This document shows, piece after piece, positions 1 to 64,000 of a DNA stretch of 64,000 nucleotides. The notes under the pieces were generated by a model that saw only the letters and a list, made by a program, of their open reading frames with translations, made no database searches and had not been told where the DNA came from. Source of the DNA: Halobacterium noricense (GTDB lineage: Archaea > Halobacteriota > Halobacteria > Halobacteriales > Halobacteriaceae); contig NZ_CP089468.1 of the NCBI RefSeq assembly GCF_021233435.1, positions 2,652,597 to 2,716,596 on the forward strand, read 5' to 3'. Every line of letters starts with the position of its first letter. The stretch's first letter is position 1. Position numbers and translations under genes: made by a program.

Positions 1-80
1 CCACAGTCGGTACAGACGCGTTCGGTCGCACGCTGCCGGACGGCACCCTCGCACTCGGGGCAGGTCACTGACTGACTCAT
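1..80 (-). CDS. partial zinc-ribbon protein (N-terminus only)
   Basis: The 5' end of a gene whose remainder lies left of the window. It starts with ATG at 80 and reads MSQSVTCPECEGAV, followed by RVCTDCG, so two CxxC pairs form a zinc ribbon at the very N-terminus. This layout occurs in transcription factor TFB and in several small haloarchaeal zinc-finger proteins. Too little is visible to choose between them. Confidence 0.6.
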   Translation of the reverse strand, partial: MSQSVTCPECEGAVRQRATERVCTDC

Positions 81-253
81 CACACCTGAACGTAGGCGCG
101 GAAGCAGTATTTAAACACAGGTCGAAGCCCCCAGATTCGGTCGTTTCAGCGGTCGAGAGCGTACCGGTTACCGGTACGTTCATCGCGGGCAGCAATTAGA
201 TATCGTCCGGTTCAACTCGAAATTTTAAGTGTCGGGAGGTGGAACGGAGTGGT

Positions 254-760
254 ATGGGACTGGCGGACATCGCGGAGGGGGTGACGGTGACCACGCGCCA
301 GCGCGAGCGCGGAGTCGCGAGCGTCGACCGGACGACCGAGTCGCTGGCGTCGCGGCTCACCGTGTTCGACGACGACCTCCCGGTGTCCGCGGACGCAGCA
401 GCGACGATGGCGGAGGCGTACGCGGGCGGCACGAGCGTCGGCGACGCCGCGACGGAGGCCGGTGTCGCGCCGACGACCGCGGCGAAGACGCTCCACCGGC
501 TCGGGTTCGAGGGACTGTCGCCGTTCTCCCCGCTCCAGCGCGAGATGCTCGACGACTGGCTGACCGCACAGTGCTCGCGGGCGGACGCCCTCGAACTGAC
601 GGGCGCGAACGAGCGGGAGTTCGCGCTCGCGGCCTTCGTCGCGACCCACGAACCAAATGAGGGCGCTGCAGGAGCCGTCGAGAGCGCGCTGTCGAACGCG
701 CGGGACGCGATGGTCGAGAAGCAGGACGCGCTCGCGGCGACGCTCCCGGATTCGGACTGA
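254..760 (+). CDS. conserved haloarchaeal protein, probable HTH-containing
   Basis: A 168-residue soluble acidic protein. The middle part (VSADAAATMAEAYAGG, then SVGDAATEAGVAPTTAAKTL) looks like a helix-turn-helix of the kind that reads alternating helices of a DNA-binding domain, but no close family is recognised. ATG 254 is preferred over the in-frame GTG at 239, because a GGAGGT ribosome-binding site lies at 235-240 and would be partly inside the longer version. A TATA-like AATTTTAA precedes it. It is divergent from the partial zinc-ribbon gene. Function unknown; a DNA-binding role is inference. Confidence 0.7.
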   Translation: MGLADIAEGVTVTTRQRERGVASVDRTTESLASRLTVFDDDLPVSADAAATMAEAYAGGTSVGDAATEAGVAPTTAAKTLHRLGFEGLSPFSPLQREMLDDWLTAQCSRADALELTGANEREFALAAFVATHEPNEGAAGAVESALSNARDAMVEKQDALAATLPDSD

Positions 761-761
761 C

Positions 762-1505
762 TCAGGAGAGTTTCTGCCGTGCGGTGTCGAGCAGCGACTC
801 GTCTTCGACGTCGACGGCCACGCTCGTCTCGAACAGCGATTCGGCCAGTGCTGCGACCTGTGCGGTGAACGCGCCGTCGCTGGCGAGCGCGGTCGGCATC
901 TCCGGAATGGTGGTTTCGGCGTGCTCGGGAATCGCGTGGTCGGCGTCCGGCGGCGCGTCGTCAACGCGGTTGGCGACGGCGAGGTCGAACTCCGTGCCGA
1001 CGTCTGCGAGGCGGCCGCGAGCGCGCTGGAGGCTGTCGACGCCACGATCGCCGGGCGGCAGGACGGCCGCGACGCGGTCCGCACTCGTGGCAGCGGCGAC
1101 TGCCTGGTTCGCGGCGACCGGCGGCGTGTCCACGAGCACGAAGTCGTGAACGTCGGTGAGTTCGGCGAGCTGCGATTCGAGGCGTTCCGCGGCGGTCGGC
1201 GCTTTGGCGTCGGCGATGCGCGCGAACGGCGCGAACGCCGGGTAGGCCGCGACAGCGCCGGGCGCGTCCGGTGTGATATCGTGGCGCGCCGCGGCGGGGT
1301 CGGCGTCCGGGTCGGTGAGGAGCGACGTGGCGTCGGTGTCGATGCGACCGTCGACGTACTGCGCGAGCCCCTGCGTGGCGAATGCGGTGTCGAAGACGCC
1401 GACGCTGGCCCCGTCGCGCGCGAGCACGGCAGCAGTCTCGACAGCGATGCGGGTGGTGCCAGCGCCGCCGGCGACGCCGACGAGCGCGGCAGTTCGTGGC
1501 TGCAT
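762..1505 (-). CDS. ParA/MinD-like P-loop ATPase with altered Walker A
   Basis: A 247-residue protein of the ParA/MinD/SIMIBI class. The fold is visible: P-loop region GVAGGAGTT at about residues 10-18, a switch I-like VFDTAF, and the Walker B region FVLVDTPPV. Family members normally carry KGGxGKT, using two lysines for ATP; here both lysine positions are replaced (A and T). ATP hydrolysis may therefore be lost or changed. The start at 1505 is chosen because it is the first Met before the beta-strand; a longer version would add an unrelated tail. The stop is one base after the convergent gene ending at 760. Confidence 0.75.
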   Translation of the reverse strand: MQPRTAALVGVAGGAGTTRIAVETAAVLARDGASVGVFDTAFATQGLAQYVDGRIDTDATSLLTDPDADPAAARHDITPDAPGAVAAYPAFAPFARIADAKAPTAAERLESQLAELTDVHDFVLVDTPPVAANQAVAAATSADRVAAVLPPGDRGVDSLQRARGRLADVGTEFDLAVANRVDDAPPDADHAIPEHAETTIPEMPTALASDGAFTAQVAALAESLFETSVAVDVEDESLLDTARQKLS

Positions 1506-1552
1506 GCTAGTAGTTTCCCCGCCTACTAGCACTAAAATTTGTGTTTTGTGAG

Positions 1553-1987
1553 CTACTCTTCGCCGGCGCCCTCGGCGATGCTGTCCGCGATGTCGTCGAG
1601 TTCGTCGTCGGAGAGGTCGGGGCGCTCGCCGGCGATCGCGTGGACCGGCCGGCCGCCATCGTCGTCGAAGCGCGGGATGATGTGGCCGTGCACGTGCGGG
1701 ACTTCCTGGCCGGCGGCCTCGCCGTTGTTGAACGCGACGTTGCTGCCGTCGGCGTCCACGACGTCCTCGACGATGGGCGTGAGGTAGTGCAGCGCCGCGA
1801 ACATCATCTCGCCGCTCTCCGGCGGGACGTCGCCGAGCGTCTCGTGGTGGTCCTTGGGGATGACGAGCGTGTGTCCAGGCGCGAGCGGGTTCGCGTCGAG
1901 GAACGCGAGCACGTCGGCGTCCTCGTAGACGGCGCGCGCGGGAATCTCTCCATCCACAATCTGACAGAAGATGCAGTCCTCGGCCAT
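1553..1987 (-). CDS. HIT-family nucleotide hydrolase/transferase
   Basis: A 144-residue histidine-triad protein. It has the zinc-binding CIFC near the N-terminus (Cys5, Cys8), the family LDANPLAPGHTLVIPK stretch around residues 30-45 and the catalytic triad HVHGH at 98-102. HIT proteins of this size cleave AMP from adenosine conjugates (Hint/Ap4A-type); the exact substrate cannot be told from sequence. It starts at ATG 1987, where the conserved MAEDCIFC begins. Confidence 0.93.
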   Translation of the reverse strand: MAEDCIFCQIVDGEIPARAVYEDADVLAFLDANPLAPGHTLVIPKDHHETLGDVPPESGEMMFAALHYLTPIVEDVVDADGSNVAFNNGEAAGQEVPHVHGHIIPRFDDDGGRPVHAIAGERPDLSDDELDDIADSIAEGAGEE

Positions 1988-2018
1988 ACGCGGCCCAACA
2001 CGGGCCTCGATTAAAAGC

Positions 2019-2474
2019 CTACTCGCGGCCGGCGACGCTGTCGCGGAACTGGTCGCGGTCGACGACGCGCAGCGTGAGGTCGCCGGTGGCCACGGACGCG
2101 CCGTCGTCGCGCTCGGCGCGACACGCGAACGAGAGGTCGGGGCGGTCGACGCCGACGAGCGTCGCGGACACGTCGACGTCGCGGCCGACTGCGACGGGCG
2201 CGAGGTGCGAGACCGACGCGCCACGGTCGACCACGCCCGTTCCTTCGGGGAGGTAGCCGCGGAGCGCCTCGCGGACGACGACCTCGAACTGCGCGAGGAG
2301 GTACGGCGTCCCGAGCACGCGCGTGGCCTCCTCGGGGTCGGCGTCGACGGCGGCGGGGTCGCCGGGCGGGTCGTCGTGGGAGCCGAACGCGACGGTGGCG
2401 TGCTCGGCGTCGAGCGTGAACGTGGACTCCCCGCGAACGTCGGCGTCGTCGAGGACGGCGAAGGCGTCCGTCAT
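2019..2474 (-). CDS. hotdog-fold thioesterase-like protein
   Basis: A 151-residue protein with the pattern of a single hotdog domain: LGTPYLLAQFEVVVREAL helix near residue 55-72, then GTGVVDRGASVSHLAPVAVGRDVDVSATLVGVDR strands. This resembles fluoroacetyl-CoA thioesterase-like and related acyl-CoA thioesterases. The N-terminal 50 residues are a less typical extension. Substrate unknown. It lies just downstream of the uracil-DNA glycosylase gene in the same direction (26 bp gap), so the two may be co-transcribed. Confidence 0.75.
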   Translation of the reverse strand: MTDAFAVLDDADVRGESTFTLDAEHATVAFGSHDDPPGDPAAVDADPEEATRVLGTPYLLAQFEVVVREALRGYLPEGTGVVDRGASVSHLAPVAVGRDVDVSATLVGVDRPDLSFACRAERDDGASVATGDLTLRVVDRDQFRDSVAGRE

Positions 2475-2499
2475 GCGTGACGGGACGGCGTACCCGGTG

Positions 2500-3138
2500 T
2501 TAGTCCTGACGGCGTGCGGCGGCGAGCGCGTCGCGGAGGCCGGCGACGTACTCGGCCCGGGAGAGGTCGAGCCGGGAGAGCCAGACGTCCTCGTAGGACG
2601 GGTGAAGGGCGGGAACGAGCGCGGCGTCGAACCCCGGCCAGTCGAGCGGACGGCCCTCGTGCACACAGTCGCCGACTGTCGAGACGAAGCCGTCAAGCGC
2701 GTGGTCGGCGAGCGAGAGCAGGCTCGCCGTGGCGTGTTTCCCGGTTGCGAGCACGGCTGTAGGCTCGATTTCGGCGAGTTCGGTTTCGAGGTGGCCGGCG
2801 CACGTCTCGCGTTCGTCGGGCATAGGGTCGCGGTTCTCCGGCGGGTGGCACTTCACGGCGTTCGTGAAGTAGGCGTCCGGGTGGCCGAGGTCGGCTGCGA
2901 GGTCGCGGACGCGACGGCCGGAGTGGCGGGTCGTGTACGCCAGTCCGGTGTAGTTGCCGCCGCGCCACTGCTCGGCGTCCGGGCCGCCAGCGCCGGGCGC
3001 TTCGCCGACGACCACGAGGTCGGCGTCGAGGCTTCCTTGTCCCCACGAGATGCAGTTCCGGGACTCGACGAGCGCGGGACAGCGCTCGCAGCCGGCGTCG
3101 AGGACGTGCCGTGTGTCCGGGTCGGGGAACTCGGCCAC
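2500..3138 (-). CDS. uracil-DNA glycosylase, family 4-type with Fe-S cluster
   Basis: A 212-residue member of the uracil-DNA glycosylase superfamily, which removes uracil from deaminated DNA. Motif A is VVGEAPGA (44-50) and motif B is the C-terminal LHPSY. Four cysteines, C17, C20, C97 (NAVKCHPP) and C113, match the 4Fe-4S ligands of thermophilic/archaeal family 4 enzymes. Length is typical. It follows the 72-residue membrane protein with a 1-bp gap, so it is probably translated from the same mRNA. Confidence 0.88.
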   Translation of the reverse strand: MAEFPDPDTRHVLDAGCERCPALVESRNCISWGQGSLDADLVVVGEAPGAGGPDAEQWRGGNYTGLAYTTRHSGRRVRDLAADLGHPDAYFTNAVKCHPPENRDPMPDERETCAGHLETELAEIEPTAVLATGKHATASLLSLADHALDGFVSTVGDCVHEGRPLDWPGFDAALVPALHPSYEDVWLSRLDLSRAEYVAGLRDALAAARRQD

Positions 3139-3139
3139 G

Positions 3140-3358
3140 CTACTCCGTGAGCGGGAGGGCGATGCCGAAGACGAACGGACAGACGACGATGCCGAGCACG
3201 CCCAGCACTTCCGCGTCGAAGAGGAGCGCGTGCTCCCAGCCGGGCAGCGAGCCGCCGGCGAGTTGGAGGCCGAGCGCGCCGATGACGAACAGCGCGAAGC
3301 TCGCCAGCGTGGAGCGTTTCACGAGCGACGAGTAGTCGAGGTTACCGTAACGTCCCAT
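3140..3358 (-). CDS. small two-TM membrane protein
   Basis: A 72-residue haloarchaeal membrane protein. A short N-terminal MGRYGNLDYSSLVKR is followed by hydrophobic segments at about 17-35 and 47-68. It heads a probable two-gene transcript with the uracil-DNA glycosylase, its stop lying 1 bp before that gene's start. Similar small proteins are widespread in haloarchaea and have no known function. Confidence 0.75.
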   Translation of the reverse strand: MGRYGNLDYSSLVKRSTLASFALFVIGALGLQLAGGSLPGWEHALLFDAEVLGVLGIVVCPFVFGIALPLTE

Positions 3359-3412
3359 ACGCGGAGAACGAGTGTCGTCGCTACTAAGCCTTCTGTCTCG
3401 AACAGAAGGGCT

Positions 3413-3676
3413 ATGAGCGGCGACTGGCTACGGCTGGACATGCTCAGCAACTTCGCGGAACTGTTCGACCTCGCCGTCACTCTCGCGTACGCGGTGCTCG
3501 GCGCGGGGCTCGTGGGGACGGGCGTGCTCACCGAGCTGCGGAGTGTCGCCACGCTCGGCAGCGGCGAGCTGATCCTCGGCGCGTGGTTCGCCGTCATCGG
3601 CGTCGTCGCCATCGCCGCCGGCACGATGCTGTTCACGGACAAGGTGCGGGCGCGCGTCGGCAGCGGCGGCGCGTAA
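3413..3676 (+). CDS. small membrane protein
   Basis: An 87-residue protein with two hydrophobic helices (about 17-37 and 52-73) separated by a TELRSVATLGSGEL loop, and a positively charged C-terminus. The ATG at 3413 follows a divergent promoter region shared with the 72-residue membrane protein. No family function is recognised. Confidence 0.65.
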   Translation: MSGDWLRLDMLSNFAELFDLAVTLAYAVLGAGLVGTGVLTELRSVATLGSGELILGAWFAVIGVVAIAAGTMLFTDKVRARVGSGGA

Positions 3677-3733
3677 CCCGGAGCCGACTGTACAACCGAT
3701 TACCCTTTTAGGTGCGAGCGAGACGGGTACGCC

Positions 3734-6700
3734 ATGAGCCGATTCGCCGACGTACCCGACCAGTACGACCCCGAGGACGTCGAGGACCGGGTGTTCGACT
3801 ACTGGGACGACGTCGACGCCTACGAACAGGCCAAACAGCACCGCGCCGACGGCGAGGACTTCTTCTTCGTCGACGGCCCGCCGTACACGTCCGGCGCTGC
3901 GCACATGGGGACGACGTGGAACAAGACGCTGAAGGACGCCTACATCCGCTACCACCGGATGCAGGGCTACGACGTCACGGACCGCCCGGGCTACGACATG
4001 CACGGGCTCCCTATCGAGACGAAAGTCGAGGAGGAGCTGGGCTTCGAGTCGAAGAAGGACATCGAGGAGTACGGCGAGCAGAAGTTCATCGACGCCTGCA
4101 AGGAGTTCGCCGACCGGAACCTGGAGGGCCTGCAGTCGGACTTCCAGAGCTTCGGCGTCTGGATGGACTGGGACAACCCCTACAAGACCGTCGACCCGTC
4201 GTACATGGAGGCGGCGTGGTGGGCGTTCGACCGCGTGCACGAGCGCGACCTCGTCGAGCGCGGGAAGCGCTCCATCAGCCAGTGTCCGCGCTGCGAGACC
4301 GCCATCGCGAACAACGAAGTGGAGTACGACGACGTCGAGGACCCCTCCATCTACGTGACCTTCGACCTCGACGACCGCGAGGGGTCGCTGGTCGTGTGGA
4401 CGACGACGCCGTGGACGATTCCCGCCAACGAGTACGTCGCCGTCGACGAGGAGGGTACCTACCAGCAGGTGCGCGCAACGAACACGACGACGACGCCCGA
4501 GGGCGAGGAACTCGTCGAGGAGGACGTCCTCTACGTCGCCGAGGAGTGCGTCGAAGACGTGCTGCGCGCGGGCGGCTACGACGACTACGAGGTCGCGGAG
4601 TCGTTCCTCGGCAGCCACATGCTCGGCTGGTCGTACACGCCGCCACTCGCCGAGGAAGTGCCCGCGAACCCCGTCGACGCCGACGGCACGCACGAAGTCT
4701 ACCACGGCGACTGGGTGGAGGCCGACCGCACGGGCCTCGTCCACTCCGCGCCCGGCCACGGTGAGGAGGACTTCGAGCGCGGCGAGGAACTCGGCCTGTC
4801 GGTGTTCTGCCCGGTCGGCGAGGACGGCGTCTACACTGATGAAGCCGGCAAGTACGAGGGCCAGTTCGTCCGTGATGCCAACGAGGGCATCATCGAGGAC
4901 CTCTCCCGGAAGGGGTCGCTGCTCGCCAAAGAGACAGTCACACACTCCTACGGGCACTGCTGGCGCTGCGACACGGGCATCATCCAAATCGTCACCGACC
5001 AGTGGTTCATCACCATCACGGACGTCAAAGACGAGCTCCTGGAGAACATGGAGGACTCGGAGTGGCACCCGCAGTGGGCGCGGGACAACCGCTTCCGGGA
5101 CTTCGTGGAGGATGCGCCGGACTGGAACGTCAGCCGGCAGCGCTACTGGGGCATCCCGGTTCCCATCTGGACGCCCGCGAACGGCTGGAGCGGCGACATG
5201 GACGACGTGCTCGTCGTCGGCACCCGCGAGGAACTCGCGGCGCTCGCCGACCAGGACGTCGACCCCGAAACCGTCGACCTCCACAAGGACACCGTCGACG
5301 ACCTCACCATCACGCACGAGGGGACGACGTACACGCGCGTCCCGGACGTTTTCGACGTCTGGCTGGACTCCTCGGTGGCGTCGTGGGGCACCCTGAACTA
5401 TCCCGAAGAGGAGGAGGCCTTCGAGGAGCTGTGGCCCGCGGACCTCATCATGGAAGCCCACGACCAGACCCGCGGCTGGTTCTGGTCGCAACTCGGCATG
5501 GGCACCGCGGCGATGGGCGAGGTGCCCTACGACGAGGTGCTCATGCACGGCTACGCGAACATGCCCGACGGCCGCGGGATGTCCAAGTCGAAGGGCATCA
5601 CCATCGAGCCCAACGAGGTCATCGAGGAGTACGGCGCGGACCCGATGCGGCTGTTCCTGCTGTCGGTGAGCCCGCAGGGCCAGGACATGCGGTTCTCGTG
5701 GGACGAGACCGAGAACATGCAGCGGGACCTCAACATCCTCTGGAACGTGTTCCGGTTCCCGCGGCCGTACATGGCGATGGACGACTTCGACGCGAACGTC
5801 CCCGCGGCGTTCGGCGGCGACGGTTCGGGCGTCTCCGTCGACGACGTCCACCTCGAAACGGTCGACCAGTGGCTGCTGTCGACGCTCCAGCGCGTCAAGG
5901 CCGACGCCACCGACCACTGGGACGCCTTCGAGCAGCACAAGGCCCTCGAGGAGATTCTGGACTTCGTCACGGGCGACCTCTCCCGGTACTACGTGCAGGT
6001 CGTCCGCGAGCGCATGTGGGAGGAGGGTGACTCCGAGTCGAAGACCGCGGCGTACGCCACCCTCCAGCGGGCGCTCTTGGAGGTCACCGCGATGCTGGCG
6101 CCGTACGCGCCGCTCGTGACGGACGAGCTCTACCAGCACCTCACTGACGGCGACGCCTACGACACCGTCCACATGTGCGACTGGCCCGAGGTCGAGGAGC
6201 GCTACCGCCAGCCCGCGCTCGAAGACGACGTCGCGGCACTGCGCGACATCGAAGAAGCCGGCAGCCACGCGCGCCAGCAGGCCGGCCGGAAGCTCCGCTG
6301 GCCGGTGACGCGCATCGTCGTGGACGCAGACGACGACCGCGTCGCGAGCGCGGTCCGCGACCACCCGAGTCTGCTGCGCGACCGCCTGAACGCGCGCCGC
6401 ATCGAGGTCGTCGACGAGGGCGAGAACTGGGACGAACTGGCGTTCAGCGCGCGCGCCGACATGAGCGTGCTCGGCCCCGCCTTCGGCGACGACGCCGGCG
6501 AGGTCATGCAGGCGCTCAACGACGCGCACGTCGAGTCCGCGGACCTCGACGCGCTCGCCGAACAGGTCAGCGAGGACCTCGGTCGCGACGTCGAACTCAC
6601 GCCGGAGATGGTGGAGTTCGTGGAGGAAGCGCCCGAGCACGTCGCAGGCGCGGACTTCGAAGGCGTCTCCGCGAGCGCTGCGAGCGGAGGCTCGTCGGAC

Positions 6701-7015
6701 GAGCAAAGCGAGTCCTACGGCGGCACCGTCTACGTCGACACCGAACTCGACGAGGACGTCGAGAGCGAGGGGTACGCCCGCGAGGTCATCCGCCGCGTCC
6801 AGGAGATGCGCAAGGACCTCGACCTCGCGATGGACGCCGAGATTCGCCTCGACGTCGTGGTGTTCGACGACCGCGTCGCGCGGCTGGTCGCCGAGCACGA
6901 GGACCTCATCGAGGAGGAGACGCGCGCCCGCGAACTCGGCGAGGTCGAGGACGGCTACCGCGAGGAGTGGGACGTCGAAGGCACGAAGCTCGCGCTCGAA
7001 ATCGAGGAGCTGTAG
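3734..7015 (+). CDS. ileS: isoleucyl-tRNA synthetase
   Basis: A 1093-residue class Ia aminoacyl-tRNA synthetase charging tRNA-Ile. It has the HIGH-type signature PPYTSGAAHMG near residue 55, a CP1 editing domain, the DQTRGWFWSQL segment, the KMSKS-type GMSKSKG near 617 and an archaeal-type C-terminal anticodon-binding domain. A TATA box (CCTTTTAGG, about 3708-3716) lies just upstream. Residues around 977-993 (SASAASGGSSDEQSES) are encoded by a double hairpin at 6667-6704 and look like an in-frame insertion between conserved blocks; see the repeat entry. Confidence 0.97.
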   Translation: MSRFADVPDQYDPEDVEDRVFDYWDDVDAYEQAKQHRADGEDFFFVDGPPYTSGAAHMGTTWNKTLKDAYIRYHRMQGYDVTDRPGYDMHGLPIETKVEEELGFESKKDIEEYGEQKFIDACKEFADRNLEGLQSDFQSFGVWMDWDNPYKTVDPSYMEAAWWAFDRVHERDLVERGKRSISQCPRCETAIANNEVEYDDVEDPSIYVTFDLDDREGSLVVWTTTPWTIPANEYVAVDEEGTYQQVRATNTTTTPEGEELVEEDVLYVAEECVEDVLRAGGYDDYEVAESFLGSHMLGWSYTPPLAEEVPANPVDADGTHEVYHGDWVEADRTGLVHSAPGHGEEDFERGEELGLSVFCPVGEDGVYTDEAGKYEGQFVRDANEGIIEDLSRKGSLLAKETVTHSYGHCWRCDTGIIQIVTDQWFITITDVKDELLENMEDSEWHPQWARDNRFRDFVEDAPDWNVSRQRYWGIPVPIWTPANGWSGDMDDVLVVGTREELAALADQDVDPETVDLHKDTVDDLTITHEGTTYTRVPDVFDVWLDSSVASWGTLNYPEEEEAFEELWPADLIMEAHDQTRGWFWSQLGMGTAAMGEVPYDEVLMHGYANMPDGRGMSKSKGITIEPNEVIEEYGADPMRLFLLSVSPQGQDMRFSWDETENMQRDLNILWNVFRFPRPYMAMDDFDANVPAAFGGDGSGVSVDDVHLETVDQWLLSTLQRVKADATDHWDAFEQHKALEEILDFVTGDLSRYYVQVVRERMWEEGDSESKTAAYATLQRALLEVTAMLAPYAPLVTDELYQHLTDGDAYDTVHMCDWPEVEERYRQPALEDDVAALRDIEEAGSHARQQAGRKLRWPVTRIVVDADDDRVASAVRDHPSLLRDRLNARRIEVVDEGENWDELAFSARADMSVLGPAFGDDAGEVMQALNDAHVESADLDALAEQVSEDLGRDVELTPEMVEFVEEAPEHVAGADFEGVSASAASGGSSDEQSESYGGTVYVDTELDEDVESEGYAREVIRRVQEMRKDLDLAMDAEIRLDVVVFDDRVARLVAEHEDLIEEETRARELGEVEDGYREEWDVEGTKLALEIEEL
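6667..6704. repeat. in-frame double-hairpin insertion in ileS
   Basis: The first hairpin (6667-6689) has perfect 6-bp arms CTCCGC/GCGGAG around the 11-nt loop GAGCGCTGCGA. The second (6690-6704) has 7-bp arms GCTCGTC/GACGAGC around a single G. Both are inside the reading frame and encode a Ser/Ala/Gly-rich stretch. Confidence 0.8.
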
Positions 7016-7060
7016 CGGGCGGCGAGCGCGCGGCAAAACGATATTTTTCGGAGAAGCGCG

Positions 7061-7909
7061 TTACAGCGACTGCAGCGTCTCCGCGATTGCGGGCGCAGCA
7101 GTCACAGTAGAGACGGCTCGCTCGATGGTGTCGGTGCCGTAGACGGCTTCGACGCCGGCGTTCGCGAGCTTGAGGCGGGCGTTCCCGGCGAGCAGCGGGT
7201 GGACGCACGTGACGTAGACGCGCGCCGGGTCGTCGAGCTCGCCGACGGCCTCGCTCATCGTGGAGCCGGTGGCGATGATGTCGTCGACGACGACGACGTC
7301 CCGGCCCGAGACGTCGACGTCGCTGGGCGTGACGGTGACCTCGCTGCCGGAGTGACGGTGTTTCTCGAAGTGGTCGATCTCGCCGACGCCGTAGCCGTCC
7401 CGGACGGACTGGGCGAGGCCGACGGCACCCTCGTCGGGCGCGAGGAAGACGGGGTCCGCGAGGGCCGCGGGAAGCGGGTTCGCGAGGTGTGCGGACGCGT
7501 CCACGCCGGTCGCGGGGACGTCGAAGAAGCCGAGCACGCTCTGCTCGTGCGGGCAGACGGTGACGACGCGGTCGGTGCCCGTGGAGATGGCGCGCGCCAT
7601 CGCACGGGCCGAGACGGGTTCGCCGGGCTCGAACGCTTCGTCCTGGCGCGCGTAGCCCATGTAGGGAATGATGGTGACGATTTCGTCGGCACCGGCCTCG
7701 TGGGCGGCGTCCTGCAACTGGAGGAGTTCGACGTGCGCGTCACTGGAGACCGTGGACGCGACGACGACGGCGCGGCCGTCGACGGGTGGGACGCGGACGA
7801 CGTGCTCGCCGTCCGGGAACGACTCGTACTCGACGCGCGCGAGGTCGTCGCCGAGCTCCGCCGCGAGCGCCGCGGCGAGCTGCTGGGTCGCGGACCCGCT
7901 CAGTATCAT
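7061..7909 (-). CDS. prs: ribose-phosphate pyrophosphokinase (PRPP synthetase)
   Basis: A 282-residue enzyme making PRPP from ribose 5-phosphate and ATP, the precursor for nucleotide and histidine synthesis. Seen are the FPDGE motif (31-35), the ATP-binding IPYMGYARQDEAF (81-93) and the PRPP loop VVVVDDIIATGSTM near 215. ATG 7909 is the start matching the family N-terminus. It lies downstream of the propeller gene in the same direction (25 bp), an arrangement I know from other haloarchaea. Confidence 0.95.
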   Translation of the reverse strand: MILSGSATQQLAAALAAELGDDLARVEYESFPDGEHVVRVPPVDGRAVVVASTVSSDAHVELLQLQDAAHEAGADEIVTIIPYMGYARQDEAFEPGEPVSARAMARAISTGTDRVVTVCPHEQSVLGFFDVPATGVDASAHLANPLPAALADPVFLAPDEGAVGLAQSVRDGYGVGEIDHFEKHRHSGSEVTVTPSDVDVSGRDVVVVDDIIATGSTMSEAVGELDDPARVYVTCVHPLLAGNARLKLANAGVEAVYGTDTIERAVSTVTAAPAIAETLQSL

Positions 7910-7934
7910 ACCAGACGCGAGGCTTGCCGGCGGC

Positions 7935-8771
7935 TTACGCGTTTCCCTCGGCGACGACCGCGAGCGCGGACGCCGCGCGGAGCCCGAGGCTGCGGTGGCG
8001 GAACCCGTCCCCGGCGTCCGCGGCAAGCGTGCCGTCGGCAGTAAGCACGACGACGCTGTCGGTGGCGTACGCGACGTCGGCGACCGACTCCTCGACCGGG
8101 AGGTCGCGGGCGTGCCACGGGTCGGCAGGGTCGTCGGTCGCGTGCTCGTAGAGCGCGTCCGCGGTCGCGGCGTGGGCGCGCCCGAGGTCGCCCGCGTCGG
8201 CGGTCACGGGGTCGCTGGTAGCGACCGCGAAGTCGCCGTCGACGGCGTGCATCCAGCCCGCGCCGAGCCGGTAGAGGCCGTCGGGCGTCGCGGCCAGCGG
8301 GACGCCGGCGGCCGCGACGTCCTGTACGTCGTCCAGCCCGACCGCAGAGAGCGCGTCGTCCGTGAGGCGGTGGACGCCGTCCGCGGCGGCGACGAGGTCG
8401 GCGTCGAGCGCGCGAACCTCGCCGTCGACGGTACCGACGTTCGTCCACGCACCACTGTCGTAGCGCGCGAGGCGGCCGTCCTCGCCGGCCGCGAGCACGT
8501 CGCCGTCGTAGGCCGTGACCGCGACCGCGGGCCCGAAGCCGGTTCCCTCGAAGCCGTCGTCGTCGCCGACGAGCACGTCCTCGTCTGTTGCTGCGGCGAT
8601 ACCGCGCGCGGTCGCCGCGACGTCACGGGCGGTGCAGCGCTCGACGAGGCTGAACTCCCCGACTTTGTCCTGCGAGACGCGGGCGACGGCGACGCCGAGG
8701 TCGGCGGCGACGTACGCGTCGACGGTCTCGGACTGGTCGGTGTATACGCGCTTCTCGCGGATGGTCGGCAT
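7935..8771 (-). CDS. HVO_0234-type beta-propeller protein
   Basis: A 278-residue acidic protein made of repeating short beta-rich units (for example VTAYDGDVLAAGEDGRLARY, VDGEVRALDADLVAAADGVHRL, AGVPLAATPDGLYRLG), consistent with a propeller. It resembles the haloarchaeal HVO_0234 family, which typically sits beside prs as here. No catalytic motif is visible and no function is established. The ATG at 8771 starts the conserved MPTIREKRVYTDQ. Confidence 0.8.
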   Translation of the reverse strand: MPTIREKRVYTDQSETVDAYVAADLGVAVARVSQDKVGEFSLVERCTARDVAATARGIAAATDEDVLVGDDDGFEGTGFGPAVAVTAYDGDVLAAGEDGRLARYDSGAWTNVGTVDGEVRALDADLVAAADGVHRLTDDALSAVGLDDVQDVAAAGVPLAATPDGLYRLGAGWMHAVDGDFAVATSDPVTADAGDLGRAHAATADALYEHATDDPADPWHARDLPVEESVADVAYATDSVVVLTADGTLAADAGDGFRHRSLGLRAASALAVVAEGNA

Positions 8772-8860
8772 ACCTGAACGCGTCTCGCGGGCGAGCGAAA
8801 GCGTTGCGGTTGCGTCGTGAACCGCGAAAAGCCTTTGCCGTGGCCACCGTATGCCGGCGC

Positions 8861-9289
8861 ATGCGACGGCGGACGGTGCTCGCAGCGGTGGCCGCGCTTG
8901 CCGCCGGCAGCGGCTGTTCGCGGATGGTCGTCGAGGACCCGGTGGAGGTCCGGGTGCGGCGTGCCAGCGAGGCCGCCGTCGAGAACGCCGACACCCACTG
9001 CCCGCTGTCCGCGCCGTTCGTTGAAGTCCACCCCGCCCTTGAGCGCGTGCTGTCGTCGGCGACGACCGCACCCGACGGCGAGTGGGTCGTCACGGACGTC
9101 GACCGGGAGACCGGCGAAGCGCTCGCGGCGGACCTCCGGAAGCGCTGCAGGCAGGTCGACGCCATCTACCACTACGAGGACGACGAGTACCGGGTGCGCG
9201 TGGAGACCGGCGACGGCGGCGCAGGGAACCGGAACGGTTCGGGCAGTTCGGAAACGATTAGGCGCGGGCGGCCCCAGGAACGCACATGA
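8861..9289 (+). CDS. probable lipoprotein
   Basis: A 142-residue secreted protein. The N-terminus MRRRTVLAAVAALAAGSGC has the charged n-region, hydrophobic stretch and lipobox cysteine (Cys19) of a haloarchaeal lipoprotein; an RRRT start hints at Tat export. The mature part has two more cysteines (HCPLSAP and KRCRQ), perhaps disulphide-bonded. Its stop overlaps the glmM start in an ATGA tetranucleotide, suggesting translational coupling, although a functional link to GlmM is not evident. Confidence 0.7.
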   Translation: MRRRTVLAAVAALAAGSGCSRMVVEDPVEVRVRRASEAAVENADTHCPLSAPFVEVHPALERVLSSATTAPDGEWVVTDVDRETGEALAADLRKRCRQVDAIYHYEDDEYRVRVETGDGGAGNRNGSGSSETIRRGRPQERT

Positions 9290-10650
9290 AAGTGTTCGGG
9301 TCCAGCGGCACCCGGGGCGTGGCGAACGAGGAACTCACCCCCGGGTTCGTGCAGGGGGTCGCGAAGGCCGCGGGGTCGGTGTGGCGGACCGACCGCGTGG
9401 CGGTCGCGCGGGACACGCGAACGACCGGCCGGATGCTCGTGAACGCCGCGACCAGCGGCCTCCAGAGCGTCGGCATCGACGTCGACCGGCTCGGCGTGGT
9501 GCCGACGCCGGGCCTGCAGGCGTACGCCGAACGCGAGGGGATTCCCGCGGTGATGGTGACCGCGAGTCACAACCCCGCGGAGTACAACGGCGTCAAGCTC
9601 GTTGGCGCGGACGGCGTCGAACTCCCCGTGGACGAGCTGGAGCGCATCGAGCGGAAGTTCCTCACCGAGCAGTTCGACGAGGTCGCGTGGGACGCGGTCG
9701 GCGCGGACGTCGCCGTGGAGTCCCCGCGCCGCGAGTACGTCGAACAGCTGCTGGCCGCCGTCGACAGCGAGACCATCGCGGACGCGAACCTCACGGTCGC
9801 GCTCGACCCCGGCCACGGCGCGGGCGCGCTCACCAGCCCCGAGTTCTACCGCCGGCTCGGCTGCAAGGTCGTCACCGTGAACAGCCAGCCCGACGGCCAC
9901 TTCCCGGGCCGGGACCCCGAGCCCGTCGCGGAGAACCTCGACGACCTCGGCGGTCTCGTACGCGCGACCGACGCCGACGTCGGCATCGCCCACGACGGCG
10001 ACGCCGACCGCGCCATCTTCTTCGACGAGCGCGGCGACTACGTCGAGGGCGACGCGACGCTGGCGGCGCTCGCGGAAGCCGAACTCGACGAGAACGACAC
10101 CACCGTCTCCGCGGTGAACGTCAGCCAGCGCCTCGTGGACGTCTGCGACCGAACGGGCGCGGACCTCGAACTCACGCCCATCGGGAGCACCCAGATTATG
10201 ACTCGCATCCGCCAACTCGAATCCGAGGGCGAGACCGTGCCGGTCGCCGGTGAGGGCAACGGCGGGGTCATCTTCCCGGGCTACCGGATGACCCGCGACG
10301 GCGCGTACACCGGCGCGCGCTTCCTCGAACTGCTCGCCGACGGCACGGCCAGCGAGGTCGTCGCGCCGTACAGCGACTACCACAACGTCCGCATCAACGT
10401 CGGCTACGACAACGACGCCGAGCGCGAGGCGCTGCTCGGCGCGGCCGAAGAACAGGCGCTGGACGCGGACGCCGAGCGAACCACCATCGACGGCTACCGA
10501 CTCGACTACGGGGACGCGTGGGTGCTCGCGCGCCCCTCGGGCACGGAACCCGTCGTCCGCATCTACGCGGAAGCCACCAGCGAGGAGCGCGCGAGCGCCC
10601 TCGCCGACGAGCTCGCGGCCGCGCTCCGCGCCGCGAAAGCCGGCGTCTAG
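9286..10650 (+). CDS. glmM: phosphoglucosamine mutase-type phosphohexomutase
   Basis: A 454-residue alpha-D-phosphohexomutase. The catalytic phosphoserine motif TASHNPAEYNG is near residue 90, the metal-binding DGDADR near 240, the sugar-binding GEGNGG near 323 and the phosphate-binding RPSGTEP near 420. Of the archaeal phosphomutases it most resembles GlmM (glucosamine 6-P to 1-P), but PGM/PMM activity cannot be excluded. It overlaps the upstream lipoprotein gene by 4 nt and its TAG stop lies within a CTAG shared with the convergent gene. Confidence 0.9.
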   Translation: MKVFGSSGTRGVANEELTPGFVQGVAKAAGSVWRTDRVAVARDTRTTGRMLVNAATSGLQSVGIDVDRLGVVPTPGLQAYAEREGIPAVMVTASHNPAEYNGVKLVGADGVELPVDELERIERKFLTEQFDEVAWDAVGADVAVESPRREYVEQLLAAVDSETIADANLTVALDPGHGAGALTSPEFYRRLGCKVVTVNSQPDGHFPGRDPEPVAENLDDLGGLVRATDADVGIAHDGDADRAIFFDERGDYVEGDATLAALAEAELDENDTTVSAVNVSQRLVDVCDRTGADLELTPIGSTQIMTRIRQLESEGETVPVAGEGNGGVIFPGYRMTRDGAYTGARFLELLADGTASEVVAPYSDYHNVRINVGYDNDAEREALLGAAEEQALDADAERTTIDGYRLDYGDAWVLARPSGTEPVVRIYAEATSEERASALADELAAALRAAKAGV

Positions 10651-11780
10651 AGCCGGTCGAGGGCGTCCCGGAGTTCCCGCTCGGCCTCGCGGGCGGCCGC
10701 GAGGTCGTCGGCGACCCCGGACTCGATGCGCTGTTTCTCGGAGTCGGTGAGTTCGTGTTCGGCGACCGCAGCCGTGCGCAGGCGCTGGTAGTCGTCGTCT
10801 CGGACCCGCCGACGGACTGCGTGGAGCGCCGCGAGCACGTCGTCGGCGGCGAACCGCGCGACGACTGAGACGAGCTCCTCCAGCCGGTGCCGGAGTTCCG
10901 CGGCGGGCGCGGGCGGCCACCCGACCGTGAGCGGCTCGGCGTCCAGCCGGTCGAGGTACGTGCGGTTGCCGCCGACCGCGCGCTTCAGTGCCCGCGGCTC
11001 GGCGACGTAGTGGTCGAGTTTTGACGGCGAGTATTCGGCGAACTCCAGCAGTTGTGGGAGGGGTTCCGTGCCGGCCTCGCGGTCCGCGACGAACGCCGCG
11101 AGGTCGTCGGGCACGGAGTCGAAGCCCACGAGCGGGTACGACTGCGTGGTCTCCACGAACCCGAGCACGTCACGGGCGGGCGCGGACTCGCGGAACTCCC
11201 GGAACGCCGCACGCACGCGCTCGTCGTACGTCTCGATTGGGTCGCGTAGCGTCTCCACGGGGGCGTCGAGGTCCGCGTCCCCGAGCCGCTGGAGGCGTTC
11301 CAGTTGCTCGACCTCCGCGGCGTACTCGTCGGCGCGCTCCGCTACCCGCGTCCGCGTGTCGCCGTACGCCTCTCGCGCGTCCGCGAGGTCGTCGAGCCGG
11401 CCGACGAGCTCTCGCGCGTCCGCGAGTCGGTCGCGCGCCTCCGCGAAGTCGCTCTCGGAGAGCCGGCGCTTCTTGAACAAGTCCAGAAGCGACTCGAAAG
11501 CCTCCCGCTCCGGGAGGTCCTCGTTCAACTCCTCGACGAACGCCACGAGGTCGTCCTGGAAGTCGATGTACGACTTGAAGTCCCCCGTGCCGGTGGCGTC
11601 GGCCTCGTACTGGTCGAACAGCCGTTCGAGGCCGTCGATGGCCTCTTGGAGGGTTCGGAGCCGGTCCTTGCCGACGTCTTCGACCGCGTCGCGGGCGTCC
11701 TCGCGAGCGTCCCGCGCGGCTTCGAGGTCGGCGACGAGGCCGGACGGGTCGGTGGTGCGGGCGGCCTGCGCGTCGGGCAT
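10647..11780 (-). CDS. DUF7118-type coiled-coil protein
   Basis: A 377-residue soluble, highly charged protein. Residues about 15-220 are nearly continuous helix with heptad-like patterning (AARDAREDARDAVEDV, DRLADARELVGRLDDLADARE), predicting long coiled coils; the C-terminal third is also helical. It resembles a haloarchaeal family of unknown function. Its stop overlaps the glmM stop in a shared CTAG. A structural role is only inference. Confidence 0.75.
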   Translation of the reverse strand: MPDAQAARTTDPSGLVADLEAARDAREDARDAVEDVGKDRLRTLQEAIDGLERLFDQYEADATGTGDFKSYIDFQDDLVAFVEELNEDLPEREAFESLLDLFKKRRLSESDFAEARDRLADARELVGRLDDLADAREAYGDTRTRVAERADEYAAEVEQLERLQRLGDADLDAPVETLRDPIETYDERVRAAFREFRESAPARDVLGFVETTQSYPLVGFDSVPDDLAAFVADREAGTEPLPQLLEFAEYSPSKLDHYVAEPRALKRAVGGNRTYLDRLDAEPLTVGWPPAPAAELRHRLEELVSVVARFAADDVLAALHAVRRRVRDDDYQRLRTAAVAEHELTDSEKQRIESGVADDLAAAREAERELRDALDRL

Positions 11781-12249
11781 TACGTGAACGGTGGGCGCTC
11801 GCGCTGATAGGCTTTCTGTGCGACGCAGGGCAGCATCGTGGAACACTGCGAATGGTCCAGACAGCACCTCCTCGAAAGCCCCGAGGCTGTAGACTCGGTG
11901 CGCTCGCTGCGCGCGCTCCCTAGGGTCGCGTGCTTACTTCGCGCGCCTTCGTCTACAGCCTCGCCCCTTTCAATCCGCCCAATTGCCGGTTGGTCAGCCA
12001 GCAGGGTGGGAATGAAAGGGGCGGCATGCTACGGGAAGCACGGCGACGTAAGCACTGGACCGAGCGTAGCGAGGGAAACGCGCAGCGAGCCGCGGGAGTC
12101 ACGCGAGCACCGCGAGCGTGACAACGGAAGTCGCAGCCCGCGAACGCAGTGAGCCGGAACGTCTTCCGGCAGCGTAGCCTGCCGGGGCTTTCGAGGTCAG
12201 CGAAAGAGCAGTCAAAACGACGAATACGAGCAGAGAATCAAAAACGGAG
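11781..12249. repeat. structured intergenic element with nested inverted repeats
   Basis: No gene is credible here. A perfect 14-bp inverted repeat bounds the core: CCTCGAAAGCCCCG at 11870-11883 and its complement at 12183-12196. Nested inside are a 12-bp pair (GAGGCTGTAGAC 11883-11894 / 11951-11962), a 10-bp pair (GCCCCTTTCA 11963-11972 / 12012-12021) and a small hairpin at 12098-12122 with arms GTCACGC/GCGTGAC and loop GAGCACCGCGA. The whole looks like a composite of palindromic elements; no transposase is present. Confidence 0.75.
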
Positions 12250-12615
12250 TCAGTACACGTCGTCGGGGTCGAAGACCTGCTCGCCGACGACTTCCCCATC
12301 GAGCGTGCGGTGGAAGCAGGAGTGGTAGCCGGTGTGGCAGGCACCACCGGATTGGTGGACGCGATAGAGGAGCGCGTCGCCGTCGCAGTCGACGCGGACT
12401 TCCTCGATCTTCTGGGTGTGGCCGCTGGTCGCGCCTTTCTCCCAGAGTTCCTCGCGGGAGCGCGAGTAGTAGTGCGCGCGGCCGGTCTCGACGGTCTGCT
12501 CGACGGCGTCGCGGTCGGCGTACGCGAGCATCACGACCTCCTCGGTCTCGACGTCCTGGGCGACGACCGTGACGAGGCCGTCGTCGCCGAAGTCGAGGTC
12601 GACTTCGAAGTCCAT
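12250..12615 (-). CDS. hisI: phosphoribosyl-AMP cyclohydrolase
   Basis: A 121-residue enzyme of histidine biosynthesis that opens the purine ring of phosphoribosyl-AMP. It has the conserved [16 protein letters not shown] and the zinc/magnesium-binding DCDGDALLY and [15 protein letters not shown] motifs. It is the stand-alone HisI domain without a fused HisE, usual for archaea. hisA and hisB lie within 3 kb but on the other strand. Confidence 0.96.
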
Positions 12616-12657
12616 ACGGGAGCGAGGCGGGCCGGCCGGTTAGCGGTTGCGTCCGCG

Positions 12658-13596
12658 TCAGGCGGGCACGAGGCCGAGCGCGTCCATCACCCAGAAGAGC
12701 ACGTCGCCCCCCGCGAGCGCGACCAGCAGGCCGACGAACAGCGGGATGATGAACGGGACGCCCGGCGTCACCCAGACCTCCTCGTTGTCGACGATGACGT
12801 CGAGGCCTTCGCGGAGGTCGGCGGGCGTGGTGCCGTACGCGGAGCCCTCGATGGCTTCGAGGAACGCGGCGGCACCCCACGGGTCGCCGCTGCCGTCCGT
12901 GACGACCGCGCCGCCGGTCGGGTCGTTGGGGTCGTCGGGGAGCGTGTCGGGGTCGCGGAGTTCCGGGTGCTCGCGGAGGTCCGCGAGGTCGAGGCCGCGC
13001 CACCGGAGGTACATCCGGAGCGCGTCCAGGTCGAGGCCGTCCCGGGTGAAGCCGTCGTGGGTTTCGAGGAGGCTGCCGTGGGTGTCGGTGAGTTCGGGGA
13101 CCGGGACGCGGCGGCCGACGAACATCACGACGGAGAACTCGCCGACGAGGGCGTTCCGGCCGCCGAGCACGAGCGGGTACGCCAGCCCGAACAGGACGGT
13201 GTTCGTGAGAATTGTCAGCGAGAACACGCCGAGCGTGGTCTCCACGACCGGCAGCGAGTACCCCAGCAGTTCGTAGGAGGGGTAGGTCGGGAAGACGACA
13301 GCGAGCGTCATGAACGCGCGGGCGTCGGCGCCGCCGAACCCGCCGACGTACCAGAACGCGTACGCGAGAGGGACGACGAAGAGGAGGCTGAACGCGACGC
13401 GGACGGCGAACGGCTGGAAGGCGTACGGCGTGCCGAGCGCGGTGTAGCCGTCCCAGACCAGGAGGACGGCACCGAGCAGGACGAGCGGCCCCCAGAGGTC
13501 GTTCGGGACGCGGCGCGTCCGCCAGTCCCGGAGCGCCGCCCAGCCGAGCGCCGGCACGACGAGCAACCGCAGGAGGTCGGGTATCGAGGCGTCCAC
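12658..13596 (-). CDS. pibD: prepilin/preflagellin peptidase (A24 family)
   Basis: A 312-residue multi-pass membrane aspartic protease that trims class III signal peptides of archaeal pilins and archaellins. The two catalytic aspartates are seen in ALRDWRTRRVPND (Asp24) and in the GGADA form of the GxGD motif (Asp91). About six membrane segments are visible, with a long soluble loop around 170-265 that is larger than in bacterial relatives. It is separate from the SipW-type processing system found at 56.6 kb. Confidence 0.88.
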   Translation of the reverse strand: MDASIPDLLRLLVVPALGWAALRDWRTRRVPNDLWGPLVLLGAVLLVWDGYTALGTPYAFQPFAVRVAFSLLFVVPLAYAFWYVGGFGGADARAFMTLAVVFPTYPSYELLGYSLPVVETTLGVFSLTILTNTVLFGLAYPLVLGGRNALVGEFSVVMFVGRRVPVPELTDTHGSLLETHDGFTRDGLDLDALRMYLRWRGLDLADLREHPELRDPDTLPDDPNDPTGGAVVTDGSGDPWGAAAFLEAIEGSAYGTTPADLREGLDVIVDNEEVWVTPGVPFIIPLFVGLLVALAGGDVLFWVMDALGLVPA

Positions 13597-13754
13597 TACC
13601 GAGTGTCGGGGACGCCGCCGGCTTAGGTGTTGTCCTTACCCGTGGACGGCGGCCGCTACGCGGAACTACGTACGGTTGCAGCGGAGAAGACACGCCGTCC
13701 TCGGTGGACGGCGACTCGCAAAAATTCGGGGTCGGGTGCGACTCGTGTCGCGGC

Positions 13755-14144
13755 TTAGATGACGCGGTTCTGTAGGTAGTCGAGGTGCTTGGCGTTGTAG
13801 ACGATTTTGACCTCGTCGGCGTCCGGGGAGCCGATGCAGGTCAGGCGGACGTTCTTCTCTTCGACTTCCTCGTCGGAGAGAATCTGCTGCATGTCCATGT
13901 TGATTTCGCCTTTCTTCACGATGGCCGCGCAGTTCGCACACGCGCCGGCGCGGCACGAGAACGGCCAGTCGTAGCCCTGCGCTTCGGCGGCTTCGAGGAT
14001 GTACTCGCCCTCGGCGACTTCCAGCGAACCGTAGTCTTCCTCGTCGAGGCCTGCGTCGTCGGCCTTCTCGAAGAGGTCGTCGTCGTCCATGTCCCAGCCC
14101 TGGTCGTCCAGAGTCTCGTAATTGAGGTATTCAACCGTCGGCAT
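13755..14144 (-). CDS. fer: halophilic 2Fe-2S ferredoxin
   Basis: A 129-residue plant-type ferredoxin, a soluble electron carrier. The four ligands are C64, C69, C72 (CRAGACANC) and C103 (LTCIG). The acidic N-terminal insertion ([21 protein letters not shown], about 16-36) is the known salt-adaptive domain of haloarchaeal ferredoxins. Starts at ATG 14144 with the conserved [10 protein letters not shown]. Confidence 0.95.
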
Positions 14145-14259
14145 CGTTCGAAGCGTTCGCAGTCCGCCGGCATAGTAGTTTTCGTTCTCGTCGAACGACG
14201 GGAATGGGCGCAACACCCCACGAACGTTCGATTTTCGGGAATCCGCCAGTGACGGGACG

Positions 14260-14267
14260 CTTTTAGG
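14260..14267 (+). promoter_or_regulatory. hisA TATA box
   Basis: CTTTTAGG lies 23 nt before the hisA ATG, the spacing that gives a leaderless or nearly leaderless transcript in haloarchaea. Confidence 0.55.
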
Positions 14268-14289
14268 GGAGCCACCCGGACACGACGGT

Positions 14290-15012
14290 ATGGCGTTCGA
14301 GTCCTTCGAGGTCGTACCGGCGGTGGACATGCAGGACGGCGAGGTCGTCCAGCTCGTGCAGGGCGAGCGCGGCACCGAGCGGCGCTACGGCGACCCCGTG
14401 GAGGCCGCCCAGCGGTGGGTGTCCGCGGGCGCGCGCACGCTCCACCTCGTCGACCTCGACGGCGCGTTCGAGGGCGAACGCGGGAATGCCGAGGCCGTCG
14501 AGCGCATCCTCGACGCGACGAGCGTCGACGTCCAGGTCGGCGGCGGCATCCGCAGCGTCGCCGACGCCACCGAACTCTTGGAGCGCGGCGTCGACCGCGT
14601 CATCCTCGGCACCGCGGCCGTCGAGAATCCGGAAATCGTCGGCGAAATCAGCGCGGAGTACCCGGGCAGCGTGATGGTGAGCCTCGACGCGAAAGACGGC
14701 GAGGTCGTCGTCGAGGGCTGGACAGAGGGCACGGGGCTGGACCCCGCGGAGGCCGCCCAGCGCTACGCAGACCTCGGCGCGGGCTCGATTCTGTTCACGA
14801 ACGTCGACGTCGAAGGCCAGCAGGAGGGCGTCGAGACGGAGCCCGTCCAGCGACTCGCCGACAGCGTCGACATCCCGGTCGTCGCGAGCGGCGGCGTCGC
14901 CGAAATCGACGACGTCCTCGCGCTCCGCGACGCGGGTGCGGCCGCCGTCGTCGTCGGCACCGCGCTCTACGAGGGGAACTTCACCCTCGAAGAAGCCGAG
15001 GACGCGCTGTAG
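14290..15012 (+). CDS. hisA: ProFAR isomerase (HisA)
   Basis: A 240-residue TIM-barrel enzyme of histidine synthesis. The catalytic aspartate is in [10 protein letters not shown] (Asp13); the phosphate-binding segments QVGGGIRS near 78 and [11 protein letters not shown] near 197 are intact. Length is normal. It is followed by a palindromic intergenic element and then hisB on the same strand. Confidence 0.96.
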
Positions 15013-15070
15013 TGGCGGATTCCGGACCACCACACGCTGTAGCAGACTACCCAACCGGTAGCGGGTGGAC

Positions 15071-15175
15071 TGAAAGGGGCCGACCGCTGGCAGTCACTCG
15101 CGACGCAAGGACCGCAGGCCGGAGGCCGAGGACCGCAACGAGCGAGCGGCCGCCAGCGGGGGGGGCTTTCGGGGA
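15071..15175. repeat. imperfect inverted-repeat element between hisA and hisB
   Basis: The left end is TGAAAGGGGC followed by CCGCTGGC (15084-15091); the right end is GCCAGCGG (15152-15159) followed by a G-run and CTTTC. The 8-bp pair is perfect and the outer GAAAG/CTTTC pair matches. Its plan resembles the elements at 11870-12196 and 39414-39523. Confidence 0.6.
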
Positions 15176-15261
15176 AGCGTCGTCGTGACTGAAAAGACGA
15201 GCAAGTCATAGTCTACCTAGCAGGCGGAACGGCCTTGTAGACGGACGTTCACGTGGCGTAC

Positions 15262-15903
15262 ATGACCGACCGGACGGCCGCCGTGAGCCGCGAGACGGCG
15301 GAGACGGACATCGACGTGACGCTGGACGTGGACGGGGACGGCGACAGCACCGTGGACACCGGCGTGGGCTTTTTCGACCACATGCTGGCGTCGTTCTCGA
15401 AGCACGGGCTGTTCGACTTGACCGTGCGTTGTGACGGCGACCTGGACATCGACGACCACCACACGGTCGAGGACGTGGGCATCGCCGTCGGGGAGGCGTT
15501 CGCGGAGGCGCTCGGGGACAAACGCGGCATCGAGCGGTTCGCGGACCGCCGCGTGCCGCTGGACGAGGCGGTCGCGAGCGTCGTCGTGGACGTCTCGGGG
15601 CGGCCGCTGTACGAGTTCGGGGGGGTCTCCGGGAGCGGAGCGACCGGAGGTTCGTCACGGGCGCAGCGAAGTGACGGCAAGTTCAGCCAGCCGTACGTCG
15701 GCGAGTTCACGAGCACGATGGCGGCGCACTTCTTCCGGTCGCTGGCGATGCACGCCGGCCTGACGCTACACTGCGAGGTGGAAGGGGAGAACGCCCACCA
15801 CGAGATAGAGGCGCTGTTCAAGGGCGTCGCGCGGGCGCTGGACGACGCGACGCGCATCGACGAGCGGCGCTCCGGGACGCCGTCGACGAAGGGAGAACTG
15901 TAG
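15262..15903 (+). CDS. hisB: imidazoleglycerol-phosphate dehydratase
   Basis: A 213-residue manganese enzyme of histidine synthesis. Metal-binding motifs GFFDHML and DDHHTVED and the later HAGL and [12 protein letters not shown] are all present. ATG 15262 is chosen over GTG 15253 because it begins the family N-terminus. Residues about 123-139 ([17 protein letters not shown]) form an insertion between the usual GRPLYEFGG and the FxxPYVGEF segment; it is encoded by a double hairpin (15627-15676). Confidence 0.95.
15627..15676. repeat. in-frame double-hairpin insertion in hisB
   Basis: Hairpin one (15627-15649) has arms CTCCGG/CCGGAG and the 11-nt loop GAGCGGAGCGA, the same plan as in ileS. Hairpin two (15653-15676) has arms CGTCAC/GTGACG around GGGCGCAGCGAA. 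Both are read through in frame. Confidence 0.85.
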
Positions 15904-15954
15904 CGGCCGACGACGAGTCGGCGTGCGCGACCCGTGGGCAGGCGTGCTATCGCG

Positions 15955-16251
15955 TTATTCGCGGAGGCACGCCGAGCAGCTGCCGGGCGTCGTCAACGTG
16001 ACGCGGTACTCGGCCTCGACCGGGCCGCTGCCGTTCTCGCTGGCGACTATCGAGTCCCACTTCGGGAAGACGAACTCCGGCTCGCCGCCGCACTCGAAGC
16101 ACACCGCCATCGAGCAGCCCCCCGGCTCCGCGTGGCCGTTCAGCCAGCTCGTCTCGCAGGCCACGCAGAGGCCGCCCTCCACGGTGCCGGAGGACCGCTT
16201 CACCGTGATTCGGTCGTAGTCGCCGCCGCGGCCGCATCGGAAACAATCCAT
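15955..16251 (-). CDS. small protein with four CxxC pairs
   Basis: A 98-residue soluble protein with CFRC at 3-6, CVAC near 28, CFEC near 50 and CSAC close to the end, so it probably binds two zinc ions. The ATG at 16251 is preferred to the longer open frame because it places the first CxxC at the N-terminus. No known family function; it resembles the many haloarchaeal CxxC zinc-finger microproteins. Confidence 0.7.
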   Translation of the reverse strand: MDCFRCGRGGDYDRITVKRSSGTVEGGLCVACETSWLNGHAEPGGCSMAVCFECGGEPEFVFPKWDSIVASENGSGPVEAEYRVTLTTPGSCSACLRE

Positions 16252-16343
16252 CGTGTGTATCTCGCTGGTCCCGGCGGAGCAGCGCTTCGAGTAGGACAGT
16301 GACACAGGACCTTATCAGTATTGGGGGACGCCGCGACCGGCGC

Positions 16344-16919
16344 TCAGGTCGTCCGCAAGCCCGCAGGGGATTCTTCGAGGTCGCCGTTCTCGACGGCGGC
16401 TTCGACGGCTTCCTTGAACTCGCGGCCGCCGAGGTCGTAGGCGTTCGTCGCGAGCGCGCGCAGGTCGTCGCGGGGCATCGTGCCGTCGCGGTTCTGGAGC
16501 AAGCGAATCACTTGTGCGTAGCCCGACGGCCGGCGCTTCGACTGCGTGCCGCCGGTGTCGGCTTCGTCGCCGCCCTCAGTCCCCGTGGCTTCCTGGTCGT
16601 CCGCACTCCCGGATTCGATGACGATGCCATCGTCCGCGTCGGACTCGGCGGTCGAATCGGCGGATTCGGCCGCGTCGATTTCGGAATCGTCGTCTGTCCG
16701 CTCGGCGGATTCAGTCACAGACTTGTCCTCGGCTCCGGGAGCCGCGGCGGGCGGGGAGCCCGCGGCGTCGAGCAGCGGGTCGACGACCGACTGGAGGGTC
16801 GCGCGGCAGTCCGTGCAGAGCGCGAGGCGTCGGGACTCGCCGGCGACGGAGGCGGGCACGACCTCGTAGACGCCGTCGGCGGCGTCGCCACAGAAGTCAC
16901 ACGTGTCGAGTTGGCGCAT
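16344..16919 (-). CDS. zinc-ribbon protein with C-terminal winged helix
   Basis: A 191-residue protein in three parts: an N-terminal zinc ribbon (CDFC near 7 and CTDC near 35), an acidic low-complexity linker of about 70 residues rich in D, E, S and A, and a C-terminal domain (SGYAQVIRLLQNRDGTMPRD onward) that looks like a winged helix. The design suggests a transcription regulator. It lies beside the stranded 5' end of the ACT gene, in the opposite direction. Confidence 0.7.
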   Translation of the reverse strand: MRQLDTCDFCGDAADGVYEVVPASVAGESRRLALCTDCRATLQSVVDPLLDAAGSPPAAAPGAEDKSVTESAERTDDDSEIDAAESADSTAESDADDGIVIESGSADDQEATGTEGGDEADTGGTQSKRRPSGYAQVIRLLQNRDGTMPRDDLRALATNAYDLGGREFKEAVEAAVENGDLEESPAGLRTT

Positions 16920-17006
16920 GCACGGGAGGACGAGGCGGGGCGGCAAAAGTCCTGCCGAGCGCCGCGCACCCACACCGTTTTGCCGGCCCGCCGCCTGCGT
17001 CGTCGT

Positions 17007-17039
17007 ATGTTCGAGGATATCTGCAGATGGACTGAATAA
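17007..17039 (+). pseudogene. stranded 5' end of the ACT-domain gene (attL side)
   Basis: ATG TTC GAG GAT ATC (17007-17021) encodes MFEDI and then runs into element DNA, giving the dead peptide MFEDICRWTE. Joined to the codons starting at 20499 it would rebuild MFEDIMQKFAGSP. From memory, haloarchaeal homologues of the ACT gene start with a very similar MF(D/E)(E/D)IM(E/Q)KF. It therefore appears to be the original start, separated by the 3.5-kb insertion. Confidence 0.8.
17022..17036. other. attL element arm
   Basis: TGCA followed by GATGGACTGAA. Its 11-bp arm is the exact reverse complement of 20488-20498. It directly follows the MFEDI codons of the interrupted gene. Confidence 0.7.
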
Positions 17040-17086
17040 GCCTGTGGGAATCAAGATTGAAGTAACTCGGCTTAGACAGGGAGTGT

Positions 17087-18442
17087 ATGAGCAATCAGAC
17101 GCCACGCCATCGCTTTGGGACGTCGCTCGGGAGGTTGAAGGACGCTTACGAGGATGGAGACGTCCACGAGGATGACTATCGAGCGGTAGTCAGGATGTGT
17201 GCTGGATTCGACGACGAGACGTATGTTGAATCTGACGTTGGGGATGGGACGATTTACAAGTACGACGAACTGCTTGGGGTGCCGTTAGAGGAGCTGCCGA
17301 GTCTTGAGGATTCTAAATCCAGTTTGACGTTGCGGAATTACACGGATCGGCTACGGCGGTTATCGACTGAAGCCGATGCTCTATTAGTCGACCATGATGC
17401 TGATGGATTGAGTATCCTCTTGAGGAAGTTCGAGACGGGTGAAGCGGATTCGGTGAAGGATGAAGGCATCACCCATAATACTGTGAGGACCTATCAGACG
17501 GCGTTACGGACGTTCATCAACGCGACTGATAGCGTGGATGTCGATGCCGATGACATCGAGATGTATGCGCCTGAGGACACGAGCGTAGATGAACAAGACG
17601 TATTCGACAGTGAGGACGTCCAGGCGTTGCGTGATGCAACCGATAACCCACGTAATCGAGCGATACTGGAGATGCTGTTGAATACGGGGCAGCGATTAAC
17701 GGCTATTCGCACGTTGAAAGTCGGGGATATGGACGTCGATAACGGGGTATTCTATTTGAATAAGGAGTACAGTGACGGCTTGAAGGGGGCGGACGAAGAC
17801 AGTCGAAAGCGTCCGTTGTTAGGTGCTCGTGGTCCTGTCCGTGATTGGCTTGACTATCACCCATGCAGGGATCGGGACGACTTCGAGGACGCATATCTGT
17901 TCACGGCCACGACGTTGTCCGCGACCGACGACTACGGGGAGATGATGAGCGAGTCAGGGATTCGGTATCATCTTGATAAGATTCACGAGAAGGCAGGCGT
18001 CGATAAGCCGTCTAACGCCCACAACTACCGTCATTTCTTCGTGACGAATGCAGTGAAGAACTGGGATTTAGACAAGGACGCCGTGAAGGGCTTGATTGGC
18101 CATGGAGCGGATTCGTCGGTAATGGAGACGACGTATTCGCATCTGACCATGGATGATTATATTGAGGATGCAGAGATAGCAACGGACCTGCGGGAACCCG
18201 ACGAGGATGACCCCGTCGTTCCAGCTGCTTGTACTGTCTGTGATTATCCGCTACCTGACGGGGCAAAGGCGTGTCCGAAATGTGGGCAAGCCTATACTGC
18301 GGACGCTAAGAGCGTGCAAGACGACGTCGAGGATTCACTGTATGAAGGCAAAGGCGAGGCTGAGGACGACGAGGAGGAGGAAGCAGTTGACAAACTACGG
18401 CGGCTGTTGAAGGAAAACCCCGAACTACTGGACGAATTGTAA
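17087..18442 (+). CDS. tyrosine recombinase/integrase with C-terminal zinc ribbon
   Basis: A 451-residue XerC/D-like integrase that presumably catalyses insertion and excision of the surrounding element. Catalytic residues are all seen: Arg203 (TGQRLTAIR), His312 and Arg315 (HNYRHFF), His339 (LIGHG) and Tyr350 (ETTYSHL). An N-terminal SAM-like core-binding domain covers about 75-150. After the catalytic domain come a zinc ribbon (CTVCDYPLPDG, then CPKCG, about 380-402) and an acidic helical tail. Codon usage is much less GC-biased than neighbours, supporting transfer. It starts 51 bp inside the left end of the element. Confidence 0.93.
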   Translation: MSNQTPRHRFGTSLGRLKDAYEDGDVHEDDYRAVVRMCAGFDDETYVESDVGDGTIYKYDELLGVPLEELPSLEDSKSSLTLRNYTDRLRRLSTEADALLVDHDADGLSILLRKFETGEADSVKDEGITHNTVRTYQTALRTFINATDSVDVDADDIEMYAPEDTSVDEQDVFDSEDVQALRDATDNPRNRAILEMLLNTGQRLTAIRTLKVGDMDVDNGVFYLNKEYSDGLKGADEDSRKRPLLGARGPVRDWLDYHPCRDRDDFEDAYLFTATTLSATDDYGEMMSESGIRYHLDKIHEKAGVDKPSNAHNYRHFFVTNAVKNWDLDKDAVKGLIGHGADSSVMETTYSHLTMDDYIEDAEIATDLREPDEDDPVVPAACTVCDYPLPDGAKACPKCGQAYTADAKSVQDDVEDSLYEGKGEAEDDEEEEAVDKLRRLLKENPELLDEL

Positions 18443-18446
18443 CTGG

Positions 18447-18611
18447 CTACGCCGACGCCTCCTGCGTTTCGGTTGTCGAGGGACGGGGCCTCTCCGCATC
18501 GGCGTTCAGTAACTTCTTTGCTATCCATCCAGCGGGGTTGTCACGCTCTACGAGTAGTACGAGGTCCTCACGGTCGATGTCGTAGCTTTCGCCGTTGATG
18601 TTGATGGTCAT
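18447..18611 (-). CDS. 54-residue small protein of the integrative element
   Basis: A short gene convergent with the integrase, 4 bp from its stop. It reads MTININGESYDIDREDLVLL, then a helix and a polar tail ending TETQEASA. The regular beta-strand pattern at the start and lack of stops suggest it is real. Position beside an integrase would fit an excision or regulatory factor, but there is no sequence support for that. Confidence 0.5.
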   Translation of the reverse strand: MTININGESYDIDREDLVLLVERDNPAGWIAKKLLNADAERPRPSTTETQEASA

Positions 18612-20051
18612 CTGTTGTCGGTCGTCACGGGTGTGATGCCGTGATCCCGAAATGTGCGAGTCCTCGACGTCTCGTAGTGCGACAGTCTGTTGTTCGTGTT
18701 ACTGGCGGATAAATCCTGTCGGCTGTGAACGCACGCGTGCAGAACACACAATTATTGTAGTGAAATAGTATGAAATATATTAATTAGGCTCCGTTGAGCC
18801 CTACTTAAAAGACGGATTCAACCCTAGTACTAGTACAGCCATCCGTTCGGGCGCGCACGCGAGAACCGCTGGGTGATTCAAGGGTATCACCCGCCAATAA
18901 TGATACGCGCACCAAGACAGCGATAAGGTGCGCTGGTCAGAAATGAAGACAGACACAGCAGCACTAATAGCAGCAGCTAAAGCGTTAGGTTTGCTAAACA
19001 CCCTGATTCGAGTATATTCGAGTAGAGGAGATCAAGAAAGCTGACTCATAATTCCATTCTTGGTGCTTATCCAACCACAACCATCCGTGAACTAGATTTG
19101 CATCACAGAGCCCATATATCTGTTACAGCCGTCTTACTGAGCCTACACGATGGTTCTACCCTATGGAAATAATATAATCCTCTAAGACCCCATTTGAGGG
19201 GCAGAAAGAGTGTGATGAGTAGAGGCATTCATCCTAAACAGGGAGGCAGGATCAATTAACGTGGAACGGGGAAGGCCGCAGGGAGTATTTCCCGCCGCTC
19301 TTGCGGCGTAACGCGTTGCGCGCGGCCCGGTGGATACTCAAAAATTGGGGTATACTGCGGTGGTTAATGTGCTATTGTATACTTGTTAGTCACTGTGCTG
19401 TTAATACCAACCCAGTCATTTTTCGCGAGCGGGCCTACGTGCGTGCGTATACGCTGATAATATGACGAACCTATAATGATTGTTCATTATAGTATATCGG
19501 AGGTGGGTGGTGATACGTTGGGGGTACTCGATGGCGGGTTGCCATCCTTCCTGTCCTCACTTCGAGGACGTGGTTAGATCATGCCGCCGTGACTGGATTC
19601 GGGGCTTTCGCACGCGCCCGTGCATACGCATAGCAAGGTCGCCCCTGAGAAGTTCCTCCTATGATCGGTGTTGGTGCTCGTAAGTGACCCGTGTCGGTGT
19701 TATAACTCGGCGTGAGCTGGTGTTGTGACGCCTATACTTCTCAATTATTATTGGGTATAATTTTCGTGTTGGTGTTACTCGTACGCATATGCACTACACA
19801 CTCGGCTTGCAAGAAAGTAGACTACTTCCTGTGTGGTTTGATGGTTGCCACCCGCTCGATGGCGTTACAGTTGTAATTCTATTCCGTTTATTGTGGTTTA
19901 ATTTCCTGATATTTTTCGTGTATTTCTCTATTGGCTGATGCCCTCCCCCGTGTTCTGGAATGTTCTCTCTGTCTCTAATTGTGTGTATGGGGGGTGTAGT
20001 GGGGTTTTACGGGAATATTAGGTTTTTGTTCATCGAGGAGACGGGATTGAG
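18612..20051. other. AT-rich non-coding interior of the integrative element
   Basis: About 1.4 kb without a convincing gene. Visible structures are a 10-bp palindrome GTACTAGTAC at 18827-18836 overlapping CTAGTACTAG at 18824-18833, just after a TATA-like CTTAAAAG; a 7-bp stem GGGTGAT/ATCACCC at 18871-18892; CCCC/GGGG at 19188-19201; and a CGCCGC/GCGGCG stem with TCTT loop at 19293-19308. A 33-residue ORF (18943-19044, MKTDTAALIAAAKALG...) follows a weak AAGGTG. This could hold an origin, small RNAs or decayed genes. Confidence 0.5.
18943..19044 (+). CDS. possible 33-residue microprotein
   Basis: A short ORF, MKTDTAALIAAAKALGLL then NTLIRVYSS, forming an amphipathic helix. AAGGTG lies about 13 nt before the ATG. 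Nothing else supports it. Confidence 0.25.
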   Translation: MKTDTAALIAAAKALGLLNTLIRVYSSRGDQES

Positions 20052-20195
20052 TTAGAGTAGGAACAGCCAGAGGCAGGCGAGGAGAAAGGTAGCGACGGAT
20101 GCTGCGTAGCATTCGCCAGTGTGCTTTGAGCTGACGCCTGCTGCAAGCATGAATAGTATGCTAACTACGAGGAATGCGAAGAATACATCGAGCAT
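20052..20195 (-). CDS. small two-TM membrane protein of the element
   Basis: A 47-residue ORF from ATG 20195: hydrophobic helix at 1-19 (MLDVFFAFLVVSILFMLAAG), a short polar loop SSKHTGECY and a second helix AASVATFLLACLWLFLL. The clean two-helix pattern suggests a real product. No ribosome-binding site is seen; a leaderless transcript is possible. Unknown function. Confidence 0.4.
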   Translation of the reverse strand: MLDVFFAFLVVSILFMLAAGVSSKHTGECYAASVATFLLACLWLFLL

Positions 20196-20310
20196 GGCGC
20201 TCGTGTTAGTGTAGTAACTTGTATCGGTGGTCCTTGAGTCTGGTGGGTAGATTGTCGGTCGGGTACTGTATTCCGTTATCACTCATTTATCTGGTTTTCT
20301 GGTACGACGA

Positions 20311-20440
20311 TTTGCTTATAAAGTATATACTATGTGGTACCAGATTCGCCGTTTATCCTTTCTTTCGTGTTGAGATAGTGTTTAGTGAAGGTAGTTTGTG
20401 GTGAAATGACTGCATCCCGAGATTCAATAGCGTAGGAGGA
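20311..20440 (+). promoter_or_regulatory. element-borne promoter and RBS for the ACT gene
   Basis: AT-rich CTTATAAAGTATATAC at 20315-20330 offers several TATA boxes. GGAGGA at 20435-20440 is a ribosome-binding site, 16 nt before ATG 20457. Since the native start was cut off, these element sequences probably drive the downstream gene. Confidence 0.4.
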
Positions 20441-20456
20441 TTGGTATCGAGTATGA

Positions 20457-20987
20457 ATGGAGGTGAGTCTTGATTTGCCTGATGGGTTTCAGTCCATCAT
20501 GCAGAAGTTCGCGGGGAGCCCCGGCCAGCAGGCCGTCATCCGGCTGCTGCTCGAACGGGGGTTCTCCGTGAACGACGACGGCCGCGTGGTCTCCGGCGAC
20601 ATCGAGATTCCGTACACGCAGGTCGCCGAGGCTGCGGGCGTCGACCGCCGGGTCGTGGACTCGACGACAGAGGCCATCCTCGAGGACGACGAACTCCGCC
20701 GCATCTTCCAGAACATCAGCCAGATTCCGAGCCTGATGGACCTCGCGCCCGTCCTCGACTTGACCGTCGTCACCGTCGAGGTGCAGGACGCCGACGAGCC
20801 CGGCATCGTCGCCGAAGTGACGGGGCTGCTCGCCGAGCACGGCATCAGCATCCGGCAGACGATTAGCGAGGACCCCGAATTCACGGACGAGCCGCGGCTC
20901 TACCTCGTCACGGACGAGGACCTGCCCGGTGACGTGTTGACTGAACTGATGAACAAGCCGTTCGTGCGGTCGGTCGAGCTCTCCTAG
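20457..20987 (+). CDS. ACT-domain amino-acid-binding regulator with element-derived N-terminus
   Basis: A 176-residue protein: an N-terminal winged-helix-like domain (PGQQAVIRLLLERGFSV to DRRVVDSTTEAIL, about 22-80) and a C-terminal ACT domain (VVTVEVQDADEPGIVAEVTGLLAEHGISIRQ, about 102-132). ACT domains bind amino acids, so it is probably a metabolite-responsive regulator. The first 14 codons (20457-20498) have element-like composition and replace the native MFEDI stranded at 17007. Host-type sequence resumes at ATG 20499, which could be an alternative start. Its stop shares CTAG with the convergent gene. Confidence 0.85.
   Translation: MEVSLDLPDGFQSIMQKFAGSPGQQAVIRLLLERGFSVNDDGRVVSGDIEIPYTQVAEAAGVDRRVVDSTTEAILEDDELRRIFQNISQIPSLMDLAPVLDLTVVTVEVQDADEPGIVAEVTGLLAEHGISIRQTISEDPEFTDEPRLYLVTDEDLPGDVLTELMNKPFVRSVELS
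20488..20498. other. attR element arm
   Basis: TTCAGTCCATC, the reverse complement of the arm at 17026-17036, followed by ATGCAG of the target gene. TGCAGA is present at both junctions. Confidence 0.7.
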
Positions 20988-21274
20988 CGGTCGCCGACGA
21001 CGCTCGCGATGACGAAGAGGTAGCCGATGGTCGTGAGCGCGTAGTTGACCGTCAGGAGGACGATGGCGTTCCGGAAGTCCTGAGAGAACGCCGACACCGT
21101 GGTGGCGATTGCGGCCGCGACGATGATGGAGAAACCAAGCGAGAGCAACAGCATCTCCCGGCGCTCGGTCTGGAGGTAGGCGTTGGCGGCTATCGCCACC
21201 ATCGCCAGTCCCGAGAGGGAGAGCGCGATGCTGAAGAGCACGTAAATGAGTTCCAGCGTCGTCAGCGCGGCCAT
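20984..21274 (-). CDS. DUF7521-type small membrane protein
   Basis: A 96-residue protein with three hydrophobic helices (about 7-30, 42-63, 72-93) and a short charged QTERRE loop. It resembles a family of haloarchaeal membrane proteins often found beside winged-helix regulators, here the ACT regulator convergent with it. Function unknown. Confidence 0.65.
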   Translation of the reverse strand: MAALTTLELIYVLFSIALSLSGLAMVAIAANAYLQTERREMLLLSLGFSIIVAAAIATTVSAFSQDFRNAIVLLTVNYALTTIGYLFVIASVVGDR

Positions 21275-21420
21275 CGACGTTCTGTTGCGCGAGCGTACGC
21301 ATAACCCTTTGGGAGCGCGGCGCTGCCCCGTACTCCGGGTGACACGCGACCGTGCGTCGCCCGGCAGACGCCCCACGCGCAACCGCAAACGGGAACGTGC
21401 TCGCTCCCCGAGACGAGCAC

Positions 21421-22095
21421 GTGACTGACGCGTACCGGACGCTCGCGGGCCGCGGCGAGGCCGACTTCGAGGTGCAGGGTTCGGAGTTCGTCGGCTACGC
21501 CACGCCCGCCCCCACCGTCGAGGACGCGGAAGCGTTCGTCGAGTCCGTCGAGCGCGAGCACGCCGACGCCACGCACAACGTGCCTGCCTACCGGGTGCGT
21601 GTGGAGTCCGGCGTTCCCGACGAGCGAAGCGAGTCGGGAGCACGCGGGACCGGACGGTCCCGCGGCGGGCCGGGAGATGGGTACATGCTCCGCGAGTACC
21701 AGTCCGACGACGGCGAGCCGACGGGCTCCGCCGGGAAACCCGCGCTGAACGTCCTCCAGCAGCAAGACGTCGAGAACGCGGTGGTCGTCGTGACGCGGTA
21801 CTACGGCGGCACGAACCTCGGCGTCGGCGGGCTCGCGCGAGCGTACTCGCGGGCCTCGAAGGAAGCCATCGAGGCCGCCGGCGTCGTCGAGCAGCGCCCA
21901 CAGGAACGGTTCACCGTCACCGTCGAGTACGACGACTCGGGCACCGTGCGGGGGATTCTGGAGAGCGCGGACTGCGACTTCGACGCCGACTACGGCGAGA
22001 CGGTGGCCTTCGACGTGACCGTCGCCAGCGAGGACGCCGGCGACCTCCGCGAACGCATCCAGAGCGCGACCAGCGGGCGGGCGGCCGTCAAGTAG
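21421..22095 (+). CDS. IMPACT/YigZ-family protein
   Basis: A 224-residue member of the UPF0029 family. The signature QDVENAVVVVTRYYGGTNLG and GLARAYSRA near residues 115-145 is clear, as is the C-terminal domain VEYDDSGTVRGILES. IMPACT homologues interact with translation or GCN-type stress control; the archaeal role is unknown. GTG 21421 is chosen because MTDAYRTLAGRG is the natural start. Residues about 65-82 (PDERSESGARGTGRSRGG) interrupt the conserved HNVPAYRVR...GDGEPTGSAGKP region and are encoded by a double hairpin. Confidence 0.88.
   Translation: MTDAYRTLAGRGEADFEVQGSEFVGYATPAPTVEDAEAFVESVEREHADATHNVPAYRVRVESGVPDERSESGARGTGRSRGGPGDGYMLREYQSDDGEPTGSAGKPALNVLQQQDVENAVVVVTRYYGGTNLGVGGLARAYSRASKEAIEAAGVVEQRPQERFTVTVEYDDSGTVRGILESADCDFDADYGETVAFDVTVASEDAGDLRERIQSATSGRAAVK
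21615..21664. repeat. in-frame double-hairpin insertion in the IMPACT-family gene
   Basis: Hairpin one (21615-21639): 7-bp arms TCCCGAC/GTCGGGA around GAGCGAAGCGA, the same 11-nt loop type as in ileS and hisB. Hairpin two (21643-21664): perfect 10-bp arms CGCGGGACCG/CGGTCCCGCG around GA. Confidence 0.88.
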
Positions 22096-22150
22096 CCGGA
22101 AGACTTCGGGGAGCCAAACGCCTATGCGCGCGCCGAGAATGGGTGCCGAC

Positions 22151-24256
22151 ATGAATCGCGTCGAGGCCAGCGACTACTTCGAGTTCTCGCGGCTCTCCCA
22201 CCCAGCGGTATCGCCGGATGGGGAGCGCGTGGCGTACGTTCAGCAGACCCCGGTATCCGAGACCGAGTACGAGGCGACGGTGTACGTCGCCCCGACCGAT
22301 GGTGGCGAGCCGCAGCGCTTCACCGTCGAAGAGGGGATGGACTCCGAGCCGGCGTGGAGTCCGTCCGGGGACCGCATCGCGTTCGTGTCCACGCGCGGTG
22401 CGCGTGGGCGGCAAAGCCGCCCACGGAACGACGAGGCCGGTGAAGCCGGCCTCGCCCACGACGAGCGACCGCAGTTGTGGGTCGTCCCGACTGACGGCGG
22501 CGAGGCCGAGCGGGTGACGGACGTGGTGGGCGGCGTCTCCGGTATCGCGTGGGGTCCCGACGGTGACCACATCGCCTTCCTGCAGTCGGTGCGTCCGGAG
22601 GAAGTCGAGGCCGGGCACGACCTCGAAGTGGCTGAGGAGTACGAGCGCGATGACCCCGACCCTAGAGTCATCGACCGCCACGTCTACCGGTCGAACGAGT
22701 CGTACGCGGACGGCGCGCGCTCGCACGTCTACACCGCCGACGTCGACGCGGGCGAGGTCGAGCGCGTCACGAGCGGCGACGTCGACTGCCTCCGGCCGGC
22801 GTGGGGCGACGACCTCTACTACCCGATTCGGTACGGGAGCGACGACGAACTCCGGTGGGAAGTCGAGGCCTACGACCCCGAGGACGGCGAGACGGAGACG
22901 GTCACCGTCGTGGAGGGCTGGGGGCCGACGCTGGCCGTGGATTCGTCCCGGCCGCACGACCGCATCGCGTACACGACGACGCCCGCCGACGAACCGACGC
23001 TCGTCCAGACGGAAGTCGAGGTGTTCACCAGAGAGGTCGGCGAGGTCTCGAAGCCGACCGGGGGCCTCGACCGCGACCTCGAACTGTGGAACGCGAGCCA
23101 CGCGCCCGAGTGGGGGCCGGCCGGCGACCACCTCTACGTCTGCACGCCCGAGGAGGGCGGCTACGTGCTGCGCCGACTCGACCCGAAGACGGGGGCAGCC
23201 GAGGTCGTACTTGGCGGCGACCGCCACGTCCACGGGTTCTCCGTCTCCCGTGATGCCGTCGGCGTCGTGCAGTCGGAGTGGGACCATCCCGGGGACGTGG
23301 TGGCGGCGACGCCGGGCGGTGCCGAGGAGGTCAAACTGACGCGCGTGAACGCCGACTACCTCGACGAGCGCGCGGTCCGCGAACCCGAGGAGGTGCGCTT
23401 CGAATCCGGGAACACCGAGATTCAGGGGTGGGTGCTGACGCCGCCCGACTACTCGCCCGACGAGGAGTACCCGCTCGCCGTGGAGATTCACGGCGGCCCC
23501 CACCGGATGTGGTCGACGACGGGGTCGATGTGGCACGAGTTCCAGACGCTGGCCGCGCGCGGCTACGTCGTCTTCTGGTGCAACCCCCGCGGCTCCACTG
23601 GCTACGGCAAGGAATTCATGACCAGCATCGAGCGCAACTGGGGCGACGTGACGATGCAGGACGTGATGGCGGGTGCCCGCGAGGTCGCGGAGCGCGAGTA
23701 CGTCGACGAGGAGGCGGCGTTCGTCACGGGCGGGAGCTTCGGCGGGTTCATGACCGGCTGGATCGTCGGCCACACGGACTTCTTCGCGGGCGCGGTCGCC
23801 CAGCGCGGCGTCTACGACCTCACGGGGTTCTACGGCTCCACGAACGCCTACAAGCTCGTCGAAGGCGACTTCCGCGCGGTACCGTGGAGCGACCCCGAGT
23901 TCCTCTGGGACCAGTCGCCGGCCGCGTACGTCGAGTACGTGGACACGCCCACGCTCCTGCTGCACTCCGAGCAGGACTACCGCACGCCCGCCAACACCGC
24001 CGAACTGTTCTACCTCTCGCTGAAGAAGCACGACGTGGACACGCGGCTCGTACGCTACCCCCGCGAAGGCCACGAACTCTCGCGCTCGGGCGAACCCGGG
24101 CACGTCGTCGACCGAATCGAGCGCATCGTCCGGTGGTTCGACGGCTACACCGAGCACAGCGACGCCGACCGCGCGCTCGACCGGCCCCGGAACGACGGGC
24201 TCACGGCTGGCGACGAGACCGCGGAGGAAAACGGCGCTGACGACGAGCGCGAGTAG
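22151..24256 (+). CDS. S9-family serine peptidase (acylaminoacyl/prolyl oligopeptidase type)
   Basis: A 701-residue cytoplasmic peptidase: N-terminal beta-propeller (about 1-400) built of repeats such as SPDGERVAYVQ and SPSGDRIAFVS, then an alpha/beta-hydrolase domain. The catalytic triad is visible: Ser529 in GGSFGGFM, Asp in SEQDYRTP and His in REGHELSRSGEP. It probably trims short peptides. ATG 22139 is an alternative start. Residues about 80-101 (GARGRQSRPRNDEAGEAGLA) are encoded by a double hairpin inserted in the second propeller blade. Confidence 0.92.
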   Translation: MNRVEASDYFEFSRLSHPAVSPDGERVAYVQQTPVSETEYEATVYVAPTDGGEPQRFTVEEGMDSEPAWSPSGDRIAFVSTRGARGRQSRPRNDEAGEAGLAHDERPQLWVVPTDGGEAERVTDVVGGVSGIAWGPDGDHIAFLQSVRPEEVEAGHDLEVAEEYERDDPDPRVIDRHVYRSNESYADGARSHVYTADVDAGEVERVTSGDVDCLRPAWGDDLYYPIRYGSDDELRWEVEAYDPEDGETETVTVVEGWGPTLAVDSSRPHDRIAYTTTPADEPTLVQTEVEVFTREVGEVSKPTGGLDRDLELWNASHAPEWGPAGDHLYVCTPEEGGYVLRRLDPKTGAAEVVLGGDRHVHGFSVSRDAVGVVQSEWDHPGDVVAATPGGAEEVKLTRVNADYLDERAVREPEEVRFESGNTEIQGWVLTPPDYSPDEEYPLAVEIHGGPHRMWSTTGSMWHEFQTLAARGYVVFWCNPRGSTGYGKEFMTSIERNWGDVTMQDVMAGAREVAEREYVDEEAAFVTGGSFGGFMTGWIVGHTDFFAGAVAQRGVYDLTGFYGSTNAYKLVEGDFRAVPWSDPEFLWDQSPAAYVEYVDTPTLLLHSEQDYRTPANTAELFYLSLKKHDVDTRLVRYPREGHELSRSGEPGHVVDRIERIVRWFDGYTEHSDADRALDRPRNDGLTAGDETAEENGADDERE
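22403..22454. repeat. in-frame double-hairpin insertion in the S9 peptidase gene
   Basis: Hairpin one (22403-22425): 10-bp arms CGTGGGCGGC/GCCGCCCACG around AAA. Hairpin two (22432-22454): 9-bp arms CGAGGCCGG/CCGGCCTCG around TGAAG. Both lie in frame. Confidence 0.88.
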
Positions 24257-24379
24257 TCGGGAGCGCTCGGGACGGCTATAGAGCAGTTCGGGGGTCGGCT
24301 TCGGGAGCGCGCAGGGAACCGCAAAATCACGTGACTACGGGAGGTTCGGGAGGTGAAACGAAGGGGTCGCAGTGCGGGG

Positions 24380-24610
24380 TTAGTCGACGATGATGTCGGT
24401 GTCGTCGTCGGCTTCCGACACCGTCGTCTCGGGTTCGGGTTCTTTGGGGCGCATCTCCGCGTCGTAGCGGTCGATCCAGTTCGCGAAACACTCCGGGCAG
24501 AGCCGCTGGCTGTCGATTTGCGAGCGGTCGACGGTCACCCGGGCGGTCCGCGAGAGCGGGTCCGCCACCGACTCCCCGCACCAGTCACACGGCTCCGTGT
24601 CCTCGCTCAT
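24380..24610 (-). CDS. small CPxCG-type zinc-finger protein
   Basis: A 76-residue acidic protein with CDWCG near residue 8 and CPEC near 38, the two halves of a zinc knuckle, followed by an acidic tail. This is the haloarchaeal CPxCG-related microprotein class; several members are needed for specific growth states, but this one cannot be assigned. Start at ATG 24610 begins MSEDTEPC. Confidence 0.75.
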   Translation of the reverse strand: MSEDTEPCDWCGESVADPLSRTARVTVDRSQIDSQRLCPECFANWIDRYDAEMRPKEPEPETTVSEADDDTDIIVD

Positions 24611-24691
24611 GGCCACGAACAGAACGGGCGGCGTCTTATACGTTCGGCACCGCGAGCGCCCGCAACGCCCGCTTCGGGCGCGCGCCCCGAA

Positions 24692-25372
24692 TCAGGTCGT
24701 GCGGAACGCGCGGTCGCCGGCGTCCCCGAGGCCGGGAACGATGAAGCCGTCGTCGTCGAGGTGGTTGTCGATGGCGACCGTCAGCAGGTCCGTCTCCGGA
24801 AACTGTTCGCCGACGCGGAGCAGGCCGTCGGGCGCGCTCACCGCGGACAGCACGAACAGGTCCTCGACGTCGTCGGGCGCGACTTCGGTGACGTGGTCGA
24901 GCACCGTGCACATCGTCGAGCCCGTCGCGAGCATCGGGTCCGCGACGATGACCGTGTCCTCGGGCTTGATTTCGGGGAGTTTCACGTAGTCGATAGTGAT
25001 GGGGAACTCGCCGGCCTCGTTCATGCCGGCTTCCTCGTCGCGGCCCGCGCTGATGACGCCCTGTTTGGCGCGCGGGAACGCCTTCAGCAGACCCTCGACG
25101 AACGGCGTCGCCGCGCGTAGGACGTTGATGATGACGACGTCGTCGAGGCCCTTCACGCGCTCGCCGGTCGTCTCGGTGAGTGGGCTCTCGATGGCGACGA
25201 ACTCCGTCTCCATCGCGCCGTCGATGATCTCGTACCCGCAGATCCGGCCGAGCTTCACGAGGCCCTTGCGGAACTCCACCTGCTCGGTCTCGACGTCGCG
25301 GAGCCGCGAGAGGGTGTCTTTCGCCAGCGCGTGCGTGAGCACGTTCGCGTCGCCGCGGTCCTCGATAGGCAT
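24692..25372 (-). CDS. upp: uracil phosphoribosyltransferase
   Basis: A 226-residue salvage enzyme converting uracil plus PRPP to UMP. The PRPP loop [14 protein letters not shown] near 145 and the uracil-binding C-terminal [13 protein letters not shown] are both intact. The upstream prs gene supplies its co-substrate but is not linked. Confidence 0.96.
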
Positions 25373-25486
25373 ACGTAACGACGGTCCCCGAATCCGCTTA
25401 AAACCCGCTATCGCTCGCGCGCCGGATGTGGTGCGTGCACACGATGCGACAAGATGTTATTGGGGGGCGTCGTAGGGGTGTCAACG

Positions 25487-26179
25487 ATGGAGGAGAGCGT
25501 CGCCGGGTTCAAGGAACGCGGCACGTGGGGAGACGTCGTCGAGCACGGGGAGCGCGTGACACAGGCGCTGCGCGAGGCCGACGCCCACGAGCAGTACCCG
25601 GACGCCTTCGAGGAGTGGAACGACTGGCGGCCGAAGTCACACGAGCGCATCGAGGAGGAGGTCAGCGAGAAGACCGCCGAGCAGGCCAGCGTCGGCGAGA
25701 GCGAAGGCGAGAAGGAAGGCCGTTCACCCGACGAGGAACTCCAGACGGCGGGCGAGCGCCTCACCGAGTCCTACGAGGAACTCGAAGAAGGCGAACCCGA
25801 CACTGCCGTCGAGAAGTGGCAGGACTCGCTGGGCCACGTGAAGCGCGCGGCGGACACCGCCGGCCGGCAAGCCCTCCGGAAGGTCGAGAACGTCGTCTAC
25901 CAACGCGTGATGACCCAAGTCGCGCCCTACTACTTCGACAACGACCTCGTGAGCGCGAACATCCAGCGCATCCGCAGCCAGGAGGAGTTCGTCTTCGAGG
26001 TGAACGTCAACGACGACGACATCAAGGACGGGGTCCGCGACCACCTCGAATCGTTCGAGGACATCGACCGCTGGCACGTCGACACCGAGCGCGAGACCGA
26101 GACCGCGGAGGCCGTCGAGGGCGTCGAGCCGCCCGAGCAGAACGGCGACGACGCGGACACGAAGTCCACGACGAACTGA
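25487..26179 (+). CDS. DUF5828-type conserved haloarchaeal protein
   Basis: A 230-residue acidic, soluble protein beginning MEESVAGFKERGTWG. The N-terminal half is helical and highly charged; the conserved core is RKVENVVYQRVMTQVAPYYFDNDLVSANI, and the C-terminus is disordered and acidic. It resembles a haloarchaea-only family of unknown function. The ATG at 25487 is preferred over the longer frame because the extension is hydrophobic and poorly conserved in style. Confidence 0.72.
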   Translation: MEESVAGFKERGTWGDVVEHGERVTQALREADAHEQYPDAFEEWNDWRPKSHERIEEEVSEKTAEQASVGESEGEKEGRSPDEELQTAGERLTESYEELEEGEPDTAVEKWQDSLGHVKRAADTAGRQALRKVENVVYQRVMTQVAPYYFDNDLVSANIQRIRSQEEFVFEVNVNDDDIKDGVRDHLESFEDIDRWHVDTERETETAEAVEGVEPPEQNGDDADTKSTTN

Positions 26180-26243
26180 GCAACCGCCCGGCAGCCCGAC
26201 AGGTCGGTAATCTCTTAGGTGGGCCGTACGGAGAACGGGCGTA

Positions 26244-27419
26244 ATGGCTGGAGCCGGACTCGCGGTACTCGTGATCGCGGCGGTAGCGAGCCTGTTTATG
26301 GCGTGGGCCATCGGTGCCGGCTCGTCGGGGTCGACGCCGTTCGCGCCCGCGGTCGGCGCGAACGCCATCACCGTGATGCGCGCCGGGTTCGTCGTCGGCA
26401 TCCTCGGGTTCGCCGGTGCGGTCTTCCAGGGCGCGAACGTCTCCGAGGCGGTCGGCAGCGAACTACTCGTCGGCGCGAACCTGTCGCCGCTGGCCGCCAC
26501 GACCGCGCTCATCATCGCCGCGACGCTGGTCGCCGTCGGCGTGTTCACCGGCTACCCGATAGCGACCGCGTTCACGGTGACGGGCGCGGTCGTCGGCACC
26601 GGGCTGGCGATGGGCGCTGGGCCGGCGTGGGCGAAGTACCAGCAGATTACGACGCTGTGGGTGCTCGTGCCGTTCGTCGGCGGCGGCATCGCGTACGTGA
26701 CCGCGCGCGGCCTCCGTAGCATCGACCGCGACACGCTCACGGTGCCCGTGCTCGGCGCGGTCGTCGGCGCCATTCTCGCGAACGTCCAGTTCGTCTTCCT
26801 CGGGCCGTCCGGCACGAGTCAGTCGCTGGCCCGCGCGGCCGCGGTCAGCGCCGGCCAGTTCGAACTCGGCGTCCACGCGAGCGTCACGCTGCTGTGCGCG
26901 CTCGGCGTCGCGGGCGTGCTCTACCAGGACCTCAAGGGCGACCCGGAGCGCGGCCAGCGACACTTCCTGCTCGCGCTCGGCGGGCTCGTCGCGTTCTCCG
27001 CGGGCGGCAGTCAGGTCGGGCTCGCGGTCGGGCCGCTGCTCCCGTTGGTCGGCGGCGAGGTCCCCCTAACGCACGTGCTCGTCGGCGGCGGCATCGGCCT
27101 TCTCGTCGGGTCGTGGACGGGCGCGCCGCGCATGATCAAGGCCATCAGCCAGGACTACTCCTCGCTGGGGCCGCGGCGCTCGATTGCCGCGCTCATCCCG
27201 AGCTTCGCCATCGCCCAGACCGCCGTCTTCTTCGGCATCCCCGTCTCGTTCAACGAAATCATCGTCAGCGCCATCGTCGGCTCCGGCTACGCCGCCTCGA
27301 CCGGCGGCGGCGTCAGCAAGCGCAAGATGCTGTTCACGGTGCTGGCGTGGGTGGCGTCGCTGGCGCTCGCGCTCGGCGTCGGCTACGGCGGCTTCCTCGC
27401 GATTGACGCGATTCTGTAG
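26244..27419 (+). CDS. inorganic phosphate transporter (PiT family)
   Basis: A 391-residue membrane protein with about ten hydrophobic segments and the duplicated PiT signature: AVGANAITVMRAGFVVG near 35-50 and SFNEIIVSAIVGSGYA near 335-350. PiT proteins move phosphate with Na+ or H+. Haloarchaeal members are usually low-affinity constitutive carriers. It is convergent with the CNNM-like gene, only 13 bp apart. Confidence 0.9.
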   Translation: MAGAGLAVLVIAAVASLFMAWAIGAGSSGSTPFAPAVGANAITVMRAGFVVGILGFAGAVFQGANVSEAVGSELLVGANLSPLAATTALIIAATLVAVGVFTGYPIATAFTVTGAVVGTGLAMGAGPAWAKYQQITTLWVLVPFVGGGIAYVTARGLRSIDRDTLTVPVLGAVVGAILANVQFVFLGPSGTSQSLARAAAVSAGQFELGVHASVTLLCALGVAGVLYQDLKGDPERGQRHFLLALGGLVAFSAGGSQVGLAVGPLLPLVGGEVPLTHVLVGGGIGLLVGSWTGAPRMIKAISQDYSSLGPRRSIAALIPSFAIAQTAVFFGIPVSFNEIIVSAIVGSGYAASTGGGVSKRKMLFTVLAWVASLALALGVGYGGFLAIDAIL

Positions 27420-27432
27420 AAGGAGTGGGCGG

Positions 27433-28806
27433 CTACGCTTCGTGCATATCGTCGTCTTCGAGGGACTCGTGTTCGGTCTCGTCGGTGGCTTCCTCCTCGG
27501 GGAGCCGACGCACGCGAGCTTTCATGATGCGGGTGTTCTCCACGCGCTCGGCGGTGAGTTCGACGTCCTCGAAGCGGAACGTCTCGTCCTCCTCGACCAG
27601 CCGGCCGGCGCGATTGAAGATGAACCCCGCGATGGTCTCGAACTCCTCGCCCTCCGGCAGGTCGATGTCGAGGGCGCCGTTGACCTCCTCGATGTTCACC
27701 TCGCCGCGCACGCGGACGGTGTCGTCGTCGACGAAGTTGAGGGGGAGTTCCTCCTCGCCCTCCAGGATTTCGCCGACGATTTCCTCGGTGATGTCCTCGG
27801 CGGTCAGCAGGCCCTCGGTGGTGCCGAACTCGTCGATGACGATGACTAACTGGACGCGCTCGTCCTGCATCTCCCGGAGCAGGTCGTCGACGTTCTTCGA
27901 CTCGGGGACGTGCAGCGTCGGCTCGATGAGGTCCTCGAGTTCGATGCCCTCGCTCTCCCCGTAGAGGTACTCGCGGACGAGGTCTTCGAGGCTGACGACG
28001 CCGATGATGTTGTCGAGTGCGCCCTCGTAGACCGGGATGCGCTCGTGGCCGGCCTGCGTGCACGTCTGAATCGCCTCCTCGATGGTGGCGTCCTTCGGGA
28101 CGGCGTTCATGTCCAGGCGCGGCGTCATCACTTCCTTCGCGATGGTGTTGTTGAACCGGAAGATGCGCTGGAGCATCTCCCGCTCGTCCTCCTCGATGAC
28201 GCCCTCGCGCTCCCCGGTCTTGATCATGTCCTGAATCTCGGAGCGCGTGACGTAGCTCGTCTCGATGGCGGCGCGGCCGCCGGTCACCTGATTGACCCAC
28301 CGCGTCAGGTGGTCGAAGAGGACGACCAGCGGGTAGAGCAAGCGCTCGGACCACTTCAGGGGGCCGGCGATGGTGAGCGCCCACGACTCCGTGTTCTCGA
28401 CGGCGTAGGACTTCGGCGCGCTCTCCCCGAACAGCAGGACGAGCGCGGTGACGCCGAACGTCGCCGCGAGCACGGCTTGGCCCTGCGAGAGGTAGAAGCC
28501 CAGCAGGCCGGTCGCGATGGAGGACATCGCGATGTTCACGAGGTTGTTGCCGACGAGAATCGTGATGAGCAGCCGGTGCGGGTCGCTCTTGAGCTCCGCG
28601 ACGAGGTTCGCGCCGGGCCGGCCGTCCTCCTGGAGCGCTTCGATGCGGTGGCGCGCCAGCGAGAACATCGCCAGCTCCGACGACGAGAAGAACGCCGACA
28701 GCCCCATCAGAACGACCATCGCGACGGCGCCGATGATGGCGATGACGTCCTGCGTGAGCTCGACCCCAAACAGGGACACTGCCAGCGGGAGCGACGAAGT
28801 ACCCAT
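27433..28806 (-). CDS. CNNM/CorC-like transporter with CBS pair
   Basis: A 457-residue protein: N-terminal DUF21/CNNM membrane domain (about 20-200, AFFSSSELAMFSL and GESAPKSYAVENTE), a tandem CBS domain (about 215-340, VMTPRLDMNAVPKDATIEEAI) and a C-terminal CorC_HlyC domain (GFIFNRAGRLVEEDETF). Such proteins export or regulate Mg2+ or Na+. Start at ATG 28806 begins just before the first membrane helix. Confidence 0.93.
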   Translation of the reverse strand: MGTSSLPLAVSLFGVELTQDVIAIIGAVAMVVLMGLSAFFSSSELAMFSLARHRIEALQEDGRPGANLVAELKSDPHRLLITILVGNNLVNIAMSSIATGLLGFYLSQGQAVLAATFGVTALVLLFGESAPKSYAVENTESWALTIAGPLKWSERLLYPLVVLFDHLTRWVNQVTGGRAAIETSYVTRSEIQDMIKTGEREGVIEEDEREMLQRIFRFNNTIAKEVMTPRLDMNAVPKDATIEEAIQTCTQAGHERIPVYEGALDNIIGVVSLEDLVREYLYGESEGIELEDLIEPTLHVPESKNVDDLLREMQDERVQLVIVIDEFGTTEGLLTAEDITEEIVGEILEGEEELPLNFVDDDTVRVRGEVNIEEVNGALDIDLPEGEEFETIAGFIFNRAGRLVEEDETFRFEDVELTAERVENTRIMKARVRRLPEEEATDETEHESLEDDDMHEA

Positions 28807-28909
28807 TCCAGCCTCCCTTTTTAGCGCGCGGGTTAAGAGTTTACTCACTACACCCGCGGAGGCCGCCGCGGGCGAAGCGTTTACCCGGGTTTCGAGCGAA
28901 GAGGCGCAC

Positions 28910-29200
28910 ATGAGCGCGCGAACCGCACCGCCGCGACCCGAGCACAGCGACGCCCACGTGACGCTGTACCGCCTGCAGGCGTGCCCGTTCTGCGAGCGCG
29001 TCGTCCGCAAACTGGACGAACTCGGCATCGACTACCACTCCCGGTTCGTCGAGCCGATGCACTCCGACCGCGACGCCGTCAAGCGCATCGTCGGCGCGCG
29101 CACGGTTCCCGCCATCATCGACGACGAGACGGGTGTAGCGATGGCCGAGAGCGCGAACATCGTGGAGTACCTCGACGCCACCTACGGGGGTGACGACTGA
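28910..29200 (+). CDS. glutaredoxin-like protein
   Basis: A 96-residue thioredoxin-fold protein with the dithiol CPFC motif (about 25-28, LQACPFCERVVRKL), cis-Pro region ARTVPAII and glutathione S-transferase N-terminal features. Haloarchaea lack glutathione and use gamma-glutamylcysteine, so the natural reductant differs from bacterial glutaredoxins. Its stop overlaps the next ATG by 1 nt (TGATG), indicating coupling with the redoxin-like gene. Confidence 0.88.
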   Translation: MSARTAPPRPEHSDAHVTLYRLQACPFCERVVRKLDELGIDYHSRFVEPMHSDRDAVKRIVGARTVPAIIDDETGVAMAESANIVEYLDATYGGDD

Positions 29201-29718
29201 TGGAACTCGACTTCGAGGTCGTCGACCTCCCCGAGACCGACCACGTCGAGGAGGGCGACGAGGCGCCCGACTTCACGCGGCCGCTCGTGAACGACGAGTA
29301 CTGGGAAGACGTCGCGCTGTCGGACCTCCTGAACGAGGGTCCCGTCCTCCTGGTGTTCACGCCGGTGGACGGCGCGTTCCCGACGACGTACATCTGGAAC
29401 GAACTCCGCGAGCGCGGCGTCGCGGAGTACGGCGTCCAGATTGCGGGCGTCTCCATCTCGTCGCCGTACGAGCACAAGACCACCATCGAGGAGCGCGACA
29501 TCCAGGACTTCGCGGGGCTGTTCAGCGACCCGCAGAACGGCGTCGCCGAGCAGTACGGCATCAGCCACGACCTCGACGGGATGGCGGGCGTCAGCGAACC
29601 CCGGCCCGCGGTGTTCCTCGTCGCCGCCGACGGCACCGTCGAGTACGCGTGGGTCGCCGAGGAGTGGCCGAACTTCCCGGAGTACGACGCGGTCGAGGAC
29701 GCGCTCGCCGGCCTGTAG
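29200..29718 (+). CDS. AhpC/TSA-like redoxin lacking cysteine
   Basis: A 172-residue peroxiredoxin-fold protein (DEAPDFTRPLVND, VLLVFTPVDGAFPTTYIWNEL, GVSISSPYEHKTTIEE). Active peroxiredoxins use a peroxidatic Cys after the TP motif; here that position is absent and the whole protein has no cysteine. It therefore cannot be a thiol peroxidase and may be structural or bind a partner, perhaps the upstream glutaredoxin with which it is translationally coupled. Confidence 0.82.
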   Translation: MELDFEVVDLPETDHVEEGDEAPDFTRPLVNDEYWEDVALSDLLNEGPVLLVFTPVDGAFPTTYIWNELRERGVAEYGVQIAGVSISSPYEHKTTIEERDIQDFAGLFSDPQNGVAEQYGISHDLDGMAGVSEPRPAVFLVAADGTVEYAWVAEEWPNFPEYDAVEDALAGL

Positions 29719-29763
29719 ACCGAGACTGTAACGCTTTTTCGCGCGGCGACCGACCACCCGGGT

Positions 29764-30363
29764 ATGACTGTCAGCGACGCGGACCTCGACGCGGCCGCCG
29801 ACGCCATCCGGGAGGGCGGCCTCGTCGTCTACCCGACGGAGACGGTGTACGGTCTCGGCGCGGACGCCCTCGACGCGGCTGCCGTCGAGGCCGTCTTCGA
29901 GGCGAAGAGCCGAGACCACGACAAGCCGCTCTCCGCGGCGTTCCCGGACGCGAGCAGCGCCCGCGAGCACGTCCGAATGAGCGACACCGAGCGCGCGTTC
30001 GCCGACGCGTTCCTCCCCGGACCCGTGACGCTCGTCTGCGAGAAGCGCGACAGCGTGCCGAACGTCCTCACGGGCGGCCGCGTGAAGGTCGGCGTCCGCG
30101 TCCCCGACCACGACGTCGCGCTCGCGCTCCTCGACCGCGTCGCGCCAATTACGGCGACGAGCGCGAACGTCTCCGGCGAACCGAGCGTCACGAACCCCGC
30201 CGACCTCGACCCCGCGTTCCGGGAGCACGTCGACGCCGTACTGAACGCCGGCGAGACCCCGGGCGGGACCGGGAGCACGGTCGTGGACGTCGAACGCGCC
30301 GAGATTCTCCGCGAGGGCGCGAACGCCGACGCCGTCCGGGACTGGCTCGCCGAGCACGCGTAG
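29764..30363 (+). CDS. L-threonylcarbamoyladenylate synthase (Sua5/YrdC)
   Basis: A 199-residue enzyme making the activated intermediate for t6A modification of tRNA. YrdC-domain motifs are clear: YPTETVYGLG near 22-31, the KSRDHDKPLS loop near 47 and ITATSANVSGEPS near 125. It lacks the Sua5 C-terminal domain, so it is the short YrdC form. Confidence 0.93.
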   Translation: MTVSDADLDAAADAIREGGLVVYPTETVYGLGADALDAAAVEAVFEAKSRDHDKPLSAAFPDASSAREHVRMSDTERAFADAFLPGPVTLVCEKRDSVPNVLTGGRVKVGVRVPDHDVALALLDRVAPITATSANVSGEPSVTNPADLDPAFREHVDAVLNAGETPGGTGSTVVDVERAEILREGANADAVRDWLAEHA

Positions 30364-30378
30364 CGCGACCGCTCGCGC

Positions 30379-31056
30379 TCAGTCGTCCCCGAGCGACAGC
30401 AGCGACCCGAGTGTCCGGGTCTTCGTGCCGCACTCGTCGCTGTACTCGCACGCGCCGCACTTCGCGCCGTCGTGGAGCCGCGGCGGCGGACCGTCGAGCG
30501 CGCGGACGGTACGGAGTGCGCGCCGATAGGCGGCTTTCCGCCGGGTCGTCAGCGTGAGTTCGCGGACGACGCCGTGGCGAGCGTACTCGACGTACGCGCG
30601 CTCGACCGACTGGTGCTCCCGCCACGCGAGCGCTTTCGCGGCGGCGACCGCGCGCACCGATTGGGGCTCCCACACCCCCGCTTCGGGTGGGCTCCCGGGC
30701 GTGACCACCGACACCGCCAGCGGGCCAGTGTGAACTTTTCCCATACGTCCGTGTGCGTCCTTCCCGCGGACGAACACGGCAGTTTCCGCGGGATCGGCGA
30801 CGCGGGGGTGGCGGTCGAGGCTGGCGCGGAGGTTCGACCGGAACTCGGGGGGTTCGACGGCGAGGTCGTAGGTCGCGAGCGCAGCCTCGGAGGCGACCGC
30901 CAGCGCGTCGTACTGGCCGGCGAGGTCGCGGGCGTGGTTGTGCTCGGCCGGCGGGCTGCGGTCGTCGCGACGCGCGTAGTAGAGCTGGCGCGGGCAGTAC
31001 GCGGCGCGCGCGAGGTCGCTGAACGCAACAGAATTCGAGCGGTCGTCGTCGGACAC
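30379..31056 (-). CDS. Cas4/Dna2-like Fe-S nuclease family protein, stand-alone
   Basis: A 225-residue protein with the architecture of Cas4-like nucleases: Cys21 near the N-terminus (AAYCPRQLYYARRD) and a C-terminal cluster C-x2-C-x5-C (KCGACEYSDEC, about 201-211), the four ligands of a 4Fe-4S cluster. The PD-(D/E)xK centre is hard to find; FVRGKDAHGRMG is a possible degenerate version. No cas genes or repeats lie nearby, so a role in DNA repair is more likely than in CRISPR. Confidence 0.72.
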   Translation of the reverse strand: MSDDDRSNSVAFSDLARAAYCPRQLYYARRDDRSPPAEHNHARDLAGQYDALAVASEAALATYDLAVEPPEFRSNLRASLDRHPRVADPAETAVFVRGKDAHGRMGKVHTGPLAVSVVTPGSPPEAGVWEPQSVRAVAAAKALAWREHQSVERAYVEYARHGVVRELTLTTRRKAAYRRALRTVRALDGPPPRLHDGAKCGACEYSDECGTKTRTLGSLLSLGDD

Positions 31057-31093
31057 GCCACGGGATGGTCCCGTCCCCGTATTTGAACGTTCG

Positions 31094-31720
31094 CTACCGG
31101 GAGAGCCACCAGTTCTCGACGGTCTCGGCGACGCCGACGAGGTGGGCCTGGCCGAACACGCCGACGATGAGCGCGCCGAGCGAGTTGTACATGAAGTCCT
31201 TCACCGTGTCGTCGAGGCCGTGCTGGGCGAGCGGCATCGTCAGCCCGGTCTCCTGGGCGGCGACGTCGAGGCCGAACTCGAACAGCTCCCAGACGACGCC
31301 GAACGACAACACGACGACGAAGAGGTAGACGAACGCGATGCGTGACGGGATGGTGATGTCCTCGTGGTGGAGGTCGATGGCGCGCGCGACCGTGTAGCCC
31401 GCGCCCGCGACCAGCGACGCCGACAGCGCGTGCGTGACGTGGTCCCACCACGGGATGTGGACGTACAGCCCCGAGGAGCCGAGCACGTGGAGGAAGACGG
31501 CGGCGGTGAGCCAGAGCGCGAGCCACGGGTCCAGCGGGAGGTCGTAGCGACGCTCCAGGAGCGCGGGAACGAACGTGATGAGCAGCGTTATCGAGCCGTT
31601 GACGACGGCCTTGGAGTTGCCGCGGAGGAAGCCGTAGACGACGAGCGCGGCGAGCACGACCTGCATCGTGCGCGTGATGGCGCTCTGGGTCGCGGGCGCG
31701 GGCCGTGGGAGTAACGTCAT
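31094..31720 (-). CDS. multi-pass membrane protein, YjdF/DUF2238-like
   Basis: A 208-residue protein with about six hydrophobic segments. Conserved polar residues occur in PWWDHVTHALSA (about 91-102) and VVWELFEFGLDVAAQE (about 140-155), the D-x2-x-H and WE/F pattern of YjdF-type proteins. Function is unknown. It overlaps the preceding 212-residue membrane protein by 4 nt, so both form one operon. Confidence 0.7.
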   Translation of the reverse strand: MTLLPRPAPATQSAITRTMQVVLAALVVYGFLRGNSKAVVNGSITLLITFVPALLERRYDLPLDPWLALWLTAAVFLHVLGSSGLYVHIPWWDHVTHALSASLVAGAGYTVARAIDLHHEDITIPSRIAFVYLFVVVLSFGVVWELFEFGLDVAAQETGLTMPLAQHGLDDTVKDFMYNSLGALIVGVFGQAHLVGVAETVENWWLSR

Positions 31721-32355
31721 ACCGGCACCACCCGGGAGAGCGCGCGGCGCAGCCAGCGGTCGCGTCGCCGGAAGTACGCGTCGAAGAGGACGCCCGCCGC
31801 GAACCCGGCGAGCGTGACCCAGACGAACTCCATCATCAGCGCGTAGTTGTCCGTGAGGTAGGAGGTGCCGAGGAACTGGTCGAAGTTCCAGCGGACGACC
31901 GCCCACGCGGCACCGGAGGCGAGCGTCGTCAACACGACGAGCACGACGGCGAACCAGTGCGTGACCTCCAGCGCGGTGAACAGGTGGAGTTCGACGACGA
32001 CGACGAGCGCGAGCGCGGCGAGCGCGAAGTACGTCGCGAACGTGCCGACGGTGCCGCCGAACAGCCCGCGCACGAGAATCGGGAGCAGTGCGAGCACGAG
32101 CAGTTCCCACGGGAGCATGACGCGCCACTCGCGGAAGGCGACCGCCGGCACGAGGACGATAGCGCCGGCGGCGGCGACGAAGACCATCCACTGCCGGTCG
32201 AAGTCGAGGACGCTGTCGGCGAACACGAGCGCGAGCACGGCGACCAGCAGCCACGCGAGCACGGCGTTCGTCCAACTGTCACGGAACAGCCGTTCGAGCA
32301 CGTCCTCGGCGAGCTCCGCGCTGGACGCCTCGTCGGAGGGGGCACCGTCGCTCAT
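31717..32355 (-). CDS. membrane protein, six to seven TM
   Basis: A 212-residue integral membrane protein: a polar N-terminus (about 1-28), then hydrophobic segments at roughly 32-52, 56-73, 82-100, 106-124, 132-152 and 172-192, ending in an arginine-rich tail. No family known to me. It is co-encoded with the YjdF-like protein through an ATGA overlap, and the two probably act together. Confidence 0.7.
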   Translation of the reverse strand: MSDGAPSDEASSAELAEDVLERLFRDSWTNAVLAWLLVAVLALVFADSVLDFDRQWMVFVAAAGAIVLVPAVAFREWRVMLPWELLVLALLPILVRGLFGGTVGTFATYFALAALALVVVVELHLFTALEVTHWFAVVLVVLTTLASGAAWAVVRWNFDQFLGTSYLTDNYALMMEFVWVTLAGFAAGVLFDAYFRRRDRWLRRALSRVVPV

Positions 32356-32415
32356 TCGTTCGTGCTGTCGGGAGAAACAGGCATAAAACCGCCGGCACGC
32401 ACAGCCGCCCGGCGC

Positions 32416-33117
32416 TTAGATGTCGATGTTCGTCTCCTGGCCTTCCGTCGCGCCTTCGAGGCCGTCCTCGTGGACGGAGCTGGTGAGCCGCTCGGAGAGC
32501 TCGCGGTCCTGGAGCGCGTTCTCGAATTCCGCGCGGTAGCGGTCGTTGAGCCGCCGGCGTTCCTCGCGGGTCTCGACGACGCGCTGGTAGTGCCGGATAG
32601 TCCCCACGTCGACGTCCTCAGGACACTCCGTGTTCTGATGGGCTGCGGAAGACGACTCCGTCGTCTTCCGAACGCCGAGTTCGTCTGCGAGGTCCTCGAC
32701 GGACTCGTCGGCGTCGCGCACGCGGTCGAGGGGGGCGTCGGTGTCGGCCTCGCGGAGCAGGTGGAGGTCGAGGCGGGCATCGATTACGGTCTGCTCGTCG
32801 ACGTCCTCAGAACACTCCGTGTTCTGATGGGCTGCGGAAGACGACTCCGTCGTCTTCCGAGCGCCGAGTTCGTCCGCGATGTCGGCGTCACCGTCCTCGT
32901 CGTAGAAGCGCTCGACGAGCGTCGTGAGTTCGTCGACGGACAGCGACGTCTCGAAGTCGAGGTCCTCGCGCATCTCCGCGACCGTCTCGCGGAGCCGGGC
33001 TTCGACGTCGGCCTCGGAGGCGAGCGACCCGTGGGTCTCCTCCTGGGATTCGGTGACAGTGTCGCCGTCGGCGACGTCGACGAAGATGTCCCGGAGTTCC
33101 TCGGTCTTCTCGTCCAT
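32416..33117 (-). CDS. conditioned-medium-induced protein 4-like (Cmi4)
   Basis: A 233-residue acidic helical protein starting MDEKTEELRDIFVDV; it looks like the haloarchaeal 'conditioned medium-induced protein 4', linked to growth phase. Two HTH-like repeats are visible (DVDEQTVIDARLDLHLL and DVDVGTIRHYQRVVETREE), each preceded by ADELG. In both, between ADELG and EDVD, the same 20-odd residues are inserted (RKTTESSSAAHQNTEC), encoded by a 77-bp direct repeat consisting of two hairpins. Homologues would be expected to lack these. Confidence 0.7.
   Translation of the reverse strand: MDEKTEELRDIFVDVADGDTVTESQEETHGSLASEADVEARLRETVAEMREDLDFETSLSVDELTTLVERFYDEDGDADIADELGARKTTESSSAAHQNTECSEDVDEQTVIDARLDLHLLREADTDAPLDRVRDADESVEDLADELGVRKTTESSSAAHQNTECPEDVDVGTIRHYQRVVETREERRRLNDRYRAEFENALQDRELSERLTSSVHEDGLEGATEGQETNIDI
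32609..32685. repeat. 77-bp double-hairpin element, copy 1 in cmi4-like gene
   Basis: It contains a near-perfect stem (arms around TCC, one mismatch, about 32619-32637) and a perfect 11-bp stem CGGAAGACGAC/GTCGTCTTCCG around TCC (32646-32670). It matches copy 2 at 75 of 77 positions. Confidence 0.9.
32798..32874. repeat. 77-bp double-hairpin element, copy 2 in cmi4-like gene
   Basis: Stem one is perfect: CAGAACAC/GTGTTCTG around TCC (32808-32826). Stem two is the same perfect 11-bp stem around TCC (32835-32859). The copies are 189 bp (63 codons) apart in direct orientation. Confidence 0.9.
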
Positions 33118-33160
33118 GTAATAGTGACACCCTAGCGGAGTGCGCCGCTATATGTCTGTT

Positions 33161-33186
33161 GGCTTACCACGCTAGCCCCGTAAACC
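33161..33186. promoter_or_regulatory. inverted repeat in the bioY promoter region
   Basis: GGCTTAC (33161-33167) and GTAAACC (33180-33186) form an inverted repeat with one mismatch across a 12-bp spacer. GTAAACC equals half of the bacterial BirA operator, though half-site order is reversed. It lies 37 bp before the bioY start and may be a biotin repressor site. Confidence 0.35.
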
Positions 33187-33222
33187 AGAGAATTGAAACC
33201 GGTTGACGAGAGTGGTCGGTCC

Positions 33223-33804
33223 GTGAGCGTCGAATCCGACTCCGTCGACCTCGTCGGCGACGAAATCGTCGAACGTGTCGCCCGCGCCGCCGTCTTCGCG
33301 GCGCTCGCGGGCGCGTTCGCGTACGTATCGTTCCCGAACCCCGTCTCCCCGGCCCCGGTCACGCTGCAGGTGCTGGGCGTGTTCCTCGCGGGCATCTACC
33401 TCGGCCCCGTCTGGGGCGGCCTCTCGCTGGCGCTGTACCTCGCGGCGGGCGCGGTCGGCGCACCCGCCTTCGCGGGCGGCAGCGCGGGCCTCGGCGCACT
33501 ACTGGGCCCCTACGGCGGCTACCTCTGGTCGTACCCGGTCGCGGCCGCGCTGGTCGGCCTGCTCGCTCACGGCACGAGCGGGCTCTCGAAACCCCGGGAC
33601 GTCTCGGTCCCGCGACTCATCGCCGCGATGCTCGCGGGCACCGTCGTCGTCTACGCGGGCGGCACGCTCGGCTACGCCGTCGTCCAGAACGTCGGCCTCT
33701 ACCGCGCGTTCCTCGTCGCCGCCGTCGCGTTCGTCCCCGCGGAGGCGTTCAAAATCGCGGCTGCGGTCGGCATCACGCGCACCGAAGATCTCGGCGCCGC
33801 CTGA
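33223..33804 (+). CDS. bioY: biotin ECF transporter S component
   Basis: A 193-residue membrane protein with about six helices and the BioY signatures VSPAPVTLQVLGVFLAGIYLGP and GGPYGGYLWSYP-like YGGYLWSYPVAA. It binds biotin in the membrane. GTG 33223 is the chosen start; an in-frame TTG at 33193 is possible. Its TGA overlaps the bioM ATG by 1 nt, starting a tight bioY-bioM-bioN operon. Confidence 0.92.
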   Translation: MSVESDSVDLVGDEIVERVARAAVFAALAGAFAYVSFPNPVSPAPVTLQVLGVFLAGIYLGPVWGGLSLALYLAAGAVGAPAFAGGSAGLGALLGPYGGYLWSYPVAAALVGLLAHGTSGLSKPRDVSVPRLIAAMLAGTVVVYAGGTLGYAVVQNVGLYRAFLVAAVAFVPAEAFKIAAAVGITRTEDLGAA

Positions 33805-34502
33805 TGCTCGCCGTCGACGACCTCACGCACCGCTACGGCGACGCCGCCGCCCTCGACGGCGTCAACCTCGACGTCGCGGACGGCGAGTGCGTCGTGCTCG
33901 CGGGCGCGAACGGCTCCGGGAAGACGACGCTGGTCCGCCACCTCAACGGCCTGCTCGAACCCGACGAGGGGGAGGTCCGCGTGAACGGCACGCCCGTCCA
34001 CGACGACCTCGTGGCGGCGCGCGCGAGCGTGGGCATGGTCTTCCAGGACCCACGCGACGGCTTCGTCGGCGCGACCGTCGGCGCCGACGTCGCGTTTGGC
34101 CCGGAGAACCTCGGCCTCCCCCGCGAGGAAATCGACGACCGCGTCACTGAGGCCCTTCACGCGGTCGAACTCGCGGGCCGCGCCGACGAGCGCATCGACG
34201 AACTCTCGGGCGGCGAGCAGGCCCGCGTCGCCATCGCCGGCGCGCTCGCGATGCGCCCCGACCACCTCGTCCTCGACGAACCGTTCACGGGCCTGGACTG
34301 GCCCGCGCGCCAGTCTGTCCTCGACCGCCTGCGCGCGCTCCACGACGCCGAGACGAGCCTCGTCGTCGTCACCCACGACCTCCGCGACGTCTGGGAATTT
34401 GCGGACCGCGTCGTCGCGCTCGCGGACGGCGAGATTGCGGCCGACGGCCCGCCCGAGCGCGTCCGTGAACGCCTCCCCGACCTCGGGGTGCGCCTGCCGT
34501 GA
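33804..34502 (+). CDS. bioM: ECF transporter ATPase
   Basis: A 232-residue ABC ATPase. Walker A is GANGSGKTT near 33-41, the signature LSGGEQARVAIAGAL near 133, Walker B HLVLDEPF near 153 and the H-loop VTHDL near 190. It powers the BioY/BioN complex. The single ATPase probably forms a homodimer, since no second ATPase gene is present. Confidence 0.93.
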   Translation: MLAVDDLTHRYGDAAALDGVNLDVADGECVVLAGANGSGKTTLVRHLNGLLEPDEGEVRVNGTPVHDDLVAARASVGMVFQDPRDGFVGATVGADVAFGPENLGLPREEIDDRVTEALHAVELAGRADERIDELSGGEQARVAIAGALAMRPDHLVLDEPFTGLDWPARQSVLDRLRALHDAETSLVVVTHDLRDVWEFADRVVALADGEIAADGPPERVRERLPDLGVRLP

Positions 34503-35206
34503 CGCTCGCGTACCGGCCCGGCGACGGCGTGCTGCACGCCCTCGACCCGCGCGCGAAACTCGCGCTGCAGGCCGCGTTCGCGCTGGTCGCGTTCGCACAC
34601 ACCACCCCAGTCGGTCTCGCGCTGTTGACGCCGCTGGCAGTCGTCGCGCCGTACCTCGCCGACGCCTCCCCGCTGGCCGCGCTCCGCGAGTTCCGGGTTG
34701 CGCTCCCGTTCCTCGTGGCCGGCCCCGTCGTCGCAGCACTCACGCTCGGGCCGCCGTGGATTCGCCCCGAAGCGGCCGCGGCCGCGGCGCTGGCGTCCTA
34801 CCGCGTCGTGCTCGTACTGCTCGTCGCGGCCGCGTACGTCTACAGCACCCCGACGCGGGGCTCGCGGGCGGCCGTGCGGTGGCTGCTGCCGGGGCGCATC
34901 GGCGCGGTCGCGGGCGTCGGCGTCGCGCTCGTCTTCCGCTTTCTTCCCGTGCTCCAGTCGGATTTGGCGGGCCGGCGGGACGCCGTGAACGCGCGCCTCG
35001 GGAGCGAGCGACCGCTCCGCGAACGCATCCGCCTCGTCGCCGTGGGCGGGCTCGCTCGTGCACTCGACCGTGCGAGCCGGCTGTCGGTCGCGCTCCGCGC
35101 GCGGTGTTTCGCGTGGAACGCCACGCCACCGCCGCTCGCGTACCGGGGCCGCGACTGGCTGGCGACCGGCGTCGCGCTCGCGCTGGCGGCCGCCGCGCTC
35201 GTTTGA
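34499..35206 (+). CDS. bioN: ECF transporter transmembrane component
   Basis: A 235-residue EcfT/CbiQ-family membrane protein linking BioM to BioY. It starts with GTG 34499, overlapping the bioM stop by 4 nt. Conserved LHALDPRAKLAL at the start and the coupling-helix region SDLAGRRDAVNARLGSERPLRER near 160 are seen, with about five membrane helices. Confidence 0.9.
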   Translation: MTLAYRPGDGVLHALDPRAKLALQAAFALVAFAHTTPVGLALLTPLAVVAPYLADASPLAALREFRVALPFLVAGPVVAALTLGPPWIRPEAAAAAALASYRVVLVLLVAAAYVYSTPTRGSRAAVRWLLPGRIGAVAGVGVALVFRFLPVLQSDLAGRRDAVNARLGSERPLRERIRLVAVGGLARALDRASRLSVALRARCFAWNATPPPLAYRGRDWLATGVALALAAAALV

Positions 35207-35274
35207 GCAGAAACTGTTGGCGCGTGGTCTTCCGGTTGCCAACCTTTATGCGGGTCGTCGCCGGGGCTTGAGGT

Positions 35275-37410
35275 ATGCCCTCGTACATACTAGCGCAAGC
35301 AGGGGCCGAGACCCGGCCCACGTTTTGGCGCATCGGCCACGTCGGCGAGGTGTTATTCTACTACCTCGCCGCCGTCGCCGTCGCCATCTTCCTGTACGGC
35401 GTCTACGACCGCTTCGCCACGTACGCCCGCGGCTCCGACGACCCCGTCGACAGACTCAGCGACCTGCCCGCGCGCGTGCTCACCGCGGCGAAACTCGTCG
35501 TCTCCAACGAGAAGCAGTTCGACCGCGACCTCTACGCCGGCCTCATGCACACATTCATCCTCTGGGGCTTCCTCACGCTGTTGATTGCGACCACCATCCT
35601 CGGCATCGACATGGACCTCTGGACGCTCCTCCTCGGCCAGCCCTCCTTCTTCGTCGGCGACTTCTACCTCGCGTACTCCTTCGTCGCCGACGCCATGGGC
35701 CTGCTGTTCGTCGTCGGCGTCGGCATGGCCATCTACCGCCGCTACTGGGTCAAATACGGCCGCCTCTGGGGGAAACACACCAGCACCGAGGACGACCTCT
35801 TCGTCTGGACGCTCTTCCTCCTGGGCGTCGGCGGCTACGTTACTGAAGGCGTCCGTATTCTCGGGACGAGTGCGACCCGCGACGTCTCCTTCGAGACCGT
35901 CTCCTTCGTCGGCTGGTTCGTCACGGACGTGCTGCAAGCAGCAGGCGTCACCGCCGACGCCGCAGCTGCCGCCTACCCGGTCGTCTGGTGGAGTCACGCG
36001 CTGCTCGCGCTCGCGTTCGTCGCCAGCGTCCCCTACGCCAAGCCGTTCCACATGCTCTCCAGTTACGCCAACCTCGTCACCCGAGACGAGGACGCCGGCC
36101 GCCGCCTCCCCCGCGTCCCCGAGGACGCAAGCCCCGAGGAAATCGGCCCCTCCGAGATAGAGGACTTCACGTGGAAGCAGTTGCTCGACCACGACGCCTG
36201 CACGAAGTGCGGGCGCTGCTCGTCGGCCTGCCCCGCGAAGGCCGCCGGTCGCCCGCTCGACCCCCGCGACGTCATCCTCGACCTGAAAGCCTACCGCGAG
36301 GGCATAGAGGCGGGTGACCGGGAGGAGGTCGACATCGTCGCGGACGGCGGCACCTCCGTCGTCGACGCGCAGACGATGGAGTCCTGCATGAGTTGCATGG
36401 CGTGCATGGACGCCTGCCCGGTGGACATCGAGCACGTCACGCAGTTCACGGAGATGAACCGCCGCCTCACCGAGTCCGGCCAGATGAACAAGAACGTCGA
36501 GGAGGCCGTGATGAACGTCTTCCAGAAGGGCAACACGTTCGGCGACCCCGACCGCAAACGCCCCGACTGGACCGACGACCTGGACTTCGAGGTGCCCGAC
36601 GCCCGCGAGCAGGACGTGGAGTACCTCTGGTACGTCGGCGACTACCCGAGTTACGACGAGCGCAACCAACACGTCGCGCGCTCGCTCGCCCGGGTCTTCG
36701 AGGAAGCGAGGGTCTCCTACGGCATCCTCTACGAGGACGAGCAGAACGACGGCAACGACATCCGCCGCGTCGGCGAGGAAGGCCTCTACGAGATGGTCGC
36801 CGAGGAGAACATCGAGGCCTTCCAGCAGTGCGACTACGACAAAATCGTCTGCACGGACCCCCACTCCTACAACACCTTCTCGAACGAGTACGAGCAGTTC
36901 GGCTTCGAGGACGGCGACTCGGTCTACCACTACACGCAGGTCGTCGAGAACCTCGTCAATCAGGGCGCGCTCGGCCTCACGGGGACGGAACTGGACGAGA
37001 CGGTTACGTACCACGACCCCTGTCACCTCGGCCGGTACAACGGCGAGTTCGAGGCGCCCCGCGAGGTCGTGCGCGCGACCGGCGTCACGCTCGACGAGAT
37101 GCCCCGCAACCGCAGTGATTCGTTCTGCTGTGGCGGCGGCGGTGGCGGTCTCTGGATGGACTTCGAGGAGGAGACCAAGCCCAGTGAGGAGCGCATCCGC
37201 GAGGCCTTAGAGGACACGGACGCCGGCCCGGACGTCGACCGCTTCGTCGTCGCGTGCCCGATGTGCATGACGATGTACGAGGACGGCCGGAAGACGGGCG
37301 GCTACGAGGACGACATCGAAATCACGGACGTCACTGAACTACTCGTGGAAGCCATCGAGGCGAAAAACGAAGGGAACAGTGCGGGCGCGACGAGCGCAGC
37401 AGCGGACTAA
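35275..37410 (+). CDS. membrane-bound HdrD/GlpC-like Fe-S oxidoreductase
   Basis: A 711-residue fusion: N-terminal nitrate reductase gamma-type cytochrome b domain with five or six helices (about 20-255), two 4Fe-4S motifs (CTKCGRCSSACP near 308 and CMSCMACMDACP near 372) and C-terminal CCG domains, the second with YHDPCHLG and FCCGGGGGG. Such proteins pass electrons between quinones and a soluble dehydrogenase such as a D-lactate, glycerol 3-phosphate or acyl-CoA dehydrogenase partner. No partner gene is adjacent, so the donor is unknown. Confidence 0.9.
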   Translation: MPSYILAQAGAETRPTFWRIGHVGEVLFYYLAAVAVAIFLYGVYDRFATYARGSDDPVDRLSDLPARVLTAAKLVVSNEKQFDRDLYAGLMHTFILWGFLTLLIATTILGIDMDLWTLLLGQPSFFVGDFYLAYSFVADAMGLLFVVGVGMAIYRRYWVKYGRLWGKHTSTEDDLFVWTLFLLGVGGYVTEGVRILGTSATRDVSFETVSFVGWFVTDVLQAAGVTADAAAAAYPVVWWSHALLALAFVASVPYAKPFHMLSSYANLVTRDEDAGRRLPRVPEDASPEEIGPSEIEDFTWKQLLDHDACTKCGRCSSACPAKAAGRPLDPRDVILDLKAYREGIEAGDREEVDIVADGGTSVVDAQTMESCMSCMACMDACPVDIEHVTQFTEMNRRLTESGQMNKNVEEAVMNVFQKGNTFGDPDRKRPDWTDDLDFEVPDAREQDVEYLWYVGDYPSYDERNQHVARSLARVFEEARVSYGILYEDEQNDGNDIRRVGEEGLYEMVAEENIEAFQQCDYDKIVCTDPHSYNTFSNEYEQFGFEDGDSVYHYTQVVENLVNQGALGLTGTELDETVTYHDPCHLGRYNGEFEAPREVVRATGVTLDEMPRNRSDSFCCGGGGGGLWMDFEEETKPSEERIREALEDTDAGPDVDRFVVACPMCMTMYEDGRKTGGYEDDIEITDVTELLVEAIEAKNEGNSAGATSAAAD

Positions 37411-37464
37411 CAGCGTCACCGCGAGCGGCGGAGCCGGAGCAGCGCGGGCGACTGACGGAGCCCG

Positions 37465-37998
37465 TCAGTTGTCCAGCCACTCGTCGGCGAGCAGGCCGTA
37501 GGAGTACGCGTCGACGTACTCGCCGTCGAGGATGGCGTCGTCGCGGCGACGGCCCTCGCGCTCGAACCCGAGTTTTTCGAGGGCCTTCCACGACGGCTCG
37601 TTCGGCACGAGGACGCGCGCGTCGACCTTGTGGAAGCCACACTCGCCGAACGCGTAGTCGAGGAACAGCTCCGTCCCCTCCGTGACGTAGCCGTTCCCCT
37701 GGTGTTCGGGCGCGACCCAGTACATGAGGTTGCCGCGCTCGCCGGGCGCACTCACCCAGCCGAACGCCACAACTCCGACCGGCTCGGGGTCGCCCTCTTC
37801 TCCCTCAGTGCAGATGAGGAAGTGGTAGTCCTCGTCTTCGAGCATCTCCGCGACGTCCTCGACGGTCTTGATGGTCGTGTCCGTCAGCGGCACGCGCACG
37901 TCGGGGTGGTTGCGGCCGTACTGGATGAACTCGTGGTCCTCCTCCTCGATGGGGTGGAGGGAGACGCTGTCGCCAATCTGGAAGGCTGGTCCGGGCAT
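37465..37998 (-). CDS. GNAT-family N-acetyltransferase (RimJ/RimL-like)
   Basis: A 177-residue acetyltransferase. The acetyl-CoA-binding motif is APEHQGNGYVTEGTELFLDYA (about 98-118, with Q/R-x2-G-x-G/A replaced by QGNGYV), followed by NEPSWKALEKLGFEREGRRRD, the typical motif B. RimJ-like members acetylate protein N-termini or small amines; substrate unknown. Confidence 0.9.
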   Translation of the reverse strand: MPGPAFQIGDSVSLHPIEEEDHEFIQYGRNHPDVRVPLTDTTIKTVEDVAEMLEDEDYHFLICTEGEEGDPEPVGVVAFGWVSAPGERGNLMYWVAPEHQGNGYVTEGTELFLDYAFGECGFHKVDARVLVPNEPSWKALEKLGFEREGRRRDDAILDGEYVDAYSYGLLADEWLDN

Positions 37999-38052
37999 AG
38001 TCGACGGTGACGCTCGCGAGCGGTTATAGGTTCGCTGAAATTCAGTTCACCA

Positions 38053-39297
38053 CTACCACTCGGTGAGCGCCTGTGCGCCGTGCGAGCGCACGAGCACCGC
38101 GAGGAAGGTCGCGACGCCGGTGAGCGCGAACGCGCCGCCGACGTAGAACGCCCACTCCATCCCGAACTGCGACATGAGGTACCCGCCGAGGACGGGCGCG
38201 AGCACGCTGCCGGGACGCCAGACGAGTTCGCGCACGCCGAACGAGGACGCGATGCCCTCGCCGTCGATGCCCTCGTCGGCGAACAGCGCCATGCTCGCGG
38301 GTTCGCGGAACGAGTCCGCGATGCCGAGGAGGCCGTTGGCGGCGACGAGCGGCACGAACGCCGTCGACGCCGCACCCAGCAGGGGGAGCGAGGCCGGGAA
38401 GCCGAGCGCGGACCCGATGGCGGGCGTGAACGGGACCGCGAGCGCGACGAAGCCGTAGGCAGCGCCGCCCGCAGCGACGAATAGCGAGCGCCCGTAGGTG
38501 TCCGAGAGACGGCCCGTGAACGGCTGGAACAGCATGTTCGTGAACTTCTCGGCGCTGAGCACGACCGCGAGGACGGTGCCGCTGTACGCGAGGCCGCCCT
38601 GTGCGGCGGTGACACCCGCGAAGACGGCGACCCACGAGCGCACGAGCGTGACGGCGACGGCGTACTGCGCGCGGAAGCTCGTGAGCGTGAGGATGCGGCC
38701 GTTCAGCGCGAGGTTGCTGAACGGGAACCCCTCGATGCGGGTGTCGTCGGCGTCCAGCAGCACGAGGACCGCAACGAACGCGACGACGAACAGCACCGCG
38801 AGCACGTAGAAGACGGGTTCGAAGCCGTAGCGGTCGTAGAGCACGCCCGCGGCGGCGAGGCCGAGCAGCGACGCGGCCAGCCGCCACGAGTTCGCCTTCC
38901 CGATGTAGTTCGCGCGCGTCTCCGCGGTCGCGAGCTCGCCGACCAGCGAGAGGCTCAACAGCCCCATCCCGGTCGCGAGAATCCCCTGCCCGCCACGAAC
39001 TGCGACGAGTTGCCACGAGGTCTCGACGAGCGTGAACGCCAGCGAGACGACGACGCCGAACGCGAGCAGTCCGAGGAAGATGGCGCGCTTGTCGTAGCGG
39101 TCGCCCGCCCACGCCAGCGGCACGACGACGAGTGCCTGCGTCGCCGTGAACCCCGCGTAGAACAGTCCGAGCATAATGCCCGACGCGTCGAGCGCGTTGG
39201 CGTACTTCGGCAGGAGCACCGCGAGCGCGCTGAACCCGAAGCCGCCCGCGAACCGCGAGACGTACAGCGAGTAGAGTTGGAGTCGGTCCCGGTCCAC
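38053..39297 (-). CDS. MFS transporter
   Basis: A 414-residue protein with twelve predicted membrane helices. The MFS loop 2-3 signature appears as WAGDRYDKRAIFLG and again as TGRLSDTYGRSLF in the second half. Sequence gives no substrate; the closest appearance is to sugar or drug efflux proteins. GTG 39297 is chosen; an upstream ATG at 39369 would add 24 unlikely residues. Confidence 0.88.
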   Translation of the reverse strand: MDRDRLQLYSLYVSRFAGGFGFSALAVLLPKYANALDASGIMLGLFYAGFTATQALVVVPLAWAGDRYDKRAIFLGLLAFGVVVSLAFTLVETSWQLVAVRGGQGILATGMGLLSLSLVGELATAETRANYIGKANSWRLAASLLGLAAAGVLYDRYGFEPVFYVLAVLFVVAFVAVLVLLDADDTRIEGFPFSNLALNGRILTLTSFRAQYAVAVTLVRSWVAVFAGVTAAQGGLAYSGTVLAVVLSAEKFTNMLFQPFTGRLSDTYGRSLFVAAGGAAYGFVALAVPFTPAIGSALGFPASLPLLGAASTAFVPLVAANGLLGIADSFREPASMALFADEGIDGEGIASSFGVRELVWRPGSVLAPVLGGYLMSQFGMEWAFYVGGAFALTGVATFLAVLVRSHGAQALTEW

Positions 39298-39413
39298 AGT
39301 CGCGGGTAGATTGGGTGGGCAAAGACGGTTGTGAAACCGGACGGCGACGTGGGCCCTCGGCGATGTCACAGCCGACCGATTCGGCCAGTGAGACGCCCGC
39401 TACCCTGGCGGAT

Positions 39414-39523
39414 TGAAAGGGCGAGCGGCTCCCTGCGAAGGCGGACGAAGCAAGCACGTGAGCGACCAGCGGGAGCGAGCGCGCGCAGCGAGTCCCCCGA
39501 GCCGAGGGCCGCTCGCCCTTTCA
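39414..39523. repeat. 110-bp element with perfect 16-bp terminal inverted repeats
   Basis: TGAAAGGGCGAGCGGC (39414-39429) has an exact inverted copy at 39508-39523. The interior has GAGCG/AGCGAG-type sequence including GGGA...TCCC ends. No ORF. It fills most of the gap between the MFS gene and hemB. The plan matches the elements at 11870-12196 and 15071-15175. Confidence 0.85.
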
Positions 39524-39617
39524 GGTGTCAACGTCGTCCACGGCAGCGTTCCAAGCAACTACGATAACTGACGCCGGTTCCGCGAACCCTTTTGGCTCGC
39601 GGCTCCCAGACTCCTGC

Positions 39618-40604
39618 ATGGACCTGACGGACCGACCGCGGCGGCTGCGGCGGGACGGCGTGCGCGGGCTGGTGTCGGAGACGATCCTGGCGCCGACGGA
39701 CTTCGTCGCGCCCGTATTCGTGGACGCGACGACCGACGAGCGGGTGCCCATCGAGTCGATGCCTGGCCACGAGCGCGTGCCGGTCGACGAGGCGGTGGCG
39801 CGCGTCGAGGAGATTCTCACGACGGGCGTGGAGGCCGTCATCGTGTTCGGCATTCCGGCGTCGAAAGACGAGCGCGGCACGCGGGCGTACGCCGACGACG
39901 GGGTCGTCCAGGAGGCCGTGCGTCGCATCACGAGTGAGACGGACGCGTACGTCATCACGGACGTCTGCCTCTGTGAGTACACGAGCCACGGCCACTGCGG
40001 GATTCTCGAGGAGCACGCCGACGAGGACCCCGACCTCACGGTGAAGAACGACGAGACGCTGGACCTCCTGGCGAAGACGGCGGTCTCGCACGCGGAGGCG
40101 GGCGCGGAGATGATTGCGCCGTCGTCGATGACCGACGGGATGGTCGCGGCCATCCGCGAGGCACTGGACGCCGCGGGCTTCACGGACGTCCCCATCATGA
40201 GCTACGCGGCGAAGTACGAATCGGCGTTCTACGGGCCGTTCCGGGACGCCGCGGACGGCGCGCCCGCGTTCGGCGACCGGCGGCACTACCAGATGGACCC
40301 CGCGAACCGCCGCGAGGCAACGCGGGAGGTCGCACTCGACGTCGAGCAGGGCGCGGACGTGTTGATGGTCAAGCCCGCGCTCCCGTACCTCGACATCGTC
40401 TCGGACGTGCGCGAGCAGTTCGACCGCCCGGTCGCGGCGTACAACGTCTCCGGCGAGTACGCGATGCTGCACGCTGCCGCGGAGAACGGCTGGATGGACG
40501 TCGAGGAGACCGCCCGGGAGTCCCTGCTGTCCATCAAGCGCGCGGGCGCGGACCTCATCATCACGTACTTTGCAGAGGACGTCGCCGAGTCGCTGTCGGA
40601 GTAG
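39618..40604 (+). CDS. hemB: delta-aminolevulinic acid dehydratase (porphobilinogen synthase)
   Basis: A 328-residue enzyme joining two ALA molecules into porphobilinogen. The zinc-binding [14 protein letters not shown] (about 116-129), the first Schiff-base Lys in [17 protein letters not shown] and the second in [12 protein letters not shown] are all present. ATG 39618 begins [14 protein letters not shown], the normal start. First gene of the tetrapyrrole cluster. Confidence 0.97.
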
Positions 40605-40614
40605 CGCACGGCTC

Positions 40615-40637
40615 GCGGTCCCGCTGCGCTCGACCGC
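40615..40637. repeat. 23-nt hairpin after hemB
   Basis: Arms GCGGTC/GACCGC around the 11-nt loop CCGCTGCGCTC, which on the minus strand reads GAGCGCAGCGG. It has the same 6-11-6 plan as hairpins in ileS and hisB, and may also act as a hemB terminator. Confidence 0.6.
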
Positions 40638-40845
40638 GCGCCCGCTTCCCCGGCCATTTCCGGCAATTATTTCGTAGACGTGTGTCCAGTATCGACAGTC
40701 GAACGCCCAGTTATCTGGACGATTTACGACCTTATATGGACTAAATCCGATTGTAATTCGAGCGCTCGTCTACCCTATACGAACTAAACAACACATTCGT
40801 CAAGCAAACTTTTACATACCATCCAGTCCTGTCACTGTACTGTAG

Positions 40846-41064
40846 ATGCGTGAAACGAACGCCCCGGTTTCGAATCTGGGAGTGGACGTGCGTACATCCA
40901 TAACGCCTGTGTCAGCCACGCCCGGATTCGACGGTGGACCCACCCGAAACCCGGACTGTGTGCTCGCGCCCCGTGCAGGCGCGCTTTCGCGGGCGGACGT
41001 GCCCGAATTCGGGTCCCCGACCGGCGGCGTCGGGTCGCGCATCTCCACGGGGGTGATACAGTGA
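40846..41064 (+). CDS. 72-residue hypothetical protein
   Basis: A soluble, proline- and glycine-rich ORF beginning MRETNAPVSNLGVDV and ending STGVIQ, not resembling any family I know. It is supported by an AT-rich upstream region with a TATA box (ACTTTTACATA, about 40807-40817) some 30 nt before the ATG, and by host-like composition. It may be a small regulator of the downstream hem genes or simply a chance ORF. Confidence 0.4.
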   Translation: MRETNAPVSNLGVDVRTSITPVSATPGFDGGPTRNPDCVLAPRAGALSRADVPEFGSPTGGVGSRISTGVIQ

Positions 41065-41259
41065 CACGACCACGAAACCGTCTGTGACCACAGCGGACTG
41101 TGCTCACCGTGTGTTCGCCGGCCAGCATCGTCGGACTGTGCTCACCGGCCGGCACTTTCGCGGTTGCGGCTGCGACTGATTCTGTGTGACCTCGCCTCGG
41201 TAGCGACGCCGAACGTCGAACCCATCAACTATTTTCGGGGACCCCTCCAACGCTCCTCC
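41065..41259. other. gap before hemL with direct repeat
   Basis: Contains a 16-bp direct repeat CGGACTGTGCTCACCG at 41094-41109 and 41132-41147, and a GCCGG-rich stretch. AT-rich CAACTATTTTCGGGG just before 41240 is the probable hemL promoter. No gene seen. Confidence 0.45.
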
Positions 41260-42597
41260 ATGAACCGCGAGACGTCACGCGACCTCTACGACCGCTCGCT
41301 CGACGTACTCGTCGGCGGCGTGAACTCCACGGTGCGGGCCGCCCCGCAACCGTACCCGACGTTCGTCCGGAAGGGCGACGGCGGCCACGTCGTCGACGCG
41401 GACGGCAACCGCTACGTCGACTGGGTGATGGGCCTCGGCCCGCTCCTGTTGGGCCACGACCTCCCCGAACCAGTCGAAGCCGCCGTCCAGCAGCGCACCA
41501 GCGAGGGTCCGATGTACGGCCTCCCCACGGAGCTGGAGGTCGAGCACGCGGAGTTCGTCGCGCGCCACGTCCCGAGCGTCGAGATGATGCGGTACGTCAA
41601 CACCGGAACGGAAGCCACGACCTCGGCGGTGCGGCTCGCGCGGGGCTACACCGGCCGCGACAAAATCGTCGTGATGCAGTCCGGCTACCACGGCGCCCAG
41701 GAGTCCACGCTCGTCGAGGGCGACAGCGAGGAGCGCGGCCCGTCCAGCGCGGGCATCCCCGCGGCGTTCGCCGAACACACGATTCCCGTCCCGTTCAACG
41801 ACACCGACGCCGTTACCGAGGTGTTCGAGGAGCACGGCGACGACATCGCCGCCGTCCTCGTGGAACCCATCCTCGCGAACAAGGGCATCGTTGAACCCAT
41901 CGACGGCTACCACCAGACGTTGCGCGACCTCACCCGGGACAACGGCGCGCTGCTCGTCTGGGACGAGGTCATCACGGGGTTCCGCGTCGGCGGTCTCGGC
42001 TGCGCGCAGTCGAAGTACGGCATCACGCCCGACGTCACGACGTTCGGGAAAATCGTCGGCGGCGGCTTCCCCATCGGCGCCATCGGCGGCCGCACCGACA
42101 TCATGGAGGAATTCACGCCCGTCGGCGACGTCTTCCAGGCGGGGACGTTCTCCGGCCACCCGGTAACGATGGCCGCGGGCCTCGAGACGCTGAAGTACGC
42201 CGCGGAGAACGACGTCTACGAGCACGTCAACGGTCTCGGCCGCAAACTCCGCGAGGGCCTCACCGACATCGTCGCCGAGCAAGCGCCCGAGTACACCGTC
42301 GTCGGCACGGACAGCCTGTTCAAGGTGCTGTTCACGCGCCGCGCCGACGCCCAGTCCGGGCCGTGTGCGGACGGCTGCGAGCAGAACCCCGAGTGCGACC
42401 GCTTCGACGCCTGCCCGAAGAACGGCGCCGACGTCGGTCGCGGCGCGGTCGACCGCTGGAACCGCGTGTTCCGCCCGCAGGTCCTCGACGACGGCGTTCT
42501 ACTCTCCCAGAACCAGTTCGAGTCCCAGTTCGTCGCCTACGGCCACACCGAGGAGGACGTCGAGCGCACGCTCGAAGCCTACCGGAACGCCCTCTAG
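41260..42597 (+). CDS. hemL: glutamate-1-semialdehyde 2,1-aminomutase
   Basis: A 445-residue PLP enzyme that forms 5-aminolevulinate in the C5 pathway. The Schiff-base lysine is Lys264 ([13 protein letters not shown]); [11 protein letters not shown] and [11 protein letters not shown] are typical. Residues 366-390 carry an extra loop with four cysteines, C369, C373, C379 and C385 ([18 protein letters not shown]), not part of the bacterial enzyme; it could bind zinc or an iron-sulfur cluster. Confidence 0.95.
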
Positions 42598-42628
42598 GCT
42601 TTTCTTCTCCGGGCGCGAACACCCGGGT

Positions 42629-43093
42629 ATGGCAGAGACGCCCTCCACGGAAACGGACGCGCGCAGCGACGCCAATCCGGAGTCGGGCTGGTGGTACTGG
42701 GTCGCGGCGGTTCCCGTCTACTACGTAATCGGGACCGTGCTCGGATTCGTCGTCGGACTCGCCGCGTTCGCGTTCGCGCTCACCGGCATGGGCACGATGG
42801 ACCCCGGAACGATGGAACCGGGCATGGGGTTGCCGATGGGCGTCGGCTTCGGGTTCGCCGGCGTGTTCGTGATCGTCTTCGTGCTGGCAGCGGTCGGCTT
42901 GCTGCTGTCGCTGGTGTTCCCGCTGGCCATCTACTACGACGCGACCGCCGTCGAGGACGCGCCCGGTCGCTGGAACCCCGACCCCGTGCTCTACGGCCTG
43001 CTCGGGCTCGCGGGCCTCGTCGCCCAACCCCTCCAGGTGCCGCTGGCGGTGTACTACCTGTACAAGCGCCACGAGTCGGTGGGTGTCCCGTGA
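42629..43093 (+). CDS. membrane protein in hem cluster, copy 1
   Basis: A 154-residue protein with an acidic N-terminus, the motif SGWWYWVAAVPVYYVIG at about 21-37, a Met/Gly-rich loop (MGTMDPGTMEPGMGLPMG) and three to four helices. It shares WWYWVAAVP with the following gene, so the two look like distant duplicates. No function known; location inside the hem cluster suggests, but does not prove, a link to heme. Confidence 0.7.
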   Translation: MAETPSTETDARSDANPESGWWYWVAAVPVYYVIGTVLGFVVGLAAFAFALTGMGTMDPGTMEPGMGLPMGVGFGFAGVFVIVFVLAAVGLLLSLVFPLAIYYDATAVEDAPGRWNPDPVLYGLLGLAGLVAQPLQVPLAVYYLYKRHESVGVP

Positions 43094-43125
43094 GGTACAA
43101 ACGCCGTGACGCCTAACGGACGGGC

Positions 43126-43641
43126 ATGAGTGAGGTCCGCGTGGACTCGCGGTGGTGGTACTGGGTCGCCGCAGTCCCGCTGGTCACCGCGTTCTGGGTG
43201 GTGTGTTCGGTGTGGATGTTCGTCGTCGTCCAGGTCGTCCCGGAGGCCGTCGTCGCTGACGCCGGCGAGGTGCTCTCGCTGCCCGCCGTCGCGCTCGGCA
43301 TCCCCGCGCTCGTGGCGTTCCTCGCGCTACCGCTGGCGCTCTGGATGGACGGCCACGCGGTCGACGCCGCGGGCAGCGACTGGCCCGGCGACGACTTCTC
43401 CGCGCCCGGCATCGCCGTGCTCGCGGACGCCCTCGTCGTCGCTGGGAGCGTGTTGCTGTTCCAGGGCGCGACCCTCGCCGCGCTCGTCATCGTCGCCGGC
43501 GCCGCCCTCGGCACGTGGGTCTCGGCTCGCTACCTCCGCGACCGCCGCGACCACGTCGCGATGCCCGCCTCCTTCTGGGAGTGGCGCGACGAACTGCGCG
43601 CGGGCGACCGCAGGGAGCCCGCCGCCGGCGAACGCGAGTAG
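43126..43641 (+). CDS. membrane protein in hem cluster, copy 2
   Basis: A 171-residue protein beginning MSEVRVDSRWWYWVAAVP, similar to the previous gene only in this first helix and general plan. It has four helices and a basic C-terminus (YLRDRRDH). Spacing of 32 bp allows co-transcription with its neighbour. Confidence 0.7.
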   Translation: MSEVRVDSRWWYWVAAVPLVTAFWVVCSVWMFVVVQVVPEAVVADAGEVLSLPAVALGIPALVAFLALPLALWMDGHAVDAAGSDWPGDDFSAPGIAVLADALVVAGSVLLFQGATLAALVIVAGAALGTWVSARYLRDRRDHVAMPASFWEWRDELRAGDRREPAAGERE

Positions 43642-43820
43642 GTCGCCTCGCGACGGTTCGGATTTGATTTTCTCGTCGTGCGTTACGTGATAGTCACGCG
43701 GCTCGCGGGTCACTGCACTCGCGGCTCACTTCATTCGCCGCCCGCGCTAACGTGGTCTCCCTGCGGTCGACCACGCAGACAAACGCAGGGGGTTTCAACC
43801 CAGCACGCCGAGATACGTAC

Positions 43821-45017
43821 ATGACCGACGCGATACGCCTCGCCACCCGCGGGTCGGACTTGGCGCTCCGACAAGCCAGCGAGGTCAAGACCGAACTCGA
43901 AGACCACCGCACCGACGTGGAACTCGTGGAAGTGGAGACCACCGGCGACCGTATCGACGACGAACTCATCCAGGACCTCGGGAAGACGGGCGCGTTCGTG
44001 CGCTCGCTCGACCGGAAAGTGCTGGACGGCGACGTCGACGCGGCCGTCCACTCGATGAAGGACGTGCCGACCGACGTCCCCGAGGATCTCGTGGTGGCGG
44101 CGGTGCCACGTCGCGGGAACCCCGCGGACGCGCTCGTGACGCCGAACGGCACGAGTCTCGAGAACCTCCCGGCGGGCAGCGTGGTGGGGACCGCGAGCCT
44201 GCGCCGCGGCGCGCAGATTCAGGCCCACCGCCCCGGCCTCGAGGTCGAGCCGATTCGCGGGAACGTCGACACGCGCGTGGAGAAACTGCTCGCGCCCGCG
44301 CTCCAGGACGAGCACGAGCGCCGCACGGAAGCCGAGAAGGAGCGCATGAGCGAGGACGCGCGCCAGCAGGAGCGCGGCGACTACGAGGCCAGCGAGACCA
44401 TCGAGGAGGGCGTCGAGAACCTCGACAACGACAGCGAGAGCGACAGTGAGAGCGGCGGCGACAGCGCGCCGGACAACCGGCAGAACGCGGAGTTCGACCA
44501 GCCCGTCGAGGAGTGGTTCGAGTCGCTGACGCCGCTCCAGCAGTCCGCGCTCGGCCGCGAGGTCGAGACGGCGTTCGACGCGGTCGTGCTCGCGCAGGTC
44601 GGCCTCGAACGCACCGGCCTCACCCACCACGTCCACGACGAGGAACTCCCGACGCACACGCACGTGCCGGCGCCCGGTCAGGGCGCGCTCGCGATTACGG
44701 CGCGGAAGGACAGCGACGTCGCCGACGTGCTCCGGGACGCGCTCGACCACGTGCGCTCCCGGGTGGAGACGACGGCCGAGCGCATCGTCCTCGAGGAAGT
44801 CGGGGGCGGCTGCATCGCGCCAATCGGCGTCTACGCGCTCGTGCAGGGCGACGTCGTGCGGACGGACGTCCAAGTGTTCAGTCGGGACGGTACCGAGCAG
44901 GTCGGGGAGACGCGCGAACTCGACATCGAGAACTACGCGAGGGACGCCCGCGCGTTCGCCGCGGACCTCCGCGAGCGCGGCGCGACCGACCTCATCGAGG
45001 AGGCCCAACGGGAATGA
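43821..45017 (+). CDS. hemC: porphobilinogen deaminase (hydroxymethylbilane synthase)
   Basis: A 398-residue enzyme condensing four porphobilinogens. Conserved RLATRGSDLAL, HSMKDVPT, TASLRRGAQ and the cofactor-attaching Cys in GGGCIAPIG are all present. Between GNVDTRVEKL and FDAVVLAQVGL there is a roughly 90-residue acidic, repeat-rich insertion (about 160-250, DNDSESDSESGGDS) where bacterial enzymes have a few residues. The stop overlaps the cobA start by 4 nt. Confidence 0.95.
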   Translation: MTDAIRLATRGSDLALRQASEVKTELEDHRTDVELVEVETTGDRIDDELIQDLGKTGAFVRSLDRKVLDGDVDAAVHSMKDVPTDVPEDLVVAAVPRRGNPADALVTPNGTSLENLPAGSVVGTASLRRGAQIQAHRPGLEVEPIRGNVDTRVEKLLAPALQDEHERRTEAEKERMSEDARQQERGDYEASETIEEGVENLDNDSESDSESGGDSAPDNRQNAEFDQPVEEWFESLTPLQQSALGREVETAFDAVVLAQVGLERTGLTHHVHDEELPTHTHVPAPGQGALAITARKDSDVADVLRDALDHVRSRVETTAERIVLEEVGGGCIAPIGVYALVQGDVVRTDVQVFSRDGTEQVGETRELDIENYARDARAFAADLRERGATDLIEEAQRE

Positions 45018-45745
45018 CTGGCACCGTCTACCTCGTCGGCAGCGGCCCGGGCGACCCGGAACTGTTGACAGTGAAGGCCGCGCGGCTGCTCGAGGACGCG
45101 GACGTCGTGCTTCACGACAAACTCCCCGGTCCAGCGATTCTCTCCGAGATTCCCGAGGACAAACGCGAGGACGTCGGTAAGCGCGCGGGCGGCGAGCGCA
45201 CACCACAGTCCGCCATCAACGAGCGCATGGTCGAACTCACGCGAGAAGGCAACGACGTCGTCCGGCTGAAGGGCGGTGACCCGTTCGTGTTCGGGCGCGG
45301 CGGCGAGGAGATGGTGTACCTCGCCGACCACGACGTACCCTTCGAAATTGTCCCCGGCATCTCGTCGGCGGTCGCCGCGCCCGCCGCAGCGGACATCCCG
45401 GTGACCCACCGCGACCACGCCTCCTCCGTCTCGTTCGTCACGGGTCACGAGGACCCGACGAAGGAGGAGTCCGCGGTGGACTGGCAGGCGCTCGCTGACA
45501 CCGGCGGCACCATCGTCGTGCTGATGGGCGTCGGCAAGCTCCCCGACTACACGCAGGCGCTCCGGGATGCAGGGATGGACCCCGAGACGCCCGTCGCGCT
45601 CGTCGAGAAGGGGACCCGGCCCGGGCAGAAGGTCGCGACGGGCACCCTCGACACTATCGTCGAGGCGCGCGACGAGGCCGGCATCAAGCCGCCCGCCGTC
45701 ACTGTCATCGGCGGCGTCGCAGGGGTGCGGGAGGAACTCCGATGA
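45014..45745 (+). CDS. cobA: uroporphyrinogen-III C-methyltransferase
   Basis: A 243-residue SAM-dependent methyltransferase making precorrin-2 for siroheme and cobalamin. Signatures are VGSGPGDPELLTVKAARLL at the start, RLKGGDPFVFGRGGEE near 84-99 and VVPGISSAVAAPA near 114. Both ends overlap neighbours by ATGA, so it is translated with hemC and hemD. Confidence 0.95.
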   Translation: MTGTVYLVGSGPGDPELLTVKAARLLEDADVVLHDKLPGPAILSEIPEDKREDVGKRAGGERTPQSAINERMVELTREGNDVVRLKGGDPFVFGRGGEEMVYLADHDVPFEIVPGISSAVAAPAAADIPVTHRDHASSVSFVTGHEDPTKEESAVDWQALADTGGTIVVLMGVGKLPDYTQALRDAGMDPETPVALVEKGTRPGQKVATGTLDTIVEARDEAGIKPPAVTVIGGVAGVREELR

Positions 45746-46467
45746 CGAAGCCGACGGTCGCGGTGTTCCGGCCCGCGGACGACCGCCTCGACGACGCGAC
45801 CGCACTCCTCGAATCCCTCGACGCGGAGCCGGTCCCGGACCCGATGCTCGCCGTCGAGCCGACCGGCGACATCCCGAGAGACGGCGCTGACTACGTGCTG
45901 CTGACGAGCAAGACCGGCGTCGAGCTCGCCGCCGAGGCGGGCTGGACGCCCGGCGACGCGACCCTCTGCGCCATCGGCGAGTCGACTGCCGACGCCTGCC
46001 GCAAGGCGGGCTGGCCGGTCGACCTCGTGCCCGAGGAGTACACGAGCAGCGGGCTCGTCGCCGCGCTCAAGAGCGAGGTCGACGGCGCGCGCGTGGAGGT
46101 CGCGCGCTCGGACCACGGCTCCGCGGTGCTCACGGACGGCCTGAACGCCGCCGGCGCGTACGTCCACGAGACGATTCTCTACGAACTCGTGGTGCCCGCT
46201 GAGGCCGGCGACTCCGTGGAGCTGGCTGCCGGCGGCGACCTCGACGCCGCGCTGTTCTCGTCGTCGCTGACCGTCGACCACTGGCTCGACGAGGCCGAAC
46301 AGCGGGGCATCAGAGAGGCCGCGCTCGCCGGCCTGAACGACGCCGTCGTCGGCTGCATCGGCCCACCGACCCGCGAGACCGCCGAATCGCTGGGTGTCGG
46401 CGTGGACGTCGTCCCCGCGGACGCGGACTTCGAGCAGTTGGCGCGCGCGGTCCGCGAACGACTCTGA
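45742..46467 (+). CDS. hemD: uroporphyrinogen-III synthase
   Basis: A 241-residue two-domain protein that closes and flips the last ring of the tetrapyrrole. This family is weakly conserved; support comes from DYVLLTSKTGVEL near 51, FSSSLTVDHWL near 173, CIGPPTRETAESLG near 205 and from its place after cobA with a 4-nt overlap. Confidence 0.9.
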   Translation: MTKPTVAVFRPADDRLDDATALLESLDAEPVPDPMLAVEPTGDIPRDGADYVLLTSKTGVELAAEAGWTPGDATLCAIGESTADACRKAGWPVDLVPEEYTSSGLVAALKSEVDGARVEVARSDHGSAVLTDGLNAAGAYVHETILYELVVPAEAGDSVELAAGGDLDAALFSSSLTVDHWLDEAEQRGIREAALAGLNDAVVGCIGPPTRETAESLGVGVDVVPADADFEQLARAVRERL

Positions 46468-46512
46468 CGTCGAGCCGGTAGTTTATACCCGAAGCCGCGC
46501 TACCTGCTCGTG

Positions 46513-47916
46513 ATGGACGCTCCGGTCCCGGAACTCGAAGCGCGGGCGACGGCGTGTGCGGACGCACTCGAAGCCGCCGACTCGGTATTGCTCGCGTCGC
46601 ACATCGACGCCGACGGCCTGACGAGCGCGGGCATCGCCGCGAGCGCGCTCGAACGCGCCGACATCCCCCACGACGTCGTCTTCTCGAAACAGCTCGACGA
46701 CGAGGAAATCGCGGGTATCGCCGCCCACGACCACGACACGGTGCTGTTCACGGACTTCGGGAGCGGACAACTGGACGCGATAACCGAACACGAGCGGGCG
46801 GGCGACTTCACCCCAATAATCGCGGACCACCACCAGCCCGCCGACGCGGACACGCAGTTCCACCTGAACCCCCTCCTGGAGGGTGTGGACGGCGGGAAGG
46901 AACTCTCCGGAGCGGGCGCGGCGTACGTGCTCGCGCGCGCCCTGCTCGGCGAGGACGCGACCGACCTCGCGGCGCTCGCGATCGTCGGCGCGGTCGGCGA
47001 CCGGCAGACCGTCGACGGCGAACTCGTCGGCGCGAACACCCAGATTGCCGCAGAGGGCGTCGAGGCCGGCGTGCTCGACACTGCGAAGGACCTCGCGCTG
47101 TACGGCACGCAGACCCGCCCGCTCCCGAAACTGCTGGAGTACGCCAGCGAGGTGTACGTCCCCGGCATCACGAACGACGAGAACGGCGCGGTGCGCTTCC
47201 TCGACGGCCTCGACTTGGAACTGCACGACGGCGGCGACTGGCGGACGTGGGCCGACCTGAGTCACGACGAGCGCCAGACGGTCGTGAGCGCGCTGCTCAA
47301 GCGCGCGGTCCGCCACGGCGTCTCCAGCGAGGACGTGACGAAGCTCGTCGGGCAGACGTACACGCTCACGGCCGAGGAGCCAGGGACCGAACTCCGGGAC
47401 GCCAGCGAGTTCTCCACGCTGCTGAACGCGACGGCCCGCTACGAGCGCGCGGACGTCGGACTCGCGGTCTGTCTCGGCGAGCGCGGCGAACCCCTAGAGG
47501 CCGCCCGAACGCTGCTACGCGAGCACCGCCGGAACCTCTCGGAGGGCCTCCAGTGGGTGAAACGCGAGGGCGTCACGATCGAGGACGACCTCCAGTGGTT
47601 CCACGCGGAGGACCGCATCCGGGAGACCATCGTCGGCATCGTCGCAGGGATGGCGCTCGGCAGCGACGCCACCGAGAGCGACCGCCCCATCATCGGGTTC
47701 GGCTACAAGAACGACGAGGAGACGAAGGTCTCCGCGAGGGGGACGTCGCGGCTCGTCGACCGAGGCCTTGACCTCTCCGCAGTGATGAGCGAGGCCTCAC
47801 AGGCGGTCGGCGGCGACGGCGGCGGTCACACGGTCGCAGCGGGCGCGACTGTTCCCCGGGGCCGCGAGCAAGAGTTCCTCGACGAAGTCGGCGACGTGCT
47901 CGCCGACCAACTCTAG
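46513..47916 (+). CDS. DHH-family phosphoesterase, RecJ-like
   Basis: A 467-residue protein. The DHH domain shows SHIDADG near 30, VLFTDFG near 78 and ADHHQPAD near 100; the DHHA1 domain ends with GGDGGGHTVAAGA near 437. Archaeal relatives (GAN/RecJ) are single-stranded exonucleases or associate with the CMG replication helicase; others degrade nanoRNA. ATG 46513 is used, GTG 46510 is an equal alternative. Its TAG is shared with the convergent dipeptidase in CTAG. Confidence 0.9.
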   Translation: MDAPVPELEARATACADALEAADSVLLASHIDADGLTSAGIAASALERADIPHDVVFSKQLDDEEIAGIAAHDHDTVLFTDFGSGQLDAITEHERAGDFTPIIADHHQPADADTQFHLNPLLEGVDGGKELSGAGAAYVLARALLGEDATDLAALAIVGAVGDRQTVDGELVGANTQIAAEGVEAGVLDTAKDLALYGTQTRPLPKLLEYASEVYVPGITNDENGAVRFLDGLDLELHDGGDWRTWADLSHDERQTVVSALLKRAVRHGVSSEDVTKLVGQTYTLTAEEPGTELRDASEFSTLLNATARYERADVGLAVCLGERGEPLEAARTLLREHRRNLSEGLQWVKREGVTIEDDLQWFHAEDRIRETIVGIVAGMALGSDATESDRPIIGFGYKNDEETKVSARGTSRLVDRGLDLSAVMSEASQAVGGDGGGHTVAAGATVPRGREQEFLDEVGDVLADQL

Positions 47917-48956
47917 TCCCAGGTCGCCTCGCAGACGCGCAGCCAGTTCTCGTGCGCGAGCTTCCGGAGTGCTGAGTTCTCGTAGCCAGCGTCGCGGAGC
48001 GCCGCGAGCACGTCGCGGGTCCCGGCGGCGTCGCCAATCGAGTCGGGAATCGTGGCGCCGTCGAAGTCCGAGCCGAGCGCGACGTGCTCGACGCCCATCC
48101 GGTCGACGTGGTCGACGACCACGTCGAGGCTCGTGTCCGCGTCGTTGGCCCCGTCCGGCCGGAGCGCGCTCGCCGCGAACGTCAACCCGACGACGCCGTC
48201 CGTGTCGGCGACGGCGTCGAGTTGCTCGTCGGTGAGGTTCCGCGAGGACGGACAGACCGCATGTGCAGCAGTGTGAGAGACGACCAGCGGGGCCGTCGAC
48301 GCGTCGTGGACGTCCCAGAACCCCTGTTCAGTGAGGTGCGCGCAGTCCACGAGCACGCCGTCGTCGTTGCAGCGCTCGACCAGCCGGCGGCCGCGCTCCG
48401 TGAGACCACCGCCGACGTCGGGCGAACTCGGGAATCGGAAGGGGACGCCGTCCGCGAACGCGGTGGGGCGACTCCACGCCAGTCCGAGCGACCGCAGGCC
48501 GCGCTCGTAGTAGTCCGCGAAGTTCGAGCGGTCCGGGCGAATCGGCTCTGCGCCCTCGAAGTGGACGACGACGCCGAAGTCGTCCCCTTCGATGCACGCC
48601 CGCAGGTCCGCGGCGGTCTCGACGCGCCGGACGCCAGGCCTCGCGACGAGGTCGTCCAGCGCGGCGAGCATCTCGTCGGCCGCGTTCGCGGCGAACGACG
48701 GCGCGAGCGGCGGTGGCGACCGAATTCGGTAGCCGTCGTCGGTTTCCACGCGGTTGCCGTCCGCGTCGGGCGCGAACTGCTCTTCGGAGGGGACGAACAC
48801 CGCGAAGAGGCCAGCAGCGAGCCCGCCGTCGCGTGCCCGCGGCAGGCCGAGGTGGCCGTCGTCGCGGCCGTCCACGAGGTCGTCGACGGTCGCTTCGCCG
48901 CGCCAGACCGCGAGCGCGGCGTCGTTGTGGCCGTCGACGACGGCAGGTGAGTCCAT
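47913..48956 (-). CDS. M19 family membrane-dipeptidase-like protein
   Basis: A 347-residue metallopeptidase of the renal dipeptidase family. Zinc ligands are in VVDGHNDAAL near 8-17, HFEGAEP near 117, SHTAAHAVCP..RNLTDEQL near 228 and HVALGSDFDG near 296. Members cleave dipeptides, often with D-residues. No signal peptide is visible, so it is probably cytoplasmic. Confidence 0.92.
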   Translation of the reverse strand: MDSPAVVDGHNDAALAVWRGEATVDDLVDGRDDGHLGLPRARDGGLAAGLFAVFVPSEEQFAPDADGNRVETDDGYRIRSPPPLAPSFAANAADEMLAALDDLVARPGVRRVETAADLRACIEGDDFGVVVHFEGAEPIRPDRSNFADYYERGLRSLGLAWSRPTAFADGVPFRFPSSPDVGGGLTERGRRLVERCNDDGVLVDCAHLTEQGFWDVHDASTAPLVVSHTAAHAVCPSSRNLTDEQLDAVADTDGVVGLTFAASALRPDGANDADTSLDVVVDHVDRMGVEHVALGSDFDGATIPDSIGDAAGTRDVLAALRDAGYENSALRKLAHENWLRVCEATWD

Positions 48957-49769
48957 CTGGTCGCATCGACAGACGGCGACGCGTAAAACGATTGCGCCGC
49001 GCTACAGCGACAGCCGTGACGAGTGTTTCTGTATCGCAGTATAGAATTTATTACCGCATGAGCGGGGAAGAACGAGAAATACAGAACAGCCCCAGAGGCG
49101 GCCCTCACGCTGCAGGGTCGACGGTTCAGGCGAACCTGGGGAACAGGTGGATAACTCGATGTCGAGCAAACGACGGTCACGAGCGGGATCGTGCTGGTCC
49201 CATGACAGCGTGAACGAGGGTGCTCGGAAGAGAGCGAATCGAGTGGTATCGACGAACCGGGTTGCACAGTGCGGGCAACACGTGCAAACGAACGGTAGCT
49301 GTGAGTCGTAGCAAACTGGACCTCTAGACGCGACTGTGAGTGCGACGCGCTCGTTGGCTACGACTCCCGAACTGGTCGAACTGGTGTCCGGTAGACCGCG
49401 AACGTCAGCCCAACACCTCCGGCAGTACCGTCGGCCTGGTCTCGCGTGCTCGCACGCGCACGCGAGCACAGGGAGCACGTGAACATCAGGGGAGACGCCG
49501 TGACGCGGAGTGGGAGAGTCAATATCTCACTCTGGGCCTGCGAATCCCACCATCTCGGTCGGCGGCTTCGAGGGGCTGGTCGGTTTCGGGCCGGCCCACG
49601 GTTCTATTGCGTCAACGAACCGCACCGCCTCTCCGCGTGTATCCAGTGAGGGTCACGAACCAAGTATACATTCTATTCTACGATATAGAATTAGGTGTGG
49701 CACGCGAACCAGCCAACCGGTTCGCGGCTACCGACGGGCACTTCAATCCGACACGGCAAACAACAGGTA
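48957..49769. other. 813-bp gap with AT-rich promoter-like sequences
   Basis: No convincing gene. A 51-residue ORF (49058-49213, MSGEEREIQNSPRGG...) follows TATAGAATTTATTACC but is otherwise unsupported. TATAGAATT occurs at both ends (about 49040 and 49685). The second copy lies in a 7-bp inverted repeat ATTCTAT/ATAGAAT (49670-49691), and GCGAACC/GGTTCGC follows near 49700. The region might encode a small RNA. Confidence 0.45.
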
Positions 49770-50093
49770 ATGAGCGACCTGACGCCCGAGGAGTTCGAGG
49801 AGGAGAAGTACGTCGACTACTTCCCGAAGCTCCAGACCGCGTACAAGAGCGCCTTCGAGACGATGAACGAAGCGTTCGACTCGGACATCGTCCACGGCAT
49901 CGACCAGACGATTCTCGCCGAGAGCGAGCCCCACTACGAGGGCGACGGCAACTTCACCGTCGAACTCCCCGACGACCCCCTCGAGAAGCTCGACGGTGTC
50001 GTCGCGACCGACGAGAAGACCCAGCACGTCCTCGACCGCTACCTCGAGGAGCTTCGGGCGGAACTGCGCGCGCAGTTCGACGTAGAGGCATAA
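49770..50093 (+). CDS. DUF5783-type conserved protein
   Basis: A 107-residue acidic soluble protein starting MSDLTPEEFEEEKYVDYFPKL. It resembles a haloarchaea-only family of unknown function. Helix-strand pattern is compact; no catalytic motifs or cysteines. Possibly co-transcribed with the NifU-like gene 71 bp downstream. Confidence 0.78.
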   Translation: MSDLTPEEFEEEKYVDYFPKLQTAYKSAFETMNEAFDSDIVHGIDQTILAESEPHYEGDGNFTVELPDDPLEKLDGVVATDEKTQHVLDRYLEELRAELRAQFDVEA

Positions 50094-50164
50094 CTGCGAG
50101 CGGACCTCCGGAGCGAACATCTTGCACCACAGGAGATAAGCCACGTCAGCACCAAGGGGTTCTT

Positions 50165-50521
50165 ATGAGCACCGAGAGTCAGAGCGGCGACGACCTGGAG
50201 GAGCGCGTCAACAACTTCCTCCGCCGGAACTTCCCCCAGATTCAGATGCACGGCGGCACGGCCGCCATCCAGAACATCGACCGCGAGGAGGGCGTCGTCG
50301 ACCTCCAGCTCGGCGGCGCGTGTTCGGGCTGTGGTATCTCCCCGATGACGATTCAGGCCATCAAGTCCCGGATGACCAAGGAGATTCCCGAAGTCGACGC
50401 CGTCAACGCCGACACCGGCATGGGCGGCGGTCACGACAGCGGCATGAGCCCGTCGTTCCCCGGCGAGGACGCCGACGGCGAGGACGTCGAGGAAGACGAA
50501 GGCCCGCAGGCCCCGTTCTAA
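50165..50521 (+). CDS. NifU-like Fe-S scaffold protein
   Basis: A 118-residue protein with the NifU C-terminal domain: NFPQIQMHGGTAAIQNIDREEG and GACSGCGISPMTIQAIK, where C53 and C56 bind the transient Fe-S cluster. The tail is acidic and disordered. It probably carries clusters for enzymes such as the Fe-S oxidoreductase at 35 kb. Confidence 0.92.
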   Translation: MSTESQSGDDLEERVNNFLRRNFPQIQMHGGTAAIQNIDREEGVVDLQLGGACSGCGISPMTIQAIKSRMTKEIPEVDAVNADTGMGGGHDSGMSPSFPGEDADGEDVEEDEGPQAPF

Positions 50522-50590
50522 CTCTGAACTTCTCCACGTTTTTCGCGCTGCTGAGCGACTGCTCTCTCGTGAACCGACCGCAGGAGAGGG

Positions 50591-50884
50591 TTAGTCTTCA
50601 GTCCAGTAGTAGATTGCTTCCTTCTCGACGCCGCAGTTCGGACACTCCTCGGGGAACGACTCCTGGAGGTCGCCGAGTTCGCCGCACTCCGAACACCGCC
50701 ACATGAGCTCGGCTTCGCCGAACTCGTGGCCGGCGCGCTCGTGCTCGATGGAGAGCGCTTCGACGCCCTCGCGAGTCGTCACGTAGAAGCCGTCCTCGTC
50801 GAAGCCGCGAATCGTCCCGAGTTTCTCGCCGTCGTCGTCGTAGACGGCCGTCCCGAGGCCGACACTAGGAGTTTCCTCACTCAT
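50591..50884 (-). CDS. rubredoxin-like zinc-ribbon protein
   Basis: A 97-residue protein: N-terminal PRC-barrel-like strand region (VGLGTAVYDDDGEKLGTIRGFDEDGFYV) and a C-terminal CSEC near 65 and CPNC near 82, a rubredoxin-type zinc or iron site. It resembles the DUF7130 family of haloarchaea. Role unknown; it could connect redox state to binding of another protein. Confidence 0.78.
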   Translation of the reverse strand: MSEETPSVGLGTAVYDDDGEKLGTIRGFDEDGFYVTTREGVEALSIEHERAGHEFGEAELMWRCSECGELGDLQESFPEECPNCGVEKEAIYYWTED

Positions 50885-50972
50885 ACGTAGTCGTTCAGCA
50901 CGGGTCGTGATAAAATCAATTGCCGGTCCGTAGCGGGGCCACGGTGCCGCGCCGTCGCGCACCACGGCAGCG

Positions 50973-51206
50973 CTACGACAGCTCCGTGAGCAGTTCCGTG
51001 AACAGGCCGCCCGGGGAGTCGATTTCTTCGACGCGCTGTTCGACGGTGTCGCCTTTCACGCCCGTGACGTTCGACATCGACACGACGGTGTCGCGTTCGT
51101 CCTCGCGCACGGCCCACGCGACGTTGCCGATGATGCGCACTTCCTCGCAGTCAAGGCGGTACTCGTCGCCCGCAATCGGCACGTCCAGGAAAACGGTCGC
51201 GGTCAT
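50973..51206 (-). CDS. conserved 77-residue protein
   Basis: A small all-beta-looking protein, MTATVFLDVPIAGDEYRLDC..., ending in an amphipathic helix (GGLFTELLTELS). No family function known. It is separated by 88 bp from the rubredoxin-like gene, in the same direction. Confidence 0.6.
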   Translation of the reverse strand: MTATVFLDVPIAGDEYRLDCEEVRIIGNVAWAVREDERDTVVSMSNVTGVKGDTVEQRVEEIDSPGGLFTELLTELS

Positions 51207-51322
51207 GGTCCAGCGGCGCTTCGTCGTGAACCACCAAGACCGTCGTGGCCGATTGTGGGTGGCGCGTCACCGCGCCGTCAGTCACAGCGTTCGATAGAGA
51301 ACCGAACAGGCCATCTAATCCG

Positions 51323-51799
51323 TCACGACGCCCCCTGTCCGGGGTTACAGTTGTTCGGGCGTGATTCGTTGACGTCGGCGGTTACGGTCGCATCGAATCC
51401 GTCACCGACAATTTCGACCGTTATCTCGGTTGCGTTGAAGTCGAGGTTGTACGTTTTTCGCGCTCCGGGACCGATATGGCTGCTCGGCTCTTCCTGTGCA
51501 TCTCCCGCTGCCTCGGTGATGCGTTCGACGGTTATGTCCCTCGAGTATCGATTCCTCACCGAGACGTACACCTCAGTGTTCCCAACACCCTGACCGCTGC
51601 TGGCGTTCGCACTACTCGACGCTCCGTTACTATTCTGGGGAGCACACGCAGTGACTCCGACGTACGCGTCCTCGCTGTCCACGACGTTCACGGAGACACC
51701 GCGCTCGGCGCTGACGCTCGTGAACCCGAGTGTCCCGGTAGCGAGCATGCTCACCGCAGCGAGCGCGAGCGCGATGCTGACGACTCGTGGAACGTTCAT
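51323..51799 (-). CDS. secreted TasA/DUF1102-like protein (A)
   Basis: A 158-residue exported protein. The signal MNVPRVVSIALALAAVSMLATG is followed by LGFTSVSAERGVSVNVV, the consensus seen in the three other copies of this cluster. The mature part is all-beta (VYVSVRNRYSRDITVERI, KTYNLDFNATEITVEIV) with two cysteines (C53 and C152 approx.). It is encoded directly after the DUF7344 regulator with a TGATG overlap, so both are co-expressed. By analogy with bacterial TasA, it may be a surface fibre subunit. Confidence 0.72.
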   Translation of the reverse strand: MNVPRVVSIALALAAVSMLATGTLGFTSVSAERGVSVNVVDSEDAYVGVTACAPQNSNGASSSANASSGQGVGNTEVYVSVRNRYSRDITVERITEAAGDAQEEPSSHIGPGARKTYNLDFNATEITVEIVGDGFDATVTADVNESRPNNCNPGQGAS

Positions 51800-52416
51800 C
51801 AGCCCCGAAGTTCCGGTGGTTCGTCGGTTGCTCCGATGCGTTGCCCCCGTGCATAGTACGTGTGCGCGACTGCAGAGACCGCGAACATCGCAGTGACGGC
51901 AATCCCCCACGCGACGTCCGGCAGCACCGCGAACGGCCACGCGCCAGTCCAGACCGCCGCCATCAGGGCCGCTGCCACCCCCGAGAGGCCGAGATAATAG
52001 ACGCTCCACGGAATCTCGTTGCCCTGCACGACGTCCATGTAGACCTCGATGTCGTCGAGGGAGTCCGTGGGCTCGACAGTCCCACGGTTCTTGTCGAAGT
52101 TGACGACGCCGACGTCGTCCATCTTCGGCAGGTGTGACTGCTGGAGCGCGGTGTAGACACGCTTGCGCTCCTCGTAGGACACCTGATCGACGTCGACGCC
52201 GTACTCCCATGCGGCGACCTGCTCGGCGACGTCTCCAATTTCGGCAGTGCTATCCGCTGCTTTCAGCGCGTGTGCAGCATACCGCCGCCGCCGGTTCGAG
52301 AGTACGTCGAACAGTTCGTCCTCCGTCGGCGGCTCAGTTGACACCTCGTCGCCCGGTTCCCCCTCCCCTGTATCGGCGGGCTTCCCCTGCCCCCGATGTT
52401 GTGACGCCGATGACAC
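51799..52416 (-). CDS. DUF7344 winged-helix regulator with two TM helices
   Basis: A 205-residue protein: N-terminal polar region, a winged-helix (ELFDVLSNRRRRYAAHALKAAD through KRVYTALQQSHLPKMDDVGVV, about 35-110), and C-terminal membrane helices (IPWSVYYLGLSGVAAALMAAV and WGIAVTAMFAVSAVAHTYYA). The family is a haloarchaeal class of putative membrane-attached transcription regulators. GTG 52416 is chosen since a TATA-like sequence lies about 25 nt upstream. It probably regulates the surface cluster; inference from position. Confidence 0.78.
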   Translation of the reverse strand: MSSASQHRGQGKPADTGEGEPGDEVSTEPPTEDELFDVLSNRRRRYAAHALKAADSTAEIGDVAEQVAAWEYGVDVDQVSYEERKRVYTALQQSHLPKMDDVGVVNFDKNRGTVEPTDSLDDIEVYMDVVQGNEIPWSVYYLGLSGVAAALMAAVWTGAWPFAVLPDVAWGIAVTAMFAVSAVAHTYYARGQRIGATDEPPELRG

Positions 52417-52797
52417 GACAAGCAATCCTTCTCTACTACGCGCCCATAAGTGTTGGCTATAATTAACGTATCAATATCTGACGATAACAACCGCGAAGAT
52501 GCTCGTTCCGCGGTTTCTAGGCGTTCACTCCCCAAATTTCAGATATTAATTCGAGAATAGTTCCGTGATGCGAACCGGTTTTCGGCCGCTCAGGTGTGCC
52601 TTGACGGTCACTCAGGCAGGGGTTGTCGGTGGACAGCAGCTTCTCAGGTGCGGTCAGACGGTCGGCCGACGAACGACAGACCGAGGCTGAACTCGCTCAA
52701 TCGTGTCAATACTACCTACCATAGGGGTGATGGGGGAAGTGAGCGCTCTGGTGGACCGCGGTGGTCCATGGGAGTGCACAGCGAGGTAACTCCAACA
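52417..52797. promoter_or_regulatory. intergenic control region of the surface cluster
   Basis: 381 bp without a gene, between divergent operons. It contains an inverted 9-bp repeat AATATCTGA (52473-52481) / TCAGATATT (52540-52548), and a hairpin TGGACC/GGTCCA around GCGGT (52752-52768), 30 bp before the start of the next gene. CTATAATTAA near 52458 is the probable regulator promoter. The repeats may be operator sites. Confidence 0.5.
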
Positions 52798-53514
52798 ATG
52801 CAACGTCGCAAATTCATCGCCGGACTCGGATCGCTCGCTGCCGCCGGGGCAGCTGGAATCGGTACGGGCGCGTTCACGACTGTGCAGGCGAACCGGAGCG
52901 TTAGTGTCTCCGTAGCTGACGACACTGATGCGCTGCTGGCTCTGACTCCGGATCCGGACGATGATAATACGAATGAGTCGGAGAATGCGGACTACCTGAG
53001 CTGGAACAACGGTCAAGTCAGCATCAATATTGATGATGCTGCTGGCACCACCGGGTCAGGTGTCAACGCCAACGCGACGACGCAGATTAATGACCTGTTC
53101 AAGGTCGTGAACCAAGGAACCCAAGCTGCTGTCGTCTACGTGGATCCAGACAGTATCAGTGACAGCAATTATACTTTCGATAATTCGGGTACTGGTATTA
53201 TGATCGATCCGCAGGCTTCCAACCGGCCGAACGGGGAATACACCAACACCAGTGGGTTGGCCGCAGGTGTTGAGGATGATCAGATTTCCCTGACAGGTGG
53301 AGACTCCGGCCCCACTTGGGATGGGGTAGGGAGCAACAATAATGACTCACTCGAAGAATACGTCCTCGGGCCGGGCGAATCGTTCGATTTCGGTCTGTAC
53401 GTCAAGACAGACGATTCAGTCGACGATACTTCGAGTATTAGCGAGACAATCGAGATCGTCGCTGATGCAACCCGTGTTCCGAGCAGCTACACGGGAGACG
53501 GAAGCAGTAGTTAA
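52798..53514 (+). CDS. secreted TasA/DUF1102-like protein (B), Tat signal
   Basis: A 238-residue protein. MQRRKFIAGLGSLAAAGAAG is a twin-arginine-type signal, followed by the conserved IGTGAFTTVQANRSVSVSVADD and DALLAL. Later blocks DLFKVVNQGTQ, LGPGESFDFGLYV and SISETIEIVAD recur in the next two genes, marking one shared domain. Rich in Asn, Asp, Ser and Thr, it has many potential N-glycosylation sites. Its GC content is visibly lower than that of neighbours, suggesting recent acquisition or rapid change. Confidence 0.82.
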   Translation: MQRRKFIAGLGSLAAAGAAGIGTGAFTTVQANRSVSVSVADDTDALLALTPDPDDDNTNESENADYLSWNNGQVSINIDDAAGTTGSGVNANATTQINDLFKVVNQGTQAAVVYVDPDSISDSNYTFDNSGTGIMIDPQASNRPNGEYTNTSGLAAGVEDDQISLTGGDSGPTWDGVGSNNNDSLEEYVLGPGESFDFGLYVKTDDSVDDTSSISETIEIVADATRVPSSYTGDGSSS

Positions 53515-53528
53515 AGCCGGTAAAGATA

Positions 53529-54113
53529 ATGAAACGGCGCACCCTCGTGGCCGGCCTTGGTAGCCTCACGGCGAGTAGCGTACTCGCTGTGGGAGCGGGT
53601 GCGTTCACGAGCGTCAGCGCGACACGCCGTGTCACAGTCCAGACGAGCGGGGACAACGACGCTCTGCTCGGACTTAAACAGCTCGGCGACGGGACCAGGA
53701 CGGTTTACGGGAGAAGCGTCGAAGGTGGATCTCCGGAACAGGTCGCATTCAGCTTTCCTGGGACCGGAGAGCTCGCATCCGGCTCGGATCTGGGACTCGG
53801 GACCGATTCGGTGTACGAGTTCGATCGAGACGCTGGAGAGTCAGATGATTCCCATCCGACCGAGGGTCTACTCCGAATAATAAACCAAGGCACACAGCCG
53901 GTCATGGTGCACTCGGAACACAACACCGAATCCGCACTCGAAATCGAGCTGTACGACGTGACCGACGCCGACGAGACCGCACTCCGTGACAACCACCCAG
54001 TCCTCGACAGCGGCAGCTACGTCGACGTCGGATTTCGAATCCGAACCCACGGCGCCAGTCCCGGTGAGTTCGACGAGACGCTAACTATTGTCGCCGACCA
54101 TCCCGACGAATAA
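53529..54113 (+). CDS. secreted TasA/DUF1102-like protein (C), Tat signal
   Basis: A 194-residue relative of the preceding protein. Signal MKRRTLVAGLGSLTASSVLAVGA, then GAFTSVSATRRVTVQ, DALLGL, GLLRIINQGTQ and FDETLTIVADHPDE. Smaller than B because an internal loop is missing. It begins 14 bp after B's stop, so the two are co-transcribed. Confidence 0.82.
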   Translation: MKRRTLVAGLGSLTASSVLAVGAGAFTSVSATRRVTVQTSGDNDALLGLKQLGDGTRTVYGRSVEGGSPEQVAFSFPGTGELASGSDLGLGTDSVYEFDRDAGESDDSHPTEGLLRIINQGTQPVMVHSEHNTESALEIELYDVTDADETALRDNHPVLDSGSYVDVGFRIRTHGASPGEFDETLTIVADHPDE

Positions 54114-54172
54114 CCCACCCCGGCTGATCGGCGGTTCGACTCCGCCGGTGGGTTTCTGACGATGCGAGACAG

Positions 54173-55612
54173 ATGAAACGCACCCTCGCACTCGCTGCGG
54201 CGCTCGCGCTCGCGGGAACACTCGCGTTCCCGTCGGTAGCCGCGCCGCTGTTCTCCGGGCCGACCGACGCCCTCGATAACGACGTTGAGCTCGCGCCGAG
54301 CAGTGACTACGCGTACCTCGACGACGGCGAGCTCGTCGTCGACCTGTCGGCGGCGAACCCCGACGCGGAGGGCGTGAACGACGACGCCGTGACGAGCATC
54401 GATGACGTGTTTCGGGTGAGGTACAATGGCTCGCAGTACGCGCACGTATGGCTCACTCACGAGTCCGATGCGGTGACGTTCTACGCGAACGGCGAGCCCG
54501 TACAGTCCGAGGCAGCGAACGTGACGCTCGCACCGAACGAGACAGCCGCGGTTGGGATGCGTGTGGACACGACCGGTGAGACCGCGGACGGGCTCATCGA
54601 TGAAATTACAATTCACGCGCGGGCGGCCGAGCCCGAGGACGTCGCCGGCAGCGAGAGTGGAGACACAGATACAAACTCGGTCTCGTCCAGCGGGTCGACA
54701 GTACAGACGTGGGCGCCCGACGCGACTTCGCGGCGGTTCGTCGCGCTCGATGTGAGTGCGGGGGAGACGACGACCTTCAACGCATCCAGACTCGCCCTGG
54801 ACGGTACGGACGGCGAACTCACGCTCGACGAAGCCGACGTCGCGACCACGGGCGAGTCGCTGTCGCTGGACGTCGACGCGACCGGGACCGAGAACTCGCG
54901 CTCTCGAGTAGCCGAGCGAGGCGCGGAGGCACTCGGCGCGGTCAGCGTGGCGGACCGGCTGGACAGCGCGGGGCGCGCGACGTTGCGGTTCAGCGTCCCC
55001 GAGGGGTACTTCGAGGCGCGCGGTATCGCGCCCGAGCACCTCGCTGTCTACCGCGACGACGGCGGCACACTCTCGAAACTCTCCGTGACGATGACCGGCG
55101 AGCGCGGCGGTCGCGTGCGGTTCGAGACCGAGACACCTGGATTCTCGACGTTCGTGGTGGCCGCAGACCGTGCACGCCTCCGAGTCACCGACGCGACGCT
55201 CGAACGTGCGAGCGCTGCACCCGGAGAGGCCGTCGCGGTGACGGCGAACATCTCGAACGAGGGCAGCATCACGGGTGAGCGGACCGTCACGGTGTCCGTC
55301 GACGGGAGCGTCGTCGCGGAGCGTACGGTCGAGGTCGAAGCCAGCGAAACCGCGACCGTGACGGCGCAAGTCGCGCACGACGAGACCGGCGAGCACGCGG
55401 TCACCGTGGACGGCGTCGACGCCGGGACCCTCGTCGTGCAGGCCGACGATACGGGTAACGCGACCACAGAACAGTCCCCGGCCGAGAACGCAGCCGACGA
55501 GCCTGTGCGGGAGGCGGCCGGATTCGGGCTGACTGACTTGCTCGGACTGGGAGCGGTCCTCGCGATCGTCGCGGCGTCGCTCGTGCTCGCACGGAGGACA
55601 CCGTGGCGATGA
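54173..55612 (+). CDS. surface protein with DUF1102-like, PGF-pre-PGF and CARDB-type domains
   Basis: A 479-residue exported protein. Signal MKRTLALAAALALAGTLAFPSVAA; first domain (about 25-155) has DVFRVRYNGSQYAHVWLT and AAVGMRVDTTG blocks matching proteins B and C; the middle (about 175-325) resembles a PGF-pre-PGF domain (TTTFNASRLALDG, TPGFSTFVVA); then a CARDB-like beta-sandwich (about 330-425, VTANISNEGSITGERTVTV). A C-terminal helix and RRTPWR anchor it in the membrane. It may anchor or cap fibres formed by B and C. Confidence 0.8.
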   Translation: MKRTLALAAALALAGTLAFPSVAAPLFSGPTDALDNDVELAPSSDYAYLDDGELVVDLSAANPDAEGVNDDAVTSIDDVFRVRYNGSQYAHVWLTHESDAVTFYANGEPVQSEAANVTLAPNETAAVGMRVDTTGETADGLIDEITIHARAAEPEDVAGSESGDTDTNSVSSSGSTVQTWAPDATSRRFVALDVSAGETTTFNASRLALDGTDGELTLDEADVATTGESLSLDVDATGTENSRSRVAERGAEALGAVSVADRLDSAGRATLRFSVPEGYFEARGIAPEHLAVYRDDGGTLSKLSVTMTGERGGRVRFETETPGFSTFVVAADRARLRVTDATLERASAAPGEAVAVTANISNEGSITGERTVTVSVDGSVVAERTVEVEASETATVTAQVAHDETGEHAVTVDGVDAGTLVVQADDTGNATTEQSPAENAADEPVREAAGFGLTDLLGLGAVLAIVAASLVLARRTPWR

Positions 55613-55670
55613 CGGGAACGACACCGGTGCGGCGGGTAGTCTTTTGCCAACCACGCGAGCAGTTCGACGT

Positions 55671-56549
55671 ATGAATCGGGGATACGGCCCGCAGTCGTTC
55701 CGGGCGGCTCTCCGTGACGCCGTCAGGCTACGGGACTGTCTCGCGCTGTCGGTCGTCCCCGCCGTCGTCCTCGGCGTCTTCACGCTCCCCGAAGCGACTC
55801 GCGAGTCGCTGGCGTTCGCGTACCGCGACCCGACGCTGGTGACAGCATACGCGGCCCACTTCGTCCACTTCGAGGTGGAACATCTTGTGGCGAACCTGCT
55901 CGGGTATGCGCTGCTCGCGGGTTTCGGGTACGTGCTCGCGGTGCTGGCGGACTGCCGGCGACTGTTTGGCGTCGCCGCCGTGACGTACGTGCTGGCGTTC
56001 CCCGCCGTGTTATCTGGACTGAACCTCGCGGTGCCGCGGAACGCAATCGGATACGGGCTTTCGGGCGTGAACATGGCGTTCGCGGGACTACTTGGCGTGG
56101 TACTCGTGGCGTACGTCGGCCGGCAACTCGACGCGAGGGTTCGCGTCCGGTACGCACCCGGCGTGTTCTTCGTGGCCGTTACCGTCGTCTCGCTAGTCGC
56201 ACTTCCGGCCAGGCGTGCGTCGGTCGCGCTCGCAGCGCTGAGCGCAGTCGTCGCTGCCGGGTACGCAATCGCCGTGTGGCGGGCGTGGAGTGCGTCACCT
56301 GGGCCAGTCTCGCAGGAGTGCAGCACTCGACCCGGATGGTTCGACGTTGGCGTGCTCGGTGCCGTGGCGTTCCTCGGCTACCCGTTCGTCGGATTCCCAG
56401 CGCCAACACCCACCGACGGCAGCGTGGTGAACGTCTACGTGCACTTGCTCGGGTTCTGCCTCGGATTCATCGTCCCGTACGTCGCGCTCGCGGCGGGCGC
56501 GTTCGACGCGGGCGGAGAAGCAGTGGAACGAACGTCCGAGGGTTTTTGA
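55671..56549 (+). CDS. rhomboid-like intramembrane protease homologue
   Basis: A 292-residue membrane protein with seven or eight hydrophobic segments. Rhomboid features seen: HFVHFEVEHLVANLLGY with the H-x3-N pattern (His71, Asn75), GYGLSGVN with the GxSG serine (Ser131) and a later His258 in YVHLLGFCLGF. These match the Ser-His dyad of rhomboids, though overall identity appears low. It lies between the surface-protein genes and the signal peptidase gene. Confidence 0.72.
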   Translation: MNRGYGPQSFRAALRDAVRLRDCLALSVVPAVVLGVFTLPEATRESLAFAYRDPTLVTAYAAHFVHFEVEHLVANLLGYALLAGFGYVLAVLADCRRLFGVAAVTYVLAFPAVLSGLNLAVPRNAIGYGLSGVNMAFAGLLGVVLVAYVGRQLDARVRVRYAPGVFFVAVTVVSLVALPARRASVALAALSAVVAAGYAIAVWRAWSASPGPVSQECSTRPGWFDVGVLGAVAFLGYPFVGFPAPTPTDGSVVNVYVHLLGFCLGFIVPYVALAAGAFDAGGEAVERTSEGF

Positions 56550-56574
56550 CGGATTGACACGTTCGACCGAGTGA

Positions 56575-57741
56575 ATGTCCGTCCGCCGCGCACTCACGCT
56601 CGGCGCTGAAGCCCTCGTCGTCCTCGTCGTCGTCGCTCTGCTCGTCGGCCAACTGCTCGGCACGCCCGTCCTGCTGGGGTACGTCGAAACTGGGAGCATG
56701 GAACCGACGATGGAGCCAGGGGACGGCTTCGTCGCGATACCGACGGCCATCGACAGCGACGTCGAGGAGGGTGACGTCATCGTCTTCCGCGCAGAGGAGC
56801 TCCAGGGCGGCGGCCTCACCACGCACCGCGTCGTCGGCGAGACCGACCGCGGGTACATCACCAGAGGTGACGCGAACCCGTTCACCGATCAGGACGGCGG
56901 CGAACCGCCCGTGAAGGACGCACAGGTCGTCGCGAAAGCGCTCCAGGTCGGCGGCACGGTGGTCGTCGTTCCGAACCTCGGCACGCTCGTCACCGGACTC
57001 CAGGGCGCGTTCGCCGACGTTCAGCGCCAACTCGCGACAGCGACCGGGACGCGCGCGCTGCTCGGCACGCAAGGCATCGCCTACCTCCTCCTAGGGCTGT
57101 CGGCGCTGCTGTACGTTTTCGACCTGTTCTTCGCAACGAGCGGTCCCGACCGGAGCCGCGACCGAGACCGTGACCGCGACCAGGGGATCTCGCCGGGACT
57201 CGTCGTCGCCGCCCTCGCTGCAGTGCTCGTAATCGCCGCGACCGCCGCGATGGTGGTGCCTGCGGGTACGCAGGAGTTCGGCATCGTGAGCGCGGAGTTC
57301 GCCTCCGAGAACCCCACAGTTATCGAGCAGGGTGAGTCCGCGAAGCTGCCGTACAGCGTTCCGAACGCCGGCCTCGTTCCGGTCGTCGCGTACGTCCAGC
57401 CGGCCAGCGAGGGCGTCTCGGTGACGCCCGAGCGCGTCCACGTCGACGGTCGCGGCGAAGCAGCCGTCGACGTCACGCTGTCCGCGCCCGAGGAGACGGG
57501 GTACTATCGGCGGTTCGTCACCGAGCACCGCTACCTCGCGGTGCTCCCGACTTCGATGATTGAGTCACTGCACGGCGTCCACCCGTGGCTCCCGATTCTC
57601 GTCATCGACGCCGCGCTCGCGGGCGGCATGGCGGTGCTCGGGCTGGTCGTGCTCGGTGGACGTCGCGTTCGCGTGCGGAAGCGGGAGTCGCGCCACGACC
57701 GGTCGCTGTGGCAGCGCGCGCTCCGGTATCTGACACGGTGA
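56575..57741 (+). CDS. SipW-type signal peptidase I with extra ectodomain
   Basis: A 388-residue membrane protease. The first half is a signal peptidase: helix at 13-30, Ser41 (ETGSMEPTM), His84 (LTTHRVVG) instead of Lys, and RGDANPFTDQD, as in SipW/ER-type enzymes. SipW processes TasA in Bacillus. The second half (about 205-388) is unusual: helix, beta-rich domain (FGIVSAEFASENPTVIEQGE, VAYVQPASEGVSVTPE) and another helix. Probably cleaves the signal peptides of the clustered proteins. Confidence 0.88.
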   Translation: MSVRRALTLGAEALVVLVVVALLVGQLLGTPVLLGYVETGSMEPTMEPGDGFVAIPTAIDSDVEEGDVIVFRAEELQGGGLTTHRVVGETDRGYITRGDANPFTDQDGGEPPVKDAQVVAKALQVGGTVVVVPNLGTLVTGLQGAFADVQRQLATATGTRALLGTQGIAYLLLGLSALLYVFDLFFATSGPDRSRDRDRDRDQGISPGLVVAALAAVLVIAATAAMVVPAGTQEFGIVSAEFASENPTVIEQGESAKLPYSVPNAGLVPVVAYVQPASEGVSVTPERVHVDGRGEAAVDVTLSAPEETGYYRRFVTEHRYLAVLPTSMIESLHGVHPWLPILVIDAALAGGMAVLGLVVLGGRRVRVRKRESRHDRSLWQRALRYLTR

Positions 57742-57798
57742 CGGGGATACGGTTGGTTTATCGACAAGTCTATACAACCGCGTTACACAGGGGGAGCC

Positions 57799-59010
57799 AT
57801 GGGGGAGGGGACACGTTGGCTCAGGGTTCGGGCAGTCGTATCGGCGTGGGTTCCCGTACTAGTCGCGGTACTGGCGGTGTTCGCACTCGCGGGCGGGTGG
57901 GCAGCGTATACGGCTCACGCCGCGCCCGGAACCACCACGGAGCAGTCCGAGCAGGCGCACTGGACCGTTACGGGTGAGTTCCAGCACTCCGCGGACGTCA
58001 CCCGCGAGAACCCGATTTTCGACGTGGGAACGACGCTCTCGAACCGCTCGACGTACTTCACGGGCGCGTCGCCCGTGCTCGACGGACGGTACGTCGCAAC
58101 GTACACCGGCATCGACGCCGCGGCCGCGTCTATCGACCTCGACGCCGCGCTCGTTATGCGGTCGGTTGGTGAGGACACCGTTTACTGGACCGACCGAACA
58201 TCGCTGGACGAGGCAAGCGTAGACGACGTACAGGCCGGTGAATCGACCAACATCGCCTTCGCGCTGAACGCCACTCGGATCGCGAACCGGCAGTCAGCGA
58301 TTCAGGAGTCGCTCGGACAGACACCCGGCGACATTGAGGCGTTCGTCGCAGTCCGCACGGCCGTCAACGGAACCGCAGACGGGCGGCCTGCCTCGCTGTC
58401 GCTCACGCATCGTCTCCCCATCTCGGTCGACGGCGACGCGTACACCGTCGGCCCCGCGGAAACCGGCAGCGAAACCGTGACAACGACCGAGACGGTGACC
58501 GTCACCAACGAGTACGGCTTGCTGTGGACGGTCGGCGGCCCGCTACTCCTCCTCGGTGGCGTCAGCGGGCTCGCGATACTCGGCGTCGGGCGACGCCGGG
58601 ACGCGTTCGCGCTGTCGGAGAATGAGCGCGACCTGCTCGCGTTCCGCGACGAGCGCGCGGAGTTCGACGAGTGGGTCGTGCGGGCCCGGCTTCCCGACTC
58701 CGTCCACGACCGACAGCGGGCAGAGGCGGCGTCGCTCGCGGACGTCGTGGACTTCGCTATCGACTCGGACACTGGCGTCGTCGAGGACACCGAAACCGGG
58801 ACGTTCTACGCTATCTCCGAGCAACTGCTCGTCGCGTACGAACCACCCGCACTGGCTCGCAGCGCCGACACGGATGGCGACACGAGAGCCGGATTACTCG
58901 ACGGTGTCTACGAACAACTCGATAGTATCGAAGACGAAACCGACAGCGAAACAGGCGAGAGCGAAGCGACCGACGGCGACCACGAGGAGACCCCGCGACC
59001 GCAGGACTAA
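57799..59010 (+). CDS. DUF5305-type membrane protein
   Basis: A 403-residue protein: N-terminal TM helix (about 15-38), extracytoplasmic beta-rich domain (about 50-225, VTGEFQHSADVTRENPIFDVGTTLSNRS), second TM helix (about 235-257) and a cytoplasmic acidic domain. This matches the DUF5305 family, often found with signal peptidases in haloarchaea. It begins 57 bp after the signal peptidase gene and may be an assembly partner for the surface system. Confidence 0.82.
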   Translation: MGEGTRWLRVRAVVSAWVPVLVAVLAVFALAGGWAAYTAHAAPGTTTEQSEQAHWTVTGEFQHSADVTRENPIFDVGTTLSNRSTYFTGASPVLDGRYVATYTGIDAAAASIDLDAALVMRSVGEDTVYWTDRTSLDEASVDDVQAGESTNIAFALNATRIANRQSAIQESLGQTPGDIEAFVAVRTAVNGTADGRPASLSLTHRLPISVDGDAYTVGPAETGSETVTTTETVTVTNEYGLLWTVGGPLLLLGGVSGLAILGVGRRRDAFALSENERDLLAFRDERAEFDEWVVRARLPDSVHDRQRAEAASLADVVDFAIDSDTGVVEDTETGTFYAISEQLLVAYEPPALARSADTDGDTRAGLLDGVYEQLDSIEDETDSETGESEATDGDHEETPRPQD

Positions 59011-59043
59011 GCGCGGACGGTGGCGGTTGCGTCCCCGAGTGGA

Positions 59044-62000
59044 TTACATGAAGTCCGCGATGCCTGACTGCTTGTTCTTGTCATTCTCGAAAATCGACTC
59101 GAGACTCGCCTCCAGGACTTCCAGGCGCTGTTTCGTGTACTCGCGGCAGTCGTACTCCTCGGCGACCGTGATTGCCGTGTCCATGTACTTGTTTACGGAG
59201 CCCTCGTGGACGGTCAGATTCACGCGCCCGCCACACTCCCGGCAGTCGCCCGTCAGCGGCATCCGGCGGTACTTCTCCCCGCAGTCCAGACACCGCGTCT
59301 CCTGGCGGCTGAACGCGCGCAGGTTCCCGATGAGGTCCGGGAGGAAGTGGTACTCGATGACGCGCTCGGCGACGTCCGTCTCGTCGACCGCCCGGAGTTT
59401 GCGCGCCAATTCGAGCTGGGCGTCCATCTTGTCCATCATCGACCCGAGCGTCTTGTACGCCGACAGGCTCGGCCCGAGGTGGATGTCCGACGTGTCGTGG
59501 GTGTGCTCGAAGCCCGCGTACTCCGTGTCGGTGCCGAGGCTCTCCTCCGCAATCTCCACGAGGTCCTCGACCTCACCAGGGTCGGCCATCTCGCGGGTCG
59601 CCTCGTAGAACTCCCGCGGGTACTGGCTGACGACGTCCATGTTGTGCGCCTCGTCGTCGATTTCAGTGGGGTCGATGCGCGAGGACATCACCAGCGGCGC
59701 GTCCATGGAATTGTGAGCGTACAGCCAGTTCGCGGTGAAAACAGGGTCGCCCCCGACCTGGAGGTCGTAGAGATACCCGTCGTAGTCGACGGAGCCAATA
59801 TCTTTGACGCGCAGATACGAAAGGTCCCCGTCCACAAGCGGGCGTAGTTCCTCAAGCGCGGCCTCGGCCTGCGACGGCAACTCCTGTTCGTCGAGCGTAT
59901 CGACGATCTCGGTGAGTTTCTCCAACGAGATGTTGTCGCGACGCTTCAGGTACTTCGGAATCGTCTGTTTCACGCCCGCAATATCCATCTCGCGGAGTTC
60001 CATCAGCGTAGACGGAATCGAAACGACGAGACTCTTGGGGAGATATGGATCGTCTCCGTCGAGAAGTCGGTGAAGCGGATTATCGTTCGCGCCGCCGGAG
60101 ACCGTTACGGTGTGGATGTCTTGTCTGTTGCCGTCACGGTTCGTTTTTGTTGAAACGTTCGCGACGAGTCCGAGACGGTGTAAGAGGAACATGATTCCGT
60201 CTTTCACGTCGTCGCTGGTCGTGTGGAAGCTAACTGTCGTCACGTTGTCGTTGGAGCTGTCGCTTCCGTCACCAGCAATAAAGCCTCGCAGGAAGTCGAG
60301 CACTACCGACCGCGGCGCGTGGAGGATACACTCTGGAACAACCTTCTCGCTCGAATCATACGAATCAGCGTTCTCGAAGCCGAGCGAGTAGAGTACCTCC
60401 CTGAACACGGCGGGGAACCGTAGTTCGTAGGCACGATTCGACCAGCGTCGTCCCGGTTCGGTCCCGAGTTTATCCGTAGCGATGTCGGCCGCACGGTCGA
60501 TGAGATCTTCGTCGGCGTTGTGGATGCAGGGGTTGACGCTTGAGGTAGTTCCCTCAGCGACGAACAAGCCTAGGAGCCAGGCGAAGTCCTCGTCAACCTC
60601 GATTGTTCGCGTAATGCCGAGTGAGGAGCCTTCAAGTCCGATCTCGATGTCAGTCGGTACGTCAAGTTCACTGTGGGCGAGAATCTGCTGGAACCGCTCA
60701 AATCCGATTTTCGACTTACTGAGTCGGTATGCGAGTCCCGCGTCGAACGCTTCATGTGTCTCGCTCCCTCGGTCGGTTGTCTCCCAGGCCGTCCGTAAGA
60801 GTTCCTCAACATCATCGTCGATGACAACGTACGGGTCATCGACACAGTCGGTGACATCCAGGGTCGTTTCCCGGGTGTCGACATCGAGGTCGCGTGGGGC
60901 AACAACCAAATCACCGGCTTCGAGGTCCGCACCGGCAACTTCCTCGATACCATCATCGTACCGGAAGAGGCTGTGGTGTTCCGTTATCTCCAGCGACCGA
61001 CCGAACTGCGTCTCCACGCGAACGAGTTGCTCGTCGTCATCCGCCCGGTAGCGAATCGCTTTCTCGATTGGTTCCAGTGATGCCTCGTGGTTGTCGTCGA
61101 ACGCGTACGTCTGCCAACCCTCAGCGTAACAGGTCCGTTTGCGGAACTTCCCGTCCGTTTCAATCGGCGATTCAAGCTCACTCCAGAACTCCTCGAAGGT
61201 TAGGAACCGAACGTCGCCGTCCGGGTCGACAGCGACGAGCCGAGAATCCTCGGCGACACTCCCACCGCGCTGGTCCGGCAGGTACGACTTCGAGAAGTTG
61301 ATGAGGCCGTCCATCAGGAGCATCACGCAATCTTCGTCACCATCACACTGCTTTGCCGCAATACCGTTCGCGAACAGCGAATGCGTATCGGCGACCGTGA
61401 GACAGTACGTGTGTGCAGTATCTGACTGAACGTATTCTATCTCTGAGATGTCGTCGAGGACCGTCGAGCCGCCGTCCGTCGCCGCGGCCACTTCTGGCTC
61501 GGGATGCGAGTCTGCACGCGTGCTCAACAGTAGCGACTCGTCACCGTCGAGATCACATGCTTCGGCGGAATCAACGCCGTCGCCGGTCCAGTACTGGACT
61601 TCGTGGTCCGGCGTAACGGTAAGTTCACGACCAGATTCGGCCTCGATACGAACCATGTGGTCGGGTGCGGGATGCTTCGAGACGGCCTCAACCGGCTTCT
61701 GTACGACGTCACCGTCCTCAGTCACGGACGGCACAAACACGTCACCGTCGAGCTCCTGGACGAGCGTCCCGAAGTCGTCCTCATCCGCTGTTTCGGGGTC
61801 GAGACGATTCTCGACGAGTGTCTTGATTGGGTCGTGGTGCCACTCGCCGGCTTCGTCCTCGAACCACACCTTCGTCTCCGGGTGGAAGCAGTTCCGACGC
61901 TTCGCGGCGTGAAAGTACGGATGCGCGTAGCCAACCGACGCTGACGTGAAGCCGATAACTCTGCCGACGACGGCGGCAGAGGTGTGGGGCGCCATCCCGA

Positions 62001-64000
62001 AGACGAGTTCGCCGACGAGGTCGTCGCGTTCCTCCAATTCGTAGAAGGCGTCGAGGCCGTAGTACTGGGTGAGGAGGTCGTCGACGAAGTCCGCGGTCTG
62101 GAGCATGTGCTCGGCAGCCCCATCGGAGAGTACGATGTCCTGCACGCGGAGTTCGACCAGTTGGTCGTCGTGCTCGAGGGGGTCGCCGTGGATGTCCTCC
62201 TCGTAGCCGAGTTCGCGGAAGTGTTCGACGGTGACGTCGAGTTCGCTGGGTTTGACCGACGTGACGGGGAGGTCGGTCATATCGTAGCGGACGGTGCCGT
62301 CCTTGAACGCGGAGACGTCGTGTTTCGCGCGGAGAACGCCCTTCTCCATGGGTTCGGGGACTTTCTCCGCGGACATCAGTCCCTGGACGCCCTTGAGCTG
62401 GTCGAAGGCGTTCTCGCGCTCGCCGACCGCCTGAAGCGCGTTACGGTACTCTGCGCCGACGTCGACGGTCTGGACTTCGACGTTGTCGAGTTCGCGCTCG
62501 CAGCGCGGACACTCGACGCGGCCGGACTCGTCGGGGTCGGCGCTAATGTTGCAGTCCGGGCACTCGTAGTGGGGGTCGGTCCACTCGCCGCAGTCCTCGC
62601 AGCGCGGCTCGAACGTGTGGTCGCCACAGTCCGGGCACTCGCGGACGCCCAGTTGCACGTCGAGTTCGCCGGGCGTGTCGCTCATGTCGGGAGCGTGCCG
62701 GGCGGCCTGGCTGACGTCGCGCTGGCTGCCGCCGGCTTCGCCGATGGGGAAGAGGGTGTGGACCGCGGGGGAGAGGTCGCGGGATTCGGACTTCTCCGGG
62801 CGGCCCATACGGTTCCCGATGCGCGTGGGCGCGCGTTCGCGGACCTCGAACGGGGCGACTTCGTTGACGGCGGCGAGCGCGTTCGGCCACTCGCGGGCGT
62901 CCGCGGAGAGGTCGTCCCATTCCCGGGCCAAATCGTCGGTGAGGCCCAAGGAGCGCGCGAACGGCCGCCAGTCCGGAATCCGAATCTCGTCGTCGTCCTG
63001 CGTGTGCTCGACGAGCAGCGCTTCCAGCGGCTCGCGGACCGCGTCCTCGTTGGGGACGACGAGGTCGCCGTCCTCCTGCTCGGCGTCCGTGACGGCGTCG
63101 GCGAGTACCTCGAAGTCGGCGACCTCGACGTCGTGCCAGAGGTGCGTGTACTTCGGGTGGAGGGGCGCGTCGTAGTCGGTCGCCCACTCCAGCGCCTGGT
63201 CGGCGTCGGGGGCTTCGAGGTCCACGTACGGCGAATCTCGGAGTGCCTGAATGTCCGCACCCGCTGCCTCGAAGTCCTGAATCCACCACTCCGGGGCGTA
63301 GGAGGCGGGCGCGAGCTCGTGGTTGTTCTCGACGAACTCGCCGTAGTTCACGAGGTACTCGCCGACGTCCAAGATTTCGACGACGCCGTTCCGAACTTCG
63401 AGGGCTTCCTCGGGGTCGTCGATGCGGCGGACGTCGCCGTTCGCGAGCTTGACGGTCGGCCCCTCGATGGAGTCGACGGGCACGATGCCCGCCGCCTTCC
63501 CCGGGCGCTCGGTCTTGATTTGGGTGCCGGTCGCGAGGAAGTCGTCCACGAGGTGCATCGTCGCGGGGTGGATGCCCGCCGTCGCGAACCCGTGGTTGCG
63601 CGAGCGCCCGTAGCGCAGGCGGAAGCCCCCCTCGTTGGAGGGGTGGCCGAAGACCGGGCGGCCCGCGATGAGGTCGCGGAGGAACTTGTTCGACGGGTCG
63701 ACGCGGGGCGGGCCGTCGGGCTCCTCGCTGGCGTCGTCGGCGTCGGCGGCCTCCGCTTCGCTCGCGGCTTCGCCGCTCGCGTCCTCCGAGGCCTCCCCCT
63801 GGTCGGCCTCGCTCTCCCCGATGGTGCCGTCGATGAGATCCTGCAGCCACGGCCACTCGACCTCGTCCAGATTTCGGGTGTAGCGCTGAATCTTGGGGGC
63901 TTTCAGCGCGATCCCTTCTGCGAGCACGAGGCACATCCCGCCGCGCGCGGAGTTCGTCGCGATGCGTTCGAGGTCGCGGAAGCCGTCGACTTCCTCGTCG
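59044..64000 (-). CDS. polC: DNA polymerase D large subunit PolC (partial), with two inteins
   Basis: The 3' part of polC; its 5' end lies beyond the window, and the frame is open to 64000. PolC is the catalytic subunit of archaeal replicative polymerase D. Seen: the RRLRYGRSRNHG block, zinc ribbons (CPDCGDHTFEPRCEDCG, CPDCN, CPRC; later CLDCGEKYR), catalytic motif CDGDEDCVMLLMDGL, and C-terminal QSGIADFM, a PCNA-binding-type peptide. An acidic linker occurs near 63720-63820. Two inteins interrupt the catalytic region and must splice to give active enzyme. Confidence 0.96.
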   Translation of the reverse strand, partial: DEEVDGFRDLERIATNSARGGMCLVLAEGIALKAPKIQRYTRNLDEVEWPWLQDLIDGTIGESEADQGEASEDASGEAASEAEAADADDASEEPDGPPRVDPSNKFLRDLIAGRPVFGHPSNEGGFRLRYGRSRNHGFATAGIHPATMHLVDDFLATGTQIKTERPGKAAGIVPVDSIEGPTVKLANGDVRRIDDPEEALEVRNGVVEILDVGEYLVNYGEFVENNHELAPASYAPEWWIQDFEAAGADIQALRDSPYVDLEAPDADQALEWATDYDAPLHPKYTHLWHDVEVADFEVLADAVTDAEQEDGDLVVPNEDAVREPLEALLVEHTQDDDEIRIPDWRPFARSLGLTDDLAREWDDLSADAREWPNALAAVNEVAPFEVRERAPTRIGNRMGRPEKSESRDLSPAVHTLFPIGEAGGSQRDVSQAARHAPDMSDTPGELDVQLGVRECPDCGDHTFEPRCEDCGEWTDPHYECPDCNISADPDESGRVECPRCERELDNVEVQTVDVGAEYRNALQAVGERENAFDQLKGVQGLMSAEKVPEPMEKGVLRAKHDVSAFKDGTVRYDMTDLPVTSVKPSELDVTVEHFRELGYEEDIHGDPLEHDDQLVELRVQDIVLSDGAAEHMLQTADFVDDLLTQYYGLDAFYELEERDDLVGELVFGMAPHTSAAVVGRVIGFTSASVGYAHPYFHAAKRRNCFHPETKVWFEDEAGEWHHDPIKTLVENRLDPETADEDDFGTLVQELDGDVFVPSVTEDGDVVQKPVEAVSKHPAPDHMVRIEAESGRELTVTPDHEVQYWTGDGVDSAEACDLDGDESLLLSTRADSHPEPEVAAATDGGSTVLDDISEIEYVQSDTAHTYCLTVADTHSLFANGIAAKQCDGDEDCVMLLMDGLINFSKSYLPDQRGGSVAEDSRLVAVDPDGDVRFLTFEEFWSELESPIETDGKFRKRTCYAEGWQTYAFDDNHEASLEPIEKAIRYRADDDEQLVRVETQFGRSLEITEHHSLFRYDDGIEEVAGADLEAGDLVVAPRDLDVDTRETTLDVTDCVDDPYVVIDDDVEELLRTAWETTDRGSETHEAFDAGLAYRLSKSKIGFERFQQILAHSELDVPTDIEIGLEGSSLGITRTIEVDEDFAWLLGLFVAEGTTSSVNPCIHNADEDLIDRAADIATDKLGTEPGRRWSNRAYELRFPAVFREVLYSLGFENADSYDSSEKVVPECILHAPRSVVLDFLRGFIAGDGSDSSNDNVTTVSFHTTSDDVKDGIMFLLHRLGLVANVSTKTNRDGNRQDIHTVTVSGGANDNPLHRLLDGDDPYLPKSLVVSIPSTLMELREMDIAGVKQTIPKYLKRRDNISLEKLTEIVDTLDEQELPSQAEAALEELRPLVDGDLSYLRVKDIGSVDYDGYLYDLQVGGDPVFTANWLYAHNSMDAPLVMSSRIDPTEIDDEAHNMDVVSQYPREFYEATREMADPGEVEDLVEIAEESLGTDTEYAGFEHTHDTSDIHLGPSLSAYKTLGSMMDKMDAQLELARKLRAVDETDVAERVIEYHFLPDLIGNLRAFSRQETRCLDCGEKYRRMPLTGDCRECGGRVNLTVHEGSVNKYMDTAITVAEEYDCREYTKQRLEVLEASLESIFENDKNKQSGIADFM
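59710..61260 (-). mobile_element. PolC intein 2 (517 residues, with homing endonuclease)
   Basis: It begins with Ser (SVAEDSRLVAV) after LPDQRGG and ends LYAHN before SMDAPLV. Block B is GRSLEITEHHSLF, and LAGLIDADG-type helices are WLLGLFVAEGTTS and LDFLRGFIAGDGS. The standard His-Asn end with Ser+1 should splice normally. It sits only 29 extein residues after intein 1. Confidence 0.92.
61348..61890 (-). mobile_element. PolC intein 1 (181 residues, mini-intein)
   Basis: It begins with Cys (CFHPETKVW) after the extein KRRN and ends GIAAKQ before CDGDEDC. Splicing blocks A, B (RELTVTPDHEV) and F/G (TYCLTVADTHSLFANG) are present; no LAGLIDADG endonuclease fits in 181 residues. It has a C-terminal Gln rather than Asn, as in the PolII intein of Pyrococcus abyssi, and no penultimate His. 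Confidence 0.9.

Follow-up and report, generated by a model that had tools for sequence, protein, structure and literature searches.

Which surface structure does a compact gene cluster in a haloarchaeal genome of 3.3 Mb encode, and what would a rhomboid protease and a folded RNA be doing inside it? The cluster lies in the window, the whole stretch of 64,000 nucleotides from Halobacterium noricense that was analyzed, and its two divergent transcription units flank positions 52426-52797 (Table 1). The first-pass annotation described it as a TasA/SipW-like fibre system. We conclude with high confidence that it is a haloarchaeal Tat-fimbria ("tafi") locus, a divergent member of a known system, because its pilins are homologous to the pilin of PDB entry 9P0A, its gene families are shared with a locus that passes the Taf models, and its gene order recurs among 80 loci. 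Since the fibre system is already known, the window chiefly adds one divergent tafi locus to it. Two features look new, namely a rhomboid paired with the tail of the anchor protein, and a tRNA-like RNA between the pilin and anchor genes.

Table 1. Genes, transcription units and other features of the fibre cluster (coordinates are those of the window).
Feature	Coordinates	Strand	Basis
R–A unit	outward from 52426-52797	-	DUF7344 gene R, then A
B-C-D-E-F-G unit	outward from 52426-52797	+	gaps of 14 to 59 bases
A, short exported protein	51323..51799	-	donor-strand-like N-terminus GFTSVSAERGVSV, non-RR signal
R, DUF7344 protein with C-terminal membrane helices	51799..52425	-	Pfam DUF7344 4.9e-31
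B, tafi pilin with predicted Tat signal	52798..53514	+	9P0A 5e-14; TafE 1.2e-17, TafA 8.7e-8 (both below cut-off); model Z 9.1
C, second tafi pilin with predicted Tat signal, paralogue of B	53529..54113	+	TafE 2.1e-12, below cut-off
tRNA-like minihelix (t-element-like)	54113..54153	+	covariance model 60.2 bits; compensatory changes
D, TafF-like putative anchor	54173..55612	+	DUF1102 1.9e-10; TafF 9.3e-9, below cut-off
Conserved D tail (PVREAAGFGLTDLLGLGAVLAIVAASLVLARRTPWR and upstream linker)	55460..55609	+	tail alignment; single in own genome
E, divergent rhomboid	55671..56549	+	invariant H65, H70, N74, S130, H257
F, locus signal peptidase	56575..57741	+	sigpep_I_arch 1.9e-17, SipW 1.4e-8
G, DUF5305 membrane protein	57799..59010	+	Pfam 8.6e-48; homologues in 77/80 loci

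Homology and conservation support the assignment of B and C as tafi pilins, and of F, G and R as conserved partner genes. B and C, which are 34% identical across 129 residues (E 9e-10), are the only pilin-type genes in the whole genome. Both carry predicted Tat signals, beginning MQRRKF in B and MKRRTL in C, and in both the signal is followed by GAFT.V.A.R.V.V (GAFTTVQANRSVSV and GAFTSVSATRRVTV). An arginine pair is present in the n-region of 57 of 59 B homologues and all 33 C homologues; being near-universal, the Tat-type signal characterizes the family as a whole. At the start of the mature protein, A1, F2 and R9 are invariant among 78 aligned homologues, where A and F were partly required in homologue selection and R was not. 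A profile built from homologues of B and C matches the entry "Structure of Natrinema sp. J7-2 Tafi pilus" (PDB 9P0A; E 5.8e-21), with the alignment starting at 9P0A residues AFSSVEADR, and the single sequence of B also reaches this entry (Table 1). The 9P0A chain comprises 188 of 215 residues, which is consistent with loss of about 27 residues by a cut in TGA|FSS. The predicted monomer of B has a mean pLDDT of 72, with the first 8 residues of the mature protein under 50, and its best structural match is again 9P0A (142 residues, 3.7 A). The next matches are the Pyrobaculum bundling pilus 7UEG (Z 7.6) and the Sulfolobus thread 7PNB (Z 7.1), which have a similar subunit fold but differ in lineage and gene context. 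A plasmid search with B as query gave no match.

The relation to bacterial fibres is one of mechanism and fold type only. In the Bacillus TasA/TapA/SipW system, an N-terminal strand is freed by the signal peptidase, subunits are beta-sandwiches and a SipW-type peptidase is dedicated to the fibre (PMC9674648), and all of this resembles the window. However, the Bacillus proteins use Sec signals and another anchor and have no rhomboid, whereas signals in the window are of the Tat type. There is no close sequence match between the two, and models for camelysin (PF12389) and TasA found nothing among the window proteins. The earlier idea of a TasA-like fibre akin to bundling pili, with a candidate donor strand directly behind the cleavage site, holds in kind, through the matches to 9P0A, 7UEG and 7PNB, but not as sequence kinship to TasA or camelysin. 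The same annotation took the Tat-type signals on two of the exported proteins, now borne out by their homologues, as a novel twist on assembly. This twist is already known from the description of Tat-dependent fimbriae (Galeva et al., iScience 2025, 28:111793, as cited in PMC12687288).

NCBIfam holds models for TafA, TafC, TafE and TafF, and one reference locus (L106) encodes proteins above the cut-offs of all four. This locus contains DUF5305, TafF, TafE, TafA, DUF7344, TafC and signal peptidase genes, and the window contains the same families. The window proteins match the Taf models, but every score is under the curated equivalog cut-off, which indicates a homologous system whose members are not equivalogs of the reference proteins. 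The known tafi system and the window can be set side by side: the pilin family, RR signals, DUF7344, the signal peptidase, DUF5305 and TafF- and TafC-related proteins are common to both. In the window, however, both pilins are nearer TafE, the TafC-like protein is short and has no lectin-like part, the TafF-like protein has CARDB and a tail of its own, a rhomboid is adjacent, and an RNA follows the pilins. Among 80 loci retrieved by the signal peptidase alone as query, the arrangement of A-R pointing away from B/C-(D)-(E)-F-G is recurrent, with the A-R order found in most of them; besides G, homologues of R occur in 62 and of E in 20.

The SipW-type signal peptidase, the DUF5305 protein and the candidate DUF7344 regulator named in the first-pass annotation were all recovered by family models (Table 1). 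R is likely a regulator; its start codon is uncertain, and its homologues are also found within reference taf loci. F bears an extra C-terminal beta domain and a helix, and its nearest relative, at 88% identity, comes from Halobacterium sp. CBA1126. A homologue of F is present in the reference taf locus, and by position F would be of the TafD type. The start of A was placed at 51799, not 52210, so that its ATG overlaps the stop of R. A matches the TafC model at 8.8e-6 across residues 7-101, below the cut-off, and corresponds to the N-terminal part of TafC without its lectin-like C-terminal part, as the TafC of the reference locus reads. The GxFTxVxAxR motif, originally attributed to four proteins, occurs in three (A, B and C), while D has the same core without the segment. 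The NQGTQ and ET.x.IVAD blocks, once assigned to three proteins, are exact in B and C, loose in D (YNGSQ, DEITIHAR) and absent from A.

D consists of a pilin-like domain, further beta domains including CARDB, a C-terminal helix and a final RRTPWR. The predicted structure (mean pLDDT 87) shows several beta domains and the helix at the C-terminus. The pilin-like domain is defined by profile comparison: the N-terminal domain of D matches the pilin profile with an hhalign probability of 99.3 (E 1.9e-20). When D was used for structure searches, CARDB/FN3-like domains dominated the matches, and no TasA-like chain was listed among them. The profile match begins at residue 22 of B, so that the donor-strand region has no counterpart in D. 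Homology supports D as a pilin-related protein that lacks the donor strand and ends in a C-terminal membrane helix, which is what would be expected of a membrane-anchored terminal acceptor.

The C-terminal tail of D is itself conserved. In the D proteins of the best 30 E loci, its consensus is E-P-x-G-[FIL]-[GD]-...-G-...-R-R-x-P-[RW]. The tail has one match in its own genome (2e-19; next best 0.26), and being single-copy there, it argues against many substrates in this organism.

The first-pass annotation had overlooked both this tail and the RNA element, and it treated the rhomboid as a mere neighbour, although the rhomboid is the more interesting part. E is indeed rhomboid-like, as had been suggested, and by its residues it appears catalytically complete: the GxSG serine S130, the C-terminal histidine H257 and the HxxxN motif (H70/N74) are invariant in 16 homologues. 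Its genetic linkage to D is likewise supported. E is undetected by Pfam Rhomboid PF01694 in a search that finds two other rhomboids in the genome, and a PDB profile search with E returned no solved relative. The best-scoring model is that of rhombosortase, TIGR03902, at 3.7e-5 (22 to 29 bits, below its cut-off of 84).

E and the D tail also go together across genomes. In a search of 243 genomes, 62 have E at <= 1e-20 and 181 do not. The D tail is found in 32 of the 62 genomes with E and in none of the 181 others (Fisher p 5e-23), a count that ignores relatedness of the genomes and is partly circular because D adjoins E and the tail model was derived from D genes neighbouring E. At the tail threshold of E <= 1e-5, 33 of the 243 genomes had a match, all with E. 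The one left out, in genome G085, was rejected as spurious, being a 3011-aa frame antisense to E. The order D-E-F holds in 30 of the 30 best loci inspected, with E between the anchor and the signal peptidase. Two observations are less circular than the genome count: tails differ between loci with and without E, and extra clusters lacking E retain the tail. Tails above 20 bits, scored with a model trained on tails from E loci, occur in 12 of 16 D proteins with E in the locus versus 2 of 16 without E. Those of loci without E mostly have different tails or C-terminal helices, two such loci retain a tail remnant, and weaker tails occur in some loci where E is distant. Thus, E and the D tail are probably a dedicated rhomboid-substrate pair, a reading held with moderate confidence.

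Several other arrangements were observed. Genomes G013, G021, G053 and G199 contain second, partial tafi-like clusters (L211-L215) made of A, R, B/C and D without E, F and G; in these additional clusters the D tail is kept, and E lies elsewhere in the genome. In L140 and L141, from two genomes with full-scoring TafC, E sits at the taf locus edge next to DUF5305 and is not beside TafF. In L107, weak E fragments (13185-15072) 3′ of a TafF-like gene are possibly a decayed rhomboid gene.

The closest known parallel is bacterial. GlyGly-CTERM was paired with rhombosortase from adjacency in one-target genomes and from co-occurrence (PMC3237569), and in Vibrio, the new end produced by rhombosortase is conjugated to a glycerophosphoethanolamine moiety (PMC6219818). 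The likeness lies in a rhomboid combined with a C-terminal motif-helix-basic tag on an adjacent target, and judged by genome comparison, the pattern of E and the D tail would be that of rhombosortase and its tag (PMC3237569, PMC6219818). The differences are that E is archaeal, falls under the TIGR03902 cut-off and has the motif EPxG[FIL][GD] instead of GlyGly-CTERM beside it; processing by E is a reasoned expectation.

The second addition is the RNA element. It starts on the last base of the C stop codon and reads ACCCACC, a 10-nt spacer, GGCGG-TTCGACT-CCGCC and GGTGGGT, followed by T-rich bases. Among 22 aligned elements, 97% of pair cells in the 12 stacked pairs are standard, 4 of the 12 pairs are changed on both sides, and the loop is TTCGANT; the elements were picked by a conserved 3′ half and a CCCAC 5′ strand, a choice that favours pairing in the outer helix. 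None of 500 shuffles reached the percentage, pair count or score of the element, and slid controls pair at 29-58%. The folding energy of the single element (z -1.25) is not significant and was left unused as evidence. Rfam has no family for the minihelix. Nine tafi loci besides that of the window contain a copy that the covariance model detects at E <= 1e-8, and many tafi loci lack it. By pattern search of whole genomes, the element occurs in 73 of 243, against 0 of 243 for a reversed control pattern. In 30 of the loci so found, 33 of 37 instances adjoin genes with tafi- or SipW-type RR signals, a fraction that is approximate since the signal test is a loose regular expression. The tested neighbours include SipW-type (TIGR04088) and camelysin-domain proteins. 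A supposed placement 3′ of ABC-transporter genes was dropped once these neighbours were recognized as SipW-type or camelysin-domain proteins.

In Haloferax, the t-element ahead of 5S rRNA is cut by tRNase Z. When ten genomes were searched with the model, 4 of 30 loci had the element between 23S and 5S rRNA, and in the 3 checked it ends one base ahead of 5S rRNA; we take these to be t-elements, ending where tRNase Z cuts. Because the model was trained on fibre operons and yet recovers the pre-5S element, that of its own genome included, this serves as an independent control. In the remaining 26 loci, 24 elements adjoin genes with tafi- or SipW-type RR signals, again approximately because of the same loose test. 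The minihelix of acceptor stem and T-arm is common to both places, whereas the t-element precedes 5S and the window element sits between protein-coding genes of a fibre operon. The minihelix is probably an RNA processing element, which we hold with moderate confidence, cleavage being judged from this likeness. ARAGORN annotates a few instances as tRNA-Arg. In one locus (L234), two such calls (1433-1525 and 2245-2337) lie 812 bases apart, one on either side of a gene resembling tafi pilins; these may represent fuller tRNA-like elements and not working tRNAs.

Each of these readings has a rival. E may be a general quality-control or signalling protease that is in the operon by chance, with the D tail an ordinary anchor or a PGF-CTERM-like archaeosortase tag. 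The layout of the tail, a short motif, a helix and arginines, does resemble PGF-CTERM, D carries a PGF-pre-PGF-like domain, and where E is missing, the C-terminal helices of D homologues are different ones. However, the PGF-CTERM model (TIGR04126) matches 14 places in the genome and D is in none of them, the tail has invariant residues of its own, E adjoins D in all 30 best loci, and two other rhomboids exist in the genome besides E. We regard this rival as rather unlikely. That B and C use the export and processing genes of tafi yet stay surface monomers without polymerizing is very improbable: Taf models do match the window proteins below cut-off only, and the organism is known here from genes alone, but B and C are homologous to a pilin solved within a pilus, and the donor-strand segment is conserved in 78 homologues.

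The RNA element, for its part, may escape processing altogether and only terminate or attenuate transcription, or be a scar left by recombination between duplicated genes. It recurs between tandem related genes, T-rich bases follow it, and its folding energy is unremarkable by itself. Against this stand the TTCGANT loop, the 12 stacked pairs with compensatory changes, and the finding of the same element by the model one base before 5S rRNA, the presumed tRNase Z site. An unprocessed terminator or scar is a doubtful explanation in our judgment.

We return to a tafi fibre whose anchor and message are both processed, which as a whole is a quite likely explanation of the locus. B and C would be exported via Tat, and F would cleave immediately ahead of (A)F[TS]xVxAxR. 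The freed N-terminal strand would then fill the beta-sandwich of a neighbouring subunit. D, which can take a strand and has none to donate, would be the terminal acceptor and close the fibre on the membrane side. A, which has a strand and a different body, would be the start or tip of the fibre; since TafC has a lectin-like part, proteins of the A type may sit at the opposite end. In Bacillus, the first strand is proposed to come from TapA, which shares its donor-strand sequence with TasA (PMC9674648). E would cut the C-terminal tail of D, so that the fibre is released or passed to another anchor, as with rhombosortase and GlyGly-CTERM. tRNase Z would cut the element after C and thereby split the transcript into a pilin message and a D-G message, which would set the ratios of the subunits. 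That haloarchaea possess a rhombosortase-like sorting of their own, with an EPxG[FIL][GD]-helix-RR tag, and that a tRNA-like element also cuts fibre-operon messages is, taken jointly, a tentative proposal to which we give slightly less than an even chance.

If these extras hold, an archaeal rhomboid gains a candidate natural substrate in the D tail; a study of the Haloferax rhomboid still lists substrates as future work (PMC11985538). They would also show how cells that lack a peptidoglycan wall may anchor and release their fibres. The subunit ratios of a fibre operon would become directly testable via tRNase Z, and the range of t-elements would grow beyond rRNA to include a class of genes for surface proteins.

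Elsewhere in the window, the minus-strand gene at 59044-63936 encodes DP2, the large subunit of DNA polymerase II. It contains domains for intein splicing and of LAGLIDADG homing endonucleases, and its sequence suggests two inteins. The region at about 17000-21000 has a G+C content of 0.50-0.53 against about 0.68 nearby, which suggests an acquired segment.
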